A program made the position numbers and the translations under genes. DNA of 64,000 bases from Symbiodinium sp. CCMP2592 (lineage: Eukaryota; Sar; Dinophyceae; Suessiales; Symbiodiniaceae), in contig CAJNDT010001001.1 in NCBI GenBank assembly GCA_905221615.1, forward strand, positions 334,359-398,358. The letters are read 5' to 3'. Position 1 is the stretch's first letter; every line of letters begins with the position of its first letter. This document shows, one piece after another, positions 1-64,000 of this stretch. The notes under the pieces were generated by a model, which saw only the letters and a program-made list of their open reading frames with translations, was not told the DNA's origin and searched no databases.

Positions 1-368
1 ATTGAGAACTTTAGAGCAAGGTCTACAGGGGTCTCTGCTGCAACGTTCTATGTCGCTGTCGTGTGAACTGAGGGCAGGTAGAAGCATGAGGCTCACTAGC
101 AACAGTTGAGGACTGCCGCTGCTACTACATGTCACTGCGAGGCGGCGAATTTTGCGGCGTAGTTTGCTGCGGAGTCCGCGGCGAAGTTTTGTCCCCAGTG
201 ACACGAGCGCTACCTGAAAATCCACGCCAAAATCCACCGTCTCGGCTTCTCTGCAACAATAGCAGCCTGCGGCCAGGGCTGTCCATGAGCAGTCAAAGGC
301 TGAAAGCGCCAGCAGTGAAAAGATTGGAAACTGCATCTGGCACTGCTGCTTTGCCGCCGGCATGGCTC
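1..368. other. non-coding flank, nothing recognised
   Basis: This interval follows the stop codon of the minus-strand gene that ends at 369. I see no domain-like reading frame, no repeat array and no terminal motif. The short open frame at 129-398 has no recognisable motif and overlaps the C-terminus of the neighbouring gene. Confidence 0.4.
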
Positions 369-3300
369 TCATCTAGCTCTGGGTGCCTTGGGAGCTAGCG
401 CTAGAATCTTGCGGTACCTCTGCTGGACACGGCCCGTCGTTGTAGACAAGACTGTCTCCAAGTCAGGCGCGGGCACGTAGTCCGTGAGCCTGTCCGCAGG
501 GATCCCTTGGTCTGGCCTTCCGAGGTCCTCCCACAGCTGCATCAAGAACGACATTCGATGGATGAACAGCTTCCCTAATGCCTGTCCCGGTTCGTCCCCG
601 TAGACGGACTGCTCGAAGCTTGCAGACTTCGCCAGAGAGAACTTGGCGCAGAATTCCGCCATCGAGGAGCCAGCTTTGACATCTATCCTAACGCCATACA
701 CCACCCGCCCGGTGCGACGAAGCTGCCAGTCTCCGCCTATGAGGCTGGTGCGAAACTGATCCGCCAAGGTCTCGAAAGCCGCATTGATCACACATCGCTG
801 CTCTTCCAGTTGCTCGAAGAGGTCGTCATACTGGATGTCCTCAGAGCTAAAATCTGCATCATCTGTGCTTTCGCAGTCATCCGTCGCATGCGACTGGGCA
901 GACTTGTCAGGATCCTCAGGTGCGGAGTCGCAAGAAGCCCGCTTTTTTTTCGAGGCGGCAGCTGCGCCCACAAAAGTCCGCAACCAAGGGTACTGCGCTG
1001 TCAACTCAGCATCTGGCTCTGCCACCACGGATTTCCGCGATGGCTCACTGCGTTCCTTGGCAACCTTCTTCTCGGAAGCAGCAGCGTCCAGAATCAAGTC
1101 TAAGGGTTGAAGGACATCACGACTGCATAAAGAGCGCTCCGAGGAAAACCAGCTGTGGAGGAAAACCCCAATCTGGACATTGGGAGACACGTCAAACACT
1201 TCTGCTGATGAAAACCGTCCAGGCAAAAAGGACCATTGCCAAGGCACCGAAGCCTGCCACTGCTGATTGAAGCACGGAGGGCCAGAAGTCACTGCAGGCA
1301 CAGGGCATTCAAGGTCACCCAAATCCAGCAGGAAAAGCCGAACAGGGTTCAGCATAGCAAAGAGAAACCGGTAGAATCGCGGGCCTTGCGGATGCTCGAC
1401 AAGGAAAACAGACTGCGCAAAGTGATCCCTCATCTGGCAAATGCGCCGCGCCGTTGCAGGCATCTCCGTCGGCCTGTCGCGACGGAGTTGCGAATGGCCC
1501 AGACAACTGTCCAAGTCCTGGTCAGGGACAGGCGGCGGGCACTGCAGAGACTTCGCGCGCAGTTTCTCTACGGACTTCTCTGTGAGCTTGGAGTCGTCGA
1601 TCATGCTCTGCAGTCTGCATTGCTCAGACGTGCTCAAGCGGCATTGTGAAATGGAACTGCCAGGTGCCTTAGAATCAGAACCACAACCTGCTTCGCTAAG
1701 CAAACCCAACTGCTGCTTGAGACTGTCGCACTCCTTCTGCCGAGACTGCCACGTGGCACTTCTCTCAAACGCAGCTTGTCGATCCCACGATGCCTTGGAC
1801 TCTTCAGGGAGTGAAGTCCACTGCTGCCCGTGTAGTTTCATGATCTTTGCTCGGTTGTACCTGGGCTGCTTTGGGTCGGAGGCCTCCTTCTCCCGCGCTT
1901 TTTGCATGACATGGGCAAGGTACACCTGCCTGCCGGTGATCCTGTTTGGATTCATATCCAAAGTCCGGCAAAGCTTCTGCAAAACTTGTTGTCGCCGCTG
2001 GTCGCAAGCAGAAGACGATGGAAGCATCTGAGCAAACGTGTGTATGAAAGCTCTCGCTGTCAAATGATTGTCCCCGTAATCTGGGTGGCGCTTCTTTACA
2101 ACGCTGGTTGACCCGTGCTGCTTCTCTGTGAACGCACTGGTCCAAGAGCACTGGCCTAGCAGCTGCACCGCACGCGCCAAGCGAGTGCGGTTGTAACCGG
2201 CCTGACCCAAAGCCCAGATCTTGAATGCAATTCCAGTGTCTGGAGGCTCGTCTTGTTGAAGCAATTCGTCCACATTGGCCTCCACATTGCCGAAACACAA
2301 ACGCCACGGAAGCGAACTGGCGACAAGAAGGACCCTCCACTCCAGGAAGCTCCACGAAATCAGAGCTCCAGCTATCACTCCAGATCTTACGGCTTGCGAC
2401 GTCATCTGCACTGGGCCAGACAACATGTCCCAAAATTGCTGCGGCAGAACATCCAAAAATAGAAACTCATTCCAAAGAACTTCTTGCAAGGATTGCTGCG
2501 TCTGGGCCACTCGAGAATCCTTCAGTACTTTGGCCAAGAAACTGTCAGAAACGTAGGAAGACAGCCCAACAACAGCGGCGAAGTGCCACACTTTGGCATC
2601 CAGGCGTTTGCAGCCGTGCCATTCGTAATCTCCTAGCTTGCCGGCAGTGTGTAGCCATTGCAAAAAAGCTGGATAACCGGTGACCAATCCGGATAGCAAG
2701 CCTCTGCAGGAGGCGCCGACTGTGCACCACCTGGATGTGGTGAACGCCGGCGGGCGCCATACACTCAGCAGGCATGTGGAAATGGCCTCGAGCCAGTTGC
2801 TGTCGTCGAGAACACTGTGGAGCACAACCAAAGTCCCACCCAGCCAGAAAAGTTGCATCTCAGACAACAACTTGGCGATGTCTTGGTCTATGCCCAGTGC
2901 ACACCACAGCAGAAAAAGATCACTGACGGCAGGTAGTTCATCCTGCCGCTTTGGGCTAAGCACTTGCACCAACCAGTCCGCCAAGTGCGAGGCGGCGTGG
3001 TGGAAGCACGCTCGCATGGCCATAACACCGACATAGCAGCTTTCCAACAAGAAGGAATCATTGAACAATCCTTGATGACCCCACTTGCAGCTGTTGTGCC
3101 CATCATGGGCCGCGCATGCCGTCCAGGAATGCCATTCAAAGAGCTTCTCGTCGTCGGAATCAGCGGCTGCAGGACCCGCTGCTGCTTCTGACACACCAAC
3201 TTGCTTGGACCACCAACCAGAGAGGCTTCCAACAAAGTCGAAAGTTACGGCACGGTCGTGGCACTGATGGTGAATGCTAATCACATCCGGCCCAACGCCG

Positions 3301-3743
3301 TTGAGGGACAAGCCTGGGCAAGTACATGCTGCTGAAAACAGCGCCTTCATTGTCTTGCCGTAAGCCAAGGGCAAAGGCTCCCGAAACAGAATCGTGCAAT
3401 GATAGCCATTGTCATGCGACGGAATATACAAAAACATTTGCTGAACAAAATAGTCGGATGAGCTCTTGCAAGTTCGCTGCACCTTGATGCTCCCATGTTG
3501 TCGTGTCAAGTATTTCCTCGAAGATACAGGTGTTGTATCGCAGGAATACTGGAAAAGGCAAGGTTGGCCCGCGTTGTTCTGGAGGAGTTCAACAGCACGC
3601 TCTTTCAGGTAGGCTTTGCAGATTTCGGCAACATGCAGAAGCTCTCTTAACTCATCCCGGGACAATTGCTTCGAGGATCCGGCAAAAAACTTCAAACGCA
3701 CGGCTACGCTAGGGGGGCCAGATGACGGCCCAGCTTCAGCCAT
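369..3743 (-). CDS. large hypothetical protein with HMG-box-like segment (1124 aa)
   Basis: One uninterrupted frame of 1124 codons starts at an ATG at 3743. I do not recognise the family. Residues about 603-670 resemble an HMG box: after a conserved Tyr-Leu they show the spacing I-x-K-x2-G-x2-W-x2-L-x2-E-x-K-x2-W-x3-A. The N-terminal half has several Cys/His clusters (about 138-250) and the motif SRWCTVGASCRGL (about 337-349). Residues about 930-1000 are Ser/Asp/Glu-rich and probably disordered. The C-terminal ~120 residues look folded. No signal peptide or membrane segment is evident. The gene is divergent from the truncated copia fragment, with about 150 bp between its start and the first copia homology. 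It could be a lineage-expanded host protein or a mobile-element protein; its size and position next to a retroelement make the latter plausible. Confidence 0.55.
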   Translation of the reverse strand: MAEAGPSSGPPSVAVRLKFFAGSSKQLSRDELRELLHVAEICKAYLKERAVELLQNNAGQPCLFQYSCDTTPVSSRKYLTRQHGSIKVQRTCKSSSDYFVQQMFLYIPSHDNGYHCTILFREPLPLAYGKTMKALFSAACTCPGLSLNGVGPDVISIHHQCHDRAVTFDFVGSLSGWWSKQVGVSEAAAGPAAADSDDEKLFEWHSWTACAAHDGHNSCKWGHQGLFNDSFLLESCYVGVMAMRACFHHAASHLADWLVQVLSPKRQDELPAVSDLFLLWCALGIDQDIAKLLSEMQLFWLGGTLVVLHSVLDDSNWLEAISTCLLSVWRPPAFTTSRWCTVGASCRGLLSGLVTGYPAFLQWLHTAGKLGDYEWHGCKRLDAKVWHFAAVVGLSSYVSDSFLAKVLKDSRVAQTQQSLQEVLWNEFLFLDVLPQQFWDMLSGPVQMTSQAVRSGVIAGALISWSFLEWRVLLVASSLPWRLCFGNVEANVDELLQQDEPPDTGIAFKIWALGQAGYNRTRLARAVQLLGQCSWTSAFTEKQHGSTSVVKKRHPDYGDNHLTARAFIHTFAQMLPSSSACDQRRQQVLQKLCRTLDMNPNRITGRQVYLAHVMQKAREKEASDPKQPRYNRAKIMKLHGQQWTSLPEESKASWDRQAAFERSATWQSRQKECDSLKQQLGLLSEAGCGSDSKAPGSSISQCRLSTSEQCRLQSMIDDSKLTEKSVEKLRAKSLQCPPPVPDQDLDSCLGHSQLRRDRPTEMPATARRICQMRDHFAQSVFLVEHPQGPRFYRFLFAMLNPVRLFLLDLGDLECPVPAVTSGPPCFNQQWQASVPWQWSFLPGRFSSAEVFDVSPNVQIGVFLHSWFSSERSLCSRDVLQPLDLILDAAASEKKVAKERSEPSRKSVVAEPDAELTAQYPWLRTFVGAAAASKKKRASCDSAPEDPDKSAQSHATDDCESTDDADFSSEDIQYDDLFEQLEEQRCVINAAFETLADQFRTSLIGGDWQLRRTGRVVYGVRIDVKAGSSMAEFCAKFSLAKSASFEQSVYGDEPGQALGKLFIHRMSFLMQLWEDLGRPDQGIPADRLTDYVPAPDLETVLSTTTGRVQQRYRKILALAPKAPRAR

Positions 3744-3893
3744 ACTCCTACGGATCTGGCAACGCTGACAGAAGCTCCTGGACAGGAAACTGCAACAACG
3801 GTACGCCTTCCAATCGAGACCCTGAACTTGTTTGGATCAAACGAAAATCCATAACTCAATCAATAACTTCTTTCACCAACTTCACCCTGCAGA

Positions 3894-6800
3894 TGCGCCG
3901 GTCTAATAGATGAGAACTCACGCTATCGAGTGGCACGAATACTGACAAGAGGTGCAAAGCAGACTCCTAGAGCGGCAGCATGTTTGCATTACATGAGAGA
4001 AGGGTGGATTCAGTACTTTGGTGAGCCACAAACATTGCGACTAGATCCAGCTGGAGCCTTTAGGAGCAAGGCCCTAGAGGAGTTTGCCGATCGACATCAC
4101 ATTTACCTGGACATCATTCCAGGAGAGGCGCATTGGCAGATGAGTGCTTGTGAAGGCGCCATAAAGGGCGTCAAAGAAGTCATGAGCAAATTAGCCGACG
4201 AGGATGATCAAATCACTCCAGAGAACGCCTTGGCAACTGCCATACTGACATTCAACCAGAGGGATGTGATTCGGGGTTTCTCTCCGATGCAGTTAGCATT
4301 TGGGTGTGGCCGGGATGCGACAGGTCGCATGACACAAGAAGTTCAGCAGCTGCCAGAAGAATTACACGCCGCGAACGCTTCAGGCGAGTTCCAGAATCTG
4401 TTGCAAAGGCAGGCGATTGCGGAAAAGGCGATGGTGGATTGGCGGACCACGGAGCGACTCGATCGGGCCCAGCATTCTCGACCACAGCCGACGCGGCACT
4501 ACACCCCAGGCGATCTTGTGTTCTACTGGCGTACACAAGAATCTGGGCAGAGCAAGAAAAAGCCGGGATCAAAACAGGGCCGTTTCCTCGGCCCAGCAAG
4601 GATCCTTGCGACAGAGACCAAGAGGGACTCGCAAGGGGACTTGAGGCCTGGCAGTTCAGTCTGGTGCGTCCGCGGACGCACTTTAATCAAGTGTGCACCG
4701 GAGCAGTTACGCCCCGCTTCACATCGTGAGGAGCTGGTGGAGTCCATGGTGGAGTCCGATGGTGTTCCTTGGACTTTCACTCGTGTGTCGCAGGCCATCG
4801 GCGGCAACCAGTTTGAGGATGTGAGTGCGGAGGTGCCAAGCGTAGAGGAGTGGCAGCGTGCCCAGGATATCCAGCGGGAAATTCCGCCCCGACTGACGAG
4901 GCGCATCTCTATGAAGAGGCCAGGGCCAAGCAGCAGAACAGGCGACAATCGAGCCGCCAGTGAAATGGATGTTGACGTGGATCCCGAGGGCAGCGAACCA
5001 CAGAGACCTAGACTTTCGGCAGCTCCCACGGTGGGAGAAGTGCCCAGCCAACACTGGACGACGCATGTGGAGGAACAAGCGTTCCTCACGCAGGAGTCTT
5101 CCTACTGGAGTGACAAGAATGCGGCCGTGGCAGTAGAAGTGGATGTACCCGACAGTCGTCGAGGAATTCATGCCATGACACAGGACTTGATTCACTTCTT
5201 TGTTGGCGCCTTCAAACGACGAGCTGTGGAAGTCTGTGAGCGAAAGTTAAATGCGCAAGACCTGGAGAAGTTTCGAGAGGCTAAAGCTATCGAAGTAAAG
5301 AATTTCCTTGCGGCTAAAGCGTTTGAGGCAGTGCCAATACACATGAGACCATCCAAAGAACAGGCAGTTGGCATGCGTTGGATCCTGACATGGAAGTTGC
5401 GGGACGACGGGTCCTACAAGGCGAAGGCGAGGGCGGTGCTCTTAGGGTATCAAGACCCTGGCTACGAACATCGTGATACCACAGCTCCTGTCATGACGAG
5501 GCAGACTCGTCAGATGATGTTGCAGGTATCGGCGATGAAAGGCTGGCGGCTGCGCAAAGGAGATGTTTCAGGGGCTTTCTTGCAAGGCAGGGAGTACCCC
5601 GACATCTTACATTGCATACCCTGCGATGAGATTTGCGCTGCCATGGGCTTGGAAAAGGGATCAGTCACCAGACTTCGGAAAGCTTGTTACGGCTTGGTGG
5701 ACGCTCCTTTGGAATGGTACCGCACGGTGGCTTCTTTCCTAGAACAGCTGGGATTGCAGAGGCTATGGTCAGACGCATGCGCTTGGGTATGGCGCCCACG
5801 AGGACAGCTTCGCGGCATGATCTCAGGTCACGTCGACGACTTCCTCTTCGGAGGACGTGATGACGACAAAGAGTGGCAGGCCATCTTGGACCAGATCAAG
5901 GTGAAGTTTAAATGGGGAGACTGGGAAGAGGACTCTTTTGTACAATGTGGGGTGCTTATCCGACAGACCGAGGCAGGTTTCGAGCTCTCACAAGAACAAT
6001 ACATCGATTCCATATCCGAGATCCCAGTGGGTGCTGTACGCCGAAAGGAGCGAGAGGCAGAAACCACAGAGCGTGAAAAGGGACAACTTCGCGCGTTATT
6101 GGGTTCCTTGAGTTGGTGTGCCCAACAAACCGCACCTCACCTGTCCGCTGAGGTCAGTCTTCTTCTGTCAGAAGTGGCAACTAGTCGAGTGAGCACCATA
6201 CTGAGGACAAACACGCTTCTGAGTTACACCAAGGCCAGACGGAAACACAAGATGCTGATTCACAAGTTTCATCCTCAGGAACAGGTGATGTTGTTCGCAT
6301 GGGTGGACGCAGCGAGTCAGAATCGCTGCAATGGAGGCAGCACTCAGGGCATCTTTGTTGGCCTGGGAACTAAGGCCATACTGGCAGGCGAGCTGGGGGG
6401 TATCACTCCCATCAGCTGGCACTCGACTAAGGTGGATCGCGCATGCCGTTCACCTGGCGCGGCAGAGACCTTAGCAGCCACCAACGGAGAGGACGCCTTG
6501 TACTTTGCAAGGTACCAACTCTCAGAGATTCTGTTCGGCAACGACAATGTTCGGCAACCAGATCACACAGTTCGCCGAGTCGAAGGGTGTGTCATCACAG
6601 ATTCACGCAACGTCTATGACAAGTTCCAGAACGAGGTCATAGTGATCAAAGGGGCGGAGAAAAGATCAGATATAGAGATGCTGGGACTCAAAGAATCCCA
6701 ACAGCAGACAGGTCTTCAGCTACGCTGGGTACACTCCGAAGCTCAATTGGCAAACTCCTTAACGAAAGCTGGAGGAGGACGGGAATTGGAGCTTTACTAC

Positions 6801-6917
6801 CGTATGCAGCACAGCTGGAAGATAGTGGAAGACCCGCTGATGCAGTCAGCGAGGAAGCGACGCACACAAGGTCTGGAGCCTTTCGACACTACGTGTAGTG
6901 CAAAAGTAGAGAGTTGA
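3894..6917 (+). mobile_element. 5'-truncated Ty1/copia retrotransposon fragment
   Basis: Copia homology begins abruptly at about 3894, inside the integrase core, immediately after a pyrimidine-rich stretch ending CTGCAG. Gag, protease and the first integrase aspartate are absent. The frame then runs open to 6917. I found no LTR, polypurine tract or target duplication downstream of the stop. The element is probably a dead 5'-truncated insertion. The CAG at the boundary could instead be a 3' splice site joining to an exon I cannot identify. Confidence 0.8.
3930..6917 (+). CDS. Ty1/copia Pol fragment: integrase end, reverse transcriptase, RNase H (995 aa)
   Basis: Retrotransposon polyprotein remnant. 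Position 3930 is a GTG inside the domain; the same frame is coding-like from about 3894, so 3930 is not a true start. Integrase residues D39 and E75 keep the D-x35-E spacing of the DDE core. A basic, Pro-rich linker (about 180-400) follows. Reverse transcriptase (RVT_2 type) covers about 450-690, with the first catalytic Asp in KGDVSGAF (D545) and an HVDD box (D636, D637) replacing the usual YVDD. RNase H has D793, E846 and D891, then a typical copia tail with SEAQLANSLTKAGG. All seen catalytic residues are present and no stop interrupts 995 codons, so decay is limited to the missing 5' part. It is a different copia lineage from the giant element at 46-61 kb. Confidence 0.9.
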   Translation: MARILTRGAKQTPRAAACLHYMREGWIQYFGEPQTLRLDPAGAFRSKALEEFADRHHIYLDIIPGEAHWQMSACEGAIKGVKEVMSKLADEDDQITPENALATAILTFNQRDVIRGFSPMQLAFGCGRDATGRMTQEVQQLPEELHAANASGEFQNLLQRQAIAEKAMVDWRTTERLDRAQHSRPQPTRHYTPGDLVFYWRTQESGQSKKKPGSKQGRFLGPARILATETKRDSQGDLRPGSSVWCVRGRTLIKCAPEQLRPASHREELVESMVESDGVPWTFTRVSQAIGGNQFEDVSAEVPSVEEWQRAQDIQREIPPRLTRRISMKRPGPSSRTGDNRAASEMDVDVDPEGSEPQRPRLSAAPTVGEVPSQHWTTHVEEQAFLTQESSYWSDKNAAVAVEVDVPDSRRGIHAMTQDLIHFFVGAFKRRAVEVCERKLNAQDLEKFREAKAIEVKNFLAAKAFEAVPIHMRPSKEQAVGMRWILTWKLRDDGSYKAKARAVLLGYQDPGYEHRDTTAPVMTRQTRQMMLQVSAMKGWRLRKGDVSGAFLQGREYPDILHCIPCDEICAAMGLEKGSVTRLRKACYGLVDAPLEWYRTVASFLEQLGLQRLWSDACAWVWRPRGQLRGMISGHVDDFLFGGRDDDKEWQAILDQIKVKFKWGDWEEDSFVQCGVLIRQTEAGFELSQEQYIDSISEIPVGAVRRKEREAETTEREKGQLRALLGSLSWCAQQTAPHLSAEVSLLLSEVATSRVSTILRTNTLLSYTKARRKHKMLIHKFHPQEQVMLFAWVDAASQNRCNGGSTQGIFVGLGTKAILAGELGGITPISWHSTKVDRACRSPGAAETLAATNGEDALYFARYQLSEILFGNDNVRQPDHTVRRVEGCVITDSRNVYDKFQNEVIVIKGAEKRSDIEMLGLKESQQQTGLQLRWVHSEAQLANSLTKAGGGRELELYYRMQHSWKIVEDPLMQSARKRRTQGLEPFDTTCSAKVES

Positions 6918-7969
6918 TTTTGACATCTCAAAGAAACTCCTTCGGGGAGCGGGGCATGCAAGCTTACAGCTTGTTACACATGCACGCAAGAGTCGTGTGC
7001 TTGTGCAGCTACGATTGATCAAGAGAAGTCTGCAGGAAAAGGTTCTCACTTCCGGCGTGCCATAGTCCCGCCCCATAATTAGAGGCCTACGAACTGCGAT
7101 TACCAGGGCAATCAGAGCTTGTGCGAATCATCTACCACCAGGCGGGCTGATCGCTCGCAAACCCTTAAACCCTAAACCCTAAACCCTAAGCCCATAAACC
7201 CTTAAACCCTAAACGCCCTAAGCCCTACAGCCCATGCTGACCTCGTAGTCGAAGCTGTCTTGAACCGCCTCTTTGCCTTCCACGTCGCTCTCTAGGGTCT
7301 AGGTTCAGTTTTAGGGTCTAATTGGGTTTTAAGGTTTAAGGTTTAGGGTCGATATAGGTTCAGTTTAGGGTCTATATAGGTTAAGTTTACCCTAAGGGGT
7401 TCACATATAGATCCCTATAGGGTAATCCTAAAAAAGGAACTACTTTGGGGCCTTAGGGTAGGGTCTAACTAGGGTTTAGGGTCTAAGGTTTAGGGGTTGC
7501 TTTTTTGTGCAGTGGCCCCTTGGGGTTTGTTTCGGGTCAAGGTTTTGGCTTAGGGCTCAGGGTCTTTGCTTTCTGAACTCCTTTTCTGCGATTTGGAGCG
7601 GTCTCCCGAGCTTAGGGTCTAGGTTTTAGGGCTTTGGGCTCTTGGGGCTTAAAGTTTTCTTTTGAAGATCACCCTCTCGCTCTTAAAGTTTAGAGTGTAG
7701 GGTTTAGGAGTTTGAGTTTAGGGTTTGGGTTTCGGCTAATGTTAGGTTGCCTTGACAAAACCCTCGATTAACAGAAACTCCAGTCCGTCCGGAAATTCCA
7801 TTACAACCCTGCCCCCTCCACTTAACAAGCTCGACCCAGAAAACTCAACAATGATCCGTTCCTAAAGCCTCTAATTGTTTTTGGAGTCAGTTACTGTTAT
7901 CTGATTGCTTCAAACGCAGAGGTGGGGACCGACCAGAGAGAAACTCTTCTCTGACCGCGTACTATAGTG
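6918..7969. other. non-coding, degenerate telomere-like words
   Basis: No gene is seen. From 7167 to 7210 there is a short run of CCCTAAA units, and from 7300 to 7740 many scattered TTTAGGG-like words in the opposite sense. The first 250 bp are the 3' flank of the copia fragment; I could not find an LTR there. Confidence 0.5.
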
Positions 7970-8066
7970 CCAAAATCATTAGAATAATGGGGTTTTGGGG
8001 TAGATGTATAATAAGGACTCCCCAAAAGAGTATAAGTAAATCGTTAAGGCCCCTGTTACTACTACC
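7970..8066. mobile_element. MITE-like element, family B (copy B1)
   Basis: A ~97-bp AT-rich element whose right end, CGTTAAGGCCCCTGTTA, is the reverse complement of the family end CAGGGGCCTTAAT. Its left end is degenerate. The interior GGGGTTTTGGGGTAGA-TATAATAAGGA is shared with the copies near 17.4, 19.2, 44.3 and 45.2 kb. No coding capacity. Confidence 0.45.
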
Positions 8067-8756
8067 ACTACTATCGACCCCCTGCCCCGGGGCTTGAAAT
8101 CAACCGAGGAGGGCGCGGGCATTCTTAGCAATTCAACATTAAGCCCAAACCCTGAACCCTCAACAAACCCTAGACGCCAAACCCTGAACACTAAACCCTA
8201 AACCCTACCAAAACTCTGAAGACCAAAGACAGAAGCCCTAGCGCAAAACCAGGGAGCAGCCTCATATAGGGGATAGAATACGGTTTGGGGGCTGTTTTTA
8301 CGATTATCATGTGTATAGCGTTCTCTTAGCTCCCGTGGACATGGCAACCCGGAAACCCCCAAAGCACGAAAGTAAGATCCTGCAGTGGAACCTGGTGTAA
8401 ATCGCCACCCAACCCAGGCAAACCTCAACAACCCTTGAAAACTCTAACAGTTGAGCCCTCGTAAAGCCCTCAAGAGACCCTCGAAGAGCCCTTACAGCAA
8501 CCTTAACTAACTTCACAAACCGTATAGAATTTTGGGCTCTCGAACCACTCTTGTAAGGGCCCGAAAAAACACCCCCAAGCATATCCCGACCTTACCGGGA
8601 TTTATGTGGGATATCCCGCTTTTCGCCTGCGACCTGTAGTGCCATCGTTTCGTGCTCGGGGGGGTTAGGCTGGTCAAGGGCTTAGGGGCTTAGCTTTCAG
8701 GGGTGTGGTAGTAGCTACTCCTAAACCCTACACTGGTAGACCTTAAACTCCAAACC
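8067..8756. other. non-coding, no gene seen
   Basis: Degenerate CCCTAAAC-type words occur on the plus strand near 8150-8210. The open frames on the minus strand (8198-8582) have no domain-like composition and I do not regard them as genes. Confidence 0.4.
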
Positions 8757-8868
8757 CATATAACCCTAAACCCTAAACCCTAAACCCGAAACCCTAAACC
8801 CGAAACCCTAAACCCTAAACCCTAAACCCATATAACCCTAAACCCTAAACCCTAAACCCGAAACCCCT
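8757..8868 (+). repeat. telomere-like CCCTAAA block
   Basis: About 16 near-perfect CCCTAAA units interrupted by CCCGAAA and CCCATATAA variants. The C-rich strand is on the plus strand. It sits 150 bp left of a G-rich block of the same word. Confidence 0.8.
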
Positions 8869-9018
8869 AAATGCTCTAAAGACTTCCCAAGAGCCATGAA
8901 GCGCCCCTTGGGCTGCGACGTGGAGGCTTGAAGATCTGGGTCTCGCAGTGCTTGGAGTCTATGGCCTCCCCCAGCTCCAGATTTAGAGTTTGGGGTTTAA
9001 GTTTTTTTTTTTTTTTTG

Positions 9019-9232
9019 CGGGCTCTTTTGGGGTTTAGGGTTTAGGGGTTTAGGGTTTAGGGTTTGGGGTTTAGGGTTTAGGGTTTAGGGGTTTGGGGTT
9101 TAGGGTTTAGGGTTTAGGGTTTAGGGTTTGGGGTTTAGGGTTTAGGGTTTAGGGGTTTAGGGGTTTAGGGGTTTAGGGGTTTAGGGTTTAGGGGTTTAGG
9201 GTTTAGGGGTTTAGGGTTTAGGGTTTAGGGTT
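9019..9232 (+). repeat. telomere-like TTTAGGG block
   Basis: About 30 TTTAGGG/TTTAGGGG units with mixed 7- and 8-bp spacing, G-rich strand on plus. Just upstream is a T15 run at about 9003. Together with the C-rich block at 8757 this makes a (CCCTAAA)n-spacer-(TTTAGGG)n arrangement, the reverse of the order expected for a telomere-telomere fusion. Confidence 0.85.
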
Positions 9233-9244
9233 CATAAAGGAAAG

Positions 9245-9345
9245 GGGTAGCTTCCGAAATTGGGGTCCCGTTTAATGTCCGTTTTATAAGGGTGCCGTAC
9301 TATATTGGGGACCTAAAGAGGGACCCCAATCTGGAGAACCTTCAG
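9245..9345. mobile_element. MITE-like element, family F (copy F3)
   Basis: Inverted ends ATTGGGGTCCC (about 9256) and GGGACCCCAAT (about 9333) enclose an AT-rich centre. The outer CTTCCGAAA is shared with the better-preserved family F copy at 63856. Non-coding. Confidence 0.4.
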
Positions 9346-9928
9346 GTTTAGGGTTCTGGGTTGCGGGTTTACGTTTGTAGGTTCTGGCTTCAGGGTTTAT
9401 GTGTTCAGGGTTTAGGGATTGAACCAAAACCGGTCATCACCACAACCATCATCATCAACCTTCACATTACCAGCATCATATGCAATGCTATCTTTACCCT
9501 CCACCCGGACTGTCACCATCGCCATCCTCACCAGCATCTTCATGGTCGCCAAAACGGAAAACATCGTCACACTGAACAGCATAGCAACAACACCAAGCAC
9601 AGCGACTATGGTGATGGCAGCCCTCCCACCGGGAGTATGCTGCTGTCTGCACGACTTACGATCGAAGAACCGTAGACAATCTCAGCATCCTAAACCCTTA
9701 AACTCTTGAAACCTTAGACCCTTATATTCTTAAACCCTAAACCCTTAACCCTTAACCCTTAAACCCCTAAACCCCGAACCCTAAAGCACCCGACACCCCC
9801 CTCCGTTTAAAACAACGCATCTCGCCGTGGCTGTGCATAACAGTCTTCAACTGTGTTAGATTTGTAGGCCGCCTCATCCCCCGACACCCAGCTTATAAAT
9901 CACGCAATAACAGCCTGGAAATTCAGAA
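9346..9928. other. non-coding, no gene seen
   Basis: Contains degenerate TTTAGGG words near 9350-9420 and CCCTTAAAC words near 9690-9790. A CAT/CAC-rich stretch (9430-9600) creates open frames in several phases and is low-complexity rather than coding. Confidence 0.4.
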
Positions 9929-10045
9929 TATAGTAAAACCCAGAAAGTTGGAACATCTTTGTCCTCATGGTCTTAAGGGAAAGTATAAGGGATCCTGGCA
10001 CTAATCCTCCTAAAGCCATGTTCCAACTTTCTGGCTTCTACTATA
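9929..10045. mobile_element. MITE-like element, family A (copy A1)
   Basis: A 117-bp element with ~25-bp terminal inverted repeats: the left end contains CCCAGAAAGTTGGAA and the right end TTCCAACTTTCTGG. The outermost TATAGTA matches TACTATA. The centre carries CTTAAGGGAAAGTATAAGG, shared with copy A2. No coding capacity, so it would depend on an enzyme supplied in trans. Confidence 0.65.
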
Positions 10046-10530
10046 GCAGTGAAGCATGCGGAGACAAACGGCTTAAAGTTTTCTGGTGTGGACTTTAGAT
10101 CAGCGCACGGCTTTCGTTTGAGGGTGCCATGTTCGGATTTGCTTCAAGTTTTAGGCTTCAGGGGGCAGGTCTTTTGATGTTTGGCTTGTAGATCTGGGCT
10201 TAGGGTCCATACCCTCAACCTCTAAGATCCTACCAGCTGTTACTCATCTCGGGTAGACTCAAGATGAAGATCCAGGCATGGAGGAGTCTTCAGAGTGTAC
10301 CCCACAGGCGCACACTCGGAGCACATGGATACATGCACAATGGAGACATGCAAACGCATTCGTGCGCCTACCAACGAGCCGTGAGGTTCATAGACACATA
10401 GATCAGCAGAGTGGCGAAGAGGCCATTGTGGAGGGGGCTTCTGAGGGTTGCACTGTGCCGCTTGGGGTTGTTGCGGCCCATGGGGCCCAGTGGGGACATG
10501 GTGGGACCTGCAGGGACCAAAAACTTAAGG
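10046..10530. other. non-coding, no gene seen
   Basis: No array and no domain-like frame. The plus-strand open frame at 10278-10607 runs into the adjacent family B element and has no recognisable motif. Confidence 0.4.
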
Positions 10531-10635
10531 CAGGGGCCTTAATACTTGGAATCGGATTTGAGGGCCTGTACCATAATTATAATATTTTACGGAACCACCA
10601 ACTTTAGTAGTATATAGGTAATTATTAAGGCCCTG
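10531..10635. mobile_element. MITE-like element, family B (copy B2)
   Basis: About 105 bp with the clearest family B ends: CAGGGGCCTTAATA on the left and AATTATTAAGGCCCTG on the right, enclosing an AT-rich centre (ATAATTATAATATTTTACGG). Non-coding. Confidence 0.6.
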
Positions 10636-11340
10636 TTTCGAACTGAAACCTGATGGCTGCGAGCGAAACTTTTTGCCCATGAGTGCAGACAGTTTGCGGT
10701 TCTGCAGCCACCATCGTTGGTCTTGCAAGCTTTAGGCCAGCGCAAGCCTTAACCCTTACACAGTAAACCCGGCTGAGGGTGCAAATGATATCAAGTTGTC
10801 ATGGTCATATAGGCATTACTTAAGGCTTCAAAGGATCTCGCAGTGAGATGCCGGTGAGCCTTGCACGGCAACCTCGTCATTACCCGCACAGATGAACAGT
10901 TAGTTAGAACAAGGAACAAAGAAGCAAGTCAAAACAGAGCCTGACTGACCCTTCATTAAACCACCAAACCGTAATGCCTGGACTCCTGCCCAAAACCCTA
11001 CTTCGCATCTACTGCCGTCGCTAACGTAGGGAACGTACGTGATTTCAGAAACCCTGGTCCTGTGTCCCGCCCAATGAAGACCCAAGGTCTGTTAAATCAG
11101 ACTCCTATATTACTAGTCTGGCCCGATAAAGCTGTTTTAAAATCTTCGCAAATAAGATCCTCTAGGGCAGCGGATATGTAAAATGTCCCAAAGGCCTACC
11201 TAGCATATCAGCTTGCTTCTACGGTGGAGAAGTTCAAGAGAACTCTCAGAGCTTCTGGGCCCTCGCGAGCTTCGCGTGCTGCTGGCCACCTGTGGTGAAC
11301 AGGGAGCTCCGAAGAATTGAACCTAAGCGCCTCGATGGGG
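10636..11340. other. non-coding, no gene seen
   Basis: No repeat array, foldback or domain-like frame is evident. Confidence 0.35.
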
Positions 11341-11344
11341 CTTC

Positions 11345-11404
<60 letters not shown>

Positions 11405-11590
11405 ACATATTATTAGGACTATTATTCTTATTTATTACATTTATGATATTTTATGATATTGATATTTATTCATTCTATGTTTATTCATTTGTAGGTTACA
11501 TATATATATACATACATATATATATATATATATATGTGTATATATGTATGCAAACACATATTATATGTGTATAAATGTGTATATGGGTTT
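11345..11590. repeat. (AT)n / (GTAT)n microsatellite cluster
   Basis: (AT)n from 11345, then (GTAT)n to about 11404, an AT-rich spacer, then further (AT)n and GTATAT-type repeats at about 11500-11585. The tyrosine/isoleucine-rich open frame across it is a by-product of the repeat. Confidence 0.85.
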
Positions 11591-11740
11591 ATTTAGGGTT
11601 CGGGGCTTGGGGCCATATGCAGGGATTCACAGTGACCGGAAACCAAATCTTAAACCGTGAACCGGAGCCATCAACGCTCTGCCGTCTGCAGAAGAAGGGC
11701 CCCCGAAACCTGATCTCCACGCTCCCGGTTCCTCCGTTTA

Positions 11741-11831
11741 CTATAGGAGCCTTAATAACTACGGATTCCTTAATATGAGTACAGTTTTTTCGGGGGCCCA
11801 AAGCCCTACTAAAAATGTTAAGGCCCCTATA
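11741..11831. mobile_element. MITE-like element, family B (copy B3)
   Basis: A 91-bp element bounded by CTATAGGAGCCTTAATAA and GTTAAGGCCCCTATA in inverted orientation. The centre has ATTCCTTAATATGAGTAC, a word also present in the direct repeat near 42.8 kb. Non-coding. Confidence 0.55.
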
Positions 11832-13119
11832 CATATTGGCGTCTTCCGGCTCTCCGGGTTTATGGTTTGTGCTGCTTGTCGCCTGGTGGGCCACGGCACC
11901 ACGGCGACAGGGCCACGAAAAGGCAGCTACCAACAATCATTTAGATTTAGGGGCCATGACTTTAGGGTGTAACGGGTTGTAATATGGTTCATGCTGAAGG
12001 TAGCAATAGTAAGGTATCCGCCTTCAACAGGAACAGAATGATAAGCCGAACTGGGTGAAACGCAGCTTCGAAACTGCATTCTCTAGCTTCGTTCTCGCCC
12101 AAGCCCCAAAATACTAAAACATGCTTCACCATCACAAGGTCATGATGACAAGTTCGCCTCCTCATTACCTAACTTCAGGGTTGCCCCTTGTTGGCAGTTT
12201 TGGGTTGTGGCTTAAGGTCTGTGTTTCAGTTGCGCTTAGCGGTAGGTTTCGTTCCGGGGTCTACGGCTTCAGGAACGTGACCGCTCCACTCTGCGGACTC
12301 CACCCCCCAAACAGCCTGCGCCCCACTGATCGCGGAGTCGTTGTCGACGGCATCGATCTAGCGAATCAGGAAGGCCTGTGGGAAAGTGCTCCATTAATTA
12401 TGCTCCATAAAACACACGGATACCAAGACTTTCGCACATGCTACAAACCCAACCGCCAACTCCCGGCGTGCCGAGACCACAGCATGCGACGTGCATGCCT
12501 AACCCAAAGCCCGACACCGGAAACTACTACAGGGGCCTTAATAGCTGTTTTCGGGATTATAGGGTGTTCCTGAGTTTTCATACAACGACTCTACTGGGGA
12601 CTGTAAACGAATTCTATGACAGCTATGCGCGCCCCGGTAGACTCCAACTATGGCTTTGAAGCCTGCAGGACCGCGATGCAGGTGCTGGAACAGCCGATTT
12701 GCCGGAGGCCAGCACGATGCCAACAAAACTCAGAAGGCACCCCTGAACCCTACACCCCGAACCTTATCCCCTAAACCCTGAACCCTACATTTTAACCCTA
12801 AACCCTGAACCTTAAAGCCCTGGACAGGGCTCTAGTCTTTGGAACCTCGGAGGGCAGCAAACTCTAAACCTTTGGTCTGAAAGCCCGAACACCACCGCCC
12901 CGAGCCCGAACACTCCAAACAATCCCTAAGCCCTAAACCCTAACCCTGAACTCTAAACCCTAAACCCTGAACCCCAAACCCTGAGATGCCCAAACCCTAA
13001 ACTCCCTCAACTCAACCCGAAGCGGGGCTCCTGCCATGAAAACGGCGCGATCCTGCTCAGACCACCTTTCCGATGCCTGGCTTTATGACGATGAGGATTG
13101 CAGTAGTAATCCTAAAACT
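11832..13119. other. non-coding, no gene seen
   Basis: A half element with the family B end CAGGGGCCTTAATAG lies at about 12530. Degenerate CCCTAAA words are dense at 12740-13010. The open frames at 12121-12573 have no recognisable domain. Confidence 0.4.
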
Positions 13120-13241
13120 GATAATAATGATATAAGAAGAAGAATCATAACAATAATAATAATAGTAATAATAATAATAACAGCAATAATACTAAGAATA
13201 CCAATAATCATCATAATAATAATAACAATAATATTAATACA

Positions 13242-13296
<55 letters not shown>

Positions 13297-13320
13297 GTAA
13301 TAATAACAACAATAAAAAAA
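13120..13320. repeat. (AAT)n microsatellite
   Basis: An imperfect AAT/AAC/ATC trinucleotide tract with an almost pure (AAT)n core from about 13242 to 13296, ending in A7. The poly-Ile and poly-Leu frames read from it on the two strands are not genes. Confidence 0.9.
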
Positions 13321-15175
13321 TAGTGATATTAGAACTGATAATAGTGGGGGGGTGGTTGGCATCATAAGAAGAAGAACATGACGATAGTATACTAAATATT
13401 ACAAAGAAATGGTAGCAATCATAATAGTAAGTGTTAAGGTTCAATTGCAGGGCTCACGGGTTTTGGGTTTAGTTGGTTTTGGGTTGAGGGTTTAGGGTCA
13501 GGGTTTGGGGTTTGGGTTTAGGGTTTGGGGTTCAGGGTATAGGTTTCAGCGCTTCGTTTTCGCGCCTTGTGTTTCCATGGTTTAGCGAGCATCTAAGGTC
13601 TTGCACATTGAGGGTTCCACAGGCCCGCCCTGTGAGCAACAGGGTAGGCTCTCTTGAGGTTAGGACGGTTAGGATGTCCTTACATAAAATCTCAGAACTG
13701 TGCTGCCGACAGTCCGAGTCCGTGACAGAGTGTTGATGAAGCCTGCAGACTATCAAACGCGAGCACATACAAGTTAGGGCTTCAATTGAGGAAGGTAGTC
13801 ATAAGACGACTGAACACAGCTTTTTTCTGTGGCTTCGAAAACCTCTGTAAAGTTCGTCTAGATTTGTGGAAGGGTTCTTCTCTGAACTGAGGTCCGTTTG
13901 TTTGCCGCAATAAAGCGGTGGCGTACTCGAACTACCAAGATTGTAAACCTGCCTACTGAAATCAAAGCTTTCTGCTGGTTTCCAGACTTCGGGGGGCATT
14001 CTGGGACATAAGTAGTGATACTACCCCCGTATAGACCCCAGACAACTGCACTACAATATACACTCTTCTAGGTACTGCGGCCCCTCAGTACCAGCTTCTT
14101 TAGGGTTTAGGGTTTAGGGTTTATTGCTGTCCGGCGACTCTCCACTTCGCTTCTGGCCGGGCAGAAACAGCAACATCGCTGCTTCAGGATCCTGCCCAGA
14201 GCTTGCAAAGCCAAGCTTCATAGTATCGAGAAGGATGCTATTATAGGACGTCAGGGTGCACATTTGGTACCTGTAGCCGAGAAGACCTGCCTTGTTAGGG
14301 TTCCTGATTATGGTTTCTATACAGAGCCTCCTCCAAAAGGTAGGTCTTTTGGGCCCTTGGTAGATCTGGGTCTTGAGTTGGGTTCTGACTTTCCGAGCGG
14401 GATCCGTCAATGTTGATTCTGACATTACAGCATTAAGATAATATAGGGGCCTGAAAAAATAGAAATGGGGTTTTGGGGCCCATTTATTTAGGCTTCTACA
14501 TTGCAGACCCTAAGTCCGAACAAACGGGATCGGTGGATTCAGGTCCAAAGGTTTGTGCCAATGCTCGGTGGCATGAAGACTATCAAACTACGTAAGGAAG
14601 TATAGATATCCTCCGGAAGATAGTGATTGCAAATGGCTCATAGACTCATCGCTAATGAAACCCTCCTTCCAAGGACCTCATGGTTGGGGCATTGGGAAAG
14701 GGTTCAATAGAACAACACAAGTCATCAGCCAGCTTTCTAGTTGCCGTGACCCCGGTTAGGGTTTACAGTTTAGGGTTCGGGATTTATGCAATAATGGACT
14801 TCGTCCATGTCAACATAACACACTCACACCCCGCATTGAGGAATGTGCTTAAACCATCATACTGAGAAAGGATCCTGCACAACCTTGCACCCCAAATTCA
14901 ACGGAATATCGGTGTATTTATTCATTAACTATTGGAGAAAGATTGCGGGAAATAGAATGATACATCTATACTGAAGAGCCTTAAGAAGAAGCTTTTCGAA
15001 TTGTTCCGATTTCTGTGTTACTGAAATCACTCTACCCCCTAAACCCTGAACTGTAAAACCCAAACCCCGCATTTCAGGGAAACCCTAAACCCCAAACCGA
15101 GAACCCTAAGCACGAAACAGCCAACCCTAAACCCTAAACCTTCGCCCTGAAGCCTCGACCCTGAATCCTCCTCCT
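13321..15175. other. non-coding, no gene seen
   Basis: Contains three TTTAGGG units at 14101-14122, degenerate TTTAGGG/GGGTTTG words at 13440-13540, a degenerate family-B-like foldback at about 14445-14505 (AGGGGCCTGAAAAA to TTTTGGGGCCC) and CCCTAAA words at 15030-15160. No frame has domain-like composition. Confidence 0.4.
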
Positions 15176-15293
15176 TACAGTAAAAGCCCAAAAGTTGGAA
15201 ACCTCATAGCCTCAATCCTTAAGAGTAATGTATAAGGAGCCCCAGCACTATTTGTCCTTAATCCGGTTTCCAACTTTATGGGGGTTTACTGTA
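15176..15293. mobile_element. MITE-like element, family A (copy A2)
   Basis: 118 bp, inverted ends TACAGTAAAAGCCC-AAAGTTGGAAACC and GGTTTCCAACTTT-GGGTTTACTGTA. The centre CCTTAAGAGTAATGTATAAGGAGCC is related to copy A1. The ends have diverged by a few substitutions from copies A3 and A4. Confidence 0.6.
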
Positions 15294-16051
15294 GTCATCA
15301 AAGGAATCCCGCTTGGGCTTAAAACAAACTTGAGGTTTGGGGTTTAGGGTTTAGGGTTTGGGTTTTGGGGTTTGAGCCTGACCAGCCGACCGAGGAGGCC
15401 TCGCCACAAGATTCAGGGCTTTAGGGTTTCTAGTGGGCTTGGTTTTAGTAGGCTTGTGGGGGCTTAATTTGGGGATTTTGAAAGGAGTTTAAAGGGCTTT
15501 TACTATAAGAGCCTAGGGCTGTAGGAGTCTTAAGGATTTCGGGATGTAGTGGTTTAGGGATTACGGCTTTGGGGGTTCAGGGGTCAGGGTTTCAGGTTTA
15601 GGGTGCTTTAGGGTTTTGGAATTTGGGTCTAGGGCATAGGTCGGCTGGAAGTCGGTTTGGGTTTGTAGGGTTTGGGCTCAAGCAGTTTGGTGGTGCAGGA
15701 GGGGCCCCCAATTTTCTGCTCCAGTCCAAATTCGCTTAGATCCGTTTCGGTACGGAGAAAACCGTATGTGACTGATCGAAGGATCCTTGACATGACTTGC
15801 GGGGTTGTGTTCGTTGCGCTTTGGGGCTGCTGAGCTAAGTAGCGATCTATATGCGGCTTCAACAATATGCCGTATCCTTCCAAGGACCTCACAATTTGGG
15901 CCCTTTAGAGCCCTTAAGGACCCAATAACAAGGTCTTTGGAAGCATAGGGCATAGGGATCGTGCCTGGTGATCGGTCGGGTAAGAGCACTCTGAAGGCAT
16001 GGAGTCCGGCAGTCGTATCGGAGTCGCTCATGACGCTGCTGCCACCACCAA
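15294..16051. other. non-coding, no gene seen
   Basis: Degenerate TTTAGGG words at 15330-15370 and 15540-15610. Minus-strand open frames between 15629 and 16031 overlap in several phases without domain signal and are not called. Confidence 0.35.
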
Positions 16052-16177
16052 GCTCTCATGTAGGGGCCTTCGTAATTTGAATAGGGTTTCCCTTTAAATG
16101 GGTCTATACGGGATCTATAGTAGGGTTCTACATAAGGGGTAACAATCATTAGGATAGGGTAATGGAGGGGCCCTTCA
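16052..16177. mobile_element. MITE-like element, family B (divergent copy B9)
   Basis: Starts GTAGGGGCCTTCGTAATTTG and ends GGAGGGGCCC; the interior GAATAGGGTTT resembles other family B copies. The terminal symmetry is weak, so the right boundary is uncertain. Confidence 0.35.
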
Positions 16178-16760
16178 CGCACTGTTTGCAGGAAGGGACC
16201 CCCAAAATGGTAGCGGTAAATATCTCGACCCCTATATTAAACACCAATCCCCCGACTCCGAAGCTTGGCCCTGAACTTTCAATATCTGCGGCCTTGCCGT
16301 CTTCGTGCAACGGTTTAGGGTTTAGGGTTTAGGGTTTAGGGGTTAGGGTTAGGCCCCCATCCAAAAACCTTTGGGAGGCTTGACGTGAGAAGCAAGGGCA
16401 CCTTCGAGGAATTGATGCTTCTAGGCGAACACGCAATGATTACAACGATAGCAGCAACACCTTTTTTTTATCATAACTCATAAGTGTAGTCATCGTAACA
16501 AGAACCCTACCAGTAGTAAAATAATCATGGTAATAACAAGAATAAGAGAAAGAAAAAGACTGTAATCACAACTGTACATGCTGGACCACTCTGGCCAAAC
16601 CGAAGAGCCACCCCCATTGCAAGCCTTCGCCCTTTTGGGGCACAGCTTGCAAATCATCAGCGGTCTGCCAAAGTCGAGATGGGGCTTCGCGTTGAGAGGT
16701 TCTCCGTGGCTCACAGTTCCTACGATTCTTGCGACTGGGGGGTTTGGGTTTGGGAAAAAA
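16178..16760. other. non-coding, short telomere-like run
   Basis: Four TTTAGGG units lie at about 16313-16345. The rest shows nothing recognisable. Confidence 0.4.
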
Positions 16761-16870
16761 TACAGTAAAGGCCAGAAAGTTGGAATATGATTATCCTAAA
16801 CCCTTTATGGTAAACTATAGGGTATCCTACCCTGAAACCATATTCCAACTTTCTGGAGTTCCCTTTATTG
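16761..16870. mobile_element. MITE-like element, family A (copy A3)
   Basis: 110 bp with ends TACAGTAAAGGCCAGAAAGT and ATTCCAACTTTCTGGAGTTC. Its right end is the reverse complement of the left end of copy A4 at 23908, and the centres match in reverse (TACCCTATAATTTA versus TAAACTATAGGGTA), so A3 and A4 are the same element inserted in opposite orientations. Confidence 0.7.
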
Positions 16871-17383
16871 GCAGCCGACTCCACCCCGAGTACAGCTGAG
16901 ACAGCTCAGAGGACCCCTAGCCACAAGCAAGAGTCCCCCCAAATCCCAACCTTGAACCTAGAAACCCGACCCCAAACCCCGAATTGCGAAGTGCAGCTCG
17001 AAACTTGTAGTCACTTTAGGTGGGCTTCAAGCTGGATGACTGTCGGGGAAGGAGTTGCAAGTGCCGCCGCAATCAGTCCTTGGGCGCTGGGAATCTTCTG
17101 AACCCGAAGCCTTTTCCCACAGCCCGTATCCGAACCCACCCTGAAAGCCCAGAGTCCCAAGCTCCAAGAACCCTGGAGCCCTTTACCCGAAACTCTTAAC
17201 CCTTACCTAGACCCAAAAGCAGGTAAAATAATGGCCGAAAACCTATAAAAGGCTATTATTCTACATAGTTTTGGGGTCCAGGTAGCCTTAACCATGCATC
17301 GGAACCCTCGGGGTGAGAGTTTAGGGCTTCGGGCCCAAGCCCTACACAGCCCTCGATCTTGAAGAAGATCTGAAGCCTCTGCT
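16871..17383. other. non-coding, no gene seen
   Basis: A short AT-rich foldback occurs at about 17220-17275 (TAAAATAATGGCC to GGCTATTATTCTA). No domain-like frame. Confidence 0.35.
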
Positions 17384-17466
17384 CCGGCATCCTAATAATT
17401 ATAGAGCCTTGGGTTTTATAATATAAGGAACCCCCAAAAGAGTATAGGTAATTATTACGGCCCCAA
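17384..17466. mobile_element. MITE-like element, family B (copy B5)
   Basis: Ends CCTAATAATTATAGAG and GTAATTATTACGGCCCC; the interior AAGGAACCCCCAAAAGAGTATA is nearly the same as in copy B1 at 7970. Confidence 0.5.
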
Positions 17467-18990
17467 TATTAACGCCCCACAATCGACCTGGAAATGCAAA
17501 GCTGGAATCCCCGAGGCCCACTCAACTCCGACCCAATTAGGGTTTAGGGTTTAGGGTTTAGGGTTTAGGAGTTGAGGGCTCAGCCCAGGGGTCTTGATAG
17601 TTTGAATCGGGCCTGGGGACATTACATAATCGCAAGTGTGCGTATATAAGGTCTGTAAAGCGGGCTTCTACCAACAATTATTCAAACCCTTAAATTAAGC
17701 TGTAGGGCCAGGGTTTCCACATCACTGCAACAGTACATGTGCCTCCGGCAGAGACCACCGGAGATCACCAGGACCACACCCCGGATCAACCTGCATTTCG
17801 GGTCCGGTCTTTGAAGTAACCAAAGGGGAAAAGCATAAGCTTTCATGTCATACATGATCTCTTTAAGGAGCGGGTCCAAGAAACAAAGCAATAAAGCATG
17901 GTACTTCAGAACTTTGGGGTGTCGGGTTCAGGATGACTTCAATGTGGAGGTCGGGTCTGACTACTGCTCCAATGTAGTCCCAATCTAACTGGGTTAAGGT
18001 TTAGGGTTTAAGGTAACCATACACTTGCTTCTGATTGTTAAGGCCCCTACTTCTGGGTTTGCGGTCTGGGGCTAAGGCTTGCCGGGCAAAGTTCACAACA
18101 AGCTGGGCTAAGGCCTATAAACAAAGTCCAAAACCCAAAAAAGGAAAAGAATGACACCCGAAAATATGAATCCAAAACCTTCTGAACTTTGGCCCTAACC
18201 CTCAAAACCTCTAAACCCTTAAACCCTAGACCGTAGACGGCTTTCCTACTGCGAACCACAGACTCCACGCCCTAAATCCGTTCACACAAAACTCAAGGCA
18301 GTCACAGAGAACTCCCATCAAGAATCCCCCTGGTCGTGCATAATTGAGTCTGTGGGTTAAAGGGCTCCGGATGTAGGGTTTAGGGTTTACGAAGCAATTC
18401 ATGGGGCTGAGTGGCTTCACCTCTGTCGGGCAAACTTCTACTACCCCCAGGAAACGACGCCCGGCACCCTGAAAGCTGGCTTGCCTCGGGAGGCAGCGTT
18501 CGACTGCGCAGCAGGTACAATCAAGGCAAGTGAAAGCCACTTCGGAGGGCTGGTGTTCGAGACCCTACACCATTAAGGTGAGGGGTTGCCTGGGGTCAAG
18601 GATGAACGGCTGTTGTTTGGGACGTTTGGGGTTAGTTCCAAGTTCAGGGTTTCGTGTTGAGGGCTTAGGGTTTAAGGCTTTGGGTTTTAGGGCTTGGGGC
18701 TTTGTATTTCGGGTTTTTAAGTTTAAGAGTTTTTGTGGGCTTTGGGCTTAAGGACTCACGGTTTGGAGTTTCAGGGACTCCGGAGAGCCCGCAAGTAAAC
18801 GGGGCACGCAGGGTTGCAAGTGACTCTCATGCACAATCACCAGCACCCGGAACCCTAAACCCACTACCCTACAACTTAGAACACTGAACCCAGACACTGT
18901 ATGCTTCTGCCTCTACTTCTTCCTCCGGTCTTCCCATGCTGAACCTTAAAAACCCTTAAAAGAGCCACGTGCCGACTAGGAAACCCTACA
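17467..18990. other. non-coding, no gene seen
   Basis: Includes a short TTTAGGG run (17540-17568), a solitary family B end at about 18036-18052 (TTAAGGCCCCTAC), and degenerate TTTAGGG words at 18640-18740. The open frames at 18047-18751 follow these repeats and have no domain signal. Confidence 0.4.
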
Positions 18991-19095
18991 TGGGAGTTTC
19001 CGACAATAGGGGACCCTAATACAGTACCCTAAATAATAGGATCCGTATCATAAGCACCCCAAAATAAGGTACCCCTAATTTTCGGAAACCCCCAC
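18991..19095. mobile_element. MITE-like element, family F (copy F1)
   Basis: 105 bp with inverted ends: left TGGGAGTTTCCGACAATAGG, right TTTTCGGAAACCCCCAC. The interior is AT-rich. The copy at 63856 has the same end sequence (GGGAGCTTCCGAAA). Confidence 0.55.
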
Positions 19096-19210
19096 ACAAG
19101 CTCAAGGCCGAGACGCCTCTCCCAGGAGGAGCCATCCATCGTCTCCAGGGTGGGTGGAGGCCTCTCGCAAGGGGGGCCTCAAAACCCTCGAAGCTCATCG
19201 GTGAGCCCTG

Positions 19211-19314
19211 TACTGTAGGGGCCTTGATAATTAGAATGGGGTTGTGGGGAGTCCTTATTATGATTACGGTAGAATCTACCCCCAAACCCTAGCCTACTCA
19301 AAAGGCCCCTATAT
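19211..19314. mobile_element. MITE-like element, family B (copy B6)
   Basis: Starts TGTAGGGGCCTTGATAATTA and ends AAAAGGCCCCTATA; the interior GAATGGGGTTGTGGGGAG-CTTATTATGATTACGG is shared with copies B1 and B8. Confidence 0.55.
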
Positions 19315-20102
19315 TATCCCTCATGCTGCTCTCGGAAACACCATGTTCGACAAGATGATGAAAAACACATGGTTTCACCCGGACAGAGCGACGAAAAGCC
19401 CGAGAGTCTCGAAACCCCAACCCTGATTGATGAGGACGCAAGCCGGGATCCAGTGCACGCTTCACAAGACTTCAGGCTTACTTGAGGATTAGGGTTTCGG
19501 GTTACGCGATTGGGGCTTTAGAGCTGGGTCTTTCAAGCTGAAGGTTCAGGGTTTACACGGCTTAGGCTTTACGGTTGAGAGATTGAGGTTCAAGGGCTAC
19601 TAGTTCTCTGCACACACCCTGCCTGAATGCTTGAAAGATAGCGTTGAGCAAAAGCACCGCCTCGGCCTGAACCCTGCACTCTTTGTAATCGTGGCTCGAA
19701 GGCCAAACATCCTGACACATAGTCCAAACGCCGAACTAATGCCGCGCAGGCAGCGCCAAGTGCAATCTACATACAGCTTGTGCAACTAAGTCAGCAATGG
19801 GAATGAAATTTTTAAGCGCATTATACTAGAACTTTAGATGGACTGTGAGGGCTTCTATATACTATACAAGGGCATCTTTTCGCGATTTACTCCGACCGCT
19901 AGCTAATTGCTCCCAGTATCCCAAACTCTGCGAACCGCCTAGACATGGTTTCAAAGGCTAATCACGACACCCTGTCTCCTCAACAGACCCTCTATACATA
20001 TTATATATTTGTATATATGTATTTGATGTATATTTCCTATGTGTTGACTGTGTTGATTGATTGTTTACTTGATTGGTTTGGGTATTTATTGACCTGTGTA
20101 TG
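19315..20102. other. non-coding, no gene seen
   Basis: No array or foldback is obvious. Small open frames on both strands have no recognisable motif. Confidence 0.35.
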
Positions 20103-20180
20103 TATATATATATATATATATATCTACTTATACTTATATTTATACTTATATTTTTGTATCTGTATATATTTATCTTGATA
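20103..20180. repeat. (TA)n microsatellite with TTATAC repeats
   Basis: (TA)n at about 20104-20124 followed by imperfect TTATAC repeats to about 20180. Confidence 0.8.
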
Positions 20181-20286
20181 TTGATGTGTATGGGAGCTCA
20201 TCGCCTTGCGATGGGTGGCGCGGCCATCGCTGTCTGCAGCGCCCCATCCATGGAAGATGCGAGGCGCCCGGGGCTTGCTGTGAGCT

Positions 20287-20440
20287 CAGGGTTTAGGGTC
20301 TAGGGGTTTAGGGGTTGAGGGGTTGAGGGGTTTAGGGTTTAGGGGTTTAGGAGTTTAGGGGTTAGGGTTTAGGGGTTTAGGGGTTTAGGGTTTAGGGGTT
20401 TAGGGTTTTGTGGTTTAGGGGTTTAGGGTTTGGCGGTTTA
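20287..20440 (+). repeat. telomere-like TTTAGGG block
   Basis: About 20 units of TTTAGGG/TTTAGGGG with GGGGTTGAGG variants, G-rich strand on plus. Confidence 0.8.
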
Positions 20441-21882
20441 AGGGCTCGAGCTTGAGAAGCTGAAAGTTGGGATCGGCGCATGGTTTAGGATTCAGGCATT
20501 GGGAGCTTCTTTCAGCTTTCAAACTCCAGCTGGAATGGGCATCTGGAGAGATATAGGTAGCCAACCTGAATCTCAAACCCTGAACTCTGAACCCTATACG
20601 CTTCAATCCGTCACCGAAGACACTGAGGCCCCAACAAACCAAAACTGAAGCTCCCCATGCCGGGTTAAAGGTCCGTGTGCAAGCCAAACGCCGACGAACC
20701 CTGAACCCGAAACTCTGAACCCTAGGAGTTAGGATGAAGGGGACCCTTGGGGATACAGACCCTCTCAATAAGGTCCCTTTTAAGAGAGCCAGGTGTGGTT
20801 AAGTAGGGTCACCTTCAAAGGGGTCCCTCCCAACCGAAAAACAAGGTACAAGAACGGCCTTCAGCCGATCCGCAGGTGGCGGCTTTGTCAACTCCTGCAC
20901 GGGAGGGCTTTGCATTGGGGGTCCACCTAAAATGCAGGACCTGCCGCTTTCGGGTTCTAGCCCTGTGTACTCATGGGTCATATACCGGAACCAAAGGCGG
21001 TAGTTTTGGTAGTGTCCCCGTGGATTTTCAATGCAAAAGAGTCGAGCCTGGTGACTTCACCAGGCTAAGAGAGTTTCAGCTTTTGAGTTTCGCGGACTTA
21101 GGTTTGCAGATTTAGGCTTTAGGCATTGTGTTTGTTCTAAGGCGGCGTTGCGGCTATGTGGATATATGAACAGATCCGATACCAAGGCTAAAAGTGCCCA
21201 GGTTCTTCGGGTGCTTGCGCAGCAAGGATTTGAATCGTCGGTGAATTCGGCTTTTCGGGCCTATGCGGAGTTCGGGCTTCCGTTTTGAGCGGGGGCATAA
21301 CAGCCCTGCCAGCACCCGGCTTGGGTGATTTTTCGAAGTGTAGCGGCTTGGGTTCCGGGCTTGGGGTCTAGGGTTTAGAATTTGGGGTGACCCTTAGGTT
21401 TTGGGGCTTGGACGCGCTTTCACAGCAAATCACCTACCTTCTCGAAGACTTCAAGAAATGATCATAAGGGGCCTTACAAAGGCAGGATATGTGGGTTCGG
21501 GTAGGGTTTAGGGTTTCGGGCCTAGGACTTAAGATCCTGAGGCTCAGGACCATTCGTACATTCTTACCTAAAACCCACTGCAAACGTATGTCGCAAAGGA
21601 CTGAACCTAGCAAACGCCAACCTCAAGAGACCTGAAGAAGCAAGCCCAAAGACCTGAGGCGGCGTATGCCAACAAACGAACTGACAGCGAATACCTACCC
21701 TGAGGCTCTGCTGCTACAACAAAGACCTACAGAGCAACCCGACACCCTCGACCCTTGCATTTAGTACCCTGGCTTGTAGACTCCTGCTTAAGAGCGTCCT
21801 CAAAGGAAACGAGGTAGTGTTCAATGAACATGTTGGTTTCGCCACTAAGCCCCCAACCACAACGAACATGCAGTATTGACTA
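20441..21882. other. non-coding, no gene seen
   Basis: Scattered degenerate telomere-like words (20570-20740 C-rich, 21340-21520 G-rich). No coding signal on either strand. Confidence 0.35.
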
Positions 21883-21986
21883 GGTACGGCCCCAATACAG
21901 TAGAGTCTATAATAGGGCTACGATTAAGGTCCTAGTATATCTATATTATGAATATTGTTCAACTATTACTGAGTGGGGGCCGTACC
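21883..21986. mobile_element. MITE-like foldback, family H
   Basis: About 104 bp: left end GGTACGGCCCCAATACAGTA, right end TACTGAGTGGGGGCCGTACC, enclosing an AT-rich centre. I saw a single copy. Confidence 0.5.
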
Positions 21987-22107
21987 CAAAATTTTGACAT
22001 TCACGTTTATACCGTCCTCACGAATGACTTCTCGGCACATGAGCAGCGGAAGCAGGCCGTACACATTCTGCTCCGGAACCTTTGAGCTCGAAGATCTGTT
22101 TGCTTGG

Positions 22108-22273
22108 GATTCGAGCAATGACTCCAAGGGCAAAAGGAGGGACCCTTAATGGGGACCCCTACCCGATTATGGGGCTATATAATGGGTATATAATGGCTAA
22201 ATTAAGGGTATATACCTAGGGGTCCTCATTCAGGGTCCTTCCTTTTACCCTTGGATTGAGATTCGAGCAATGA
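22108..22273. mobile_element. MITE-like foldback, family C, with flanking direct repeat
   Basis: A foldback of about 130 bp: CCAAGGGCAAAAGGAGGGAC at 22124 is the near-perfect reverse complement of GTCCTTCCTTTTACCCTTGG ending at 22254, and the symmetry continues inward through the GGGGTCC words. It is bordered by the 14-bp direct repeat GATTCGAGCAATGA (22108-22121 and 22260-22273), which may be or include a target-site duplication. The AT-rich centre holds repeated TATAATGG words. Non-coding. Confidence 0.65.
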
Positions 22274-22380
22274 ACCTACATAACCCTACACCGTGAAACC
22301 CTCCTACCCGTGCCCCTAAACCCTGAGCCACACGAGCACGAAAAATTGCAAAAGAAAACTGCAAAAACGAACACACAGAC

Positions 22381-22381
22381 G

Positions 22382-22437
<56 letters not shown>

Positions 22438-22455
22438 TACACACACACACACACC
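22381..22455. repeat. (CA)n(TA)n(CA)n compound microsatellite
   Basis: CA repeats, then TA repeats, then CA repeats. The valine/cysteine/isoleucine-rich minus-strand frames across it are repeat translations. Confidence 0.9.
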
Positions 22456-22516
22456 TAAAGCCACAGCCAAACCATAAACCCTTGTGGAAAATGTTCATGA
22501 TGGGTAGAGAAACTTG

Positions 22517-22549
22517 GTGCTGATGATGATGATGATGACGGCGATGATG

Positions 22550-22581
<32 letters not shown>

Positions 22582-22610
22582 GATGATGGTGGCGGTGGTC
22601 GTGGTAGCCG
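22517..22610. repeat. (GAT)n microsatellite
   Basis: GATGAT repeats with GAC/GGT variants between about 22517 and 22600. Confidence 0.85.
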
Positions 22611-22839
22611 TCGTTGTCCTGTCAAATACTAGAAACACCGACAACAGATGACAAAAGAATGGCATGCGAAGCAGGGAGCAATGCGGTTTTCTTCCCCACC
22701 ACGAAACCGAATGCAAATGACAGGCAGCCATCCTTGATTGAAGCATTTAAGCAAACGAGGTCAGCATCTATCGATCAACCTACTGACCGATGTATCGATA
22801 AATCTGTCTCTTTCTTTCCTCTCTCTATGTACATATATA

Positions 22840-23209
22840 GACGAGTATGTATGTACATGTTGTTCGTGTATGGTATACATACGTATAATACACGTCTGTA
22901 TGTATGTATGTATGTACGTATGTATGTGCGCATGCCTGCACGCAAGCGCGTCTATTTGTCTGTCATTTCATGTCACGTCATGTCTTTTCTTGTTTGAACT
23001 CGTCTCGTCTCGTCTTATCTTGTCTGTGCATCAGTATATGTATACATATTATATGTCAATATGTATATATATATATACACATTAACCCATGCTAGTGTGT
23101 AAACGCAAATACATACATACATACATACATACATACTTACATACATACTTACATACATACATACATACAAACTAACATAACATAACATAACATAGCATAA
23201 CATAACATA
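22840..23209. repeat. (GTAT)n and (ATAC)n tetranucleotide arrays plus (ATAAC)n
   Basis: (TATG)n at about 22896-22930 and its reverse complement (ATAC)n at about 23110-23168, separated by ~180 bp containing TCGTC/TCTTG repeats, then a pentamer array (ATAAC)n at about 23172-23209. The two tetranucleotide arrays could pair as a stem. Confidence 0.8.
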
Positions 23210-23210
23210 C

Positions 23211-23366
23211 ACGCAGAAAGAAATGCATGTCTGACAAAACCATCAAAACCCTTGAACCATCGTGAACCCGACGACCTTCAGCCCATCCACGCAGAAAGAA
23301 ATGCATGTGTGACAAAACCATCAAAACCCTTGAACCATCGTGAACCCGACGACCTTCAGCCCATCA
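23211..23366. repeat. 78-bp tandem duplication
   Basis: Two nearly identical 78-bp units, each starting ACGCAGAAAGAAATGCATGT; the only difference seen in the first 20 bases is TGTC versus TGTG. Confidence 0.85.
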
Positions 23367-23611
23367 AACACAAGAGCTGGCCACAACAAGCTTCCCAAAC
23401 CCTTGCCAAAGCCCCGAAACGCAACCCTGAGTTGTCCCTTAAGCCCTTTGACAGTTATTTACTATTATGGTTCTCGACAAAATAGCAGGGGAAATTAAAA
23501 CATACCAAAGGACAACCCAGAACCTTAGGGACTATACTACACTACCCAAAAAAGGCTAAAGGTTCCCTACCCTACTACTAGGCGTTTAAAACGAACCGCA
23601 AGAGAAACTTC

Positions 23612-23735
23612 GAAGAGCCCTAAACCCTAAACCCTAAACTCTAAACCTCTAAACCCCTAAACCCTAAACCCTAAACCCTAAACCCCTAAACCCTAAACCC
23701 TAAACCCCTAAACCCTAAACCCTAAACCTCTCATC
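23612..23735 (+). repeat. telomere-like CCCTAAA block
   Basis: About 17 units of CCCTAAA with CCCCTAAA variants, C-rich strand on plus. Confidence 0.85.
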
Positions 23736-23907
23736 AGGGCCGCACCCATGCTGCCGAGTCGAAGCTGGGCGACATCAGATGGATCTGCAGGGGACTTCAG
23801 GGGGGGATCTATGAAGGCTTACCTTAACCTACCGGGGTAGTTATAAGGGTCCCTTTAAAGGGATCTATAGGGGATCTATAAGGGTATAGGGTTTAGGGCT
23901 TAGGGTT

Positions 23908-24016
23908 TAAAGGGAACTCCAGAAAGTTGGAATATGGTTTCATGGTAGGATACCCTATAATTTATCATAGAAGGGTGAGGATAATCATGTTCCAACTTTC
24001 TGGCTTCTACCTTAAC
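23908..24016. mobile_element. MITE-like element, family A (copy A4)
   Basis: 109 bp with ends AAAGGGAACTCCAGAAAGTT and TTCCAACTTTCTGGCTTCTA. It is the inverted-orientation sister of copy A3 at 16761 with a matching centre. Confidence 0.7.
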
Positions 24017-24847
24017 CTACCAAACCCTACCTTTTTGTAGGCTCTTATTATAAATCCTACTATGGAACGGAATTTATAATGGGGACATACGGGCTCCATG
24101 AAAGGTCCTTAAAGGGGCTCCTTAAAGGACCTGTTTAAAGTCCTTGACAGGCTCTCTAAGGATTCGTTTATGGGCTCCTGTAAAGTTTTCAAAACGGCTG
24201 GTTTAAGGGGTTCTGTGTTGTGCGAAGCTCCTGCACGGGATCTACCAGGGATTCTAAAAGGGTTCAAGGCGACCCTGCTGGCAACTCCAGAAATCCAGAG
24301 TGTGGAGTGTTTGTTTGAAACACGCATGACGCCTCGACAGAGAAGGTGCTCTGAGCACAGTACGACACCCCCTTCATATCCCCAGACACCCCGAATACGA
24401 CACCCCCTTCATATGCCGATGCACCCCGAAAAAACACCGAAAGACGCTCTGCAGAAACTAGCCCTACAAACAGTTCCCGACCTTCAATATATCCAATATA
24501 TCGATAAGACCTTGCAACATCCGCTAAACTCCTGCAACCACAATATTTTCCAACCCCCAAAAACCCGAAGCCCGAAACCCCACCCGCAAATCCTAAACCC
24601 TAAGCCCGAAGCCCCATGGCAACTCTCTATAAGAACCCGTAAACCGAAACCCATTCAGTCCCGGCTTCTTGCTCATCGTGAAGTTCTTCCCTCTCTTTCC
24701 GTACTCACTGGTTGGTCGTTCATGTGATCTTCTCACATGCAGCCATGAAAAACCTATGCGCACAATCATCCTTTTTCGGCAGGCACAGTCTCATAGTGTA
24801 TGTATAAATATCAACACACACACACACAATATACAAGCGAAAACACA
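24017..24847. other. non-coding with a short tandem repeat
   Basis: At 24361-24430 two 35-bp units start TACGACACCCCCTTCATAT. Nothing else is recognised; open frames across the interval (24109-24727) lack domain signal. Confidence 0.4.
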
Positions 24848-25257
24848 CACAAAGTTCAAAATGTTCATCCGATGTACCCTCAGTCCTTTGATACTTGGTA
24901 AGTGCGAAAGTGCCATCAGGAGCCAAGTACCTCTCGTACGCTTTGCCTCCATCGTTGCTGGTCTGCCTCGCGACAATCCGCCTCAACCAACCGTCGGGTA
25001 CGGAGTCTGTATTGGGCTCCTCTTTCTAGGATACCTGGGACCTGGACACTGAGCTCCAGCTCGGCGTTCTTCTTGTGACTTTTTCCGCTGGGCAATGACA
25101 TTGGCCTGGGCTTTCTTCTTCGGCGTCTTGGGAAGGGTGCAGCACTCTCGCCGAACTTCGGCTCACCTTCGCCTCGCCATTCCTCTTGGGAAGAGACGTC
25201 GGCGTCGGTGCTGCAGTCTTCTGCTTCTGAGTCGACGATGAGTGCAAGAGCCAGCAA
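24848..25257 (-). pseudogene. possible gene fragment with an MBD-like exon
   Basis: Reading the minus strand from about 25025, directly after a CTAG that could be a 3' splice site, an open segment of about 58 codons resembles a methyl-CpG-binding domain: P-D-G-W, then a basic stretch LRRIVAR, G-G-K, Y-E-R-Y-L, P-D-G-x-F and a Lys, which are the positions usually conserved in MBDs. A charged, Lys/Arg-rich open segment lies upstream in a different frame (to 25257), as expected if an intron or a frameshift separates them. I cannot define splice sites or a complete gene. It may be an exon of a spliced host gene or a decayed copy. Confidence 0.3.
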
Positions 25258-25316
25258 GACTTTCTCGAAGAGCCTGTTCGCATTCCTGCATGATGAAGCC
25301 GTTCCAACACCACCAC

Positions 25317-25420
25317 GTTAGAACTTTATACAACCTCAGAAAACTATAATGTTAGAACTTTATATAACCTAAAAAACTATAATGTTAGAACTTAAGACAA
25401 CCTCAGAAAAACTACAATAC
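25317..25420. repeat. 33-34-bp tandem repeat
   Basis: Three units beginning GTTAGAAC at 25317, 25350 and 25384, AT-rich. Confidence 0.75.
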
Positions 25421-25542
25421 AAAAACAATCGTAAAGCAAGCCTTTGCCGTTTACAACCCAGCTTAAACCCTAACCCTTCAACCTGAAACCTTGAACCTGA
25501 GAAAACCCCTAAGGCCACCGTAACTGCAACCCTTTGACCACC

Positions 25543-25720
25543 CTAAACCCTAAACCCTAAACCCTAAACCCCTAACCCCTAAACCCTAAACCCTAAACCC
25601 TAAACCCTAAACCCTAAACCCCTAAACCCCTAAACCCTAAACCCTAAACCCTAAACCCTAAACCCTAAACCCTAAACCCTAAACCCTAAACCCTAAACCC
25701 TAAACCCTAAACCTCTCTAC
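25543..25720 (+). repeat. telomere-like CCCTAAA block
   Basis: About 24 units of CCCTAAA, the most regular telomere-like array in the window, C-rich strand on plus. Confidence 0.9.
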
Positions 25721-25746
25721 CTATAGTAATTTAAACCCTAATGACT

Positions 25747-26020
25747 TCGTGGCTTTGGATCAAAACTCGTGGCTTTGGATCAAAACTCGTGGCTTTGGAT
25801 CAAAACTCGTGGCTTTGGATCAAAACTCGTGGCTTTGGATCAAAACTCGTGGCTTTGGATCAAAACTCGTGGCTTTGGATCAAAACTCGTGGCTTTGGAT
25901 CAAAACTCGTGGCTTTGGATCAAAACTCGTGGCTTTGGATCAAAACTCGTGGCTTTGGATCAAAACTCGTGGCTTTGGATCAAAACTCGTGGCTTTGGAT
26001 CAAAACTCGTGGCTTTGGAT
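25747..26020 (+). repeat. 14-copy 20-bp minisatellite
   Basis: The unit CAAAACTCGTGGCTTTGGAT recurs with period 20 and I see no mismatch across 14 copies of its GGCTTTGGAT half. Because 20 is not a multiple of 3 and the unit has no plus-strand stop, all three plus frames stay open and encode the same 20-residue peptide repeat. I regard these frames as by-products. Confidence 0.95.
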
Positions 26021-26580
26021 GTTTTCCGGTGTTTAGCGGCCTCGGGTTTAGGGCTCCGGGGTTTAGGGCCTAGGGTTTAGGGCCCCAGTGTTTAGGGGCC
26101 TCGGGTTTAGAGCCAGGGCCCCCAGTGTTTAGTTTAGGGCCACAGTGTTTAGGGACCTCAATTTTAGGGGCCTCCTTCCCTCCTCTCCACTCCCCTCCCG
26201 TCCACTCCTCCCCTCCTCTCCCCCCAGTGTTTAGCGGCCTACGGTTTAGGGCCACAGTGTTTAGGGGCCTCGGGTTTAGGGGCCTCCTTCCCTCCCCTCC
26301 ACTCCCCTCCCGTCCACTCCCCTCCCCTCCCCTCCCCCCTCCCCGGCCCTCCCCTCCCCTCCCCTTCCCTCCCCTCCCCCTCCCCCCCCACTCCCCTCCC
26401 GTCCCCTCGCCTCCCCTCCCCTCCTACCCTCCCCTCCCCCTTCTCCCCTGCCCCTTCCTTCCTTCCTTTCCCCTCCCGTGCCCTCCCCTCCTCTTCCCTC
26501 CTGTCCCTTCCCCTCTTCTCTCCTCCCCTCCCCTCGCCTCCCCTCCCGTCCCGTCCCCCCCCCCCTCCCCTCGCCTGAGT
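26021..26580 (+). repeat. GTGTTTAGGG-type repeats and polypyrimidine tract
   Basis: From 26030 to 26280 degenerate units such as CAGTGTTTAGGGGCCTC recur, with the CCTCCTTCCCTCC segment present twice (about 26168 and 26283). From 26281 to 26575 the plus strand is almost pure C/T, built from CCCCTCCCCT words. The minus strand is correspondingly G-rich with many GGGG runs. Confidence 0.85.
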
Positions 26581-26943
26581 TTACGTTAGCGGTATGGATG
26601 TTCGAGGGTGGGGTGGGGATTAGCTTGGTGGTAGGCGGCTGTGGTCGCAAAACTTACGTTGGACAATGGATTGGGATCGGGTTTGGGTGTTGAGCTATGC
26701 TCAGAGCATTGCACAAATGAAACACACTTGGAGTTCCAGGGTGGGGAGGGATTTACAAAAGCATGCCGGTGCGATTACAGCTTAAAGAATAAGTGAGGCA
26801 AGGTGCCGACGCAATGGTGCGAAAGATGAAGCTTGGCCTGTCAGAGACAGTGTGCAACGACATGACATGCAAGCTGCAACAGCATGACATGCAAGCTTTG
26901 GTAGAAGTTTTGACACACTGCGATGAGGCGCTACATTCAAATC
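26581..26943. other. non-coding flank downstream of the Helitron-type gene
   Basis: No gene is seen. If the element is a Helitron its 3' terminus should lie here or further left, but I could not identify a defensible hairpin plus CTRR end. Confidence 0.3.
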
Positions 26944-27399
26944 TTACAAGTCCTCGCTGGACGATGGCAGAAAATGCGCAAGAGACTGCGAATGTGAGTA
27001 TTCGCTGGAGCTGTACATGCTCGGCTCCGCCAATGTCGACGATTCGGTCGACTCTCGGTAGCAAGCTGTTGAGCTACTGTCGGAAGGATGGCAACCCATG
27101 CTGCTGTGGGTGGATTCACTCTCGGAATTATGGCAGCTCATGTCGCTGCTGTGGGTCGATTCGCTCAAGGCTGACAGGTATTGTTGTTCGTCGGGATCGC
27201 CTTGGCCGTTGACGGGGCGCCAGTCGGTGCGTCGAATCTTGCCAAGATGCCAAACATCGGCGCGACGCTTTGCGCGAGAAAGGCCCACATATGCATACCC
27301 GCGATCCGGGAGTCGACGGTCGAACCACAGGCCGACCTTGTCCAAGGTCGCTCCCTGGGCTCGCCGCATGGTGGTTGCCCAACCATACGCGACCGGCAA
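26944..27399 (-). CDS. C-terminal helicase motifs V-VI of the USP-Rep-helicase, -1 frame
   Basis: This 151-codon segment holds what the 1695-aa frame lacks: a motif resembling PIF1 motif V (GWATTMRRAQGATLDKV, compare the usual A-x-T-I-H-K-S-Q-G) and motif VI (GYAYVGLSRAKRRAD, compare Y-V-A-L-S-R). A Ser/His-rich tail follows. It starts on a non-ATG codon and has no independent start, so it is the end of the upstream protein rather than a separate gene. The two pieces join if the ribosome, or the sequence, shifts by -1 in the A6 run at 27403-27408. Confidence 0.75.
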   Translation of the reverse strand: MPVAYGWATTMRRAQGATLDKVGLWFDRRLPDRGYAYVGLSRAKRRADVWHLGKIRRTDWRPVNGQGDPDEQQYLSALSESTHSSDMSCHNSESESTHSSMGCHPSDSSSTACYRESTESSTLAEPSMYSSSEYSHSQSLAHFLPSSSEDL

Positions 27400-30300
27400 G
27401 TATTTTTTCCACGTTGCGTGATAGGATGCACGAGGATGGGGATGCCTTGGTCGGAATCCAAAACAAAGACGTCGGACCGGAGCATGTTGCGGACGACGCC
27501 AGTGTTTCCATTGACGAAGCCTCGGTCCTTGTCGATGTTCTGTGTTAGTCTGAGCCTCATGCCCCGATCGATGGTGACTTTGCCGCTTTCAGCCGGAAGG
27601 CCTCCGCCGCCTCGAAGTAGAGCGGCTGCATCCGGGAACTCCAAAGCCAAACGACCGAGATTCAAAGCAGCTGCGCCCTGGTTGGTGACGCTCAAGAACG
27701 TGAATGTTCCTCCGGCTGCTGCCTCCACCGTTGCAGCGTGCCGAGCCGCTGTGTTGGCATCTGTTGGCAGTGTGCGACCTTGGAAGAACTCGAGCAAGGC
27801 TTGGCGGGAGGGCTGTCGAACCCGGGCCTGCTCCAAAAAATCCAGCATGGCAGGATCTACCGACCGAGCCGCTTCATGATGCTGCAACTTGACGAAGAGA
27901 ATGCGATTCTCGTCTTTTTCTCGGTCAAGATCATCTTGAAGTTCCGGACCGCCATGGAGAGGCTGCAGTTGCTGAAAGTCCCCCACGAACACAACGAACG
28001 GGGAAGGACTCAGCTCGCCTAGACCGGTTTTAAGCTTGCGCCAGACGGAAGCTTCGATTTGGCTGACTTCGTCGATGACGATCAAGTCGTAGTGCCGCAA
28101 CCGCCCTGGAGGAACATAGGCAGCATCTGCTTCCCGAGTTATGCGGAACGCTGAATGCACCGTTTCCATTGTAAGATTTTGAAGGTTTGGTAATCGTAGC
28201 CGGTACATGGAAACGAGGAGGCCGATCGGGCCAGCAATCAGCACGCGGCAGCCGTCTTCGAGGGCTTGGCGAACAGCCGCGATGATGACTTCTGTCTTTC
28301 CGGTTCCCGGACCACCCGCGACTTGGAGAATGCGATGTGCTTTTTCCATGGTTGCAGCATCACTGATGGTTGTGCCCTCGTGCACGAGCTGGAGCACTTG
28401 CTGCTGCTCTCTGGACCATATTCTGCGAGGAGGTGCAGCAACCGACCTTGCTTGCCATAGATTGGCATCTTCTCTTCCATCGCGAACGGCACACAGCAAG
28501 AGAGCACAGGCTTGGACACGAGCTTTGAAGGTCGCAATGCGATCTTGTGTCAATCCTCTCAAGATGAGCTCGGTCTCGATGCGCGCAAGTAGCTCACCAA
28601 CATTGGGATTGAAAACCAAAGGATCTTTGCGATAGAGTTGAAACTCATCCAAACAAAGGACAGCCTTAAGATGTTGACAACCTGCGGGTGCCGTGAAAGA
28701 TGCTCGGCGGGTTTTCTCTGCGGTCAGACTCGGTGGATAGTGCTGCTGGTCCTTCGTGCAGTCGGGCATGAGCCGGAACTCAAGCACGTCGGGCAGGAAA
28801 GTGGCTGCCCATGCGCCCACGAAGATGTCGAGCAACTCAAACGGGAATGTCATGGCCACTCCGCAGTCAAAGTTCTTTGTGGGTCCTGCCACGTTTCTTC
28901 TGGCAACCTGCTTCTTGTCTGCATCGACGACACGAAACCGCCTCAACCATTGCATGTAAGAAAGGCCTTGTGCACATCCAAGAAGTTCTGGAGATAGTGT
29001 GAGACAATGTTGATACACCAGATATTGCTCTCGCGAAGAATTTTTTGCTTCGCTTCCAGGGATGGGAGCAAAGAGAGCGTGCCCGCTAAACGAATGACGC
29101 ACCATAGGCAGTCCAGCGAACTCCATGAGCACTTCCTGTTCCATGGGAGAACGTTTGCAGAGAAGCCGGTATGTTTGTCTCCATTTGCTCGTTTCGTTCG
29201 GCGAGCCATCCGTCTGCGCTTGCCGCTTGGAGAAGGACAGTGCATCCGAGGCTTTGGAGACATAGCCGGCCACGTATTGCAGAAGGTTGTGACTTCCATC
29301 GCCGCATTGCACATCCACTCGACTGCGAAAGATGTCCTCCAGCAAGCGAACAAAGGCGGAACCGTGGAGAGTGTCGCTTCGACCGGCGACATCACTGGCG
29401 TTCCAGCCAGGAAGCAAGTCAGCCCACAAAACCGCGTGCAAATGCAGCGTTCCTCGAGACTGGAATTCGAAGCGGAACGACCACTGACGAACTCTGGCAA
29501 TACCGATCTTCGCAAGGCTTGCTCCGTTCTTGAGGATGTGGTGCTCCAGCAGAACCTGCACGGTGTGGTACAGATGCAACGTGATGTTTTGCTGCTGGTC
29601 TGTCAGGGAGCCCTCGTGAAACATCCCGTTGTGCAGCAGATAGCGCCACTCAGCTGGAGCTATGGTGAAGAAGACCGAGGGTAGAGCGTCCGATAAGCAA
29701 CCTGTCTTTTCATGCTCCTGCCTGCAAATGTCTTCCATTTTGCGCAGTTGTTGTTGCCAGTAGATTTCGAACCCGTCCATGTCGGACGCAATCTGCTCCG
29801 GCGCCACCTTCTGTTTCTCGGCGATGGCCTGCACTGAGCTAATGGTTTTTGCGAGGCAAACATCATAGAGCAGGCACTGTAGAGCGAAATCGTTGCAGTA
29901 GTCAATACACCGACTCTCGAGCTTTCTCATGAAGCCTGCGCGAATGCTCGGCTTGTTGTGAGAATTTGTCCAGCCCAACGGAGTCAATCTCTCTTGATAG
30001 TCCGTGTCGGCTAGACTCGCCAACGGATAAAGCCAAGGTCTGGCGGCCACTTCGATGCCTGGGGAGCGCAAGAGCAGTTCGGCTGTTTGCAACTCGCGAA
30101 TGGACAACTCGCCGGTTGCTTGGAACAACTCCGCGTGGTGATCCACCCACGCTCGATAAGTGTCGTTGTTCTGCAGGAGCCATGTGAAAGCCTTGGCAGC
30201 AAGATCATTTCGAGAAAGCTCGCGAAGAGGACGGGGTTGCCACCGACATCTGGTAAGAGTCTTCTTTTGCTTGCTTGTTATCTCAGCTTTGCCACCACGG

Positions 30301-32252
30301 CGACTTTGCCAATCCACATGAATGGTAAGCACCGCTAGCTGCTGAAGTTCTTTCTCGGAAAGAACGAGTGTCAAAGGCAGGTTGCCCGATGCAATCGCCG
30401 CAGACCAGCAGTGCCATGTGCTGCTCTGTGGTGTTGTGTAAACCATCAAGCGCCCGTCGAGGACATTGGCCGGAGCTGGGGCAAGAAGGTCTTCTGCTGG
30501 AACATCACACGATGGACGACATGGCTCCGCCTGCGTCAACCTCTCCAACGAGAAACGTTGTGTCTTAACTCTTGCACGTTTGCGGCCACATGAGGGGCAG
30601 AAGGTCCAAGAACCTTCGAGTAGCCACAGCCCCGAAGCATCCAGGTCCCTTGTGCTAGTGTGTCGCATCTGCGGCACCTTCTGCAGAAGACTGAAGTTGG
30701 TGGCATATTCTTCTTTCCAGGTCTCGTGAGAGCACGGCGTTGCCGCCTTTTCTCCAGGGGCGTTCTGTGTGTCGTTGCTTTCGGCTGGCAAAGAAAAGTC
30801 GCCAAAGCGAAGCCATCGCCGAAGTGTGCTCGGAGGTACAGGCCGTTCTCCACCAGCGGATCCACTTTCCAAGGCTGCCAGGACCATGGCAGGCGATCCG
30901 GCCGTGATGCCCTGCACGACTTTGACTTGCTGGTCTCCGGGCAAGTTGCCTAGACTGCTTCTCCAGGATGGCTTTCGACTGAAGGTTGTTGAGGCAGGAA
31001 CTTGACGAGCGGCTGCCTTGTGTGCCAGTTCCGGTCGCCGAAACCAACGCATCAAGGTGTTTCGATGAAGACGATACTGCGAGCTGGGGTCTGACAAAGT
31101 GAACTTCGAGATCTGCTTTCTGATGGAGTCCAGAGATGCCTGGAAGGTGTCGCTGTCTTGCAAAGCCTTCAATATGATGTTCCGCTCCTGTTCGGTGTAG
31201 TTCAAGAGCGCATTTGACTTTTTGCGACTTTTCGGAAGCTGCTTCGTAGATGCTGCTGGCGCAGTGTTGTCTTCGAACTCGCCGAGCGGACTGGCGCCCA
31301 CGGCGGCGTCACTGTTGGATACACTTTCTGGTTTCACTGAGGTCACAAGGACATCACTGTTGTCTGAATCGTCCGAGGGATCCAGCTGGATGGCAGGTCG
31401 TTTGACGGCAGGAGCTCGAGCAACATCAGGGTGATCGTCAGCACGAGTGTAGCAGACAATGTATGCTTTCTCGGGCGTGGGGCCTGCCTTGCCAGGAATT
31501 GCTGCAACTTCGGAGATGTTAGCGTCATCCAACCGCTGAAATCGGTTTCCATGTGGCCGATATGCAACATAGTGGCCACTAGCCGCGGTTTCACCGATGT
31601 GACAAACCACTGCTCGAAGACGATAGCATGCGCCATGGGCCACTTGAAGCTCTTCATCAGCGAAAACATTGTGATGGAGGACACCGTGCTCCGCATCCCA
31701 GCGTTTCAAAACGATGATGAGGTTTTCTGGCCATTGAGGAACAGTTGTTAGGCGTAGAGGCGGCTGTCGATCTGTGCCTGCTCGAGTGCAAGCGGGATTT
31801 GTGCATTGCCACTCCAGAATGTCCTCTTGCTGCGTCGCTTGGTTCAGGTACTTCTCGATGGCAGACTGCACCGATCGGAGTGGCCCAACGTTGTCGACCA
31901 GAGAAACTTGCAAGGTTAAGAATTGCTCGGCCGGTAGTGCACGGCGATAGTTGCACGTGGTGCAGGCAAGGCAGCCGCATTCTGTTCCTTGAAGTTCGCG
32001 GTGGATGCTTGGGCAGTCCCACAGCAACTCGACCAAGAATTCTGCACAATCCTCTTGACGGTGGCGATAGTACAAATCCAAGACTGGTTGCGGCAAAATT
32101 GCTGAAGTCGATGCTCTAGCTCTCGAACGAGTTGCCAACAGGGCTCGTTCTGTCGCCGTGGTTGGCTGCAAAGCATCAAAGCCCGGCAATGCGAACATCG
32201 CCTGGAGACCAGCATTGACGAAGCAGGAGTTGCCTGCATTTGCGAACGCCAT
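27165..32252 (-). CDS. USP-Rep-PIF1 helicase fusion protein, Helitron-type (1695 aa)
   Basis: Residues 1-275 look like a ubiquitin-specific protease: Cys box NAGNSCFVNAGLQ (C10), Cys pairs near 92-100 and 150-155, and His box GHYVAY (H227) followed by LDD (242-243). About 350-410 could be helix-turn-helix. A CPSCG zinc cluster starts near 552. Rep motifs follow: FFTIAPAEW (861-869), the HUH box GTLHLHAVLW with H937 and H939, and a paired tyrosine motif with Y993 and Y997 four residues apart then K1000, as in Helitron Rep. The SF1/PIF1 helicase begins near 1280: Walker A GGPGTGKT (1313-1320), Walker B DLIVIDE (D1394, E1395) and motif III GDFQQLQP. After residue about 1616 the frame leaves the helicase; motifs V-VI lie in the neighbouring frame (26944-27399). 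Expected to act on DNA in the nucleus; the USP could deubiquitinate host factors, which is inference. Confidence 0.8.
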   Translation of the reverse strand: MAFANAGNSCFVNAGLQAMFALPGFDALQPTTATERALLATRSRARASTSAILPQPVLDLYYRHRQEDCAEFLVELLWDCPSIHRELQGTECGCLACTTCNYRRALPAEQFLTLQVSLVDNVGPLRSVQSAIEKYLNQATQQEDILEWQCTNPACTRAGTDRQPPLRLTTVPQWPENLIIVLKRWDAEHGVLHHNVFADEELQVAHGACYRLRAVVCHIGETAASGHYVAYRPHGNRFQRLDDANISEVAAIPGKAGPTPEKAYIVCYTRADDHPDVARAPAVKRPAIQLDPSDDSDNSDVLVTSVKPESVSNSDAAVGASPLGEFEDNTAPAASTKQLPKSRKKSNALLNYTEQERNIILKALQDSDTFQASLDSIRKQISKFTLSDPSSQYRLHRNTLMRWFRRPELAHKAAARQVPASTTFSRKPSWRSSLGNLPGDQQVKVVQGITAGSPAMVLAALESGSAGGERPVPPSTLRRWLRFGDFSLPAESNDTQNAPGEKAATPCSHETWKEEYATNFSLLQKVPQMRHTSTRDLDASGLWLLEGSWTFCPSCGRKRARVKTQRFSLERLTQAEPCRPSCDVPAEDLLAPAPANVLDGRLMVYTTPQSSTWHCWSAAIASGNLPLTLVLSEKELQQLAVLTIHVDWQSRRGGKAEITSKQKKTLTRCRWQPRPLRELSRNDLAAKAFTWLLQNNDTYRAWVDHHAELFQATGELSIRELQTAELLLRSPGIEVAARPWLYPLASLADTDYQERLTPLGWTNSHNKPSIRAGFMRKLESRCIDYCNDFALQCLLYDVCLAKTISSVQAIAEKQKVAPEQIASDMDGFEIYWQQQLRKMEDICRQEHEKTGCLSDALPSVFFTIAPAEWRYLLHNGMFHEGSLTDQQQNITLHLYHTVQVLLEHHILKNGASLAKIGIARVRQWSFRFEFQSRGTLHLHAVLWADLLPGWNASDVAGRSDTLHGSAFVRLLEDIFRSRVDVQCGDGSHNLLQYVAGYVSKASDALSFSKRQAQTDGSPNETSKWRQTYRLLCKRSPMEQEVLMEFAGLPMVRHSFSGHALFAPIPGSEAKNSSREQYLVYQHCLTLSPELLGCAQGLSYMQWLRRFRVVDADKKQVARRNVAGPTKNFDCGVAMTFPFELLDIFVGAWAATFLPDVLEFRLMPDCTKDQQHYPPSLTAEKTRRASFTAPAGCQHLKAVLCLDEFQLYRKDPLVFNPNVGELLARIETELILRGLTQDRIATFKARVQACALLLCAVRDGREDANLWQARSVAAPPRRIWSREQQQVLQLVHEGTTISDAATMEKAHRILQVAGGPGTGKTEVIIAAVRQALEDGCRVLIAGPIGLLVSMYRLRLPNLQNLTMETVHSAFRITREADAAYVPPGRLRHYDLIVIDEVSQIEASVWRKLKTGLGELSPSPFVVFVGDFQQLQPLHGGPELQDDLDREKDENRILFVKLQHHEAARSVDPAMLDFLEQARVRQPSRQALLEFFQGRTLPTDANTAARHAATVEAAAGGTFTFLSVTNQGAAALNLGRLALEFPDAAALLRGGGGLPAESGKVTIDRGMRLRLTQNIDKDRGFVNGNTGVVRNMLRSDVFVLDSDQGIPILVHPITQRGKNTCRSRMVGQPPCGEPRERPWTRSACGSTVDSRIAGMHMWAFLAQSVAPMFGILARFDAPTGAPSTAKAIPTNNNTCQP
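27403..27410 (-). other. A6 frameshift site in the helicase gene
   Basis: On the coding strand the zero-frame codons are GGA AAA AAT, so A-AAA-AAT has the X-XXY-YYZ layout of a -1 slippery heptamer. Re-reading one base back gives AAA AAA TAC and enters the frame carrying helicase motifs V and VI. A one-base indel in a homopolymer, biological or from assembly, is the simpler alternative. Confidence 0.6.
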
Positions 32253-32549
32253 GACTGGAGAGCGAGTGAAAGAGAGCGAGTCGGGCAGCGCAGAATAGAG
32301 CCAAAGACTACACTCAACTATGTGCTAGCACGGTAAGGACTGGGTCTCTTCATTCTGCAATCGCAATTTCGGTATTGATGCTCTTTTCGGACCACAAGCA
32401 ACTTGAAAAGCCGAGCAAGAAGTCGCTTCAGCGCCTACTGTCTGGTGGACGACTCAACTCGGAGAACCTCACCTCTCTGATTTGCGATCAAGGAAAGCTC
32501 TTTACAACCTTGCTGCAGAAGTCGTGCTACTCAGCTGACAGGATGTCTT

Positions 32550-33314
32550 TTACGCATCAAAAAGTCCGGAAGGATCGGCGGAGGCTGCTTTGCTGCCCTG
32601 CGCTTGCTCCGGCTTTTGCATGCGGGCCTTCACTGCGTTGATGAAATCCTGTTCGGACATGGGTTTGCAGTGCACGGCAGCGCGAGCAACAAGTTCGGCT
32701 GTGTGTCCTGTGTAATACGTGTTGTTGCCGGAGAGCACAAACAGCAGGCCACGAAACGCACTCTTGTCCTTCGCCAACCAAGCGCGGAACTTCGCTGCCG
32801 CCTCGAGCGGGTCCATAGGCTCGGCCGGAGTTTCGATGTTGGCGGTGCTGGTCCATTTGGCTTTCTTGGCTTGACGAAAGGATCCTGTGTCCGTGTGAGT
32901 CGAGGAACCTTTCCCGAAATTGAGGGCATGCAGCGTAGGCTCCAACTCCTGTATCTCTTCAAGCACCTTCTCATAGATCTTGGGGACAATGAGATGCTTC
33001 ATATTCTCGCTTTTGAAGTTTTTGATCGCCATCAACAATGCTGCTGCTGTCTGGCTCAAGCCGGCGCCGACATTCCAAGCGTCATCATCTGGGTTGGCAG
33101 CCAGATGAGAGTGATACGTGGTGCTCTTATTTCCCTTGGCCGTGCCCTTCCAGATCTGCTCGAGGTTGAGACTGTCCAGCGAGCTTTCACCATAAGGTTC
33201 CAGCATCTGTGCTGCAACGGCGTCGTAGGAGTACAACTTGGTTCTGCGCTCCTTTTTCTCCTCCTTCTTGTCCTCGTCCGGGCGATCGGAAGCGTCGAAG
33301 AGGTTGCTTGCCAT
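32550..33314 (-). CDS. 254-aa tandem paralogue, copy 1, unknown function
   Basis: I choose the ATG at 33314 because it gives MASNLFD and exactly the 254-residue length of copy 2; an upstream in-frame ATG at 33392 would add 26 residues that copy 2 does not share as coding sequence. The protein has a charged N-terminus (EDKKEEKKERR, about 14-24), a mixed alpha-helical middle (NLEQIWKGTAKG, LIVPKIYEKVLEEI) and a C-terminal region with FRAWLAKDKSAFRGLLFVL and ELVARAAVHCKPM. No catalytic motif, signal peptide or membrane segment is evident and I do not recognise the family. It differs from copy 2 at 8 of 254 positions by my count. It lies about 300 bp upstream of the Helitron-type gene on the same strand and could be host or element cargo. 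Confidence 0.7.
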   Translation of the reverse strand: MASNLFDASDRPDEDKKEEKKERRTKLYSYDAVAAQMLEPYGESSLDSLNLEQIWKGTAKGNKSTTYHSHLAANPDDDAWNVGAGLSQTAAALLMAIKNFKSENMKHLIVPKIYEKVLEEIQELEPTLHALNFGKGSSTHTDTGSFRQAKKAKWTSTANIETPAEPMDPLEAAAKFRAWLAKDKSAFRGLLFVLSGNNTYYTGHTAELVARAAVHCKPMSEQDFINAVKARMQKPEQAQGSKAASADPSGLFDA

Positions 33315-33628
33315 GATAGAAGTTGCGGATGTTAGGCGTTGCGGAGACGCAGCGGAAGGCTGGGAGACAGCTTGAAACAAAGCTATTAGCACACATAGAT
33401 GCCGGAAATTGCAGTACGACTAGGTCTCTTCCTTCTGGCAACGCAAATCGCAATGTGATCCCGTTTTTGTCACCACAAGCAACTTGAAAAGCCGAGCAAG
33501 AAGTCGCTTCAGCGCCTACCGTCTGGTGGACGACTAAACTCGGAGAACCTCACCTCTCGGAGTTGCGATCAAGGAAAGCTCTTTACAACCTTGTTGCAGA
33601 AGTCAGGCTACTCAGCTGACAAGCCTCT

Positions 33629-34393
33629 CTACGCATCAAAAAGCCCGGAAGGATCGGCGGAGGCTGCTTTGCTGCCCTCGGCTTGCTCAGGCTTTTGCAT
33701 GCGGGCCTTCACTGCGTTGATGAAATCCTGTTCGGACATGGGTTTGCAGTGTACGGCAGCGCGAGCGACGAGTTCGGCCGTGTGTCCTGTGTAATACGTG
33801 TTGTTGCCCGAGAGCACAAACAGCAGGCCACGAAACGCACTCTTGTCCTTGGCCAACCAAGCGCGGAACTTCACCGCGGCCTCGAGCGGGTCCATGGGCT
33901 CGGCTGGAGTTTCGATGTTGGCGGTGCTTGTCCATTTGGCTTTCTTGGCTTGACGAAAGGATCCTGTGTCCGTGTGAGTCGAGGATCCTTTCCCGAAATT
34001 GAGGGCATGCAGCGTAGGCTCCAACTCCTTGATCTCTTCAAGCACCTTCTCATAGATCTTGGGGACAATGAGTTGCTTCATATTCTCGCTTTTGAAGTTT
34101 TTGATCGCCATCAACAATGCTGCTGCTGTCTGGCTCAAGCCGGCGCCGACATGCCAGGCGTCACCATCTGGGTTGGCAGCCAGATGAGAGTGATACGTGG
34201 TGCTCTTATTTCCCTTGGCCGTGCCCTTCCAGATCTGCTCGAGATTGAGACTGTCCAGCGAGCTTTCACCATAAGGTTCCAGCATCTGTGCTGCAACGGC
34301 GTCGTAGGAGTACAACTTGGTTCTGCGCTCCTTTTTCTCCTCCTTCTTGTCCTCGTCCAGGCGATCGGAAACGTCGAAGAGGTTGCTTGCCAT
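33629..34393 (-). CDS. 254-aa tandem paralogue, copy 2, unknown function
   Basis: Same length and start (MASNLFD) as copy 1. The eight differences I count are scattered, mostly single conservative or polarity changes, and the frame stays open, which suggests both copies are under constraint. The opposite strand is also open over most of both copies, but that reading is Cys/Leu-rich and lacks protein-like composition, so I take the minus strand as coding. No family recognised. Confidence 0.7.
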   Translation of the reverse strand: MASNLFDVSDRLDEDKKEEKKERRTKLYSYDAVAAQMLEPYGESSLDSLNLEQIWKGTAKGNKSTTYHSHLAANPDGDAWHVGAGLSQTAAALLMAIKNFKSENMKQLIVPKIYEKVLEEIKELEPTLHALNFGKGSSTHTDTGSFRQAKKAKWTSTANIETPAEPMDPLEAAVKFRAWLAKDKSAFRGLLFVLSGNNTYYTGHTAELVARAAVHCKPMSEQDFINAVKARMQKPEQAEGSKAASADPSGLFDA

Positions 34394-34485
34394 GGTAGAA
34401 GTTGGGGTTGTCAGGCGTTGCGGAGACGCAGCGGCAGGCTAGGAGACAGCTTGAAACACAGCTACTTGCACACATAGATGTCGAC

Positions 34486-34854
34486 GGACTGCGCAAAATT
34501 ATACAAGAATGACTTGCATCTGGGTAACATTGTCAAGAACATGCCTGCAAGCTGCTTGGAACAAAGCTGAGGCTGCTTTTCAGCTTGTCGAGTGCAAAGA
34601 CATTTGCAGGAAAAGACAGAAAGAACAGCGGCTTCCGCAGTTGCCTGAACAGGTTCTGTTGAATGACAGCAAGAAGCTTTGCGTGCGTCCGCTAAGTTGG
34701 CAACCTAGTCCAAGCGAGCTGCAGGAAGCACTTACCCAACGGGCACCGACTTACGTAGCCCACGATGTTGCACACATGTTAATCTTACGGAACAGTCTAA
34801 AAGAAACTCACTCCTCAGATACAGCAGCCACAAGGAAGTCTGTCGATCACCTCC
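34486..34854. other. spacer between tandem genes and the Cys-rich gene
   Basis: No repeat or gene is recognised. A plus-strand open frame begins at 34509 but most of its length is antisense to the Cys-rich gene. Confidence 0.35.
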
Positions 34855-35826
34855 TCAGTGCTTGCCTTTCTTGTAGGACCCTCTGGGCGCTCGCTTCGGG
34901 CGAGCGGGATCACGACGACGGTGAGCTCGAGCGACTCGACTTTCGAAGTCCTTGGCAACGGAATTCTGGAAATCTTTCTCAATGTACTCCAAGGCTTTTT
35001 GCAAAGCCGCCGGTTCGAGAGCAGCCAGGAGCTTTGTCATCTTCTCCGGTGCTTGCTCGATCATGCCCTTCAAAGTCTTGTTGCAGCAGATGTCGCAGCG
35101 GTCCGAGGTCGTCGCCAAGGCCGCACCATCAACGCCAAAGATGCATCCGTGGCCTTCTCGACCCGAGCAAGGCTTTGGTTCAATTGCCTCAGTTGCTTCC
35201 TTGGTTCGTCGAGGTCGACTGCCTCGTCGCGGTCGAGCTGGATCTTTGCGCTGACGAGCTCTCTGGACGCGAGCTTGATAATCGGCAGCAACGTCCGAGC
35301 CCAGAGCTTCTTGCACGTATTGGAAAGCTTGATTGGCACTGCCTACGTCCAAGCCGAGGAGCAAATGTGTAAGCCGCATGGACAAACACTTGTGAAGTTG
35401 AACAATCATGTCCTTGTCGCACAGATCGCAGTGACCACTGGGAGCGGCGCCAGCTGCTGCTGACAACTGTCCAAAGACACAAGGCTGCCCGGGCCGCCCT
35501 CTGCAAGTGCCGTGGCCTTGGTGAGCTGCCCAAAGCTCCTTGAATGCAAAGCCTCTGCCACTTGGTTCAAGCTTCTTGCTCTCAGCCGGGAGCTCTCTTT
35601 TCACGCTCTTCGCCGAGAGCTCTTTTTTCACGCTCTCCGCCTTGACTCTCTTCTTAGATGAAGATGTTGTGCTCGGGGGTAGCTCTGTCATGAGTTCGTT
35701 CCGATGATGCTCATGCTTCGGCACTTTGGCGATGTTCCCTTTCACTGTGCCGGTGGTGCCGCTTTCGTCGCACAGGTCAATGGTGCCCGACTTGAGTTTT
35801 TGGGCAAAGGGCATGATTGCAAGCAA
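34855..35826 (-). CDS. two-module Cys-rich basic protein, unknown function (323 aa)
   Basis: The protein has a Lys/Ser-rich, probably disordered N-terminal ~95 residues with repeated K-R/E-L-x-A-E/K-S units. Two copies of a ~95-residue module follow (about 107-205 and 222-315). Each module has C-x-G-R-x-G-x2-C-x-F-G, then C-D-x-C, a Leu/Ala-rich helical stretch, and a closing R-x-R-A-R/H-x-R-x-D-P-A-R-P-R/K-R basic patch. The paired Cys motifs could bind a metal and the basic patches nucleic acid; this is inference. The gene lies on the same strand as the 254-aa tandem genes and the Helitron-type gene. Its start region and 5' flank are duplicated immediately upstream. Confidence 0.65.
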   Translation of the reverse strand: MLAIMPFAQKLKSGTIDLCDESGTTGTVKGNIAKVPKHEHHRNELMTELPPSTTSSSKKRVKAESVKKELSAKSVKRELPAESKKLEPSGRGFAFKELWAAHQGHGTCRGRPGQPCVFGQLSAAAGAAPSGHCDLCDKDMIVQLHKCLSMRLTHLLLGLDVGSANQAFQYVQEALGSDVAADYQARVQRARQRKDPARPRRGSRPRRTKEATEAIEPKPCSGREGHGCIFGVDGAALATTSDRCDICCNKTLKGMIEQAPEKMTKLLAALEPAALQKALEYIEKDFQNSVAKDFESRVARAHRRRDPARPKRAPRGSYKKGKH

Positions 35827-36366
35827 CAGGCTGACAAAGACAGAACTCTACGAACTGAACCAAAGAAGCTACTTGACACAGAGAGTGTAAGCAGCAGAGC
35901 TACCTTGCAATTCGGCATGTCTATTGACGTAGTGCATTTGCAGGTGCATGCTGGCGGCAAAAACCCCGCCTTGCAACCACAGGCAACAGGACCCAGACAC
36001 CGGCTCGGCCTCTCAAGAATGTGCAAGGTGCAGCTGCATGCAGAAACATGCTCGTTTCAGCCAAGCTCGCGCTTCCCTCGTGCAAAGGGCATGATTGCAA
36101 ACAACAGGCTGACAAAGACAGAACTCTACGACCTGAACCAAAGAAGCTAGTTGACACAGAGAGTGTAAGCAGCAGAGCTACCTTGCAATTCGGCATGTCT
36201 ATTCATGTAGCGCATTTGCAGGTGCTTGCTGGCGGCCAAAACCCCGCCTTGCAACCATAGGCAGCAGGACCCAGACACTGGCTCGCCCTCTCAAGACTGT
36301 GCATGTTGCAGCTGCTTGCAGAAACATGCTCGTTTCAGTTCTTCCCTTGTGCTCGCATGGCGCTCA
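35811..36366. repeat. 278-bp tandem duplication covering the 5' end of the Cys-rich gene
   Basis: Two units start GCATGATTGC at 35811 and 36089. Each contains GACAAAGACAGAACTCTACG, ATTCGGCATGTCTATT and GAAACATGCTCGTTTCAG. Unit 1 includes the start codon of the gene ending at 34855; unit 2 repeats that start codon context but leads into no long frame. It looks like the remnant of a longer tandem gene array. Confidence 0.8.
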
Positions 36367-36504
36367 TATGTGCCGACTATAATGTAGTTTTCAGAGCCAA
36401 GGTACGCCGCTCACAGGGGACTGAGCTGCAGTCAGATGCAAACAAACCTGTCCATGTCCACAGTGTATCCGCATCATGCGTGTATATTGCTTCCATTGCT
36501 GTTG

Positions 36505-37354
36505 CTAAACCTTAAAATTTCTATGGTGTCAACACCGTTGCTGTCTTGTTTTAAGTAAAGCAAGTAAGACGGTGAAGTTGCTACTGTCACTAAACCCTAA
36601 AATTCGTATGGTTGCAACACCGTTGCTTGCTTGTCTTAAGCAAAGCAAGTGAAAGTTTGAAGCTGCTGTTGTCGCTAAACCCTAAAATTCGTATGGTTGC
36701 AACACCGTTGCTTGCTTGTTTGAAGTAAGGCAACGACAAGCTTGAAGCTGCTGCTGTCGCTAAACCTTAAAATGCCAATGGTGTGGATACCGTTGCTTGC
36801 TTGTTTTATGTAAAGCAAGTGAAAGATTGAAGCTGCTGCTGTCGCTAACCCTTAAAATGCTTATGGTGTCGAGACCGTTGCGTGCTTGTTTTCAGTCAAG
36901 CAAGTGAAAGATTGAAGCTGCTGCTGTCGCTAAACCTTAAAATTTCTATGGTGTCGACACCGTCGCTTGCTTGTTTGAAGTATGGCAAGGAAAAGCTTGA
37001 AGCTGCTGCCGTCGCTAAACCTTAAAATTCCTATGGTGTCAACACCGTTGCTTGCTTGTTTTAGGTAAAGCAAGTAAAAGATTGAAGCTGCTGCTGTCGC
37101 TAACCTTTAAAATGCTTATGGTGTCGAGACCGTTGCGTGCTTGTTTTCAGTCAAGCAAGTGAAAGATTGAAGCTGCTGCTGTCGCTAAACCTTAAAATTT
37201 CTATGGTGTCGACACCGTTGCTTGCTTGTTTGAAGTATGGCAAGAAAAAGCTTGAAGCTGCTGCTGTCGCTAAACCTTAAAATTCCTATGGTGTCAACAC
37301 CGTTGCTTGCTTGTTTTAGGTAAAGCAAGTAAAAGATTGAAGCTGCTGCTATGA
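36505..37354 (+). repeat. 85-bp satellite, left array (10 units)
   Basis: Units begin CTAAACC at 36505, 36590, 36675, 36760, 36845, 36930, 37015, 37100, 37185 and 37270: an exact 85-bp period. Each unit has CTAAACCYTAAAAT, a GGTGTCRACACC-type palindrome, and CTTGCTT followed by an AAGCAAG that can pair with it. Units 5-7 (36845-37099) and 8-10 (37100-37354) correspond one to one, so a 255-bp higher-order repeat sits on the 85-bp monomer. Confidence 0.9.
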
Positions 37355-37407
37355 GCGAGGATAGAAAAAATGCAGGACAAGGACCCATGCTTGCAGTGAA
37401 AAAGTCA

Positions 37408-39466
37408 CTGGCCAGTGGCTGAACGGTCATCGCAAAGAAGCTTGACAGCTCCAGTTGCTGTCGCACAGCGATGGCGTGACCGCAGGATCAGCTGCTTGAA
37501 GATCCACGGTTGAAGGTGTGCTTGCCAGTGTGCCACGGCCAAGAGATGTGGTTCGAATGTTCTTGATCAGTTGCTCAATGCGTTGCCTTGACCAGGCAAT
37601 GCACTGTCGTAAAGCGATGGCGTCACCGCAGCCTCAGCTGCTGTGGGTAGTGCTGTGGGTTGCTGTCGTGCTTGTTTTTATAAGACCTTTCATCATCTTA
37701 ACGGTAGCCTACGGTCTACCGGTGTCCTCTAACGCGCGCGCCAGTGCGCGCGCGCGCGTTGTGGGAGCCCTGAGGCGACCCAGGGCCGGGCCTTGCTCTT
37801 CTCAGCTCGGCCGCTGTCTCCGGCTTCAAGTCCCCTAGGGGTAGCCCCGTTACGACCCCGCCCTAGGCTCTCTTTAAAGAGTCGCCACGAGGACTGCACT
37901 CTAAAAGGCTTTTTTTTTGATTTTTACATGTAAATAACACAGTTCCAGCGAAGCTTGCTTTCGAACAGCATTGGAAGCTCCAGCAAACTAAGCTCTTTGA
38001 AGCTGTCTCCAAGCTTCCTCTATATGGTTTTGCACGCTCTAAACCACTAACTCCTTCTTGAAGCTTTGAAAGCTTGTTAACTTGCTGAAATAGCTTAAAA
38101 ATCAGCGAAAGCCTGGAAAAACAAAGAAAACTCCAGACTACGCTTACGTTTAAATGATATCTCTTGCATTTTCAGACAGGGTTTGATGCCCTCTATACCA
38201 CTGAACTAGTGTTGAAACTTTCGAACGCTTCTAACTTCAAAAAATAGCAACTCTCGTTTGGAAAGATCGCGCTCGAAACGAAAAGTGTAAAGTTTCAGCA
38301 TCTGGGAAGTACTTAAAGCTGATATGAAGGCATTTTCGAGCTGGATTTGATCCCGGTCAATATTTAACTTGGATTCCCGATGTCTAAATCCATGCTAACT
38401 GCAAATAATACTGACTAAACTTTGAAAATTTCGGTTTTCAGAACGTTTTTTAGTTTTTTCGAATGTGCGCAGCCTTTTAAAAGCTATCTCTGGCATTTTT
38501 GGACAGAGCTTGAACCTATGAAACTTTTGGAATACCTCCCGCAGCTCGCAACGAATGTTCGCATAACTTCCGAGTCAAGTCGGCTAGATCCGGATCCCGG
38601 TTCCCGGAAAAAAAAAATCCAAAACCCTACAAGTTAAGGGTTTGAAAATTTTTTTTTGGATAACTTCGTTTTTTTATTAAAACGAACGCAGATTCAGATA
38701 GAGGGGATCAAACCATATATACTTGTATGGTCGCCAGGTCTTTAAACGGAAGAAAAAAAAATTCGACCTCCTCAGATCCACGAAATTAGCTATTTTCAGT
38801 GGTTTGCTACACGAAATCGATTTAAAACGCGGCTATTTGGCTTAGTTAGATCATTTCATGTAGGGGGATATGGATAACAGCTGAAACGGAGCAAGTCGTC
38901 AAAATCCGACTTCCCTGATTTGAGCTTTTTTCCAGGTTTCAGCCTCATTTGCCTTGCTAGTAAGTTTAGAAAACTTCAAGAAGGAGTTAGTGGTTTAGAG
39001 CGTGCAAAACCATATAGAGAAAGCTTAGAGACAGCTCCCAAGAGCTTACTTTGCTAAGGCTTCCAATGGTGTCCGAAAGCGAACTTCGCTGGAACTGTGT
39101 TATTTACATGTACAAATCAAAAAAAAGCGTTTTGGAGTGCCGTCCTCGTGGCGACTTTTAAAGGGAGCCTAGGGCGGGGACGTAACGTGGCTACCCCTAG
39201 CGGACCTGAAGCCGGAGAGCCCCAGAGCCGAGAGGCGCTTCGCTCCCGAGAGTCTGGGTCTCCAACAACGCGCGCGCGCGCGCACTGGCGCGCGCGTTAG
39301 AGGACACCGGCAGACCGTAGGCTACCGTTAAGATGATGAAAGGTCTTATAAGAAACAAGCACTACCCACAGCAGCTGAGGCTGCGGTCACGCCATCGCTT
39401 TACGACAGCTAACAGGGCTGTTACATCAAGTTTCTTTGCGATGACCGTTCAGCCACTGGCCAGTGA
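37408..39466. repeat. ~2-kb foldback (long inverted repeat) with ~900-bp loop
   Basis: The left arm is about 37408-38065 and the right arm about 38965-39466; paired positions sum to about 77,030. Matching anchors include AAGACCTTTCATCATCTTAA (37682) with its complement ending at 39347, a (CG)n run (about 37732-37758 and 39271-39297), and TTTTGCACGCTCTAAACCAC (about 38027) with its complement near 39000. The left arm carries about 150 extra bases near its outer end. The loop (38066-38964) is AT-rich with T/A homopolymers and no gene. Confidence 0.85.
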
Positions 39467-39544
39467 CCTTGCCGTCCGACAGCAGTAATCATAGGTCTTT
39501 TCCCTTCATTTTATGTGTCCTCGTTCACATAGCAGAAGCCACCG

Positions 39545-41345
39545 CAAAAGATTTTTTAAATTGATTTACTTAAAACAAGCAAGCAACGGTGTTGACACCA
39601 TAGGAATTTTAAGGTTTAGCAACAGCAGGAATTTCGATCTTTTACTTGCTTTACTTAAAACAAGCAAGCAACGGTGTTGATGCCACAGGAATTTTAAGGT
39701 TTAGCGGCAGTAGCCACCCAATTTTTTTACTTGCTTTACTTAAAACAAGCAGGCAACGGTGTTGACACCATAAGAATTTTAAGGTTTAGCGACGGTAGCA
39801 ACTTTAATTTTTTACTTGCTGTACTTAAAACAAGCAGGCAACGGTGTTGACATCATAGGAATTTTAGGGTTTAACGACAGCAACCCACCTACAGCGTTTC
39901 ATTTAAGGCTTTTCTTGGCAGACAAAAGCAAAACGCACGTATGTGACACCGATGTGCCTTTTTGGATTGGCGCGCACCGGCGCATGCGTTCCAGGCCACC
40001 GGTAGACAGTGGGTTGGTAAAGGGTTTCAGCTTTTCGGTCATCGCAAAGAAACTTGACAGCCGTGGTTGCTATCCTCAAGCGATGGCGTGACCGCAGCTT
40101 CAACCGTTATGGGCAATGCTTTTTGTTTTGAAAGTGTGGATGCACGAAAGTGGACACAGTGCGATGTGGAAATACTGAAAGACATGAAATTAAATGTGAT
40201 CTCGCTCACAGCAGCAACTTCAATCTTTTACTTGCTTTACTTAAAGCAAGCAACCAACGGTGTTCACACCATAAGAATTTTAGGGTTTAGCGACAGTGCC
40301 AACTTCAATCTTTTACTTGCTTCACTTAAAACAAGCAAGCAACGGTATTGACACCATGGGAATTTTAGGGTTTAGCGACCGTGGTAAGTTCAATCTTTGA
40401 CGTGCTTTACTAAGAACAGGCAAGCAACGGCGATGGTACCATATAAAATTTAGGGTTTAGCGACAGCACCAGGTTCAATCTTTTAGTTGCTGTACGTAAA
40501 ACAGACAAGCAACGGAATTATACGAATTTTAGTATTTAGCGACATTAGCAATCTCAACATTATACTTGTTCTACTTAAAACAAGCAAGCAACGGTGTCGG
40601 CGCCATACGAATTTCAAGGTTTAACGACAGCAGCAACTGCTGTCTTTCACTTGCTTTATTTAAAACAAGCAAGCAACGGTGTTGACACCAAGCGACATTT
40701 AGGGTTTAGCGTCTTTCAGTTGCTGTATTTAAAACAGACAAGCAACGGAATTATACGAATTTTAGTATTTAGCGACATTAGCAATCTCAAAATTATACTT
40801 GTTCTACTTAAAACAAGCAAGCAACGGTGTCGGCGCCATAGGAATTTTGAGGTTTAACGACAGCAGCAACTGCAGTCTTTCACTTGCTTTATTTAAAACA
40901 AGCAAGCAACGGTGTTGACACCAAGCGACATTTAGGGTTTAGCGACAGCAACAACTTGCATCTTGTTCTACTTAAAACAAGCCAGCAACGATGGTGACAC
41001 CATGACATTTTTCGGGTCTAGCGACAAACAAGCCACGGTGTTGGCACCATAGGAATTTTAAGGTGTAGCGATGGCCGCAACTTGAGTCTTTAGCTTGCTT
41101 CACTTAAAACAAGCAAGCAACGGTGTTTACACCATATGGAAATTAGGGTTTAGCGATCGCAGCAACTTCAACCGTTTACTTGCTCTACTTAAAACAAGCA
41201 AGCAACGGTGTTTAGCGACAGCAGCACCTTCGATACTTTACTTGCTTTACTTAAAAGAAGCATACAACGGTGTTGCAACCATACGAATTTTCGGGTTTAG
41301 CGATAGCAGCAACTTCAGTCCTTCGCTTGCTTTACTTGAAACAAG
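39545..41345 (-). repeat. 85-bp satellite, right array, inverted relative to the left array
   Basis: The same unit in reverse complement: GTTTAG anchors at 39614, 39699, 39784 and 39869 keep the 85-bp period. The array is interrupted at about 39890-40200 by a fragment resembling the foldback arm (CGGTCATCGCAAAGAAACTT, then AAGCGATGGCGTGACCGCAG). Units resume to about 41345, several of them truncated or diverged. It is roughly twice as long as the left array. Confidence 0.85.
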
Positions 41346-41905
41346 CAATCAACGAGGTTCTCCGATGAGCAACCAGTCGGTGCAGCGCAAAGTCTCCAGT
41401 TGGTACACAGAAGCGGCTGTTTTTGCTCGAGATGCACCACCAAATTGACCCTGCGGACAGAATGCTGTCGAGGCAGGCCGAACAACAACATTCTCGTGCT
41501 GGCCTTCAACTGGGCAGTTAAAAAAGGCATGATTGCTATCGTAAAGCGACGGCGTGACCGCAGCATCAGCTGGTTCGAGCGATGCTTTATTTCTGAACCA
41601 GCTCTCTTGAGAAGCTTGCCGCCAGAAACAATTTTTTAAGGTTTGGCGTGTTTTAAGAGGTCGCAACTTTTCTAGAGTTTAACGACTGCAAGGAAACAGC
41701 ACTGTGGCCTGCTTGATTGTTTCAATGCTTACGAACTGTAATAGATTCGTTGAGGTGTATGTAAATTAGTTGTTAAAAGTTCAAGCCGAAAGAAATAAAA
41801 CCTTTAAATCTAATGTGAGGGGATTCTCTGGGCGGGTGGGGTTTCTTCTAGAAGATAGCTTGACTAGAAATAGCTTGACGTGAAATCTTCAAAGTCAGAG
41901 CTGCT
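41346..41905. other. outer end of the satellite/foldback structure and flank
   Basis: The segment at about 41525-41580 (ATCGTAAAGCGACGGCGTGACCGCAG and following) is a further copy of the arm fragment found at 37470, 37613 and 40075, so arm-like sequence caps the right array. No gene is seen. Confidence 0.5.
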
Positions 41906-41942
41906 GAACCCTAAACCCTAAACCCTAAACCCTAAACCCTAA
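41906..41942 (+). repeat. short telomere-like CCCTAAA run
   Basis: Five CCCTAAA units. Confidence 0.75.
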
Positions 41943-42024
41943 AACCGGAAACCCTTCAACCCGCTCTCCAGCCTCGAACTATCCCCGGGACATGCTTGAA
42001 GAGCAGGCGGAGCTCGAGGCTGCG

Positions 42025-42160
42025 GCGCACCCTTTTTCTAGACCTAAGAGTAACCTGGGAATAAAAAGGGTGCCCTTTTTGGTTTAAAGGGGCTTATAAG
42101 GGAACCTAAGCCTCAAAAAAGGGAATAAGGGCCTACTCTGGGTCCTAGTTTTCTGAGACT
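42025..42160. mobile_element. MITE-like foldback, family G
   Basis: Imperfect inverted ends: TTCTAGACCTAAGAGTAACC on the left and GGGCCTACTCTGGGTCCTAG on the right. Inner GGGAATAAAAAGGG and CAAAAAAGGGAATAAGG words are also related. One copy seen, so boundaries are approximate. Confidence 0.4.
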
Positions 42161-42289
42161 TTCGGGTTTAGGGCTTAAGGGATGGACCAAAGCAAAAGGA
42201 AAGGTCTTTAGTCCGGGGATAGGGTTTAGTTAGGGCCGAATTCCTAAGCCCAAAACCCCAAAAGCCCTAACTAAAGAAATGCCTTCCGT

Positions 42290-42552
42290 AACCCCTAAAC
42301 CCTAAAACCCTAAACCCCAAACCCCCAAACCCTAAACCCCTAAACCCTAAACCCTAAAACCCTAAACCCTAAACCCCTGAACCCAAAAACCCTAAACCCC
42401 TAAACCCTAAACCCTAAACCCTAAACCCCTGAACCCAAAAACCCTAAACCCCTAAACCCTAAACCCCTAAACCCCTAAACCCCTAAACCCTAACCCCTAA
42501 ACCCCTAATCCCTAAACCCTAAACCCCTGAACCCCTAAACCCCTAAACCCAA
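42290..42552 (+). repeat. telomere-like CCCTAAA block
   Basis: About 35 mixed CCCTAAA/CCCCTAAA units, with CCCCTGAACCCAAAAACCCT repeated at about 42365 and 42426. C-rich strand on plus. Confidence 0.85.
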
Positions 42553-42664
42553 AACTTCCTTCTTGGGGACGGACGCTTCAGGGCTTCGGTCGGGAGCTTG
42601 AGGTGTAGAGGGCTTTTGGAGCTTTTTGCACTGAGGCCAAAAGGGTTTAGGGCTTTTTTTGTTC

Positions 42665-42775
42665 TAGGGTTTAGGGTTTAGGGTTGTTTTCTAGGGTTTA
42701 GGGTTTAGGGTTTAGGGTTTAGGGTTGTTTTCTAGGGTTTAGGGTCTAGGGTTTAGGGTTTAGGGTTTAGGGTTG
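42665..42775 (+). repeat. telomere-like TTTAGGG block
   Basis: TTTAGGG units split into three groups by GGTTGTTTTCTAGGG spacers. It lies 110 bp right of the C-rich block, repeating the arrangement seen at 8757-9232. Confidence 0.85.
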
Positions 42776-42868
42776 GGGTAGGGATTCCTTAATATGAACC
42801 CTATTGTGGGAACGATTCTTGGGGTAGGGATTCCTTAATATGAACCCTATTGCGGGAACCCTAATCCT
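42772..42868. repeat. direct repeat of ~53 bp
   Basis: TTGGGGTAGGGATTCCTTAA occurs at about 42773 and 42826, each followed by TATGAACCCTATTG and GGGAAC. Confidence 0.8.
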
Positions 42869-42880
42869 ATGACTTTTGGG

Positions 42881-43960
42881 TTTAGGGCTCCGTGTTTCTG
42901 GGGCTCAGGCGGGGGGGAGAGTTTGTACGTGTTTAGGGTGGGCGGCTTAGGGGTGGTGTTGGGGGTTGTGGGTTTAGGTAGGGTTCAGGGTTTAGGGTTT
43001 GGGTTGGGGCGGGGGTGGGGGTAGGTGCTGGGTTTAGGGCTAGGGTCTAGATGTTGGAGTGTTGGGTGGAGGGGCTTAGGGCCTATGGCCTTGGCTTCAG
43101 ATGTCAGGGTTGGGGTGGGCGCAGGGTGTGCGATTCAGGGTCTTGGGTTTCTAAACAAGTTTTAACTTCTCTTGCTTGACACTTGGACGAATAAAATCAA
43201 GCGTCGGCTCGGACATACCAAACGATACTGATTCTACGTTAGCAGGCCTTGCTATAAAGGAATGCGGTTACTAGTTTGATATTACGGGGCTGTAAATCCG
43301 ATAGGATTCCTTAGGGGGTGGGGATTTCTACCTTTATCCGACATGGATTCTGAGGCCCTGTTTGAGGCCGAGGGTTCCTCATGCGGATTCTTGGAGTTCT
43401 AGGATTTAGGGTGTGGAGCCTTGCGATGTAGGGCTTATATAAGGCATATTGGCTTGAAAGCTTCTAGGGTTGCAGTCTTGTGGTTTCCGGCTTAACCTTA
43501 TTGAGCCAGTTAAGTTTGGTTGTTTCGGCTTGGAAGCTTAGGTTTGGCGTGTGTGACTTTGGCTGCTGTTGCAGTTTGGCTTTCAGTGCTACTGTCTGCA
43601 TTTAGTCTATGAATCTTCACAGAAGAGGTTCTATACATGTGGGTTTGAAGGATTTAGAGCGCTAGGGATTTTGGAGCATGTTCAGGCATTGTGGGTGTTA
43701 GGGCATCAGGGCATCGAGGGTTCTCTTGCCTTTTGCATGAAGCGCTACAGGTTTCGGGGGTCAGGGCAGTACAACTAGACCCCGGACTCGAAACCCCGCA
43801 CAACCCGTTCTGGCCCAGATAACCTAGCTTCGGGGACTTGTGACTCAGTCATAGCTACCGTCATAATTAGGTCATGAGTCTCCAAGGCAAGGCTTCGATG
43901 TCTTTGGGCTCTGTGGTGCGTGGGGCGAAAGGGTTTTGACGAAGGTCTTCTCTAACCATG
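42881..43960. other. non-coding, no gene seen
   Basis: G-rich with degenerate GGGTTTAGG words to about 43160, then ordinary sequence. The frame at 43569-43778 has no recognisable motif. Confidence 0.35.
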
Positions 43961-44070
43961 AATGTTAGAAGGGGCCCCCACCCTGTAATAGTGGTATAAT
44001 AGGAATATAATAGGGCCCTAATATAATCCTTTTAGCCACAATTACAGGGTGGGGGCAGCTTCTAACATAA
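43961..44070. mobile_element. MITE-like foldback, family D
   Basis: About 108 bp. The left end TGTTAGAAGGGGCCCCCACC, continuing CTGTAAT, is nearly the perfect reverse complement of the right end ATTACAGGGTGGGGGCAGCT followed by TCTAACA. The centre is AT-rich with GGTATAATAGGAATATAATA. Non-coding. Confidence 0.65.
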
Positions 44071-44271
44071 ATGCCCCTGACGTGTGGCCCCCACTAGTCG
44101 TGACGAGGAGGGATCAAGGGATGATAGAAATCGTAGCAAGGCCTCTCTCAGACTCTCCCTTTCCATGCCATCAGTGTGCCGCGGCCTCCTAAACCCTAAC
44201 ACTAAGCAATACATCCTAAACCCCAAATCCTAAACCCTAGGTCCTGCGGGCATTATGGCGTATTCGCACTA

Positions 44272-44375
44272 ATACAGGGGCCTTAAGAAATACCTGTACT
44301 ATTTTGGGGGTTCCTTATTATAACCAAAGTATAAGGGGCCCCAAGACCCTACTCTAATCATTGAGGCGCCGATAC
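44272..44375. mobile_element. MITE-like element, family B (copy B7)
   Basis: Left end ACAGGGGCCTTAAGAAATAC, right end CTAATCATTGAGGCGCCGAT; the interior TTTTGGGGGTTCCTTATTAT is shared with copies B1 and B5. Confidence 0.5.
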
Positions 44376-44941
44376 TAGGTTCAACATAGGAGTCGGTCCA
44401 CGCACGTCACTACGGATTGCTTGGACATTGGTTTTGGGGGTCTGCTGGGGGCCCAGCAATTGAGGGTTTAGGGCTTAGGCACTATCGATGGCACCCTACC
44501 TCCAGCTTTCTTTTGCTTTTTCTATTGTAAACCATCATCGTGATGACTTATGACTATTACTTGTGTTAGCAACATCACATTCATTGTCAGAAGTCATTAT
44601 CATCATTGTTCTTCTTCCTACGTTTATTTGTTGCATTTTTATTGTCATTATCTTTGCTTCGGGGCCCGATCTAGCTCCATCCTCTTTCCCTGCCGGCAGG
44701 AGATCCGAATCAGTGAAACCTGTGCCGCACATCCTACACATCAACACGGTAGAGTTTAGGGTTTAGCGGGGTAGGGTTTAGGGGCTAGGGTTTAGGGCGT
44801 AGTGTTTAGGGCGTGGGGTTTTGGGGTTTAGGGCTTAGGAGTTTAGGGGTTGGGTGCTTCTACGCGTGGTACCGATAAGTTTAAAAAAAAAACACCCTGA
44901 ACGCAACCCTGGACCCCATGTAAGTGGGCTCGGGGTCCTTA
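44376..44941. other. non-coding, degenerate telomere-like words
   Basis: GTTTAGGG-type words lie at 44752-44850. Short open frames at 44535-44766 have no domain signal. Confidence 0.4.
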
Positions 44942-45045
44942 GGGTTCCTTAAAGGGATCTACAGGGGTTCCTTAAAGGGATCTATAGGGTTCCTTAAAGG
45001 GATCTATAGGGTTCCTTAAAGGGATCCATAAGGGCTCCTTAAACC
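44942..45045. repeat. ~25-bp tandem repeat
   Basis: Four units of GGTTCCTTAAAGGGATCTAT with single-base variants. Confidence 0.85.
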
Positions 45046-45147
45046 CTCATACCTTGAACCCTTACTCTGAAACCTAAGAAGGTACCCCTACTCAGAAGTA
45101 TTCACTCATTGTCATTCTGATACCAAGTCCATCATGCTTAGGCACTA

Positions 45148-45255
45148 CTAAAACGGCCTCAATAATTCGAATGGGTTTGGGGGTAGATTATACGGCAATG
45201 ATGACAAGGAACCCCAGGCATAATATTGTTATTTACGTAGGCCACTATATTGAAC
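45148..45255. mobile_element. MITE-like element, family B (copy B8)
   Basis: CGGCCTCAATAATTCGAATG on the left and ATTTACGTAGGCCACTATA on the right; the interior GGTTTGGGGGTAGATTATAC matches copies B1 and B6. Confidence 0.45.
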
Positions 45256-46124
45256 CCAAATGCAAAGTCCACAGTGGACAAGACCTAAACCAAAACCCTA
45301 CATTCGAAACCCCAACACTCCCTGAACCACCTAGATCCCAAACACTGTGAACCCTACAACCTTGAATCGGGGACACAGTACAGGCCTTCGTTTTGGGGCT
45401 CTTTGATACTAGGAATGTACCAAGGAACCCTTAGGAACAATATTGGTAATGATTGAGCTTCTATGTTACCGCTGCTCAGTTCTTTGCTCATTTCTCCGGC
45501 GGGCGACTACCTGCATGACTCGCAAAGGCTTCAAAGCTTACGGCAAAAGGATAGGATTAGGGAAGTTTAGGGTTTGATTAGGGTATGGGGGGATAAATTC
45601 AGGGGTTAGATTCAGAAGCACTTATGGCATGGGGTTTCGGGTTAGCAGTGGGCGTTGGGTGGTTTGAAACTGGTGTGTAGGAGAGGGTGTTAGAATTTTC
45701 GATGGTTGCGTTTCAGGAAACGCAACAGACCTTTATTCAGGAATCTGCATTAGTTCATGTTACAGTAGAGATTACTCTGGCTCGTTGCGATACAAAGAAA
45801 CCGGGGCCTCTCAAATCATGACCCCGACTTGATTAAAACCCGGAACAGCGCCTTTCCATTCGCGCCCTAGACGACACCCTGCCCAGGATAAGTAGAGTCT
45901 CGACTTGTGAACTTGTAGCCCAACTTGTGATCACCCATGATTGCCGTGGAACTCTGGATACGGCTTGAGGTACACCTATTTCTACCTTCCCAGAAACTTC
46001 GCCCCTAAACCCTAAACCGTCAAAAACTAATGTGTATTGGTCGCTCTGCCGACAAGATTTGCGACTTCTCCGGTTCTGGAGGAACTTCAGGAAGCCAAGA
46101 AGCTCTTGATTAGTGTGCGACCAA
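45256..46124. other. non-coding, no gene seen
   Basis: No array, foldback or domain-like frame. Confidence 0.35.
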
Positions 46125-46290
46125 TGGTTTAGGGTTTCGGGGTCAGAGATTAGAGGTTTAGGGGTTTAGGGTTCAGAGGTTTAGGGTTTCGGGGTTTAGG
46201 GGTATCGGGGTTAGAGGTTTACGGGTTTAGGGTTTCAGGGTTTAGGGGTTTGGGGGTTTGGGTTTTAAAGGTTTAGGGTTTAGTGATGGG
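46125..46290 (+). repeat. degenerate telomere-like TTTAGGG block
   Basis: About 18 GGTTTAGGG/GGTTTCGGGG variants just outside the left LTR of the giant retrotransposon. Confidence 0.7.
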
Positions 46291-46398
46291 TTTATGTGTT
46301 GCACTATGCATGCTTGACAGATATTGCCAGTGTTGGTGTGGCGAGTCATCTGCAGCTTTGCTGGGGCATGGTGTTGCAGGTATTGAATGGCGATGTGG

Positions 46399-46403
46399 AA
46401 TCC
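46399..46403. other. target-site duplication, left copy
   Basis: AATCC directly abuts the left LTR and recurs at the right edge of the element (61510-61514). A 5-bp duplication is the usual size for Ty1/copia integrases and fixes the element ends. Confidence 0.85.
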
Positions 46404-46503
46404 TATGTTTACAGGCAGAACAGCCAGAATGCAGACGCATATTTTCTTGAGCCAATGAACGACAGTAGGTGCAGGTGACTAGCTACATCTTCCACAAAAT
46501 ACA
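46404..46503 (-). repeat. 3' LTR (100 bp)
   Basis: Read on the minus strand it begins TGTATTTTGTGGAAGATG and ends CCTGTAAACATA. I find no difference from the other LTR. It contains TTGGCTCAAG (46446-46455), identical to the last ten bases of the dinoflagellate spliced leader. Confidence 0.9.
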
Positions 46504-46513
46504 CCCCCCGCGC
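46504..46513 (-). promoter_or_regulatory. polypurine tract
   Basis: The minus strand reads GCGCGGGGGG immediately before the 3' LTR start TGTATT. This is the expected location of the plus-strand DNA primer in an LTR retrotransposon. Confidence 0.7.
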
Positions 46514-46805
46514 ATCTTAGTGCAACGGTTGAGGCGAAGGCGATGGAAGGAAAGACTAGTCACTAGACCGTCGTGAGCATATCACTTTGTGACAGCGGAA
46601 ACAACTTGCAACAAAAGCAAATTATGCGGCCGATGTTTTGCGCCCTGTGCTGTTTGTACGAGAAGGTTAGCTACCAACCCGTTAGGGCGGTGCCGACGCT
46701 TAAATCTCACTTCACTACTAACCAGACGGCATCTAAATGTCTCAGAATACCATCCCGTTAGGGAGGTGATCAAGCTCGGCGTAATGGGCCGTCGATCAGA
46801 TGACC

Positions 46806-49800
46806 TCAGTAGATGCGGTCACGGCGGTTGGTCCTGTAGTTGTAGACCTCATGGACCCATCCTGACAAGAACCATTGGGCATGAGAGGTGTCCAGAATCG
46901 TGAAGCCATGTGGATTGCCATGAGTAGGAATGGCATTCACGACTGAAGTAGGCTGGATGTAATCTTCGGTCATCGCAGCGAACACCGCCCATTGGTACAT
47001 GTCAACGCGGTGCCAGTCCATTCGCCTGGCAAGCGAAGGATCGATGATGTTGCCGGAAAGATCGTTCCCCAACACGAAGTTTGGGTACAACAATCCTGCG
47101 ACCCTGAGCTGTTCAAAGAAGTTGACAACAGTCTCACGCATCCGGACCTGTCGGTCGGAGACATCTCTCGTCTCGAAGAACACGCCGAAGGTCGGTGGAT
47201 CATGGGGTCGCCGGCGGTAGGTCTCGGACCATTCGCGCCTTGTGCCAAGATCAACAGCAGAGGACGGTGTCTCGCTCACTGTTCCATCCATAGTGGTATC
47301 GGGAGCAACCGTTTCCGGTGCTGGACTGCTGAAGCCTGTACCAGCACGCATTGCATCCCAATCCGCGTCACTGATATAGCTGGACGGATCACGTGCCACA
47401 CGCCTGGGCGGCGGCATCGCAGGCTCCCGAGGGGTGCGATCGGTAGATGAGCCCGCTCCATCTCCAGGGTTGGTCCGGATGTGGACCTCGGTCGGACGAT
47501 GTCTGGCGATCGGGGACCTTGTGCGATTGCGCTCTGCTGTACCCGATGCACGCTCGTCAGAGCTGCGACCTCGTCGTGCAGGAGATGCCGGAGGCTCAGG
47601 TGGGCGACGTTCGGACGCGGGTGCCGAAGTGGTCAACCTCACGTGGCCGCTCTCCCCGATGCGCTTGTCCATGTAGTACTGCTGGTACCGACGATAGTAA
47701 GGGGTATTGGCCAGCAACTCGTTGAGCTGACGTTTGCCAAGTCCCTGTGCCTCAGCGGGTACCTGCAGATCTCTCTGGGTGCGAAGAGAAGGATTTGTCT
47801 TCTCGATCCTTGTCCGGCTCAGCGGCAGTTGTGCCTTGAAGAAAGTAGCCAGCTCGGCCATGATCGGCAAGATTTCATTCTGCACGACGATGTATTTCTC
47901 CCCATCGTACTGCAGGATGGAAAACTCATGCTGGTTCGACTTCACAGCCTTGATGAGAACTGCAATCTCATTGATGGTGTAAAACCGATCATGAAAACAA
48001 ATCAGACACTCCGTGAGGAGGTCGATCTCAAGCTGGCCTGTCACCCAGAGGAGGGCAACCTTTCCAGTGGCATCATAGTAGGTGGACGAACCATGCCCTT
48101 TTCCTTTGCCCTGAGGATCAGGAAGCCTCACGTTAGCGAAGCGTTGCAGCGCCTCGACAGTGTGAAAGCTGAGACCCATTTTGGCGTAGTTGTGAGCAGT
48201 GATGGGGTCCACACTGTATTGCCCCTGCGGAGTGGTGTTGTGGAGCTTCTCCGCTCTCTTCTGCTGATTGAGGACCTTCTGGCGGATGCCAGACGCTGTG
48301 CTTTGGATTCGTTCCCTTTCTTCTGGCCCTTGAATCTTCACACGCGCGTGCTTGAGCCCCGAGGATGGCTGCAAGTCAATGATGTTGACCTGCCTGCCCT
48401 CTCGGGCGGCGCTTCGCCGGAGTCTGTCGGGCTCGGCGATAATCGCAAGGTCGGTCATCTCGATGAGGCGACGTTGGCAACCTGGACAGGAGATCATTCC
48501 GTCGATGTACTTGTGATTGCACGAGCTGCAATGGTACCCGGGGTAGAGTACCAACTCCTGTTTGATCCAGTGCCTCGGTTCAATCCTCTGGCGAAGTCGG
48601 ATCCGCTTGCCTTCCATGGATGGCCAGACGTGGATGCCGATTCCGAGCGAGCCGTCATATGTTTCGATGAGCTGGTCATCGTTCTTCCTTCGCTCGATGA
48701 CTTCTTCGCCGACCTCGCTCAAGATGTCCGCCGAAATGCGAAACGGGGTCTTGCAGTCGATTGCGACCGGCGCCCACTCAGCGATGGTGAGATTCTCGGC
48801 GCTTTCCAACAAGTCGAGAAAACAGTTGTGCTGCTCCAAGGCAAATTGATCTGGACCAAAGATGTACTTGTGGCTTCCATCCTTGTTCCAGCTCGCTAGA
48901 GCGGAGTCAATGTTCCGACGGAACGCCTGGTAGGCCGGATTGACCCACACAGGCTCTGCTGTGCCCCGCTGATAAGCGTAAACCAGATATCGATTGCTGA
49001 TCCAATCTGGCGTCTCCAGTGCCCCGGAGCGAGTCTCGAAGAGCCGGACGCCGTCCAAGACGGCCATTTGGAGATCGATGGCGAACTCGACGTCCGCCGC
49101 CTCGCGAAGGCCCGCATTGTCATCCCTTTTCCATTCTGGTTGCTTTGACATCATGACAAAAGCTCTGCTACCACTCTCGTGGAGCGCGGCACCACCAGGC
49201 AACAATCCGTATCTGATGATATCTGGGAAGTGCCTCATGAAGGTGCCGTGGTAGCCCAGTTTGCAAGGGAAATCGACAAACTCCTGGGAGTACATGTCGA
49301 ACGGATGAATCTTAGGCCGAGTCGCTAGACTGGCGTCCCATGGCACAAAGGAATGCACCACGGAGTGGATGTCGGCGAGTTCGGTATCGTCACCGAAGAG
49401 CCCCGACCAATGCCCATGGATAGCCCGAGCTCGAAGCACGTCAAATTCCTGATCATTGTGCTTCTGAATGTAAACTTCGTAGCGGGCTTTCCCGTCGACT
49501 GGAGTCTTAAAGACTTCGAAGATCTGGGAGACCTTGAGCCCGTTCCAGATCTGGCTAAGGGCATCGATGAACTCTTCCCAGTCCATCGAGAGGTCGTTCC
49601 GACGGATCGTCACTGTCGGCGTTCTATTGCCGTACTCGGGCTTGTTGGTGAAGCCTCTGAGGACGAATGCACACTTCTTGCCCAGTTTGAAGCGCTGGCC
49701 CTCACTGAGGTGTCGATGATCAGACGCGAAGGGCGGCAGGTCCGGGCCTGACAACCAAAACTGACCATCCCTTCCGGGAGGTGACGCTTCTGCCTTGGCA

Positions 49801-52800
49801 CTGGCAGCGTGCTCCGCTTTCGGCGTAGGTGCCGATTTCACAGCGGTGATAGGCATCTTCTTAGGAGGCGGTGGCTGCAACGGTTCAGTAGGCTTTGCGC
49901 CAGACGATGCAGACTTCCCAGGAACTTCCTTGGGCGGGAGTGTGCCAGACGCCGACGATGAGGATGCAGCCTGCGGCACGGCAGGAGGTACAGCATGAGC
50001 CTTCGTGGCCAAAGGTAAGATACCAGTTGCCTTAGGCTCCGCGTCAGCGGGCCGCGCCTTTGGAGGAACAGGTGGTTTCTTGGCCTCCTCCAACTGCATT
50101 TCCCTCATCAAATTCTGAATCCCGACAGATCCCCTCGCGTAGAATCGGGGCCGCTTGCTGAGTTCTTCTTCAGTGAGCTCCTCAATGTCTTTGAAGATTT
50201 TGTTAGACTCAGCATCCTCGTTAGAGGTGCGACCAATCTCCAGATCGAGACCGTAGACGCCGAGGGCATTCGCCAAGGCAATCTCTTCATCAGTCGCGGC
50301 CTCTTCACCGTGACTGCCGATCTGGAGCTTGGTGATCATCACAGAGGGATCCGAGTTGTCCTCAGTTCTCTGGACAACATTTTCGGCTCCAGGTGTCGTG
50401 TCGAAGAGGACACGATCGGTGTCGGTCAGCTCCTCTGGCTCGGCACACAGAAGATCCTGATGTGCGGCCAACAGCGGAGCACTCAACACGATCTGTTCGT
50501 CGTCCCCCCGGACGTCTGGTGGTTCCTCGCGCTCAGTGTCAGCACAGACGTGCATGTCCTTCAATGGCGGGACCGTAATACGGGAGTCCGGCTTGGCCAG
50601 GTGGAAGTGCTCGAAGAAGACCACCTCTCGGCGGTTGGCAACCAATTCTGATCGCAAGTCCGTCACCGCACGGTCAAAGACCGTGGCGGTGACAAGTGAC
50701 TTGTACCATGTGACAACCGCGGCCACATTGTCAGCCGTGAAGTTCGTGTGAAACTTGTCTGGTCTGTCAGTGGCGCCCAACACTGGGTTGGGGTCGACCA
50801 GTCTCACACCTGCTTCGGCCAACACTTTCGTGTGGCGAGTCATCTCCTCGTCGTACTCTTCCGGCAGGCCGTACATAAAGCCATTCTCGGGGCCTGAGAT
50901 CATTGTCACAGAATTCACCCCTGGCCGGTCCTTTAGGGCGGCGATCTTGACGACATCTTCCTGAACCTTCTTGAGCTGCTTAATCGGCCACTCGAAGGCT
51001 TTGCGAGCCATCTCTGCCGTCTCTTTCACCCACGGCGACTGGTGGTGCCAGGTGAAGGCCTTGTAGCCCCACTTGCCGTAGACGTCATTGCCAGTCCACG
51101 AAATGAAGATGTCAAACCCTTCCGGGTGACGAGGCTCATGCTTCCTGATGAGAGCAATGATCCGGTCGTGGATGTGACCAAGACCCTGCCCCCACAGCAT
51201 GGAGACCTCCGATCCGGAGTTTCTGGGCTCGCTTCGCAGTGCTTGGCGCAGCTCATCATTGAACGTCCTTTTGGTCAGGACACGGGCTCCTTGGAACTGC
51301 ACAAAGGCCAAGGAGCTGTCACCAACCACAATGGCGAATGATCTCTCATTCGCTGGCGGTGCGATCCGCTGGAGCGAGGGCGTGAAGAGCCCGCTCAGCA
51401 AGCGCACGCTCGCCGGAAAAAGACGATGTTTCCCTAACCCTTCCGTTAGGAGGGTGAAGCGGTGGCACAGGTCGTACATTCTCGTTGAGTCGAATGCCGA
51501 CGACGCCCTTGTGCTCCAGCCCAGTGTCGCCATGTCACGCAAAAAGTCGATCAAAAGAGAAAGCCATCCGTCTAGGGAGGCGTCTTGGACCAAGGCTCCT
51601 GTTGCCGACACATCGTCGGGCGCCTTGACGCCTCTCTCGGCGTGCCACACTTCGTAAAGCGTGGTCCAACGATCGTGAGGATACTGCTTTCGCAGATCGA
51701 GCCACTCGTGAACCGGGATGCACCTCAAGAACAACGACATGTGGTCGTCACTCTCCGTCGGCTCCTTGATGAACTTCGCGATGTCTCGGAAAGCCGCGGG
51801 TTTGGTGAGTCCTGCCAACGCGTCAGCGAGGCGATCAGGATCCTGGAGGGCCAGGCGAAACTCGTCCGCCCTCTCCAAGGCATCCGCCTCGTAGATCGTC
51901 TCAAGTGAATGAGGGATGCTGGTCATTGCGTAAGCAAGACGGGAGTGAGAAGTCGCTGAAAGCTTGGGTGCTTGAGGTCTGATGGCTACCATAGCAACCG
52001 ACTTTGCAACTTGCAATTCCATGCAATGCTCTTCATAGGACTTGATGATCCTTTCGCTAACCTGCAAGTGATAAGGACTGTCTGAGCTACGACACTTCTT
52101 GTGGTTGTCCCTATCACGACACTGCAGTGAAGCGAATGCACTTCTTATGTGCGTAACATTCGTACTCAATGTGATGGGAACACGAGCCATCAATCCATCA
52201 GGACCCATGAAGTTGACCCCACAGGCGTCAAAAGACCTGTCGTTGAGCATGTGTTTGGTAAGCCACTTCTGGACTCTTTCACTGGTGAGGTAAGGGTTGT
52301 CCTTATCCGCCATCAGAACATAATCAGATCTCAACGAGTCTAATCCAGTGGAGACATCAACAAATGAAGCCCATGCTTTGTAGAATGTTTTCTTGGTAAT
52401 TTCATTGCTGCACATCCCATCCGCTAGGAGGGTGAAGGCTGTCTGATGAGTCTGGGAAGACGATGGAATACGGAGCCAAACCAACACCGACGCTCCAGCC
52501 TTATGGAGTCTTTTAGCCTTGTTGAGTAGGTCCTTCCTAGCATGAACTGAATTGATCTCATCCATACCTTGGACCGTAACCCAGCTGACCGAAGGATGAC
52601 TCTGCTGATCTATCGACTTCATAAACGACACACCATCAAACGCAACCTCAATGATCAAAGTCTTGCACTTGGTTTCTGGCCTCTTGAGCACGCCTTCCGG
52701 CTGCTGTGGTGCGGCCGTGGCTTTCCTGACTCTAGATTTGTCAGGGCCAATGCGCATAAGCTCAAGGGCTCTAGTCCACTTCTCCAGGTTGGTGAAGGGT

Positions 52801-53420
52801 TTAGTGAGGATGTCGGCAGCTTGCAACAAAGTGCTGATATACGCCATCTTATAATGCTTTCTTCTAAATTGTTCTGCGATCCAACCGAGATTGATTCTTT
52901 GTGTTTTGTCGGCATGTCTAAAAGCTGGCGACTTACCGGACTCAAGAATTCTTATGGTGGCCTGGTTATCTTCGAGCACAATGGGTTCGATAGCATGCGG
53001 CATGCAGGCTATGAGTCCAATGTCTTTACTGCCAGACGTTGGGGCAAGCTTCTCAATGTCAACGCCCCCCGAATCCCTGATACCGGCGAGTTCCTTATGC
53101 ATCTCTGCTTCCGCTTCCGCGAAGCGACGATAGTCCATTGCCGATCTTCGGTAGATGCAGATTAAGGTATCGCATTGCACTGAATAGGAGGAGTTATGAA
53201 GCTCTTCCCAGGCGACAGCTTCCTCAATTCTAGTCCATTTCCCCTTACTTTGAATCCATACATCTCTCAATGGATGACTGGTCATCTCAGAGGGTTCGGG
53301 TATAGTTGATACACCCGTGTAGACACAGAGGTGCCTGCCGTCAGGCAAACGATGCGATCCTGTTGACTTTATTTTGGACACTTCATTGTCAGGGACCTTA
53401 GTAAGATCAATTAGGATCAA
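46806..53420 (-). CDS. third frame of the giant copia element: RNase H end, SGNH-like, Tpt1-like and zinc-ribbon domains (2204 aa)
   Basis: The frame opens on a TTG inside the polyprotein, so it is probably a continuation of Pol. Residues 145-210 are the end of copia RNase H (catalytic Asp in EDNQATIRI). About 255-465 is a Cys/His-containing domain of unknown role (C-R-D-R-D-x-H-x2-C near 434). About 690-915 looks like an SGNH hydrolase: GDS (S702), G-x-G (744-746), GND (N778) and D-x2-H (D888, H891). About 1100-1220 is Pro/Ala-rich linker. About 1245-1490 resembles Tpt1/KptA RNA 2'-phosphotransferase: RARAIHGHWSG, YHGT with GLLPGG, SRAFVMMS (R1419) and IDLQMAVLDGVRLFET. A CxxC-x10-CxxC zinc ribbon is at 1631-1648. 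The tail includes a helical region and a basic disordered segment. Domain calls are by motif only. Confidence 0.8.
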   Translation of the reverse strand: MILIDLTKVPDNEVSKIKSTGSHRLPDGRHLCVYTGVSTIPEPSEMTSHPLRDVWIQSKGKWTRIEEAVAWEELHNSSYSVQCDTLICIYRRSAMDYRRFAEAEAEMHKELAGIRDSGGVDIEKLAPTSGSKDIGLIACMPHAIEPIVLEDNQATIRILESGKSPAFRHADKTQRINLGWIAEQFRRKHYKMAYISTLLQAADILTKPFTNLEKWTRALELMRIGPDKSRVRKATAAPQQPEGVLKRPETKCKTLIIEVAFDGVSFMKSIDQQSHPSVSWVTVQGMDEINSVHARKDLLNKAKRLHKAGASVLVWLRIPSSSQTHQTAFTLLADGMCSNEITKKTFYKAWASFVDVSTGLDSLRSDYVLMADKDNPYLTSERVQKWLTKHMLNDRSFDACGVNFMGPDGLMARVPITLSTNVTHIRSAFASLQCRDRDNHKKCRSSDSPYHLQVSERIIKSYEEHCMELQVAKSVAMVAIRPQAPKLSATSHSRLAYAMTSIPHSLETIYEADALERADEFRLALQDPDRLADALAGLTKPAAFRDIAKFIKEPTESDDHMSLFLRCIPVHEWLDLRKQYPHDRWTTLYEVWHAERGVKAPDDVSATGALVQDASLDGWLSLLIDFLRDMATLGWSTRASSAFDSTRMYDLCHRFTLLTEGLGKHRLFPASVRLLSGLFTPSLQRIAPPANERSFAIVVGDSSLAFVQFQGARVLTKRTFNDELRQALRSEPRNSGSEVSMLWGQGLGHIHDRIIALIRKHEPRHPEGFDIFISWTGNDVYGKWGYKAFTWHHQSPWVKETAEMARKAFEWPIKQLKKVQEDVVKIAALKDRPGVNSVTMISGPENGFMYGLPEEYDEEMTRHTKVLAEAGVRLVDPNPVLGATDRPDKFHTNFTADNVAAVVTWYKSLVTATVFDRAVTDLRSELVANRREVVFFEHFHLAKPDSRITVPPLKDMHVCADTEREEPPDVRGDDEQIVLSAPLLAAHQDLLCAEPEELTDTDRVLFDTTPGAENVVQRTEDNSDPSVMITKLQIGSHGEEAATDEEIALANALGVYGLDLEIGRTSNEDAESNKIFKDIEELTEEELSKRPRFYARGSVGIQNLMREMQLEEAKKPPVPPKARPADAEPKATGILPLATKAHAVPPAVPQAASSSSASGTLPPKEVPGKSASSGAKPTEPLQPPPPKKMPITAVKSAPTPKAEHAASAKAEASPPGRDGQFWLSGPDLPPFASDHRHLSEGQRFKLGKKCAFVLRGFTNKPEYGNRTPTVTIRRNDLSMDWEEFIDALSQIWNGLKVSQIFEVFKTPVDGKARYEVYIQKHNDQEFDVLRARAIHGHWSGLFGDDTELADIHSVVHSFVPWDASLATRPKIHPFDMYSQEFVDFPCKLGYHGTFMRHFPDIIRYGLLPGGAALHESGSRAFVMMSKQPEWKRDDNAGLREAADVEFAIDLQMAVLDGVRLFETRSGALETPDWISNRYLVYAYQRGTAEPVWVNPAYQAFRRNIDSALASWNKDGSHKYIFGPDQFALEQHNCFLDLLESAENLTIAEWAPVAIDCKTPFRISADILSEVGEEVIERRKNDDQLIETYDGSLGIGIHVWPSMEGKRIRLRQRIEPRHWIKQELVLYPGYHCSSCNHKYIDGMISCPGCQRRLIEMTDLAIIAEPDRLRRSAAREGRQVNIIDLQPSSGLKHARVKIQGPEERERIQSTASGIRQKVLNQQKRAEKLHNTTPQGQYSVDPITAHNYAKMGLSFHTVEALQRFANVRLPDPQGKGKGHGSSTYYDATGKVALLWVTGQLEIDLLTECLICFHDRFYTINEIAVLIKAVKSNQHEFSILQYDGEKYIVVQNEILPIMAELATFFKAQLPLSRTRIEKTNPSLRTQRDLQVPAEAQGLGKRQLNELLANTPYYRRYQQYYMDKRIGESGHVRLTTSAPASERRPPEPPASPARRGRSSDERASGTAERNRTRSPIARHRPTEVHIRTNPGDGAGSSTDRTPREPAMPPPRRVARDPSSYISDADWDAMRAGTGFSSPAPETVAPDTTMDGTVSETPSSAVDLGTRREWSETYRRRPHDPPTFGVFFETRDVSDRQVRMRETVVNFFEQLRVAGLLYPNFVLGNDLSGNIIDPSLARRMDWHRVDMYQWAVFAAMTEDYIQPTSVVNAIPTHGNPHGFTILDTSHAQWFLSGWVHEVYNYRTNRRDRIY

Positions 53421-53422
53421 TG
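53403..53422 (-). other. 10-bp tandem duplication at the frame 2 / frame 3 break
   Basis: GATCAAT recurs at 53405 and 53415 (period 10). Without one 10-bp unit, the Pol frame would read straight from KTID into LTKVPDN of the third frame, so the duplication alone explains the frame change. Confidence 0.7.
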
Positions 53423-56400
53423 GTTTTGCCTTTCGTTAGAGAGGCGTGTTGCTGCTTGGTATCTCCCCCCGCGTTCAGGAGTACGCTCCAAAGTGCGGAT
53501 GAAGGAAGTCCCAATGCACGCAGCGACACATTTGCACAAACAACCTCAGCTTCAGTACTGCTAAGTGCTGTGCTTGTTTGTTTCTTACTAAAAGCACTAA
53601 GCGGAAAGTAAGTGTTGGGGCCAACTAAAGCCAGGAATCCCCCTGATGTACTGCGATTGTCGTGCTCACCTGCATGATCTGAATCAGCGAATAGCCAAAG
53701 ATTGCACTTATCAAGACTATCGCCCACAAACCCAGACATTTTATAGTGCAAGGTGGTTTGCACATAACACATCAGACGGTGCAACGCCTTATCGCAATCA
53801 GCGGACCACTTGGTAACCCGACTAGCCAGACCCTGAACGGCACGAAGAAGATCGAATCGAGCCATTCTTGCTGCAAATAGCAATTTCATCAGGACTCTGC
53901 TTGCTATCGGAGCAAGTTTGCCCTTGGCCTCTGCCTCAGCTTCCACCGGGCGAGCAATTTTGTCATCGTAGAACGGAGTGCTTGCTTTCTTCAGAGTCTG
54001 GAACTCTGGGCCAGCTAGCTCTTTGTAGCGATCAATGGCCTGTTGCAAGAATGAACTCATATCGTAGATGACTTGCTTAGTGGGTGCTTTCATGCATCCT
54101 TTGCCCTCGTCAAGCTGATTGACATCATAGAAGGCCTGCTTTCTAGCAGCTTTCTTGGCTTTGGTTTTGTCCCGCACTTTCTTGACAGCAGCAAGTGCAG
54201 ATGCGCGGGAATGTTGATTAGACAAAAGGTAAGTGGAACCAATCCATAGTTCCCCCCGCTTTCTATTTTGACCATGTTCATCCCAAACCTCTTCAAGCGA
54301 ATTCGTAGAAACCAAGGACCTCACTTCCGTGAGTCGTGTTTTGCCAAGGTTCATCGCCTGAGCTTCCTCTGATCTGAGACTATATAGCGCTTTGCGGGGC
54401 TGAAGGTGGTGCCTAACAACCACACCTTCTTCAGGGTAATATTCGGTGTAATCCTCAACGGCAGCAGCTGATGCAGGCTTGGCAGCAGGATCAGGAATGC
54501 TCTTGTCGAACACGTGAGCAAAGGGATGGTCAGCTTTTTCAAGCGACGTGGAGGTGGACACATGTTCACAACCGAGATATCTTCCCAGCGGAGCAGGAGT
54601 GTCCATGTCGATCTTAGAAGCTATTAACTCCCATCCTTTAGCCATGTTTTGCTTTGGTCCTGCCATCTTGAAATCATCAACATAAACCGCAAGCAACAGC
54701 TTGAGATCAGGATGATAAAACACAGAAGGCCAAGCCGCCGGAAATACCAAATGAAACCCAACTTCTTTTAACATCTTTTCACAGTGCTGCTCCCAGAAGC
54801 CTCCACTATCTGGGTGTCCATACAAAGCTAATATAAGCTTAACGACTGGATCACTGAATTTACCATGCCAACCTTTCGGCCAGCGCTCCTTAGGCAATCT
54901 TACCCAAGTTTCAATCCCCTTCAGCTTGGTTTGTGTGTAGGCCTGTTTGCCGTCGGCCTGTTCACACACGTTCCCAGGCATGTGCCCATAGGCATCCAGG
55001 GTTTTGCCTGCTTCCATCGTAGCAGGGCTGGATCCAAGTTCACTGAACAATGCAGCATCATTGCTTTCGTCGCGAACATTATTCCCTTGGAACACTGTGC
55101 GCCCTTTGAATTTCCTTAAAGGGTCGCCAGCAGGGAGTTCGCTTCCTTTTTCCACACAGATTTCGAAAATTTTCCCAACGTGGACCTTTTGCCCGCTCTT
55201 CTGAGCCCGATTGGAGACGTCGCTCCATTCCCGAACAGATTCCATGTCCCAAGCCTTTTTGGTCATCAGTTTGTTCCATTCAACATCAAGGGAAGCCTGA
55301 GCTTTAGGGTTCTGGGAAAGCTCCTTCTTATTCACCGGCCTAGCAACCATAGCCAACTTATCCATGATGTCTTCATGGGAAACAGGCGAGGTGTTAGCCA
55401 GCTTTTCCCTGTGCTCGGCTTCATTCCCCTGAGTGACAGGCATTGCTGGGAAGGAACCATCTCCGTTAGGAGTGGGAGTCTTAGCAGGCTTGATCTCAAA
55501 GGTGGTTTGACCAACCCACTTGAACCGAAGTTTCTTATTTCTCCGCCTTACGTTACGCCAATCATCTTCATCTTCGATGATGCTGTCTCCTTTGTAAGGG
55601 ATAATTTTGGTGCAACGGGCATTGGAGATCCTACTGAGATCAATCGGACAATCGGTGAGGTCGGGAGAGAACAACTCATTTCTGGGTCGGAAATGATACC
55701 TGATCAAATGATTTCCAGTGATGCCCCAAGCATCTTGCATGCGAGACGCCGCGCCAGCGGGCCGATCGGTGCTTGAACCTCGGCCGTCATCGCCGTCAAT
55801 TTCTTTGAGAGCGGCTTTCATGTTCGCTTCATCAATAGCCTTCTTCTTCTGGCTCTTTGACATGTTGACCCATAAATGTGAGGGGATATCGTCAGGCTTG
55901 GTGGAACCTCGTGTCCCCCCATATCTCCTACCTAGAGTTCCCCCTGAGTCATAGTAGCGACCTCCCTCGGGCAAATCAACAGACTTACCACTCACGGGAT
56001 CAATGACTTTAGGTCGCTCAACCTTTCGGTCGGCGTCTTCAACATCCATCTTTTGTTCCTCCGACATCTCGGCATCCTGATTTTCAAGAGGAGTGTTGTC
56101 TGGACCTTCAAGCGCATCCGAGGCGTGCCCCAAGCGAACCTTTTCGTAACGTTCCTTCATAGGAAACGCGAAGTCTCCTTCGGGAACACTGAATTGGCTA
56201 GCAACGATGGGCTTCAAGCACTCGTGGAAATCATTCCTATTCAAATCCTTGATGGGAAGAACAATTATCTCCTTTTTCCATTTCATACCAGGCTGAAAAT
56301 GATAGCCGAGGAATACGCCGGGTTCGGATGTTGGCTCGAACCTTGGACGATTCTTTCTTTGAGCTTTGGGTCCTACCCAATAATCGACGCGACATCCAAA

Positions 56401-58299
56401 AGGAAGTGCTTTGCCAGGAAAGGCTGTCCCGAGTCTGCGATACCAGGGAGCATACTCAATCCCGTTAGGGTGAGAAATGTTGAATGCAGTGCATGCATGC
56501 TCGAGGGCTTGTGGCCAATATACATGTGACAATCCAGCCTGCAACAAATTGCACCTCGTGCCTTCTGTCGTGGAACGGACTGCCCTTTCGGCCATCGAGT
56601 TGGATTGGTGGATATACTTCTTGCTCTTTTCATGCCTCCAACCAAGAGACTTGGCACTACGTTCGAGTTCTTTGGCATTGTCGCTGTAGAAGACACCAAC
56701 CTTATCCTTACTCGAAACGAAATGTTGAAGTGCAGCCTTACACTCCATTTCATCTTTCAGTGCAGAAGGATACGCATACATGAATGAAGTCGCCACATCC
56801 TTGATCACGAGAGCCAATCTAGCTTCTTCAATGACCTCATGATTGTCCCTGTAGATCACCACATGATCGGCGGTAATGTGATCACCGAAGCTGGTGGCTT
56901 CGACGGAACGAAAGCCATCGGTCTTGTAACCCGGGGCCTTGTACATCTTAGCCTGATTGCATACCGAACAATAGGGATTCTTAGGGATGTGTGTCATGAG
57001 ATGATGCAACGAAGTAGCTTCCTTCTTAAGCTTTTCAATTCCCTTAAGAACTTTGGGATCAGAACTGCCCTCCCCATCTGGGACCTTAGACTCTCCGTCA
57101 GGAGGTCGTCCAAGATCCGGCTTGGGCGGTTCATCAGGTTCGATGTCCGAGCCGAACTCATCGATCATGCGACTGAGATGCTCTTGCTCACTGAGCTCAG
57201 CAGTTTGCTTTGCTCCTGATTTTTCAAGACCTTCAAGGAGCTTGTCGAACTCTTCAGCGGCTTTGCTAGATGCATCTTCGGCAACATCGGACTTAGGAGG
57301 TTTCTTTTCTTTCTTTTTCTCCGATTCCCTAATCTTGACCTTAGGCTTGGTCCTAGGCTCGGAAGGCCTTACCGCAGAACCCCGTGTTACAAGGTCCTCA
57401 AGCGGCCGTTCATCCTCGGAATCGGGAGCGAGGGCAGGAATCGCAGTACGCTTAGAGAGATTGAACCCATAACTCCGAAGCTTGGCAATTTCATTGCTCT
57501 GAAGCTTGGGAACAGCTCGATTGACGTACGCGGTAATGCTCCATCTATCCCCTTTCCAAGGAAGAACACAGTGAAAACGTTTGGGATCGAACTTCACAAG
57601 TTTGTTGCGGGAGACACGTTTCTTGCCATACAAAGTCTTCAACCCTACCTTCTGAGTGATGACATTGTGCTCTCCCTTTCGGGCAGCGGGGTCGTGAATC
57701 CAAAGTTCACCACCTTCGAAGCTGCCAAGACTGATAGTGAAATTGGTGGAATCCTTCATGTTGTGAGCATCCTTGTGAACCTTAACGGACGAACCGTGAT
57801 TGATGCAAACCGATGAGCAATCTCCCGTCATTCCATGATTCTGGAGGAATGCATTGATGTATCGGGTAGAATGGGCATACTTCTGCGTACGGTTAGTAAT
57901 GCCCTGGACGCCGCCATGAGCGAAAGCGCCAAGCACAAGGTACTCGACGTTTCCGTCGGTGCGACTCTGGTTGTTTGTAATTGACTTACGATTGCTCTTG
58001 GAGGGCTTGCAGTTCATAGATTGCAGTAGCTTCAGACAAGACTTACACTGGAAGTCAAGGTTCTCAAGTAACTCTTTTGCAATCCTCTCTGACTCCTCAA
58101 CATACTTGCCAGGTTTCTCAACCGGCGATGCAGGAAGGTTGGGCTCCGGACGTGGTCGCGCGGGAAGCGCAACATTTTCCTTCCAAGACTTCAGGTATGG
58201 AACGTTGTCCTTCACATCGAGATAAACCTTGTTCCCGTTGTGGTCCCTGAAGTAGGGTCTACAATTAGCTCTCCAGATAAAGTCAAACCCTTCCTCCAT
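53407..58299 (-). CDS. Pol frame of the giant copia element: 2OG-Fe(II) oxygenase-like module, integrase, reverse transcriptase, RNase H (1630 aa)
   Basis: The first ATG (58299) lies inside the end of the protease domain. Residues about 145-262 resemble a 2OG-Fe(II) dioxygenase: VHKDAHN (H175, D177), GGELWI, then FDPKRFH (H243) and DRWSITAY (R252). Next come an HHCC zinc region (H433, H437, C444, C447) and an integrase core with D478, D540 and E571 in SMAERAV. Reverse transcriptase has D1116 in QADGKQAY and YVDD (D1208, D1209). RNase H starts with ADSDHAGEHD (D1539) and SSTEAEV (E1583). The frame ends in the middle of RNase H; the last catalytic Asp is in the next frame downstream. The 53407-53420 overlap coincides with a 10-bp tandem duplication. 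Expected to act in a cytoplasmic retrotransposon particle and, for integrase, in the nucleus. Confidence 0.9.
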   Translation of the reverse strand: MEEGFDFIWRANCRPYFRDHNGNKVYLDVKDNVPYLKSWKENVALPARPRPEPNLPASPVEKPGKYVEESERIAKELLENLDFQCKSCLKLLQSMNCKPSKSNRKSITNNQSRTDGNVEYLVLGAFAHGGVQGITNRTQKYAHSTRYINAFLQNHGMTGDCSSVCINHGSSVKVHKDAHNMKDSTNFTISLGSFEGGELWIHDPAARKGEHNVITQKVGLKTLYGKKRVSRNKLVKFDPKRFHCVLPWKGDRWSITAYVNRAVPKLQSNEIAKLRSYGFNLSKRTAIPALAPDSEDERPLEDLVTRGSAVRPSEPRTKPKVKIRESEKKKEKKPPKSDVAEDASSKAAEEFDKLLEGLEKSGAKQTAELSEQEHLSRMIDEFGSDIEPDEPPKPDLGRPPDGESKVPDGEGSSDPKVLKGIEKLKKEATSLHHLMTHIPKNPYCSVCNQAKMYKAPGYKTDGFRSVEATSFGDHITADHVVIYRDNHEVIEEARLALVIKDVATSFMYAYPSALKDEMECKAALQHFVSSKDKVGVFYSDNAKELERSAKSLGWRHEKSKKYIHQSNSMAERAVRSTTEGTRCNLLQAGLSHVYWPQALEHACTAFNISHPNGIEYAPWYRRLGTAFPGKALPFGCRVDYWVGPKAQRKNRPRFEPTSEPGVFLGYHFQPGMKWKKEIIVLPIKDLNRNDFHECLKPIVASQFSVPEGDFAFPMKERYEKVRLGHASDALEGPDNTPLENQDAEMSEEQKMDVEDADRKVERPKVIDPVSGKSVDLPEGGRYYDSGGTLGRRYGGTRGSTKPDDIPSHLWVNMSKSQKKKAIDEANMKAALKEIDGDDGRGSSTDRPAGAASRMQDAWGITGNHLIRYHFRPRNELFSPDLTDCPIDLSRISNARCTKIIPYKGDSIIEDEDDWRNVRRRNKKLRFKWVGQTTFEIKPAKTPTPNGDGSFPAMPVTQGNEAEHREKLANTSPVSHEDIMDKLAMVARPVNKKELSQNPKAQASLDVEWNKLMTKKAWDMESVREWSDVSNRAQKSGQKVHVGKIFEICVEKGSELPAGDPLRKFKGRTVFQGNNVRDESNDAALFSELGSSPATMEAGKTLDAYGHMPGNVCEQADGKQAYTQTKLKGIETWVRLPKERWPKGWHGKFSDPVVKLILALYGHPDSGGFWEQHCEKMLKEVGFHLVFPAAWPSVFYHPDLKLLLAVYVDDFKMAGPKQNMAKGWELIASKIDMDTPAPLGRYLGCEHVSTSTSLEKADHPFAHVFDKSIPDPAAKPASAAAVEDYTEYYPEEGVVVRHHLQPRKALYSLRSEEAQAMNLGKTRLTEVRSLVSTNSLEEVWDEHGQNRKRGELWIGSTYLLSNQHSRASALAAVKKVRDKTKAKKAARKQAFYDVNQLDEGKGCMKAPTKQVIYDMSSFLQQAIDRYKELAGPEFQTLKKASTPFYDDKIARPVEAEAEAKGKLAPIASRVLMKLLFAARMARFDLLRAVQGLASRVTKWSADCDKALHRLMCYVQTTLHYKMSGFVGDSLDKCNLWLFADSDHAGEHDNRSTSGGFLALVGPNTYFPLSAFSKKQTSTALSSTEAEVVCANVSLRALGLPSSALWSVLLNAGGDTKQQHASLTKGKTIDPN

Positions 58300-61200
58300 G
58301 CACTTCTGTCCAACCGAGAGAACGGATGGTGAATCGGGTAGAATCTACCGGGTAGAACATATGGTTCGGCGGTCGTATTGATCGAAGGAATCCTAACCTT
58401 GCATTGTTTGTCAGCATAGTTAGGTCCGTTGGCGGTAATCATGTTGATAGGCCGATCCGACAAGAAATCCTTTACTTCACCGAGAACGTTTTTCGATATC
58501 AAATCCTGAGCACTGCCAGTGTCGGCAATCCATTCCATTTCAATCACAGGATCTGATCGGCTCCCCTTTGCTGGGCATCCGACAGATATGCCGGGCGCAA
58601 TGCAATGAGCACAACCGAACTCAGTCTTACACATGAACTTACATGCTGGATTCGTACCTTGGTTCATACCTTCAACGGTTGACCTCAGCATTTTAGCTGT
58701 CGCCAAAGCATCCCGAACATCCTGCCCATCAGGTTTGGGCTTGTAGTTAACAGGAAATTCTTCACTGAAAACCCTCGGCTCGATTTCAACCTCACGCCAC
58801 TTGGAAGATTCAGGGGGCGTGGGAATGTAGTGATACTCAGGAGCATTCGAGAATCGCACAGATGCCAGAGCAACGTGAGCGGTGCTTGCACACGAGTCAA
58901 TGAAGTTCGGCATTTCCTTCCGGAAAGCGTGTGCATCGGCTTGGGATGCCGAACCTGCGACAAGTGCGCCTAAGAGGCAGACGGCGGCCGGAAGCGAAGC
59001 CTTAGGTTTCCGCCCCCCCGAGCCCTTGCTGTTCCCAGAGCCTTTGCTCCCCTTGGAGCCTCCACTACCCTTGGAACTTTTAGAGCTGGAGCGAGACTTC
59101 TTCCTATGCTTCTTTTCTTTCTTCTGTTTCTTACTCTTCTTTTCGCCGCTAGACTCTCTACCGCTACCAGTGGCAGGAGCAGAAGGCTGGCCTTTGTGTA
59201 TGAAACGGCACTTGTCACCCTTGTTGCATTTACCATGCTTGAAGAATTTGCACTCAGCATTAATCTTCCCAGGAGATGGGCTCCCCCTTGCGGAGGGCGA
59301 CTTGCCTCGGCCTTTACCTTTGCTTGGTGTCCTACCACGTGGCTTCTCGGGTATCTGATGCTTATAGGAACATTTTTCTTTGTTGCACGAACCGTTCCGA
59401 ACAAAGTCAATGCAGAAGCCTTTGGGCACACGCTTTAGCGGTGCGGGTGCCGATGGCATACCTGCTGCGGCCTGCCTTGCAATCCGTTCCCGGTTGCGCT
59501 CAAGCCGTTTGATCTTGATGACTCGGTTAACGGCATTGTACAGATATTCATAGGATTTCTCCTGTGTGCCGTCTACTGCCCTTTCATAGATGGCTATGTC
59601 GTGCGCCAAAAGCTTGCACTTCTTAACCTGTCTATGAAACAAGGGTTGCAAAACATCGTCAGCAGGTGCTTTCTTCATGCCTGAGAGGACAGTATCCCAG
59701 TTACGCACGAATTGCACAAGATTTTCGTTAAGCATGACGACGTTGAGCAGATCCTCCATATCGTACACAGACCCGTGGAGTGCGTTGGTCGACAAATAAG
59801 CGTTGAGCTTATGTAGAATCTGTCGGCCACGAACTAAGCGTCCTTCGTGTCCTTCCCTCTCTTTAAAAGTGTCAATCTGGCGAGCAAAATCACCTTCCAG
59901 AATGTTTGTGATTGCCGAGAGGATCTTCGCATCAAGCGTTGTGAAACCGTTAGGATCACGAAGGGACTCTTCCGTGGTATCATCCTTCCACACTTCACCG
60001 AGCCACTCGAAAGCCTCATCGGGACGGTCAGAGGCGGCGACCACAGCCTCGCGTGCGCGAAGCCTCCAGTTTCGATAGTTCTCTGGCTGGGGAAACTTTG
60101 GAAACACAATCTTCTCAGCTTCCTTCACCTTGGGCCTTCCCCTTGTCGCCTCGGTTTCCTCGACATCATCCTTGTCTTTCTTCGACTTAACGACTTTCTT
60201 GAACATCTTCAGGAGGTCCTTTTTAGATAGGGAGATAGACGACGATGATGATGAATCAGATGAGTCTCTTTTCTTTTTCTTCTTTTTGTCCTTTTTCTTT
60301 TTCTTCTTCTTGTCACGGGAATCGTCATCGGGCTCATCCCCGTCGCCGTCGCTTTCGGGAGGCGAGTCATCTCCACCTCCCCCTGGCGGGCCACCATCTA
60401 CTTTACCCAGACCCGGAGGGGTATGAATAGGGTGTTCAATGGGAGACTGATCTCCTACGGCAGTTGGTGAATATGCCGTGGCTTTCGCCAGGCGATCACG
60501 AAGCTCGGCATTGGTGCGCTCAAGCTTCGTCATCGATTCAGCCTGTTGGCGATGCACTTGCATGAATGCACCCATCTCAGACTTGAGTTGACTTAGTTCG
60601 CCATTCATGACTGCAACGGTGTCTTGGCTAGCCCGACTTCGATTAGCCAGCTCTCTTTCAGCTTGGGCTACAACGTCGGAGACTGTAACCTCAGCCTGAT
60701 GAAGCCTGAGCTTGTAGTCAACGGCTTCACGTCGCATCTGCGACAACTCGTCGCTGTGCTTATTAGCCATGCTTTCGCCGGCTGCTCGAAGCAGTTCTTC
60801 TTTCTGTTGCAGACGACTCTCCGCTTGGGCAAACTCCAACCGAAGTTGGGCAGCACCGGATAGCGCCTGTGCATGAAGCTGGTTGAATTGCTCCCTATGC
60901 AAATTGTTTGCTTCGGCCATGATCAATCTGTGGCGTGCTTCAGCTTCAGCTGCAACGGCTGGTCCTGTGTCTACCTGATGCACATGGACTGCTTGTTGCA
61001 CCGTTGGCGCAAGGACATTTTGTTGATAGTAGTTCGCGACGTTTCTGATCTCGCTGGGTGAATATTGGGCCGCATTATATTGTTGAGGCGATCCCGCCAG
61101 GGATGCGAGTTGGTGCGCTGGGCTTGAGACATATGCCCATTCTGACACCGCTCCTGGTGCACCTCTTCGGGGATCTGGTTGGGCCATCACGGCCAAGGCC

Positions 61201-61370
61201 TCTGCCGTCAGAGGAACAACTTGGCCACCCTCTCGGGTACCGGGGACAGCCGGATCCGTGCCATCGTCTTGGACGGACATGGCAGGAAGAGAACTGAGAT
61301 CCTCGGTATCAACGCGAGCCGCGGAAATGTCTATCGCGGGAATACCTGCAGGATTTACGGGAGCATCCAT
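58212..61370 (-). CDS. Gag-protease frame of the giant copia element (1052 aa)
   Basis: The ATG at 61370 is only 39 bases inside the 5' LTR. Residues 1-140 are Pro/Ala-rich; about 140-300 is predicted coiled coil (Gln/Glu/Leu/Ala-rich heptads); about 325-400 is acidic, then a run of Lys and Ser. About 415-640 is the likely capsid-like Gag core (FPKFPQPENYRNWR onward). Two CCCH fingers follow: C653, C662, C667, H671 and C707, C715, C721, H725, where retroelements usually have a CCHC knuckle. A Lys/Ser/Gly-rich stretch and a short hydrophobic segment (about 793-805) precede the aspartic protease, whose DTG is at 950-952 (WIADTGSAQDLIS). The frame leaves the protease domain after about residue 1010, at a 14-bp tandem duplication, and then reads non-homologous sequence to its stop. 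Confidence 0.88.
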   Translation of the reverse strand: MDAPVNPAGIPAIDISAARVDTEDLSSLPAMSVQDDGTDPAVPGTREGGQVVPLTAEALAVMAQPDPRRGAPGAVSEWAYVSSPAHQLASLAGSPQQYNAAQYSPSEIRNVANYYQQNVLAPTVQQAVHVHQVDTGPAVAAEAEARHRLIMAEANNLHREQFNQLHAQALSGAAQLRLEFAQAESRLQQKEELLRAAGESMANKHSDELSQMRREAVDYKLRLHQAEVTVSDVVAQAERELANRSRASQDTVAVMNGELSQLKSEMGAFMQVHRQQAESMTKLERTNAELRDRLAKATAYSPTAVGDQSPIEHPIHTPPGLGKVDGGPPGGGGDDSPPESDGDGDEPDDDSRDKKKKKKKDKKKKKKRDSSDSSSSSSISLSKKDLLKMFKKVVKSKKDKDDVEETEATRGRPKVKEAEKIVFPKFPQPENYRNWRLRAREAVVAASDRPDEAFEWLGEVWKDDTTEESLRDPNGFTTLDAKILSAITNILEGDFARQIDTFKEREGHEGRLVRGRQILHKLNAYLSTNALHGSVYDMEDLLNVVMLNENLVQFVRNWDTVLSGMKKAPADDVLQPLFHRQVKKCKLLAHDIAIYERAVDGTQEKSYEYLYNAVNRVIKIKRLERNRERIARQAAAGMPSAPAPLKRVPKGFCIDFVRNGSCNKEKCSYKHQIPEKPRGRTPSKGKGRGKSPSARGSPSPGKINAECKFFKHGKCNKGDKCRFIHKGQPSAPATGSGRESSGEKKSKKQKKEKKHRKKSRSSSKSSKGSGGSKGSKGSGNSKGSGGRKPKASLPAAVCLLGALVAGSASQADAHAFRKEMPNFIDSCASTAHVALASVRFSNAPEYHYIPTPPESSKWREVEIEPRVFSEEFPVNYKPKPDGQDVRDALATAKMLRSTVEGMNQGTNPACKFMCKTEFGCAHCIAPGISVGCPAKGSRSDPVIEMEWIADTGSAQDLISKNVLGEVKDFLSDRPINMITANGPNYADKQCKVRIPSINTTAEPYVLPGRFYPIHHPFSRLDRSAWRKGLTLSGELIVDPTSGTTTGTRFISM
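58335..58362 (-). other. 14-bp tandem duplication at the frame 1 / frame 2 break
   Basis: CGGGTAGAA recurs at 58335 and 58349 (period 14). Without one 14-bp unit, the protease would continue from YVLP into DSPSVLSVGQKCMEEGFDF, which is the natural end of a copia protease followed by the start of the Pol frame. Confidence 0.75.
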
Positions 61371-61397
61371 CGCGATCTACAAACGAAGTGAGACCTA

Positions 61398-61409
61398 CGG
61401 CTGATAACC
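61398..61409 (-). promoter_or_regulatory. candidate primer-binding site
   Basis: The minus strand reads GGTTATCAGCCG directly after the 5' LTR end ACATA. It shares TATCAG with the initiator-tRNA-Met complement used by many copia elements, but the match is partial. Confidence 0.45.
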
Positions 61410-61509
61410 TATGTTTACAGGCAGAACAGCCAGAATGCAGACGCATATTTTCTTGAGCCAATGAACGACAGTAGGTGCAGGTGACTAGCTACATCTTCCA
61501 CAAAATACA
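61410..61509 (-). repeat. 5' LTR (100 bp)
   Basis: Identical by eye to the LTR at 46404-46503, with TTGGCTCAAG at 61452-61461. Transcription of the element should start here, but I see no recognisable core promoter element. Confidence 0.9.
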
Positions 61510-61514
61510 AATCC
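61510..61514. other. target-site duplication, right copy
   Basis: AATCC, matching 46399-46403. Confidence 0.85.
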
Positions 61515-61574
61515 CCAAGCAATGTCGTGAGATGTTTCAATGGCACGCTCGCATGATGTCAATGTGATCGGTTG

Positions 61575-61650
61575 CCCTAAACCCTAAACCCCTAAACCCC
61601 TCAACCCCTAAACCCCTAAACCCTAAACCCTGAACCCTAAACCCTAGAAC
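61575..61650 (+). repeat. telomere-like CCCTAAA block
   Basis: About ten CCCTAAA/CCCCTAAA units just outside the right LTR. With the G-rich block at 46125-46290 this means the giant element sits between telomere-like runs. Confidence 0.8.
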
Positions 61651-62669
61651 CCGTACAACCTCACGCCCTACACCTTAAACCCGTTGGCCCTCTGGAGCTG
61701 CTAGATCAACGCTGCAGTTCAATGGAGCGTTGCTGTCTGACTCACTGTTGGTTACGATGGCTCTCATGCCAGCCACCAGTATCGATCGTTCTGCTGTCAT
61801 GCTGCAGTTGCTGATATCGTTGCTGTCGTTGCTGTCGTGTCGGCCCTGCTACTGTCTTTGCTGGCGGTATGGTGATGATGGCGACCATAAGAGCAATGAT
61901 GACGATGATGAGAATGCTGACGCTGATCATGGCGAGTCCGTGGCAAGGACTGTTGTGATGATGATGAAACTGAAAATGCTGCTGGTGATGGTGATACCCA
62001 TGGCAGTTACAAACTACCATGTCTGAACATTCGGCAGCTTAAGCCCTAAAAGGTCTCTGGCTTAAACCCAACGCTAGACCACTAAGCTGCAAACATCCCG
62101 AGACCACAGCTGTTGTTCCGCCGTCTGAGGATAAGTAGCCCCGTTCCGGCCTGAGCAGCCTCATCTTCTAGATCGTTCATCATCCTCTTTGTTGAGAAGA
62201 CGGTGATGATGTTCCTGGCAGCAATAAACCAGAAACGGCCACAACAACGCGCAATGCTGTAGCGATAGCTGTAGCAGTAGCAGTTCGAAGTTTGCAGTTC
62301 GCAGCTAGTAGCTGGCAGCTAGCGGTTAGCAGTGAGCAGCAGCAGCAGCAGCAGCAGCAACAGTAGGAGTAGCAGTAGCTGTCGCAGTTGTCGACAACAT
62401 CACAACTTGCATCACCAACACGAAATGCATCGGCATCGCAACAGCTAGGTATCACAACCATGACTTATCACCATCATGACAATCACTGGAATCATCCGCT
62501 TGGTCGCTGTTGTGATAAGTTATGTTTCCTAGCAGCACTGGCAATCCCAATAGCCACATGCTGCAAAATAATCACCTCTAAGAAGCATCACCGATGCACA
62601 AATACCAACCCCGGATGGCCGGTCACCGAATTTCCACGCAGTCCCAGAAGCCCAAAACCCTCGAGTCCA
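61651..62669. other. non-coding with trinucleotide repeats
   Basis: Imperfect GAT/GAC repeats lie at about 61868-61990 and an (AGC)n run at about 62335-62360, with GCAGTTCGCAGCTAG-type repeats before it. Open frames on both strands follow these repeats; no gene is supported. Confidence 0.5.
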
Positions 62670-62825
62670 CGCTTTGGGTTTTGGGTTTGGGGTTTAGGAA
62701 TCGCACGGCTTAGGGCTGGGTTCAGGCCCTAAAAACCCTAAAACCCTAAAGCCCTAAAACCCTACAAACCCTAAAGCCCTAAAACCCTAAAACCCTACAG
62801 CCCTACAACCCTAAAACCCAAAAAC
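62670..62825 (+). repeat. degenerate telomere-like block
   Basis: A short G-rich stretch, then CCCTAAAA/CCCTACA variants with 8-bp spacing, C-rich strand on plus. Confidence 0.7.
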
Positions 62826-63080
62826 CCAAAAACCCAATCCGGGTAAGGGCTCAACCGCGGCAGCCCCACGAGATGGTGTCTAAGCCGACACCGAGGATTG
62901 TAAAGAGCAAAGCGCCGAAAGCCACCCTCATTCGGGCAGGGGCGGGGGGCGGGGGGCGAGGGATAGGAGCGAGGGTTTTGGGGTTTGGGTTTTGGGGTTG
63001 GGTTTGGGTTTTGGGGTTTCGGTGGATTGGCTGAGGGTTTAGGGTTTAGGGTTTGGGCTTTAGGTTTAGGGTTTAGGGTT

Positions 63081-63176
63081 GACCTTAACCCTGAATAACC
63101 TACCGTTTTACAGAATTATAATATAAGGAAATCATCATAATGAACCCTAAGAAGTTAGGTTATTCAGGGTCAAGGG
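63081..63176. mobile_element. MITE-like foldback, family E
   Basis: GACCTTAACCCTGAATAACC at 63081 is the near-perfect reverse complement of GGTTATTCAGGGTCAAGGG ending at about 63176. The centre is AT-rich (AATTATAATATAAGG, ATCATCATAATG). Confidence 0.65.
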
Positions 63177-63807
63177 AAGGTTTAGGGCATTCGGGGTTAA
63201 GGGTTCAGGGTGGTGAGGCTTCGGGGCAGATTGATGCTTTTAGAAAGGCTGATATGGCTCAGGGGTATGGTATGATTCAGGTTCCAGGACTTTGGTAGAA
63301 TAGTGCACTTTACGGGTAGTTCTAGAATAGCACTTTATGGGACAGACAAAAACAGAGATATGAATGTTGGGAGTCTGCCTCGTGTTACACGCAGACCCTA
63401 TCACGAAGGTCGCGTATTGTTGCAGGGATGCCGAACGCTCGAATGCCCTTCCAGCTTCCCGCAAAAGGCACGACCTCAAGGGGCTGTCGGCGAGGCCAGC
63501 CGATCCATGTCTTGCCCTTGACCAGTTTGTTTTGTGCTGGACAGCCCTGCGAAAAGCTGCCGCTTACAACTTCGTACCTATGGGATGCCTCGCTGAATCA
63601 GAAGCCCAAATCCTCAAGGCATCAAGCCCTACATCCTTGACGTAACAAATCAACCGAAAACTCTAAACTATACACCCAAAATCCTGAACTCTGGAAAAGT
63701 TATCGTCAGCCTGAAAAGATTCGACCGAGGGAGACTGACCTACCAACCCTAAACCCTGAACCCTAAAGGCGATTCCCCAGGCTGTACCTTGAGGGCATCA
63801 GGATAAC
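63177..63807. other. non-coding, no gene seen
   Basis: Plus-strand open frames at 63303-63645 overlap one another in different phases and have no recognisable domain. Confidence 0.35.
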
Positions 63808-63838
63808 AATATTCCAACTTCCTGGCTTCCATCTTAAT
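63808..63838. mobile_element. solitary end of a family A MITE
   Basis: ATATTCCAACTTCCTGGCTT matches the right end of family A copies with one substitution, but no partner end is present to the left. Confidence 0.4.
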
Positions 63839-63855
63839 AGAAAGGGTTTAGGATT

Positions 63856-63959
63856 TGGGAGCTTCCGAAAGTTAGGGGTGCCTTAATTTTGGGGGTCCTT
63901 GCCAAAACGATCCTACTATTTAGGGTACTATATTAGGGGCCCCTATTTCCGGAAACCCG
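63856..63959. mobile_element. MITE-like element, family F (copy F2)
   Basis: 104 bp: left TGGGAGCTTCCGAAAGTTAG, right CCCCTATTTCCGGAAACCC in inverted orientation, with an AT-rich centre. Same family as the copy at 18991. Confidence 0.55.
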
Positions 63960-64000
63960 CTTAGATGTCCAAGGCTACGGCTTACGGAAAAACCCTAAAC

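What the first reader, a model, noticed from the sequence alone, without database searches (positions are those of the whole stretch)
48951..49688. RNA 2'-phosphotransferase (Tpt1/KptA)-like domain inside a retrotransposon
Residues about 1245-1490 of the third frame carry motifs in Tpt1/KptA order: R-A-x-x-H-G-H, Y-H-G-T with a following G-L-x-P-G, an S-x-R segment, and I-D-x5-L-D-G-x-x-L-F-x-T. Tpt1 removes the 2'-phosphate left at RNA splice or repair junctions. A retroelement carrying it could heal cleaved tRNA primers or its own RNA genome, or undo ADP-ribose or phosphate marks on RNA. The role is inference.
Basis: partly seen in the sequence, partly recalled or inferred. Interest (0 to 1): 0.82.

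Follow-up and report, generated by a model that had tools for sequence, protein, structure and literature searches.

The report
RNA-repair-like domain in dinoflagellate retrotransposons
A jumping gene of a dinoflagellate alga carries a strongly conserved relative of the RNA-repair enzyme Tpt1/KptA, and unrelated jumping genes in the same genome carry ordinary Tpt1 domains, which suggests that copying RNA into DNA benefits from an enzyme that handles phosphates on RNA.

Summary
Window 48906-49748, minus strand, encodes a two-lobed Tpt1/KptA-like domain inside a 15.1-kb Copia-type LTR retrotransposon of a dinoflagellate. The single sequence is below Pfam's cut-off (17 bits against 26), but related elements in the genome score 43-47 bits. 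A profile of three Copia families matches canonical Tpt1 over 209 columns (hhalign E 3e-16; score 110, 100 permuted controls at most 22). The 22 best Foldseek PDB hits of a template-free, low-confidence model are all Tpt1/KptA. The three tetrad arginines, His and Thr of HGT and an NAD-phosphate arginine are kept in every copy covering them, across families 33-40% identical. The tetrad histidine is glycine in 63 of 63, so this is not a canonical Tpt1. dN/dS in family A is 0.04-0.26. Beyond the finding, two LINE-type elements of the same genome carry canonical Arg-His-Arg-Arg Tpt1: one fused to the LINE endonuclease, one beside a PARP-like stretch, the latter apparently in over 100 copies. I found no report of Tpt1 in retrotransposons. 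Most likely mechanism (inferred): NAD-dependent handling of phosphates on element RNA. Healing of a cleaved tRNA primer is possible but does not explain the LINE copies.

The parts
48906..49748 (-). Tpt1/KptA-like domain (281 aa used as alignment row 1), core 48951-49688
49656..49658 (-). Arg codon of LRG: equivalent of tetrad Arg1 (Rsl R16 / Cth R18)
   Evidence: 63 of 63 copies that cover it
49653..49655 (-). Gly codon in place of the tetrad His (Rsl H17 / Cth H19)
   Evidence: Gly in 63 of 63 copies that cover it
49425..49427 (-). Arg codon of RAIHGH: equivalent of tetrad Arg3 (Rsl R64 / Cth R68)
   Evidence: invariant with canonical Tpt1; 65 of 65
49242..49250 (-). HGT motif (His and Thr that bind the adenosine ribose of NAD+ in Tpt1)
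   Evidence: His 69 of 69, Thr 69 of 69
49164..49166 (-). Arg codon of SGSRAF: equivalent of tetrad Arg4 (Cth R121)
   Evidence: 70 of 70
49104..49106 (-). Arg codon of GLR: equivalent of Rsl R137 / Cth R139 (NAD+ phosphate arginine)
   Evidence: 70 of 70
46806..53435 (-). third open frame (2209 aa): end of an RNase H-like stretch by eye, GDS-type stretch with no database match, Tpt1-like domain, C4 zinc-ribbon-like motif
   Evidence: (zinc ribbon models only at E 0.06-0.14, below cut-off; GDS stretch and RNase H stretch no hit)
53407..58344 (-). second open frame (1645 aa): 2OG-Fe(II) oxygenase domain, integrase stretch by eye, reverse transcriptase RVT_2
54538..55113 (-). Copia-type reverse transcriptase (RVT_2, E 6.2e-9)
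57523..57807 (-). 2OG-Fe(II) oxygenase domain (PF13640, E 1.7e-6, 29.3 bits against cut-off 27)
58212..61376 (-). first open frame (1054 aa): gag-like with CCCH zinc finger (E 1e-5, below cut-off); DTGS aspartic-protease motif by eye
61410..61509 (-). 5' LTR, 100 nt, identical to the 3' LTR
46404..46503 (-). 3' LTR, 100 nt
46399..46403 (.). target-site duplication AATCC
61510..61514 (.). target-site duplication AATCC
61395..61409 (-). primer-binding site GGTTATCAGCCGTAG, the same in the one copy each of families B and C that was read
61452..61461 (-). TTGGCTCAAG in the LTR, equal to the 3' end of the dinoflagellate spliced leader (also 46446-46455)

Best explanation
Shown: the element is a Copia-type LTR retrotransposon of a dinoflagellate whose polyprotein contains, downstream of the reverse transcriptase, a divergent Tpt1/KptA domain (RNA lobe plus NAD+ lobe) under strong purifying selection. 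Inferred: the domain binds NAD+ and a phosphate on RNA and transfers ADP-ribose to that phosphate, as Tpt1 does in its first step. The use I favour is on the element's own transcript or template RNA: removing (step 2) or masking (step 1 only) 2'- or end phosphates left by host cleavage and religation, which in yeast mark an mRNA for renewed cleavage, so that full-length RNA survives to be copied. It would act in cis from the polyprotein, presumably after proteolytic release. Canonical Tpt1 in two separate LINE-type families of the same genome suggests a need common to retrotransposition, not one peculiar to tRNA-primed elements. That the domain is Tpt1-related: about 0.93. That its job is NAD-dependent chemistry on element RNA: the confidence below.
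For: Homology: (permutation controls). Between 10 Copia and 7 canonical domains 13 columns are invariant, including tetrad Arg3 and Arg4, His and Thr of HGT, the GH after Arg3 and the NAD+ arginine; Arg1 is at least 90% (L072 there lacks its N-terminal part). Selection: dN/dS 0.037-0.255 in 45 of 45 pairs of 10 family A copies, 0.045-0.067 in every pair with dS above 0.5. 22 of 120 listed matches, the window's own among them, give the identical top score and 31 of 120 lie in open frames of 4000 aa or more, so the domain travels with recently mobile copies. Same fold elsewhere in the genome: in the one copy of LINE family E followed out, Tpt1 and the endonuclease share one 1501-aa frame, followed by RVT_1. 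In LINE family G a 665-aa frame with Tpt1 and a PARP-like stretch lies about 2.1 kb behind an RVT_1 frame (1 copy read that far); the joining stretch is shared by 3 of 3 copies read. PMC6456296 (passages): 2'-phosphorylated ligated HAC1 mRNA is cleaved and decayed in yeast lacking Tpt1. PMC9095486 (passages): KptA/Tpt1 erase internal 2'-phosphate of tRNA in E. coli cells. PMC9503650 (passages): KptA domains embedded in polyproteins of a few RNA viruses, with a proposed role in processing viral RNA ends.
Against: The tetrad His is Gly in 63 of 63 copies, and alanine at any tetrad residue abolished RNA 5'-phosphate ADP-ribosylation by human TRPT1 (PMC6582358, passages); against that, Rsl H17A slowed step 2 only threefold (PMC6333775, passages). 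The Rsl H138 equivalent is Glu (40) or Pro (30) in 70 of 70, and H138A accumulated the step-1 intermediate. The window copy alone is below the Pfam cut-off, and the structure model is weak. No substrate, expression or activity was tested. Whether this dinoflagellate makes 2'-phosphate on RNA is unknown: the search for an RNA ligase family did not complete. In the HAC1 paper an extended cDNA reaching beyond the 2'-phosphorylated junction was seen, so 2'-phosphate is not shown to be an absolute block to reverse transcription.
Confidence: 0.42

Rival explanations
1. The Copia domain is an RNA ADP-ribosylating (capping or masking) enzyme: it performs step 1 of the Tpt1 reaction and largely stops there, leaving ADP-ribose on RNA phosphates, to protect element RNA from exonucleases or to mark it for packaging.
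For: Tetrad His and the second NAD-phosphate residue are replaced; in RslTpt1 the H138A and R137A mutants accumulate the ADP-ribosylated intermediate (PMC6333775, passages); TRPT1/KptA ADP-ribosylate 5'-phosphorylated RNA (PMC6582358, passages).
Against: Human TRPT1 loses 5'-end ADP-ribosylation when any tetrad residue is mutated. Arg3, which matters mostly for step 2, is retained.
Confidence: 0.25
2. Primer healing: the domain removes phosphate from the 3' end of a cleaved tRNA half used as primer.
For: The PBS begins GGTTATCAGCC right behind the LTR in the window copy and in one copy each of families B and C although their LTRs differ; its complement CTACGGCTGATAACC can be read as an anticodon stem-loop ending in CC, similar in kind to the internal priming of copia and Ty5 (PMC5371799, passages).
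Against: Ty5 uses RNase P cleavage, which by established knowledge leaves a 3'-OH and needs no healing. The PBS can equally be read as complement to an ordinary tRNA 3' end. No tRNA gene was found: one pattern gave 48 hits, of which 7 were read and 0 were tRNAs by ARAGORN; the T-arm pattern gave 0 hits against 2 for its reversed control. LINE-type elements, which need no tRNA primer, also carry Tpt1.
Confidence: 0.12
3. The domain has lost catalysis and serves as an RNA- or NAD-binding module, for example to hold template RNA or phosphate ends in the particle.
For: Tetrad His lost in 63 of 63 copies; the H[VI][HQ][FL] motif of the canonical domains is F-x-M-[MF] here.
Against: The catalytic arginines and the NAD+ ribose-binding His/Thr are invariant or nearly so between this domain and canonical Tpt1 and hold across families 33-40% identical to the window copy.
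Confidence: 0.15
4. Chance resemblance or a hitch-hiking host gene fragment with no role.
For: Single-sequence Pfam score below cut-off.
Against: Permutation-controlled profile match, low dN/dS, presence in three Copia families whose LTRs differ in the copies read.
Confidence: 0.03

Closest known systems
Tpt1/KptA/TRPT1 RNA 2'-phosphotransferase (PF01885)
   Same: Both lobes align (209 columns); tetrad Arg1, Arg3, Arg4, His and Thr of HGT and the NAD+ arginine kept; best structural neighbours are Tpt1/KptA.
   Different: Tetrad His is Gly, the H[VI][HQ][FL] motif is F-x-M-[MF], the Rsl H138 position is Glu or Pro; a long insertion lies between the lobes; embedded in a retrotransposon polyprotein.
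KptA domains embedded in polyproteins of RNA viruses (Beihai picorna-like virus, Botrylloides leachii nidovirus) and KptA-Nudix of Bodo saltans virus (PMC9503650, passages)
   Same: A Tpt1/KptA domain carried by a selfish replicator, in the RNA viruses within a polyprotein.
   Different: Those are viruses, in which KptA is described as rare; here LTR and LINE-type retrotransposons with tens to apparently over a hundred genomic copies.
Dinoflagellate retrotransposons with captured DNA methyltransferases (PMC5890265, passages)
   Same: Recurrent capture of a nucleic-acid-modifying enzyme by dinoflagellate retrotransposons.
   Different: There the enzyme acts on DNA and Copia elements carry none; here an RNA/NAD-type enzyme in Copia and LINE-type elements.
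Ty1/Copia LTR retrotransposons
   Same: LTRs, 5-bp duplication, PBS behind the 5' LTR, gag-like frame, RVT_2 reverse transcriptase.
   Different: 15.1 kb long; 31 of 120 listed domain copies lie in single frames of 4053-4886 aa; a 2OG oxygenase domain lies upstream and a Tpt1-like domain downstream of RT.

Membership tests
Tpt1/KptA RNA 2'-phosphotransferase | Match to the PTS_2-RNA profile above the curated cut-off | tested here: inconclusive
   Family C 43-47 bits (3 members, met), family B 24.9 (1) and family A 17 bits (2), below 26; 19 of 19 hit at E <= 10.
Tpt1/KptA RNA 2'-phosphotransferase | Two-lobe architecture: winged-helix RNA lobe plus ART-fold NAD+ lobe | tested here: met
   hhalign of each lobe alone E 3e-7 and 2e-13; permuted controls were run for the whole and for the N lobe. 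22 best Foldseek hits Tpt1/KptA, but from a low-confidence model with TM 0.2-0.5.
[quoted passage not shown]
   Arg-Gly-Arg-Arg in every copy that covers it (63 of 63). Hence not filed as a canonical Tpt1; filed as Tpt1-related.
Tpt1/KptA RNA 2'-phosphotransferase | HGT motif and NAD+-phosphate arginine | tested here: met
   His 69/69, Thr 69/69, Arg 70/70; the Gly of HGT is Ala in 29/69.
Tpt1/KptA RNA 2'-phosphotransferase | NAD+-dependent removal of RNA 2'-phosphate | not testable with these tools
   Needs purified protein.
Copia LTR retrotransposon | RVT_2 reverse transcriptase | tested here: met
   E 6.2e-9, 36.2 bits against 31.6.
Copia LTR retrotransposon | LTR pair, target-site duplication, PBS | tested here: met
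   100 of 100 nt identical LTRs, AATCC on both sides, PBS-like 15-mer at 61395-61409; the tRNA it pairs with was not identified.
Copia LTR retrotransposon | Integrase and RNase H domains | tested here: inconclusive
   No Pfam hit above cut-off (SH3_retrovirus E 0.015; RNase H stretches none); motifs recognised by eye only.
LINE with Tpt1 (families E and G, elsewhere in the genome) | RVT_1 with Exo_endo_phos, and canonical Arg-His-Arg-Arg Tpt1 | tested here: met
   Family E (one copy): Exo_endo_phos 1.2e-10, RVT_1 2.7e-21; family G: RVT_1 2e-16 in one copy, Tpt1 5.9e-41 in another; tetrad seen. The endonuclease of family G was not looked for, so G is LINE-type by its RT only.

The most novel reading that the evidence does not exclude
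Retrotransposons of different classes in one dinoflagellate have separately recruited Tpt1-type enzymes because the host fights or processes retroelement RNA by cleavage, 2'-phosphorylation or phosphate-end marks; the elements carry the eraser. The Arg-Gly-Arg-Arg Copia form would be a new enzyme subfamily specialised for element RNA, and its presence would point to an unknown RNA-phosphate-based control of mobile elements.
Probability: 0.2. Interest if true: 0.9.

Novelty: new variant of a known kind. Interest (0 to 1): 0.7.

Why it matters
Why Tpt1/KptA persists in organisms without the fungal tRNA-splicing route is an open question (stated in PMC6333775 and PMC6582358, passages). Mobile elements that pay to carry it, under strong selection, supply a natural setting with a likely substrate: retrotransposon RNA. 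The case is directly testable with short recombinant domains, and it extends the known habit of dinoflagellate retrotransposons of capturing nucleic-acid-modifying enzymes from DNA methylation to RNA phosphate chemistry. The Arg-Gly-Arg-Arg variant also offers a natural experiment on what the tetrad histidine is for.

Tried and rejected
Rejected: chance motif match (controls); a dead passenger. 'Family D' (about 30% identity, L050 and L051) is not a separate family: its two copies equal family C up to about residue 204 and then differ. The 'half-tRNA' reading of the PBS was first thought strong. The tRNA-like pattern hits that were read (7 of 48) are not tRNA genes; 5 of the 7 carry sequence like the PBS complement and are presumably PBSs of other Copia families, which was not shown. 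An ordinary 3'-end reading fits as well, so the idea was demoted. No relatives of the domain in viral contigs or genome contigs, nor of canonical copies in viral contigs; these scans rest on two to six short peptide patterns each. The GDS-type stretch (P0002 about 680-1000) gave no Pfam or PDB hit; the 2OG piece gave no PDB hit. The tree keeps Copia A/B/C apart from LINE E, LINE G, F and L072 with 100/100, but branches are long and no outgroup was available, so the number of separate captures is not settled. The first residue counts took in frames outside the matched part of partial copies; one search recounted only copies that cover each residue, and its numbers are used. Not answered: PBS count in the genome, stem-loop pattern, RNA ligase family, initiator-tRNA pattern, second structure job. 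Literature searches bearing on Tpt1/KptA in retrotransposons or dinoflagellates: 3 of 3 listed; 25 of 61; 15 of 10,459; 10 of 32; 12 of 2,734; 10 of 62; 10 of 17. None of the listed titles or abstract starts reports it; papers not listed were not seen, and one search's top paper (PMC4053983), which holds one mention of KptA, was not opened. That public Symbiodinium annotations contain proteins named kptA is recalled only.
Full report
What is there. The window lies in a 1.098-Gb assembly. Its genome holds 429 exact copies of a 21-nt stretch of the dinoflagellate spliced leader and none of the reversed control, so it is taken as a dinoflagellate; the leader sequence itself was recalled. The finding sits on the minus strand in a Copia-type LTR retrotransposon, window 46404-61509, 15,106 nt, with 100-nt LTRs that are identical, an AATCC duplication on both sides and a primer-binding site GGTTATCAGCCGTAG right behind the 5' LTR. 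In this copy the coding region is broken into three frames of 1054, 1645 and 2209 aa, whereas 31 of the 120 listed genomic matches to the domain lie in single open frames of 4053-4886 aa. The window copy is therefore recent but damaged. The frames carry a CCCH zinc finger in the gag-like part (below cut-off), a 2OG-Fe(II) oxygenase domain above the Pfam cut-off, an RVT_2 reverse transcriptase, and behind it the domain in question.

Is it Tpt1? The single sequence is a weak PTS_2-RNA hit, 17.5 bits against a cut-off of 26. The genome search returned 120 matches (a lower bound, since 150 of 360 candidates were scored): 52 full-length ones at 91-100% identity (family A), further families near 39% (B) and 35-37% (C), and pieces. 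70 copies were fetched and read, of which 9 cover only part of the domain. I aligned the window copy with 18 others. All 19 hit PTS_2-RNA; of six scanned apart, family C reaches 43-47 bits, B 24.9, A 17. A profile of the 19 finds four Tpt1 sequences at the top of the PDB (E 0.0012 to 0.012), followed by two designed proteins (E 0.022, 0.051) and, near E 1, HMG-box and other proteins. Against eight canonical Tpt1 domains from the same genome, hhalign gives E 3e-16 over 209 columns and both lobes; 100 column-permuted targets reach a score of at most 21.9 against 110.4, and the reversed target 17.4; the N lobe alone scores 43.8 against at most 17.9 for 100 permutations, the C lobe alone 77.3. The template-free AlphaFold2 model, made from families A-C only, is poor, above all in the N lobe (mean pLDDT 43.7). 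Its 22 best Foldseek hits are nevertheless all Tpt1/KptA, with rmsd 4-16 A and TM 0.2-0.5, so it supports the family assignment and not details.

Active site. In published Tpt1 structures the tetrad is Arg18, His19, Arg68, Arg121 (Cth numbering), His101 and Thr103 of HGT bind the adenosine ribose, and Arg121, Arg139 and Arg140 hold the NAD+ phosphates (PMC6333775, passages). Here, counting only copies whose match covers the residue: Arg1 63 of 63, Gly in place of His 63 of 63, Arg3 65 of 65, His of HGT 69 of 69, Thr 69 of 69, Arg4 70 of 70, Arg139-equivalent 70 of 70, and Glu (40) or Pro (30) at the Arg140 position. In an alignment of 10 Copia and 7 canonical domains 13 columns are invariant, among them Arg3, GH, His and Thr, Arg4 and the NAD+ Arg. 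The tetrad is thus Arg-Gly-Arg-Arg. For function the reports disagree: Rsl H17A lowered step 2 threefold, while alanine at any tetrad residue abolished 5'-phosphate ADP-ribosylation by human TRPT1 (PMC6582358, passages). I do not file the domain as a canonical Tpt1.

Selection. 23 of the 70 copies were used. Among ten family A copies all 45 pairs have dN/dS of 0.037-0.255, and 0.045-0.067 in the pairs with dS above 0.5. Family B (6 copies, 15 pairs) gives 0.058-0.316, family C (7 copies, 17 of 21 pairs computable) 0.044-0.297. The copies were taken from matches with open frames, so the sample leans to intact ones.

The genome around it. A Pfam search of the whole genome with PF01885 gave 152 matches, every listed row over the cut-off, from 1550 first-look candidates of which 150 were scored; of 14 control genomes 3 rang. 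Those read are canonical domains with Arg-His-Arg-Arg, HGT and an RxH motif (L072 lacks the N-terminal part). Family E (L071, L073-L086): one copy followed out (C2857) has Tpt1 and Exo_endo_phos in one 1501-aa frame, then RVT_1, then a ubiquitin hydrolase-like domain. Family G (L089-L100 were read; most further rows have the same profile range, similar scores and mostly the same frame length and are assigned by that alone): a 665-aa frame with a PARP-like stretch (22.1 bits, below the cut-off of 26.7; one copy scanned) and Tpt1 (E 5.9e-41). In one copy it lies about 2.1 kb behind a frame with RVT_1 and the same kind of hydrolase; the joining stretch is shared by 3 of 3 copies read. Family F (L087, L088) is of unknown context, and L072 is only presumed to be a host gene. 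So two LINE-type families besides the Copia element carry the fold. The tree separates the Copia clade from the rest at 100/100 but has long branches, so the number of captures is open.

How it most likely works. Shown: family, residues, selection, placement. Inferred: NAD-dependent ADP-ribosyl transfer to an RNA phosphate. In yeast a ligated but 2'-phosphorylated mRNA is cleaved and decayed (PMC6456296, passages); KptA erases an internal 2'-phosphate on tRNA in E. coli cells (PMC9095486, passages); a few RNA viruses embed KptA in polyproteins (PMC9503650, passages). An enzyme that clears or masks phosphates on element RNA would help LTR and non-LTR elements alike, which is why I prefer it to primer healing. 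Against a simple 'block to reverse transcription' version, the yeast paper saw an extended cDNA beyond such a junction. Primer healing stays possible: the PBS is the same in the window copy and in one copy each of families B and C despite different LTRs, and its complement can be read as an anticodon stem-loop. It can also be read as a tRNA 3' end, no gene was found with the two patterns answered, and Ty5 obtains its internal primer end by RNase P (PMC5371799, passages).

Novelty. KptA in viral polyproteins (PMC9503650, passages) and capture of DNA methyltransferases by dinoflagellate retrotransposons (PMC5890265, passages) are known. Tpt1 in retrotransposons, in several families and in an Arg-Gly-Arg-Arg form, was not seen in the listings of searches of an open-access library, which are capped and do not cover most subscription papers.

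Noticed in passing
window 46446-46455 and 61452-61461 (-); L107/L108, L109/L110: LTRs of one copy each of Copia families A, B and C, otherwise different, contain TGGCTCAAG, the 3' end of the spliced leader (families A and C: TTGGCTCAAG). This suggests that the R region keeps a spliced-leader relic, so that a trans-spliced genomic RNA can still make the first strand transfer.
   Followed up: partly
L089:1420-3414 (-), L101-L104: LINE-type family G encodes a 665-aa protein with a PARP-like stretch (below Pfam's cut-off, one copy scanned) followed by a canonical Tpt1 domain: two ADP-ribosyltransferase folds in one retrotransposon protein, apparently in over 100 copies.
   Followed up: partly
L106:5519-6709 (+), L101:1-2736 (+): Both LINE-type families encode a ubiquitin carboxyl-terminal hydrolase-like domain (PF00443, E 4e-9 and 2e-8) behind the reverse transcriptase (one copy each).
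   Followed up: no
window 57523-57807 (-): 2OG-Fe(II) oxygenase domain in the Copia polyprotein between the protease region and the integrase stretch (both by eye), above the Pfam cut-off.
   Followed up: no
window 50436-51398 (-): A GDS...GQG...TGND...D..H stretch (SGNH-hydrolase-like by eye) with no Pfam or PDB match.
   Followed up: partly
G000, L111-L115: Sequence like the PBS complement occurs with other flanks (5 of 7 pattern hits read, of 48), presumably other Copia families; whether those carry Tpt1 is unknown.
   Followed up: partly
window 41888-42583, 46126-46289, 61560-61716, 62724-62853: Interstitial telomere-like CCCTAAA/TTTAGGG arrays on both sides of the element.
   Followed up: no
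window 40145-41387: Six degenerate 233-nt repeat copies, two of them 97% alike.
   Followed up: no
window 32550-33419 (-) and 33629-34438 (-): Two very similar frames of 289 and 269 aa by eye, a likely recent local duplication.
   Followed up: no
window 3867-6917 (+) and 27165-32324 (-): By eye a second, different Copia pol frame, and a long frame that looks like a Helitron-type replicase/helicase with an N-terminal ubiquitin-hydrolase-like start.
   Followed up: no
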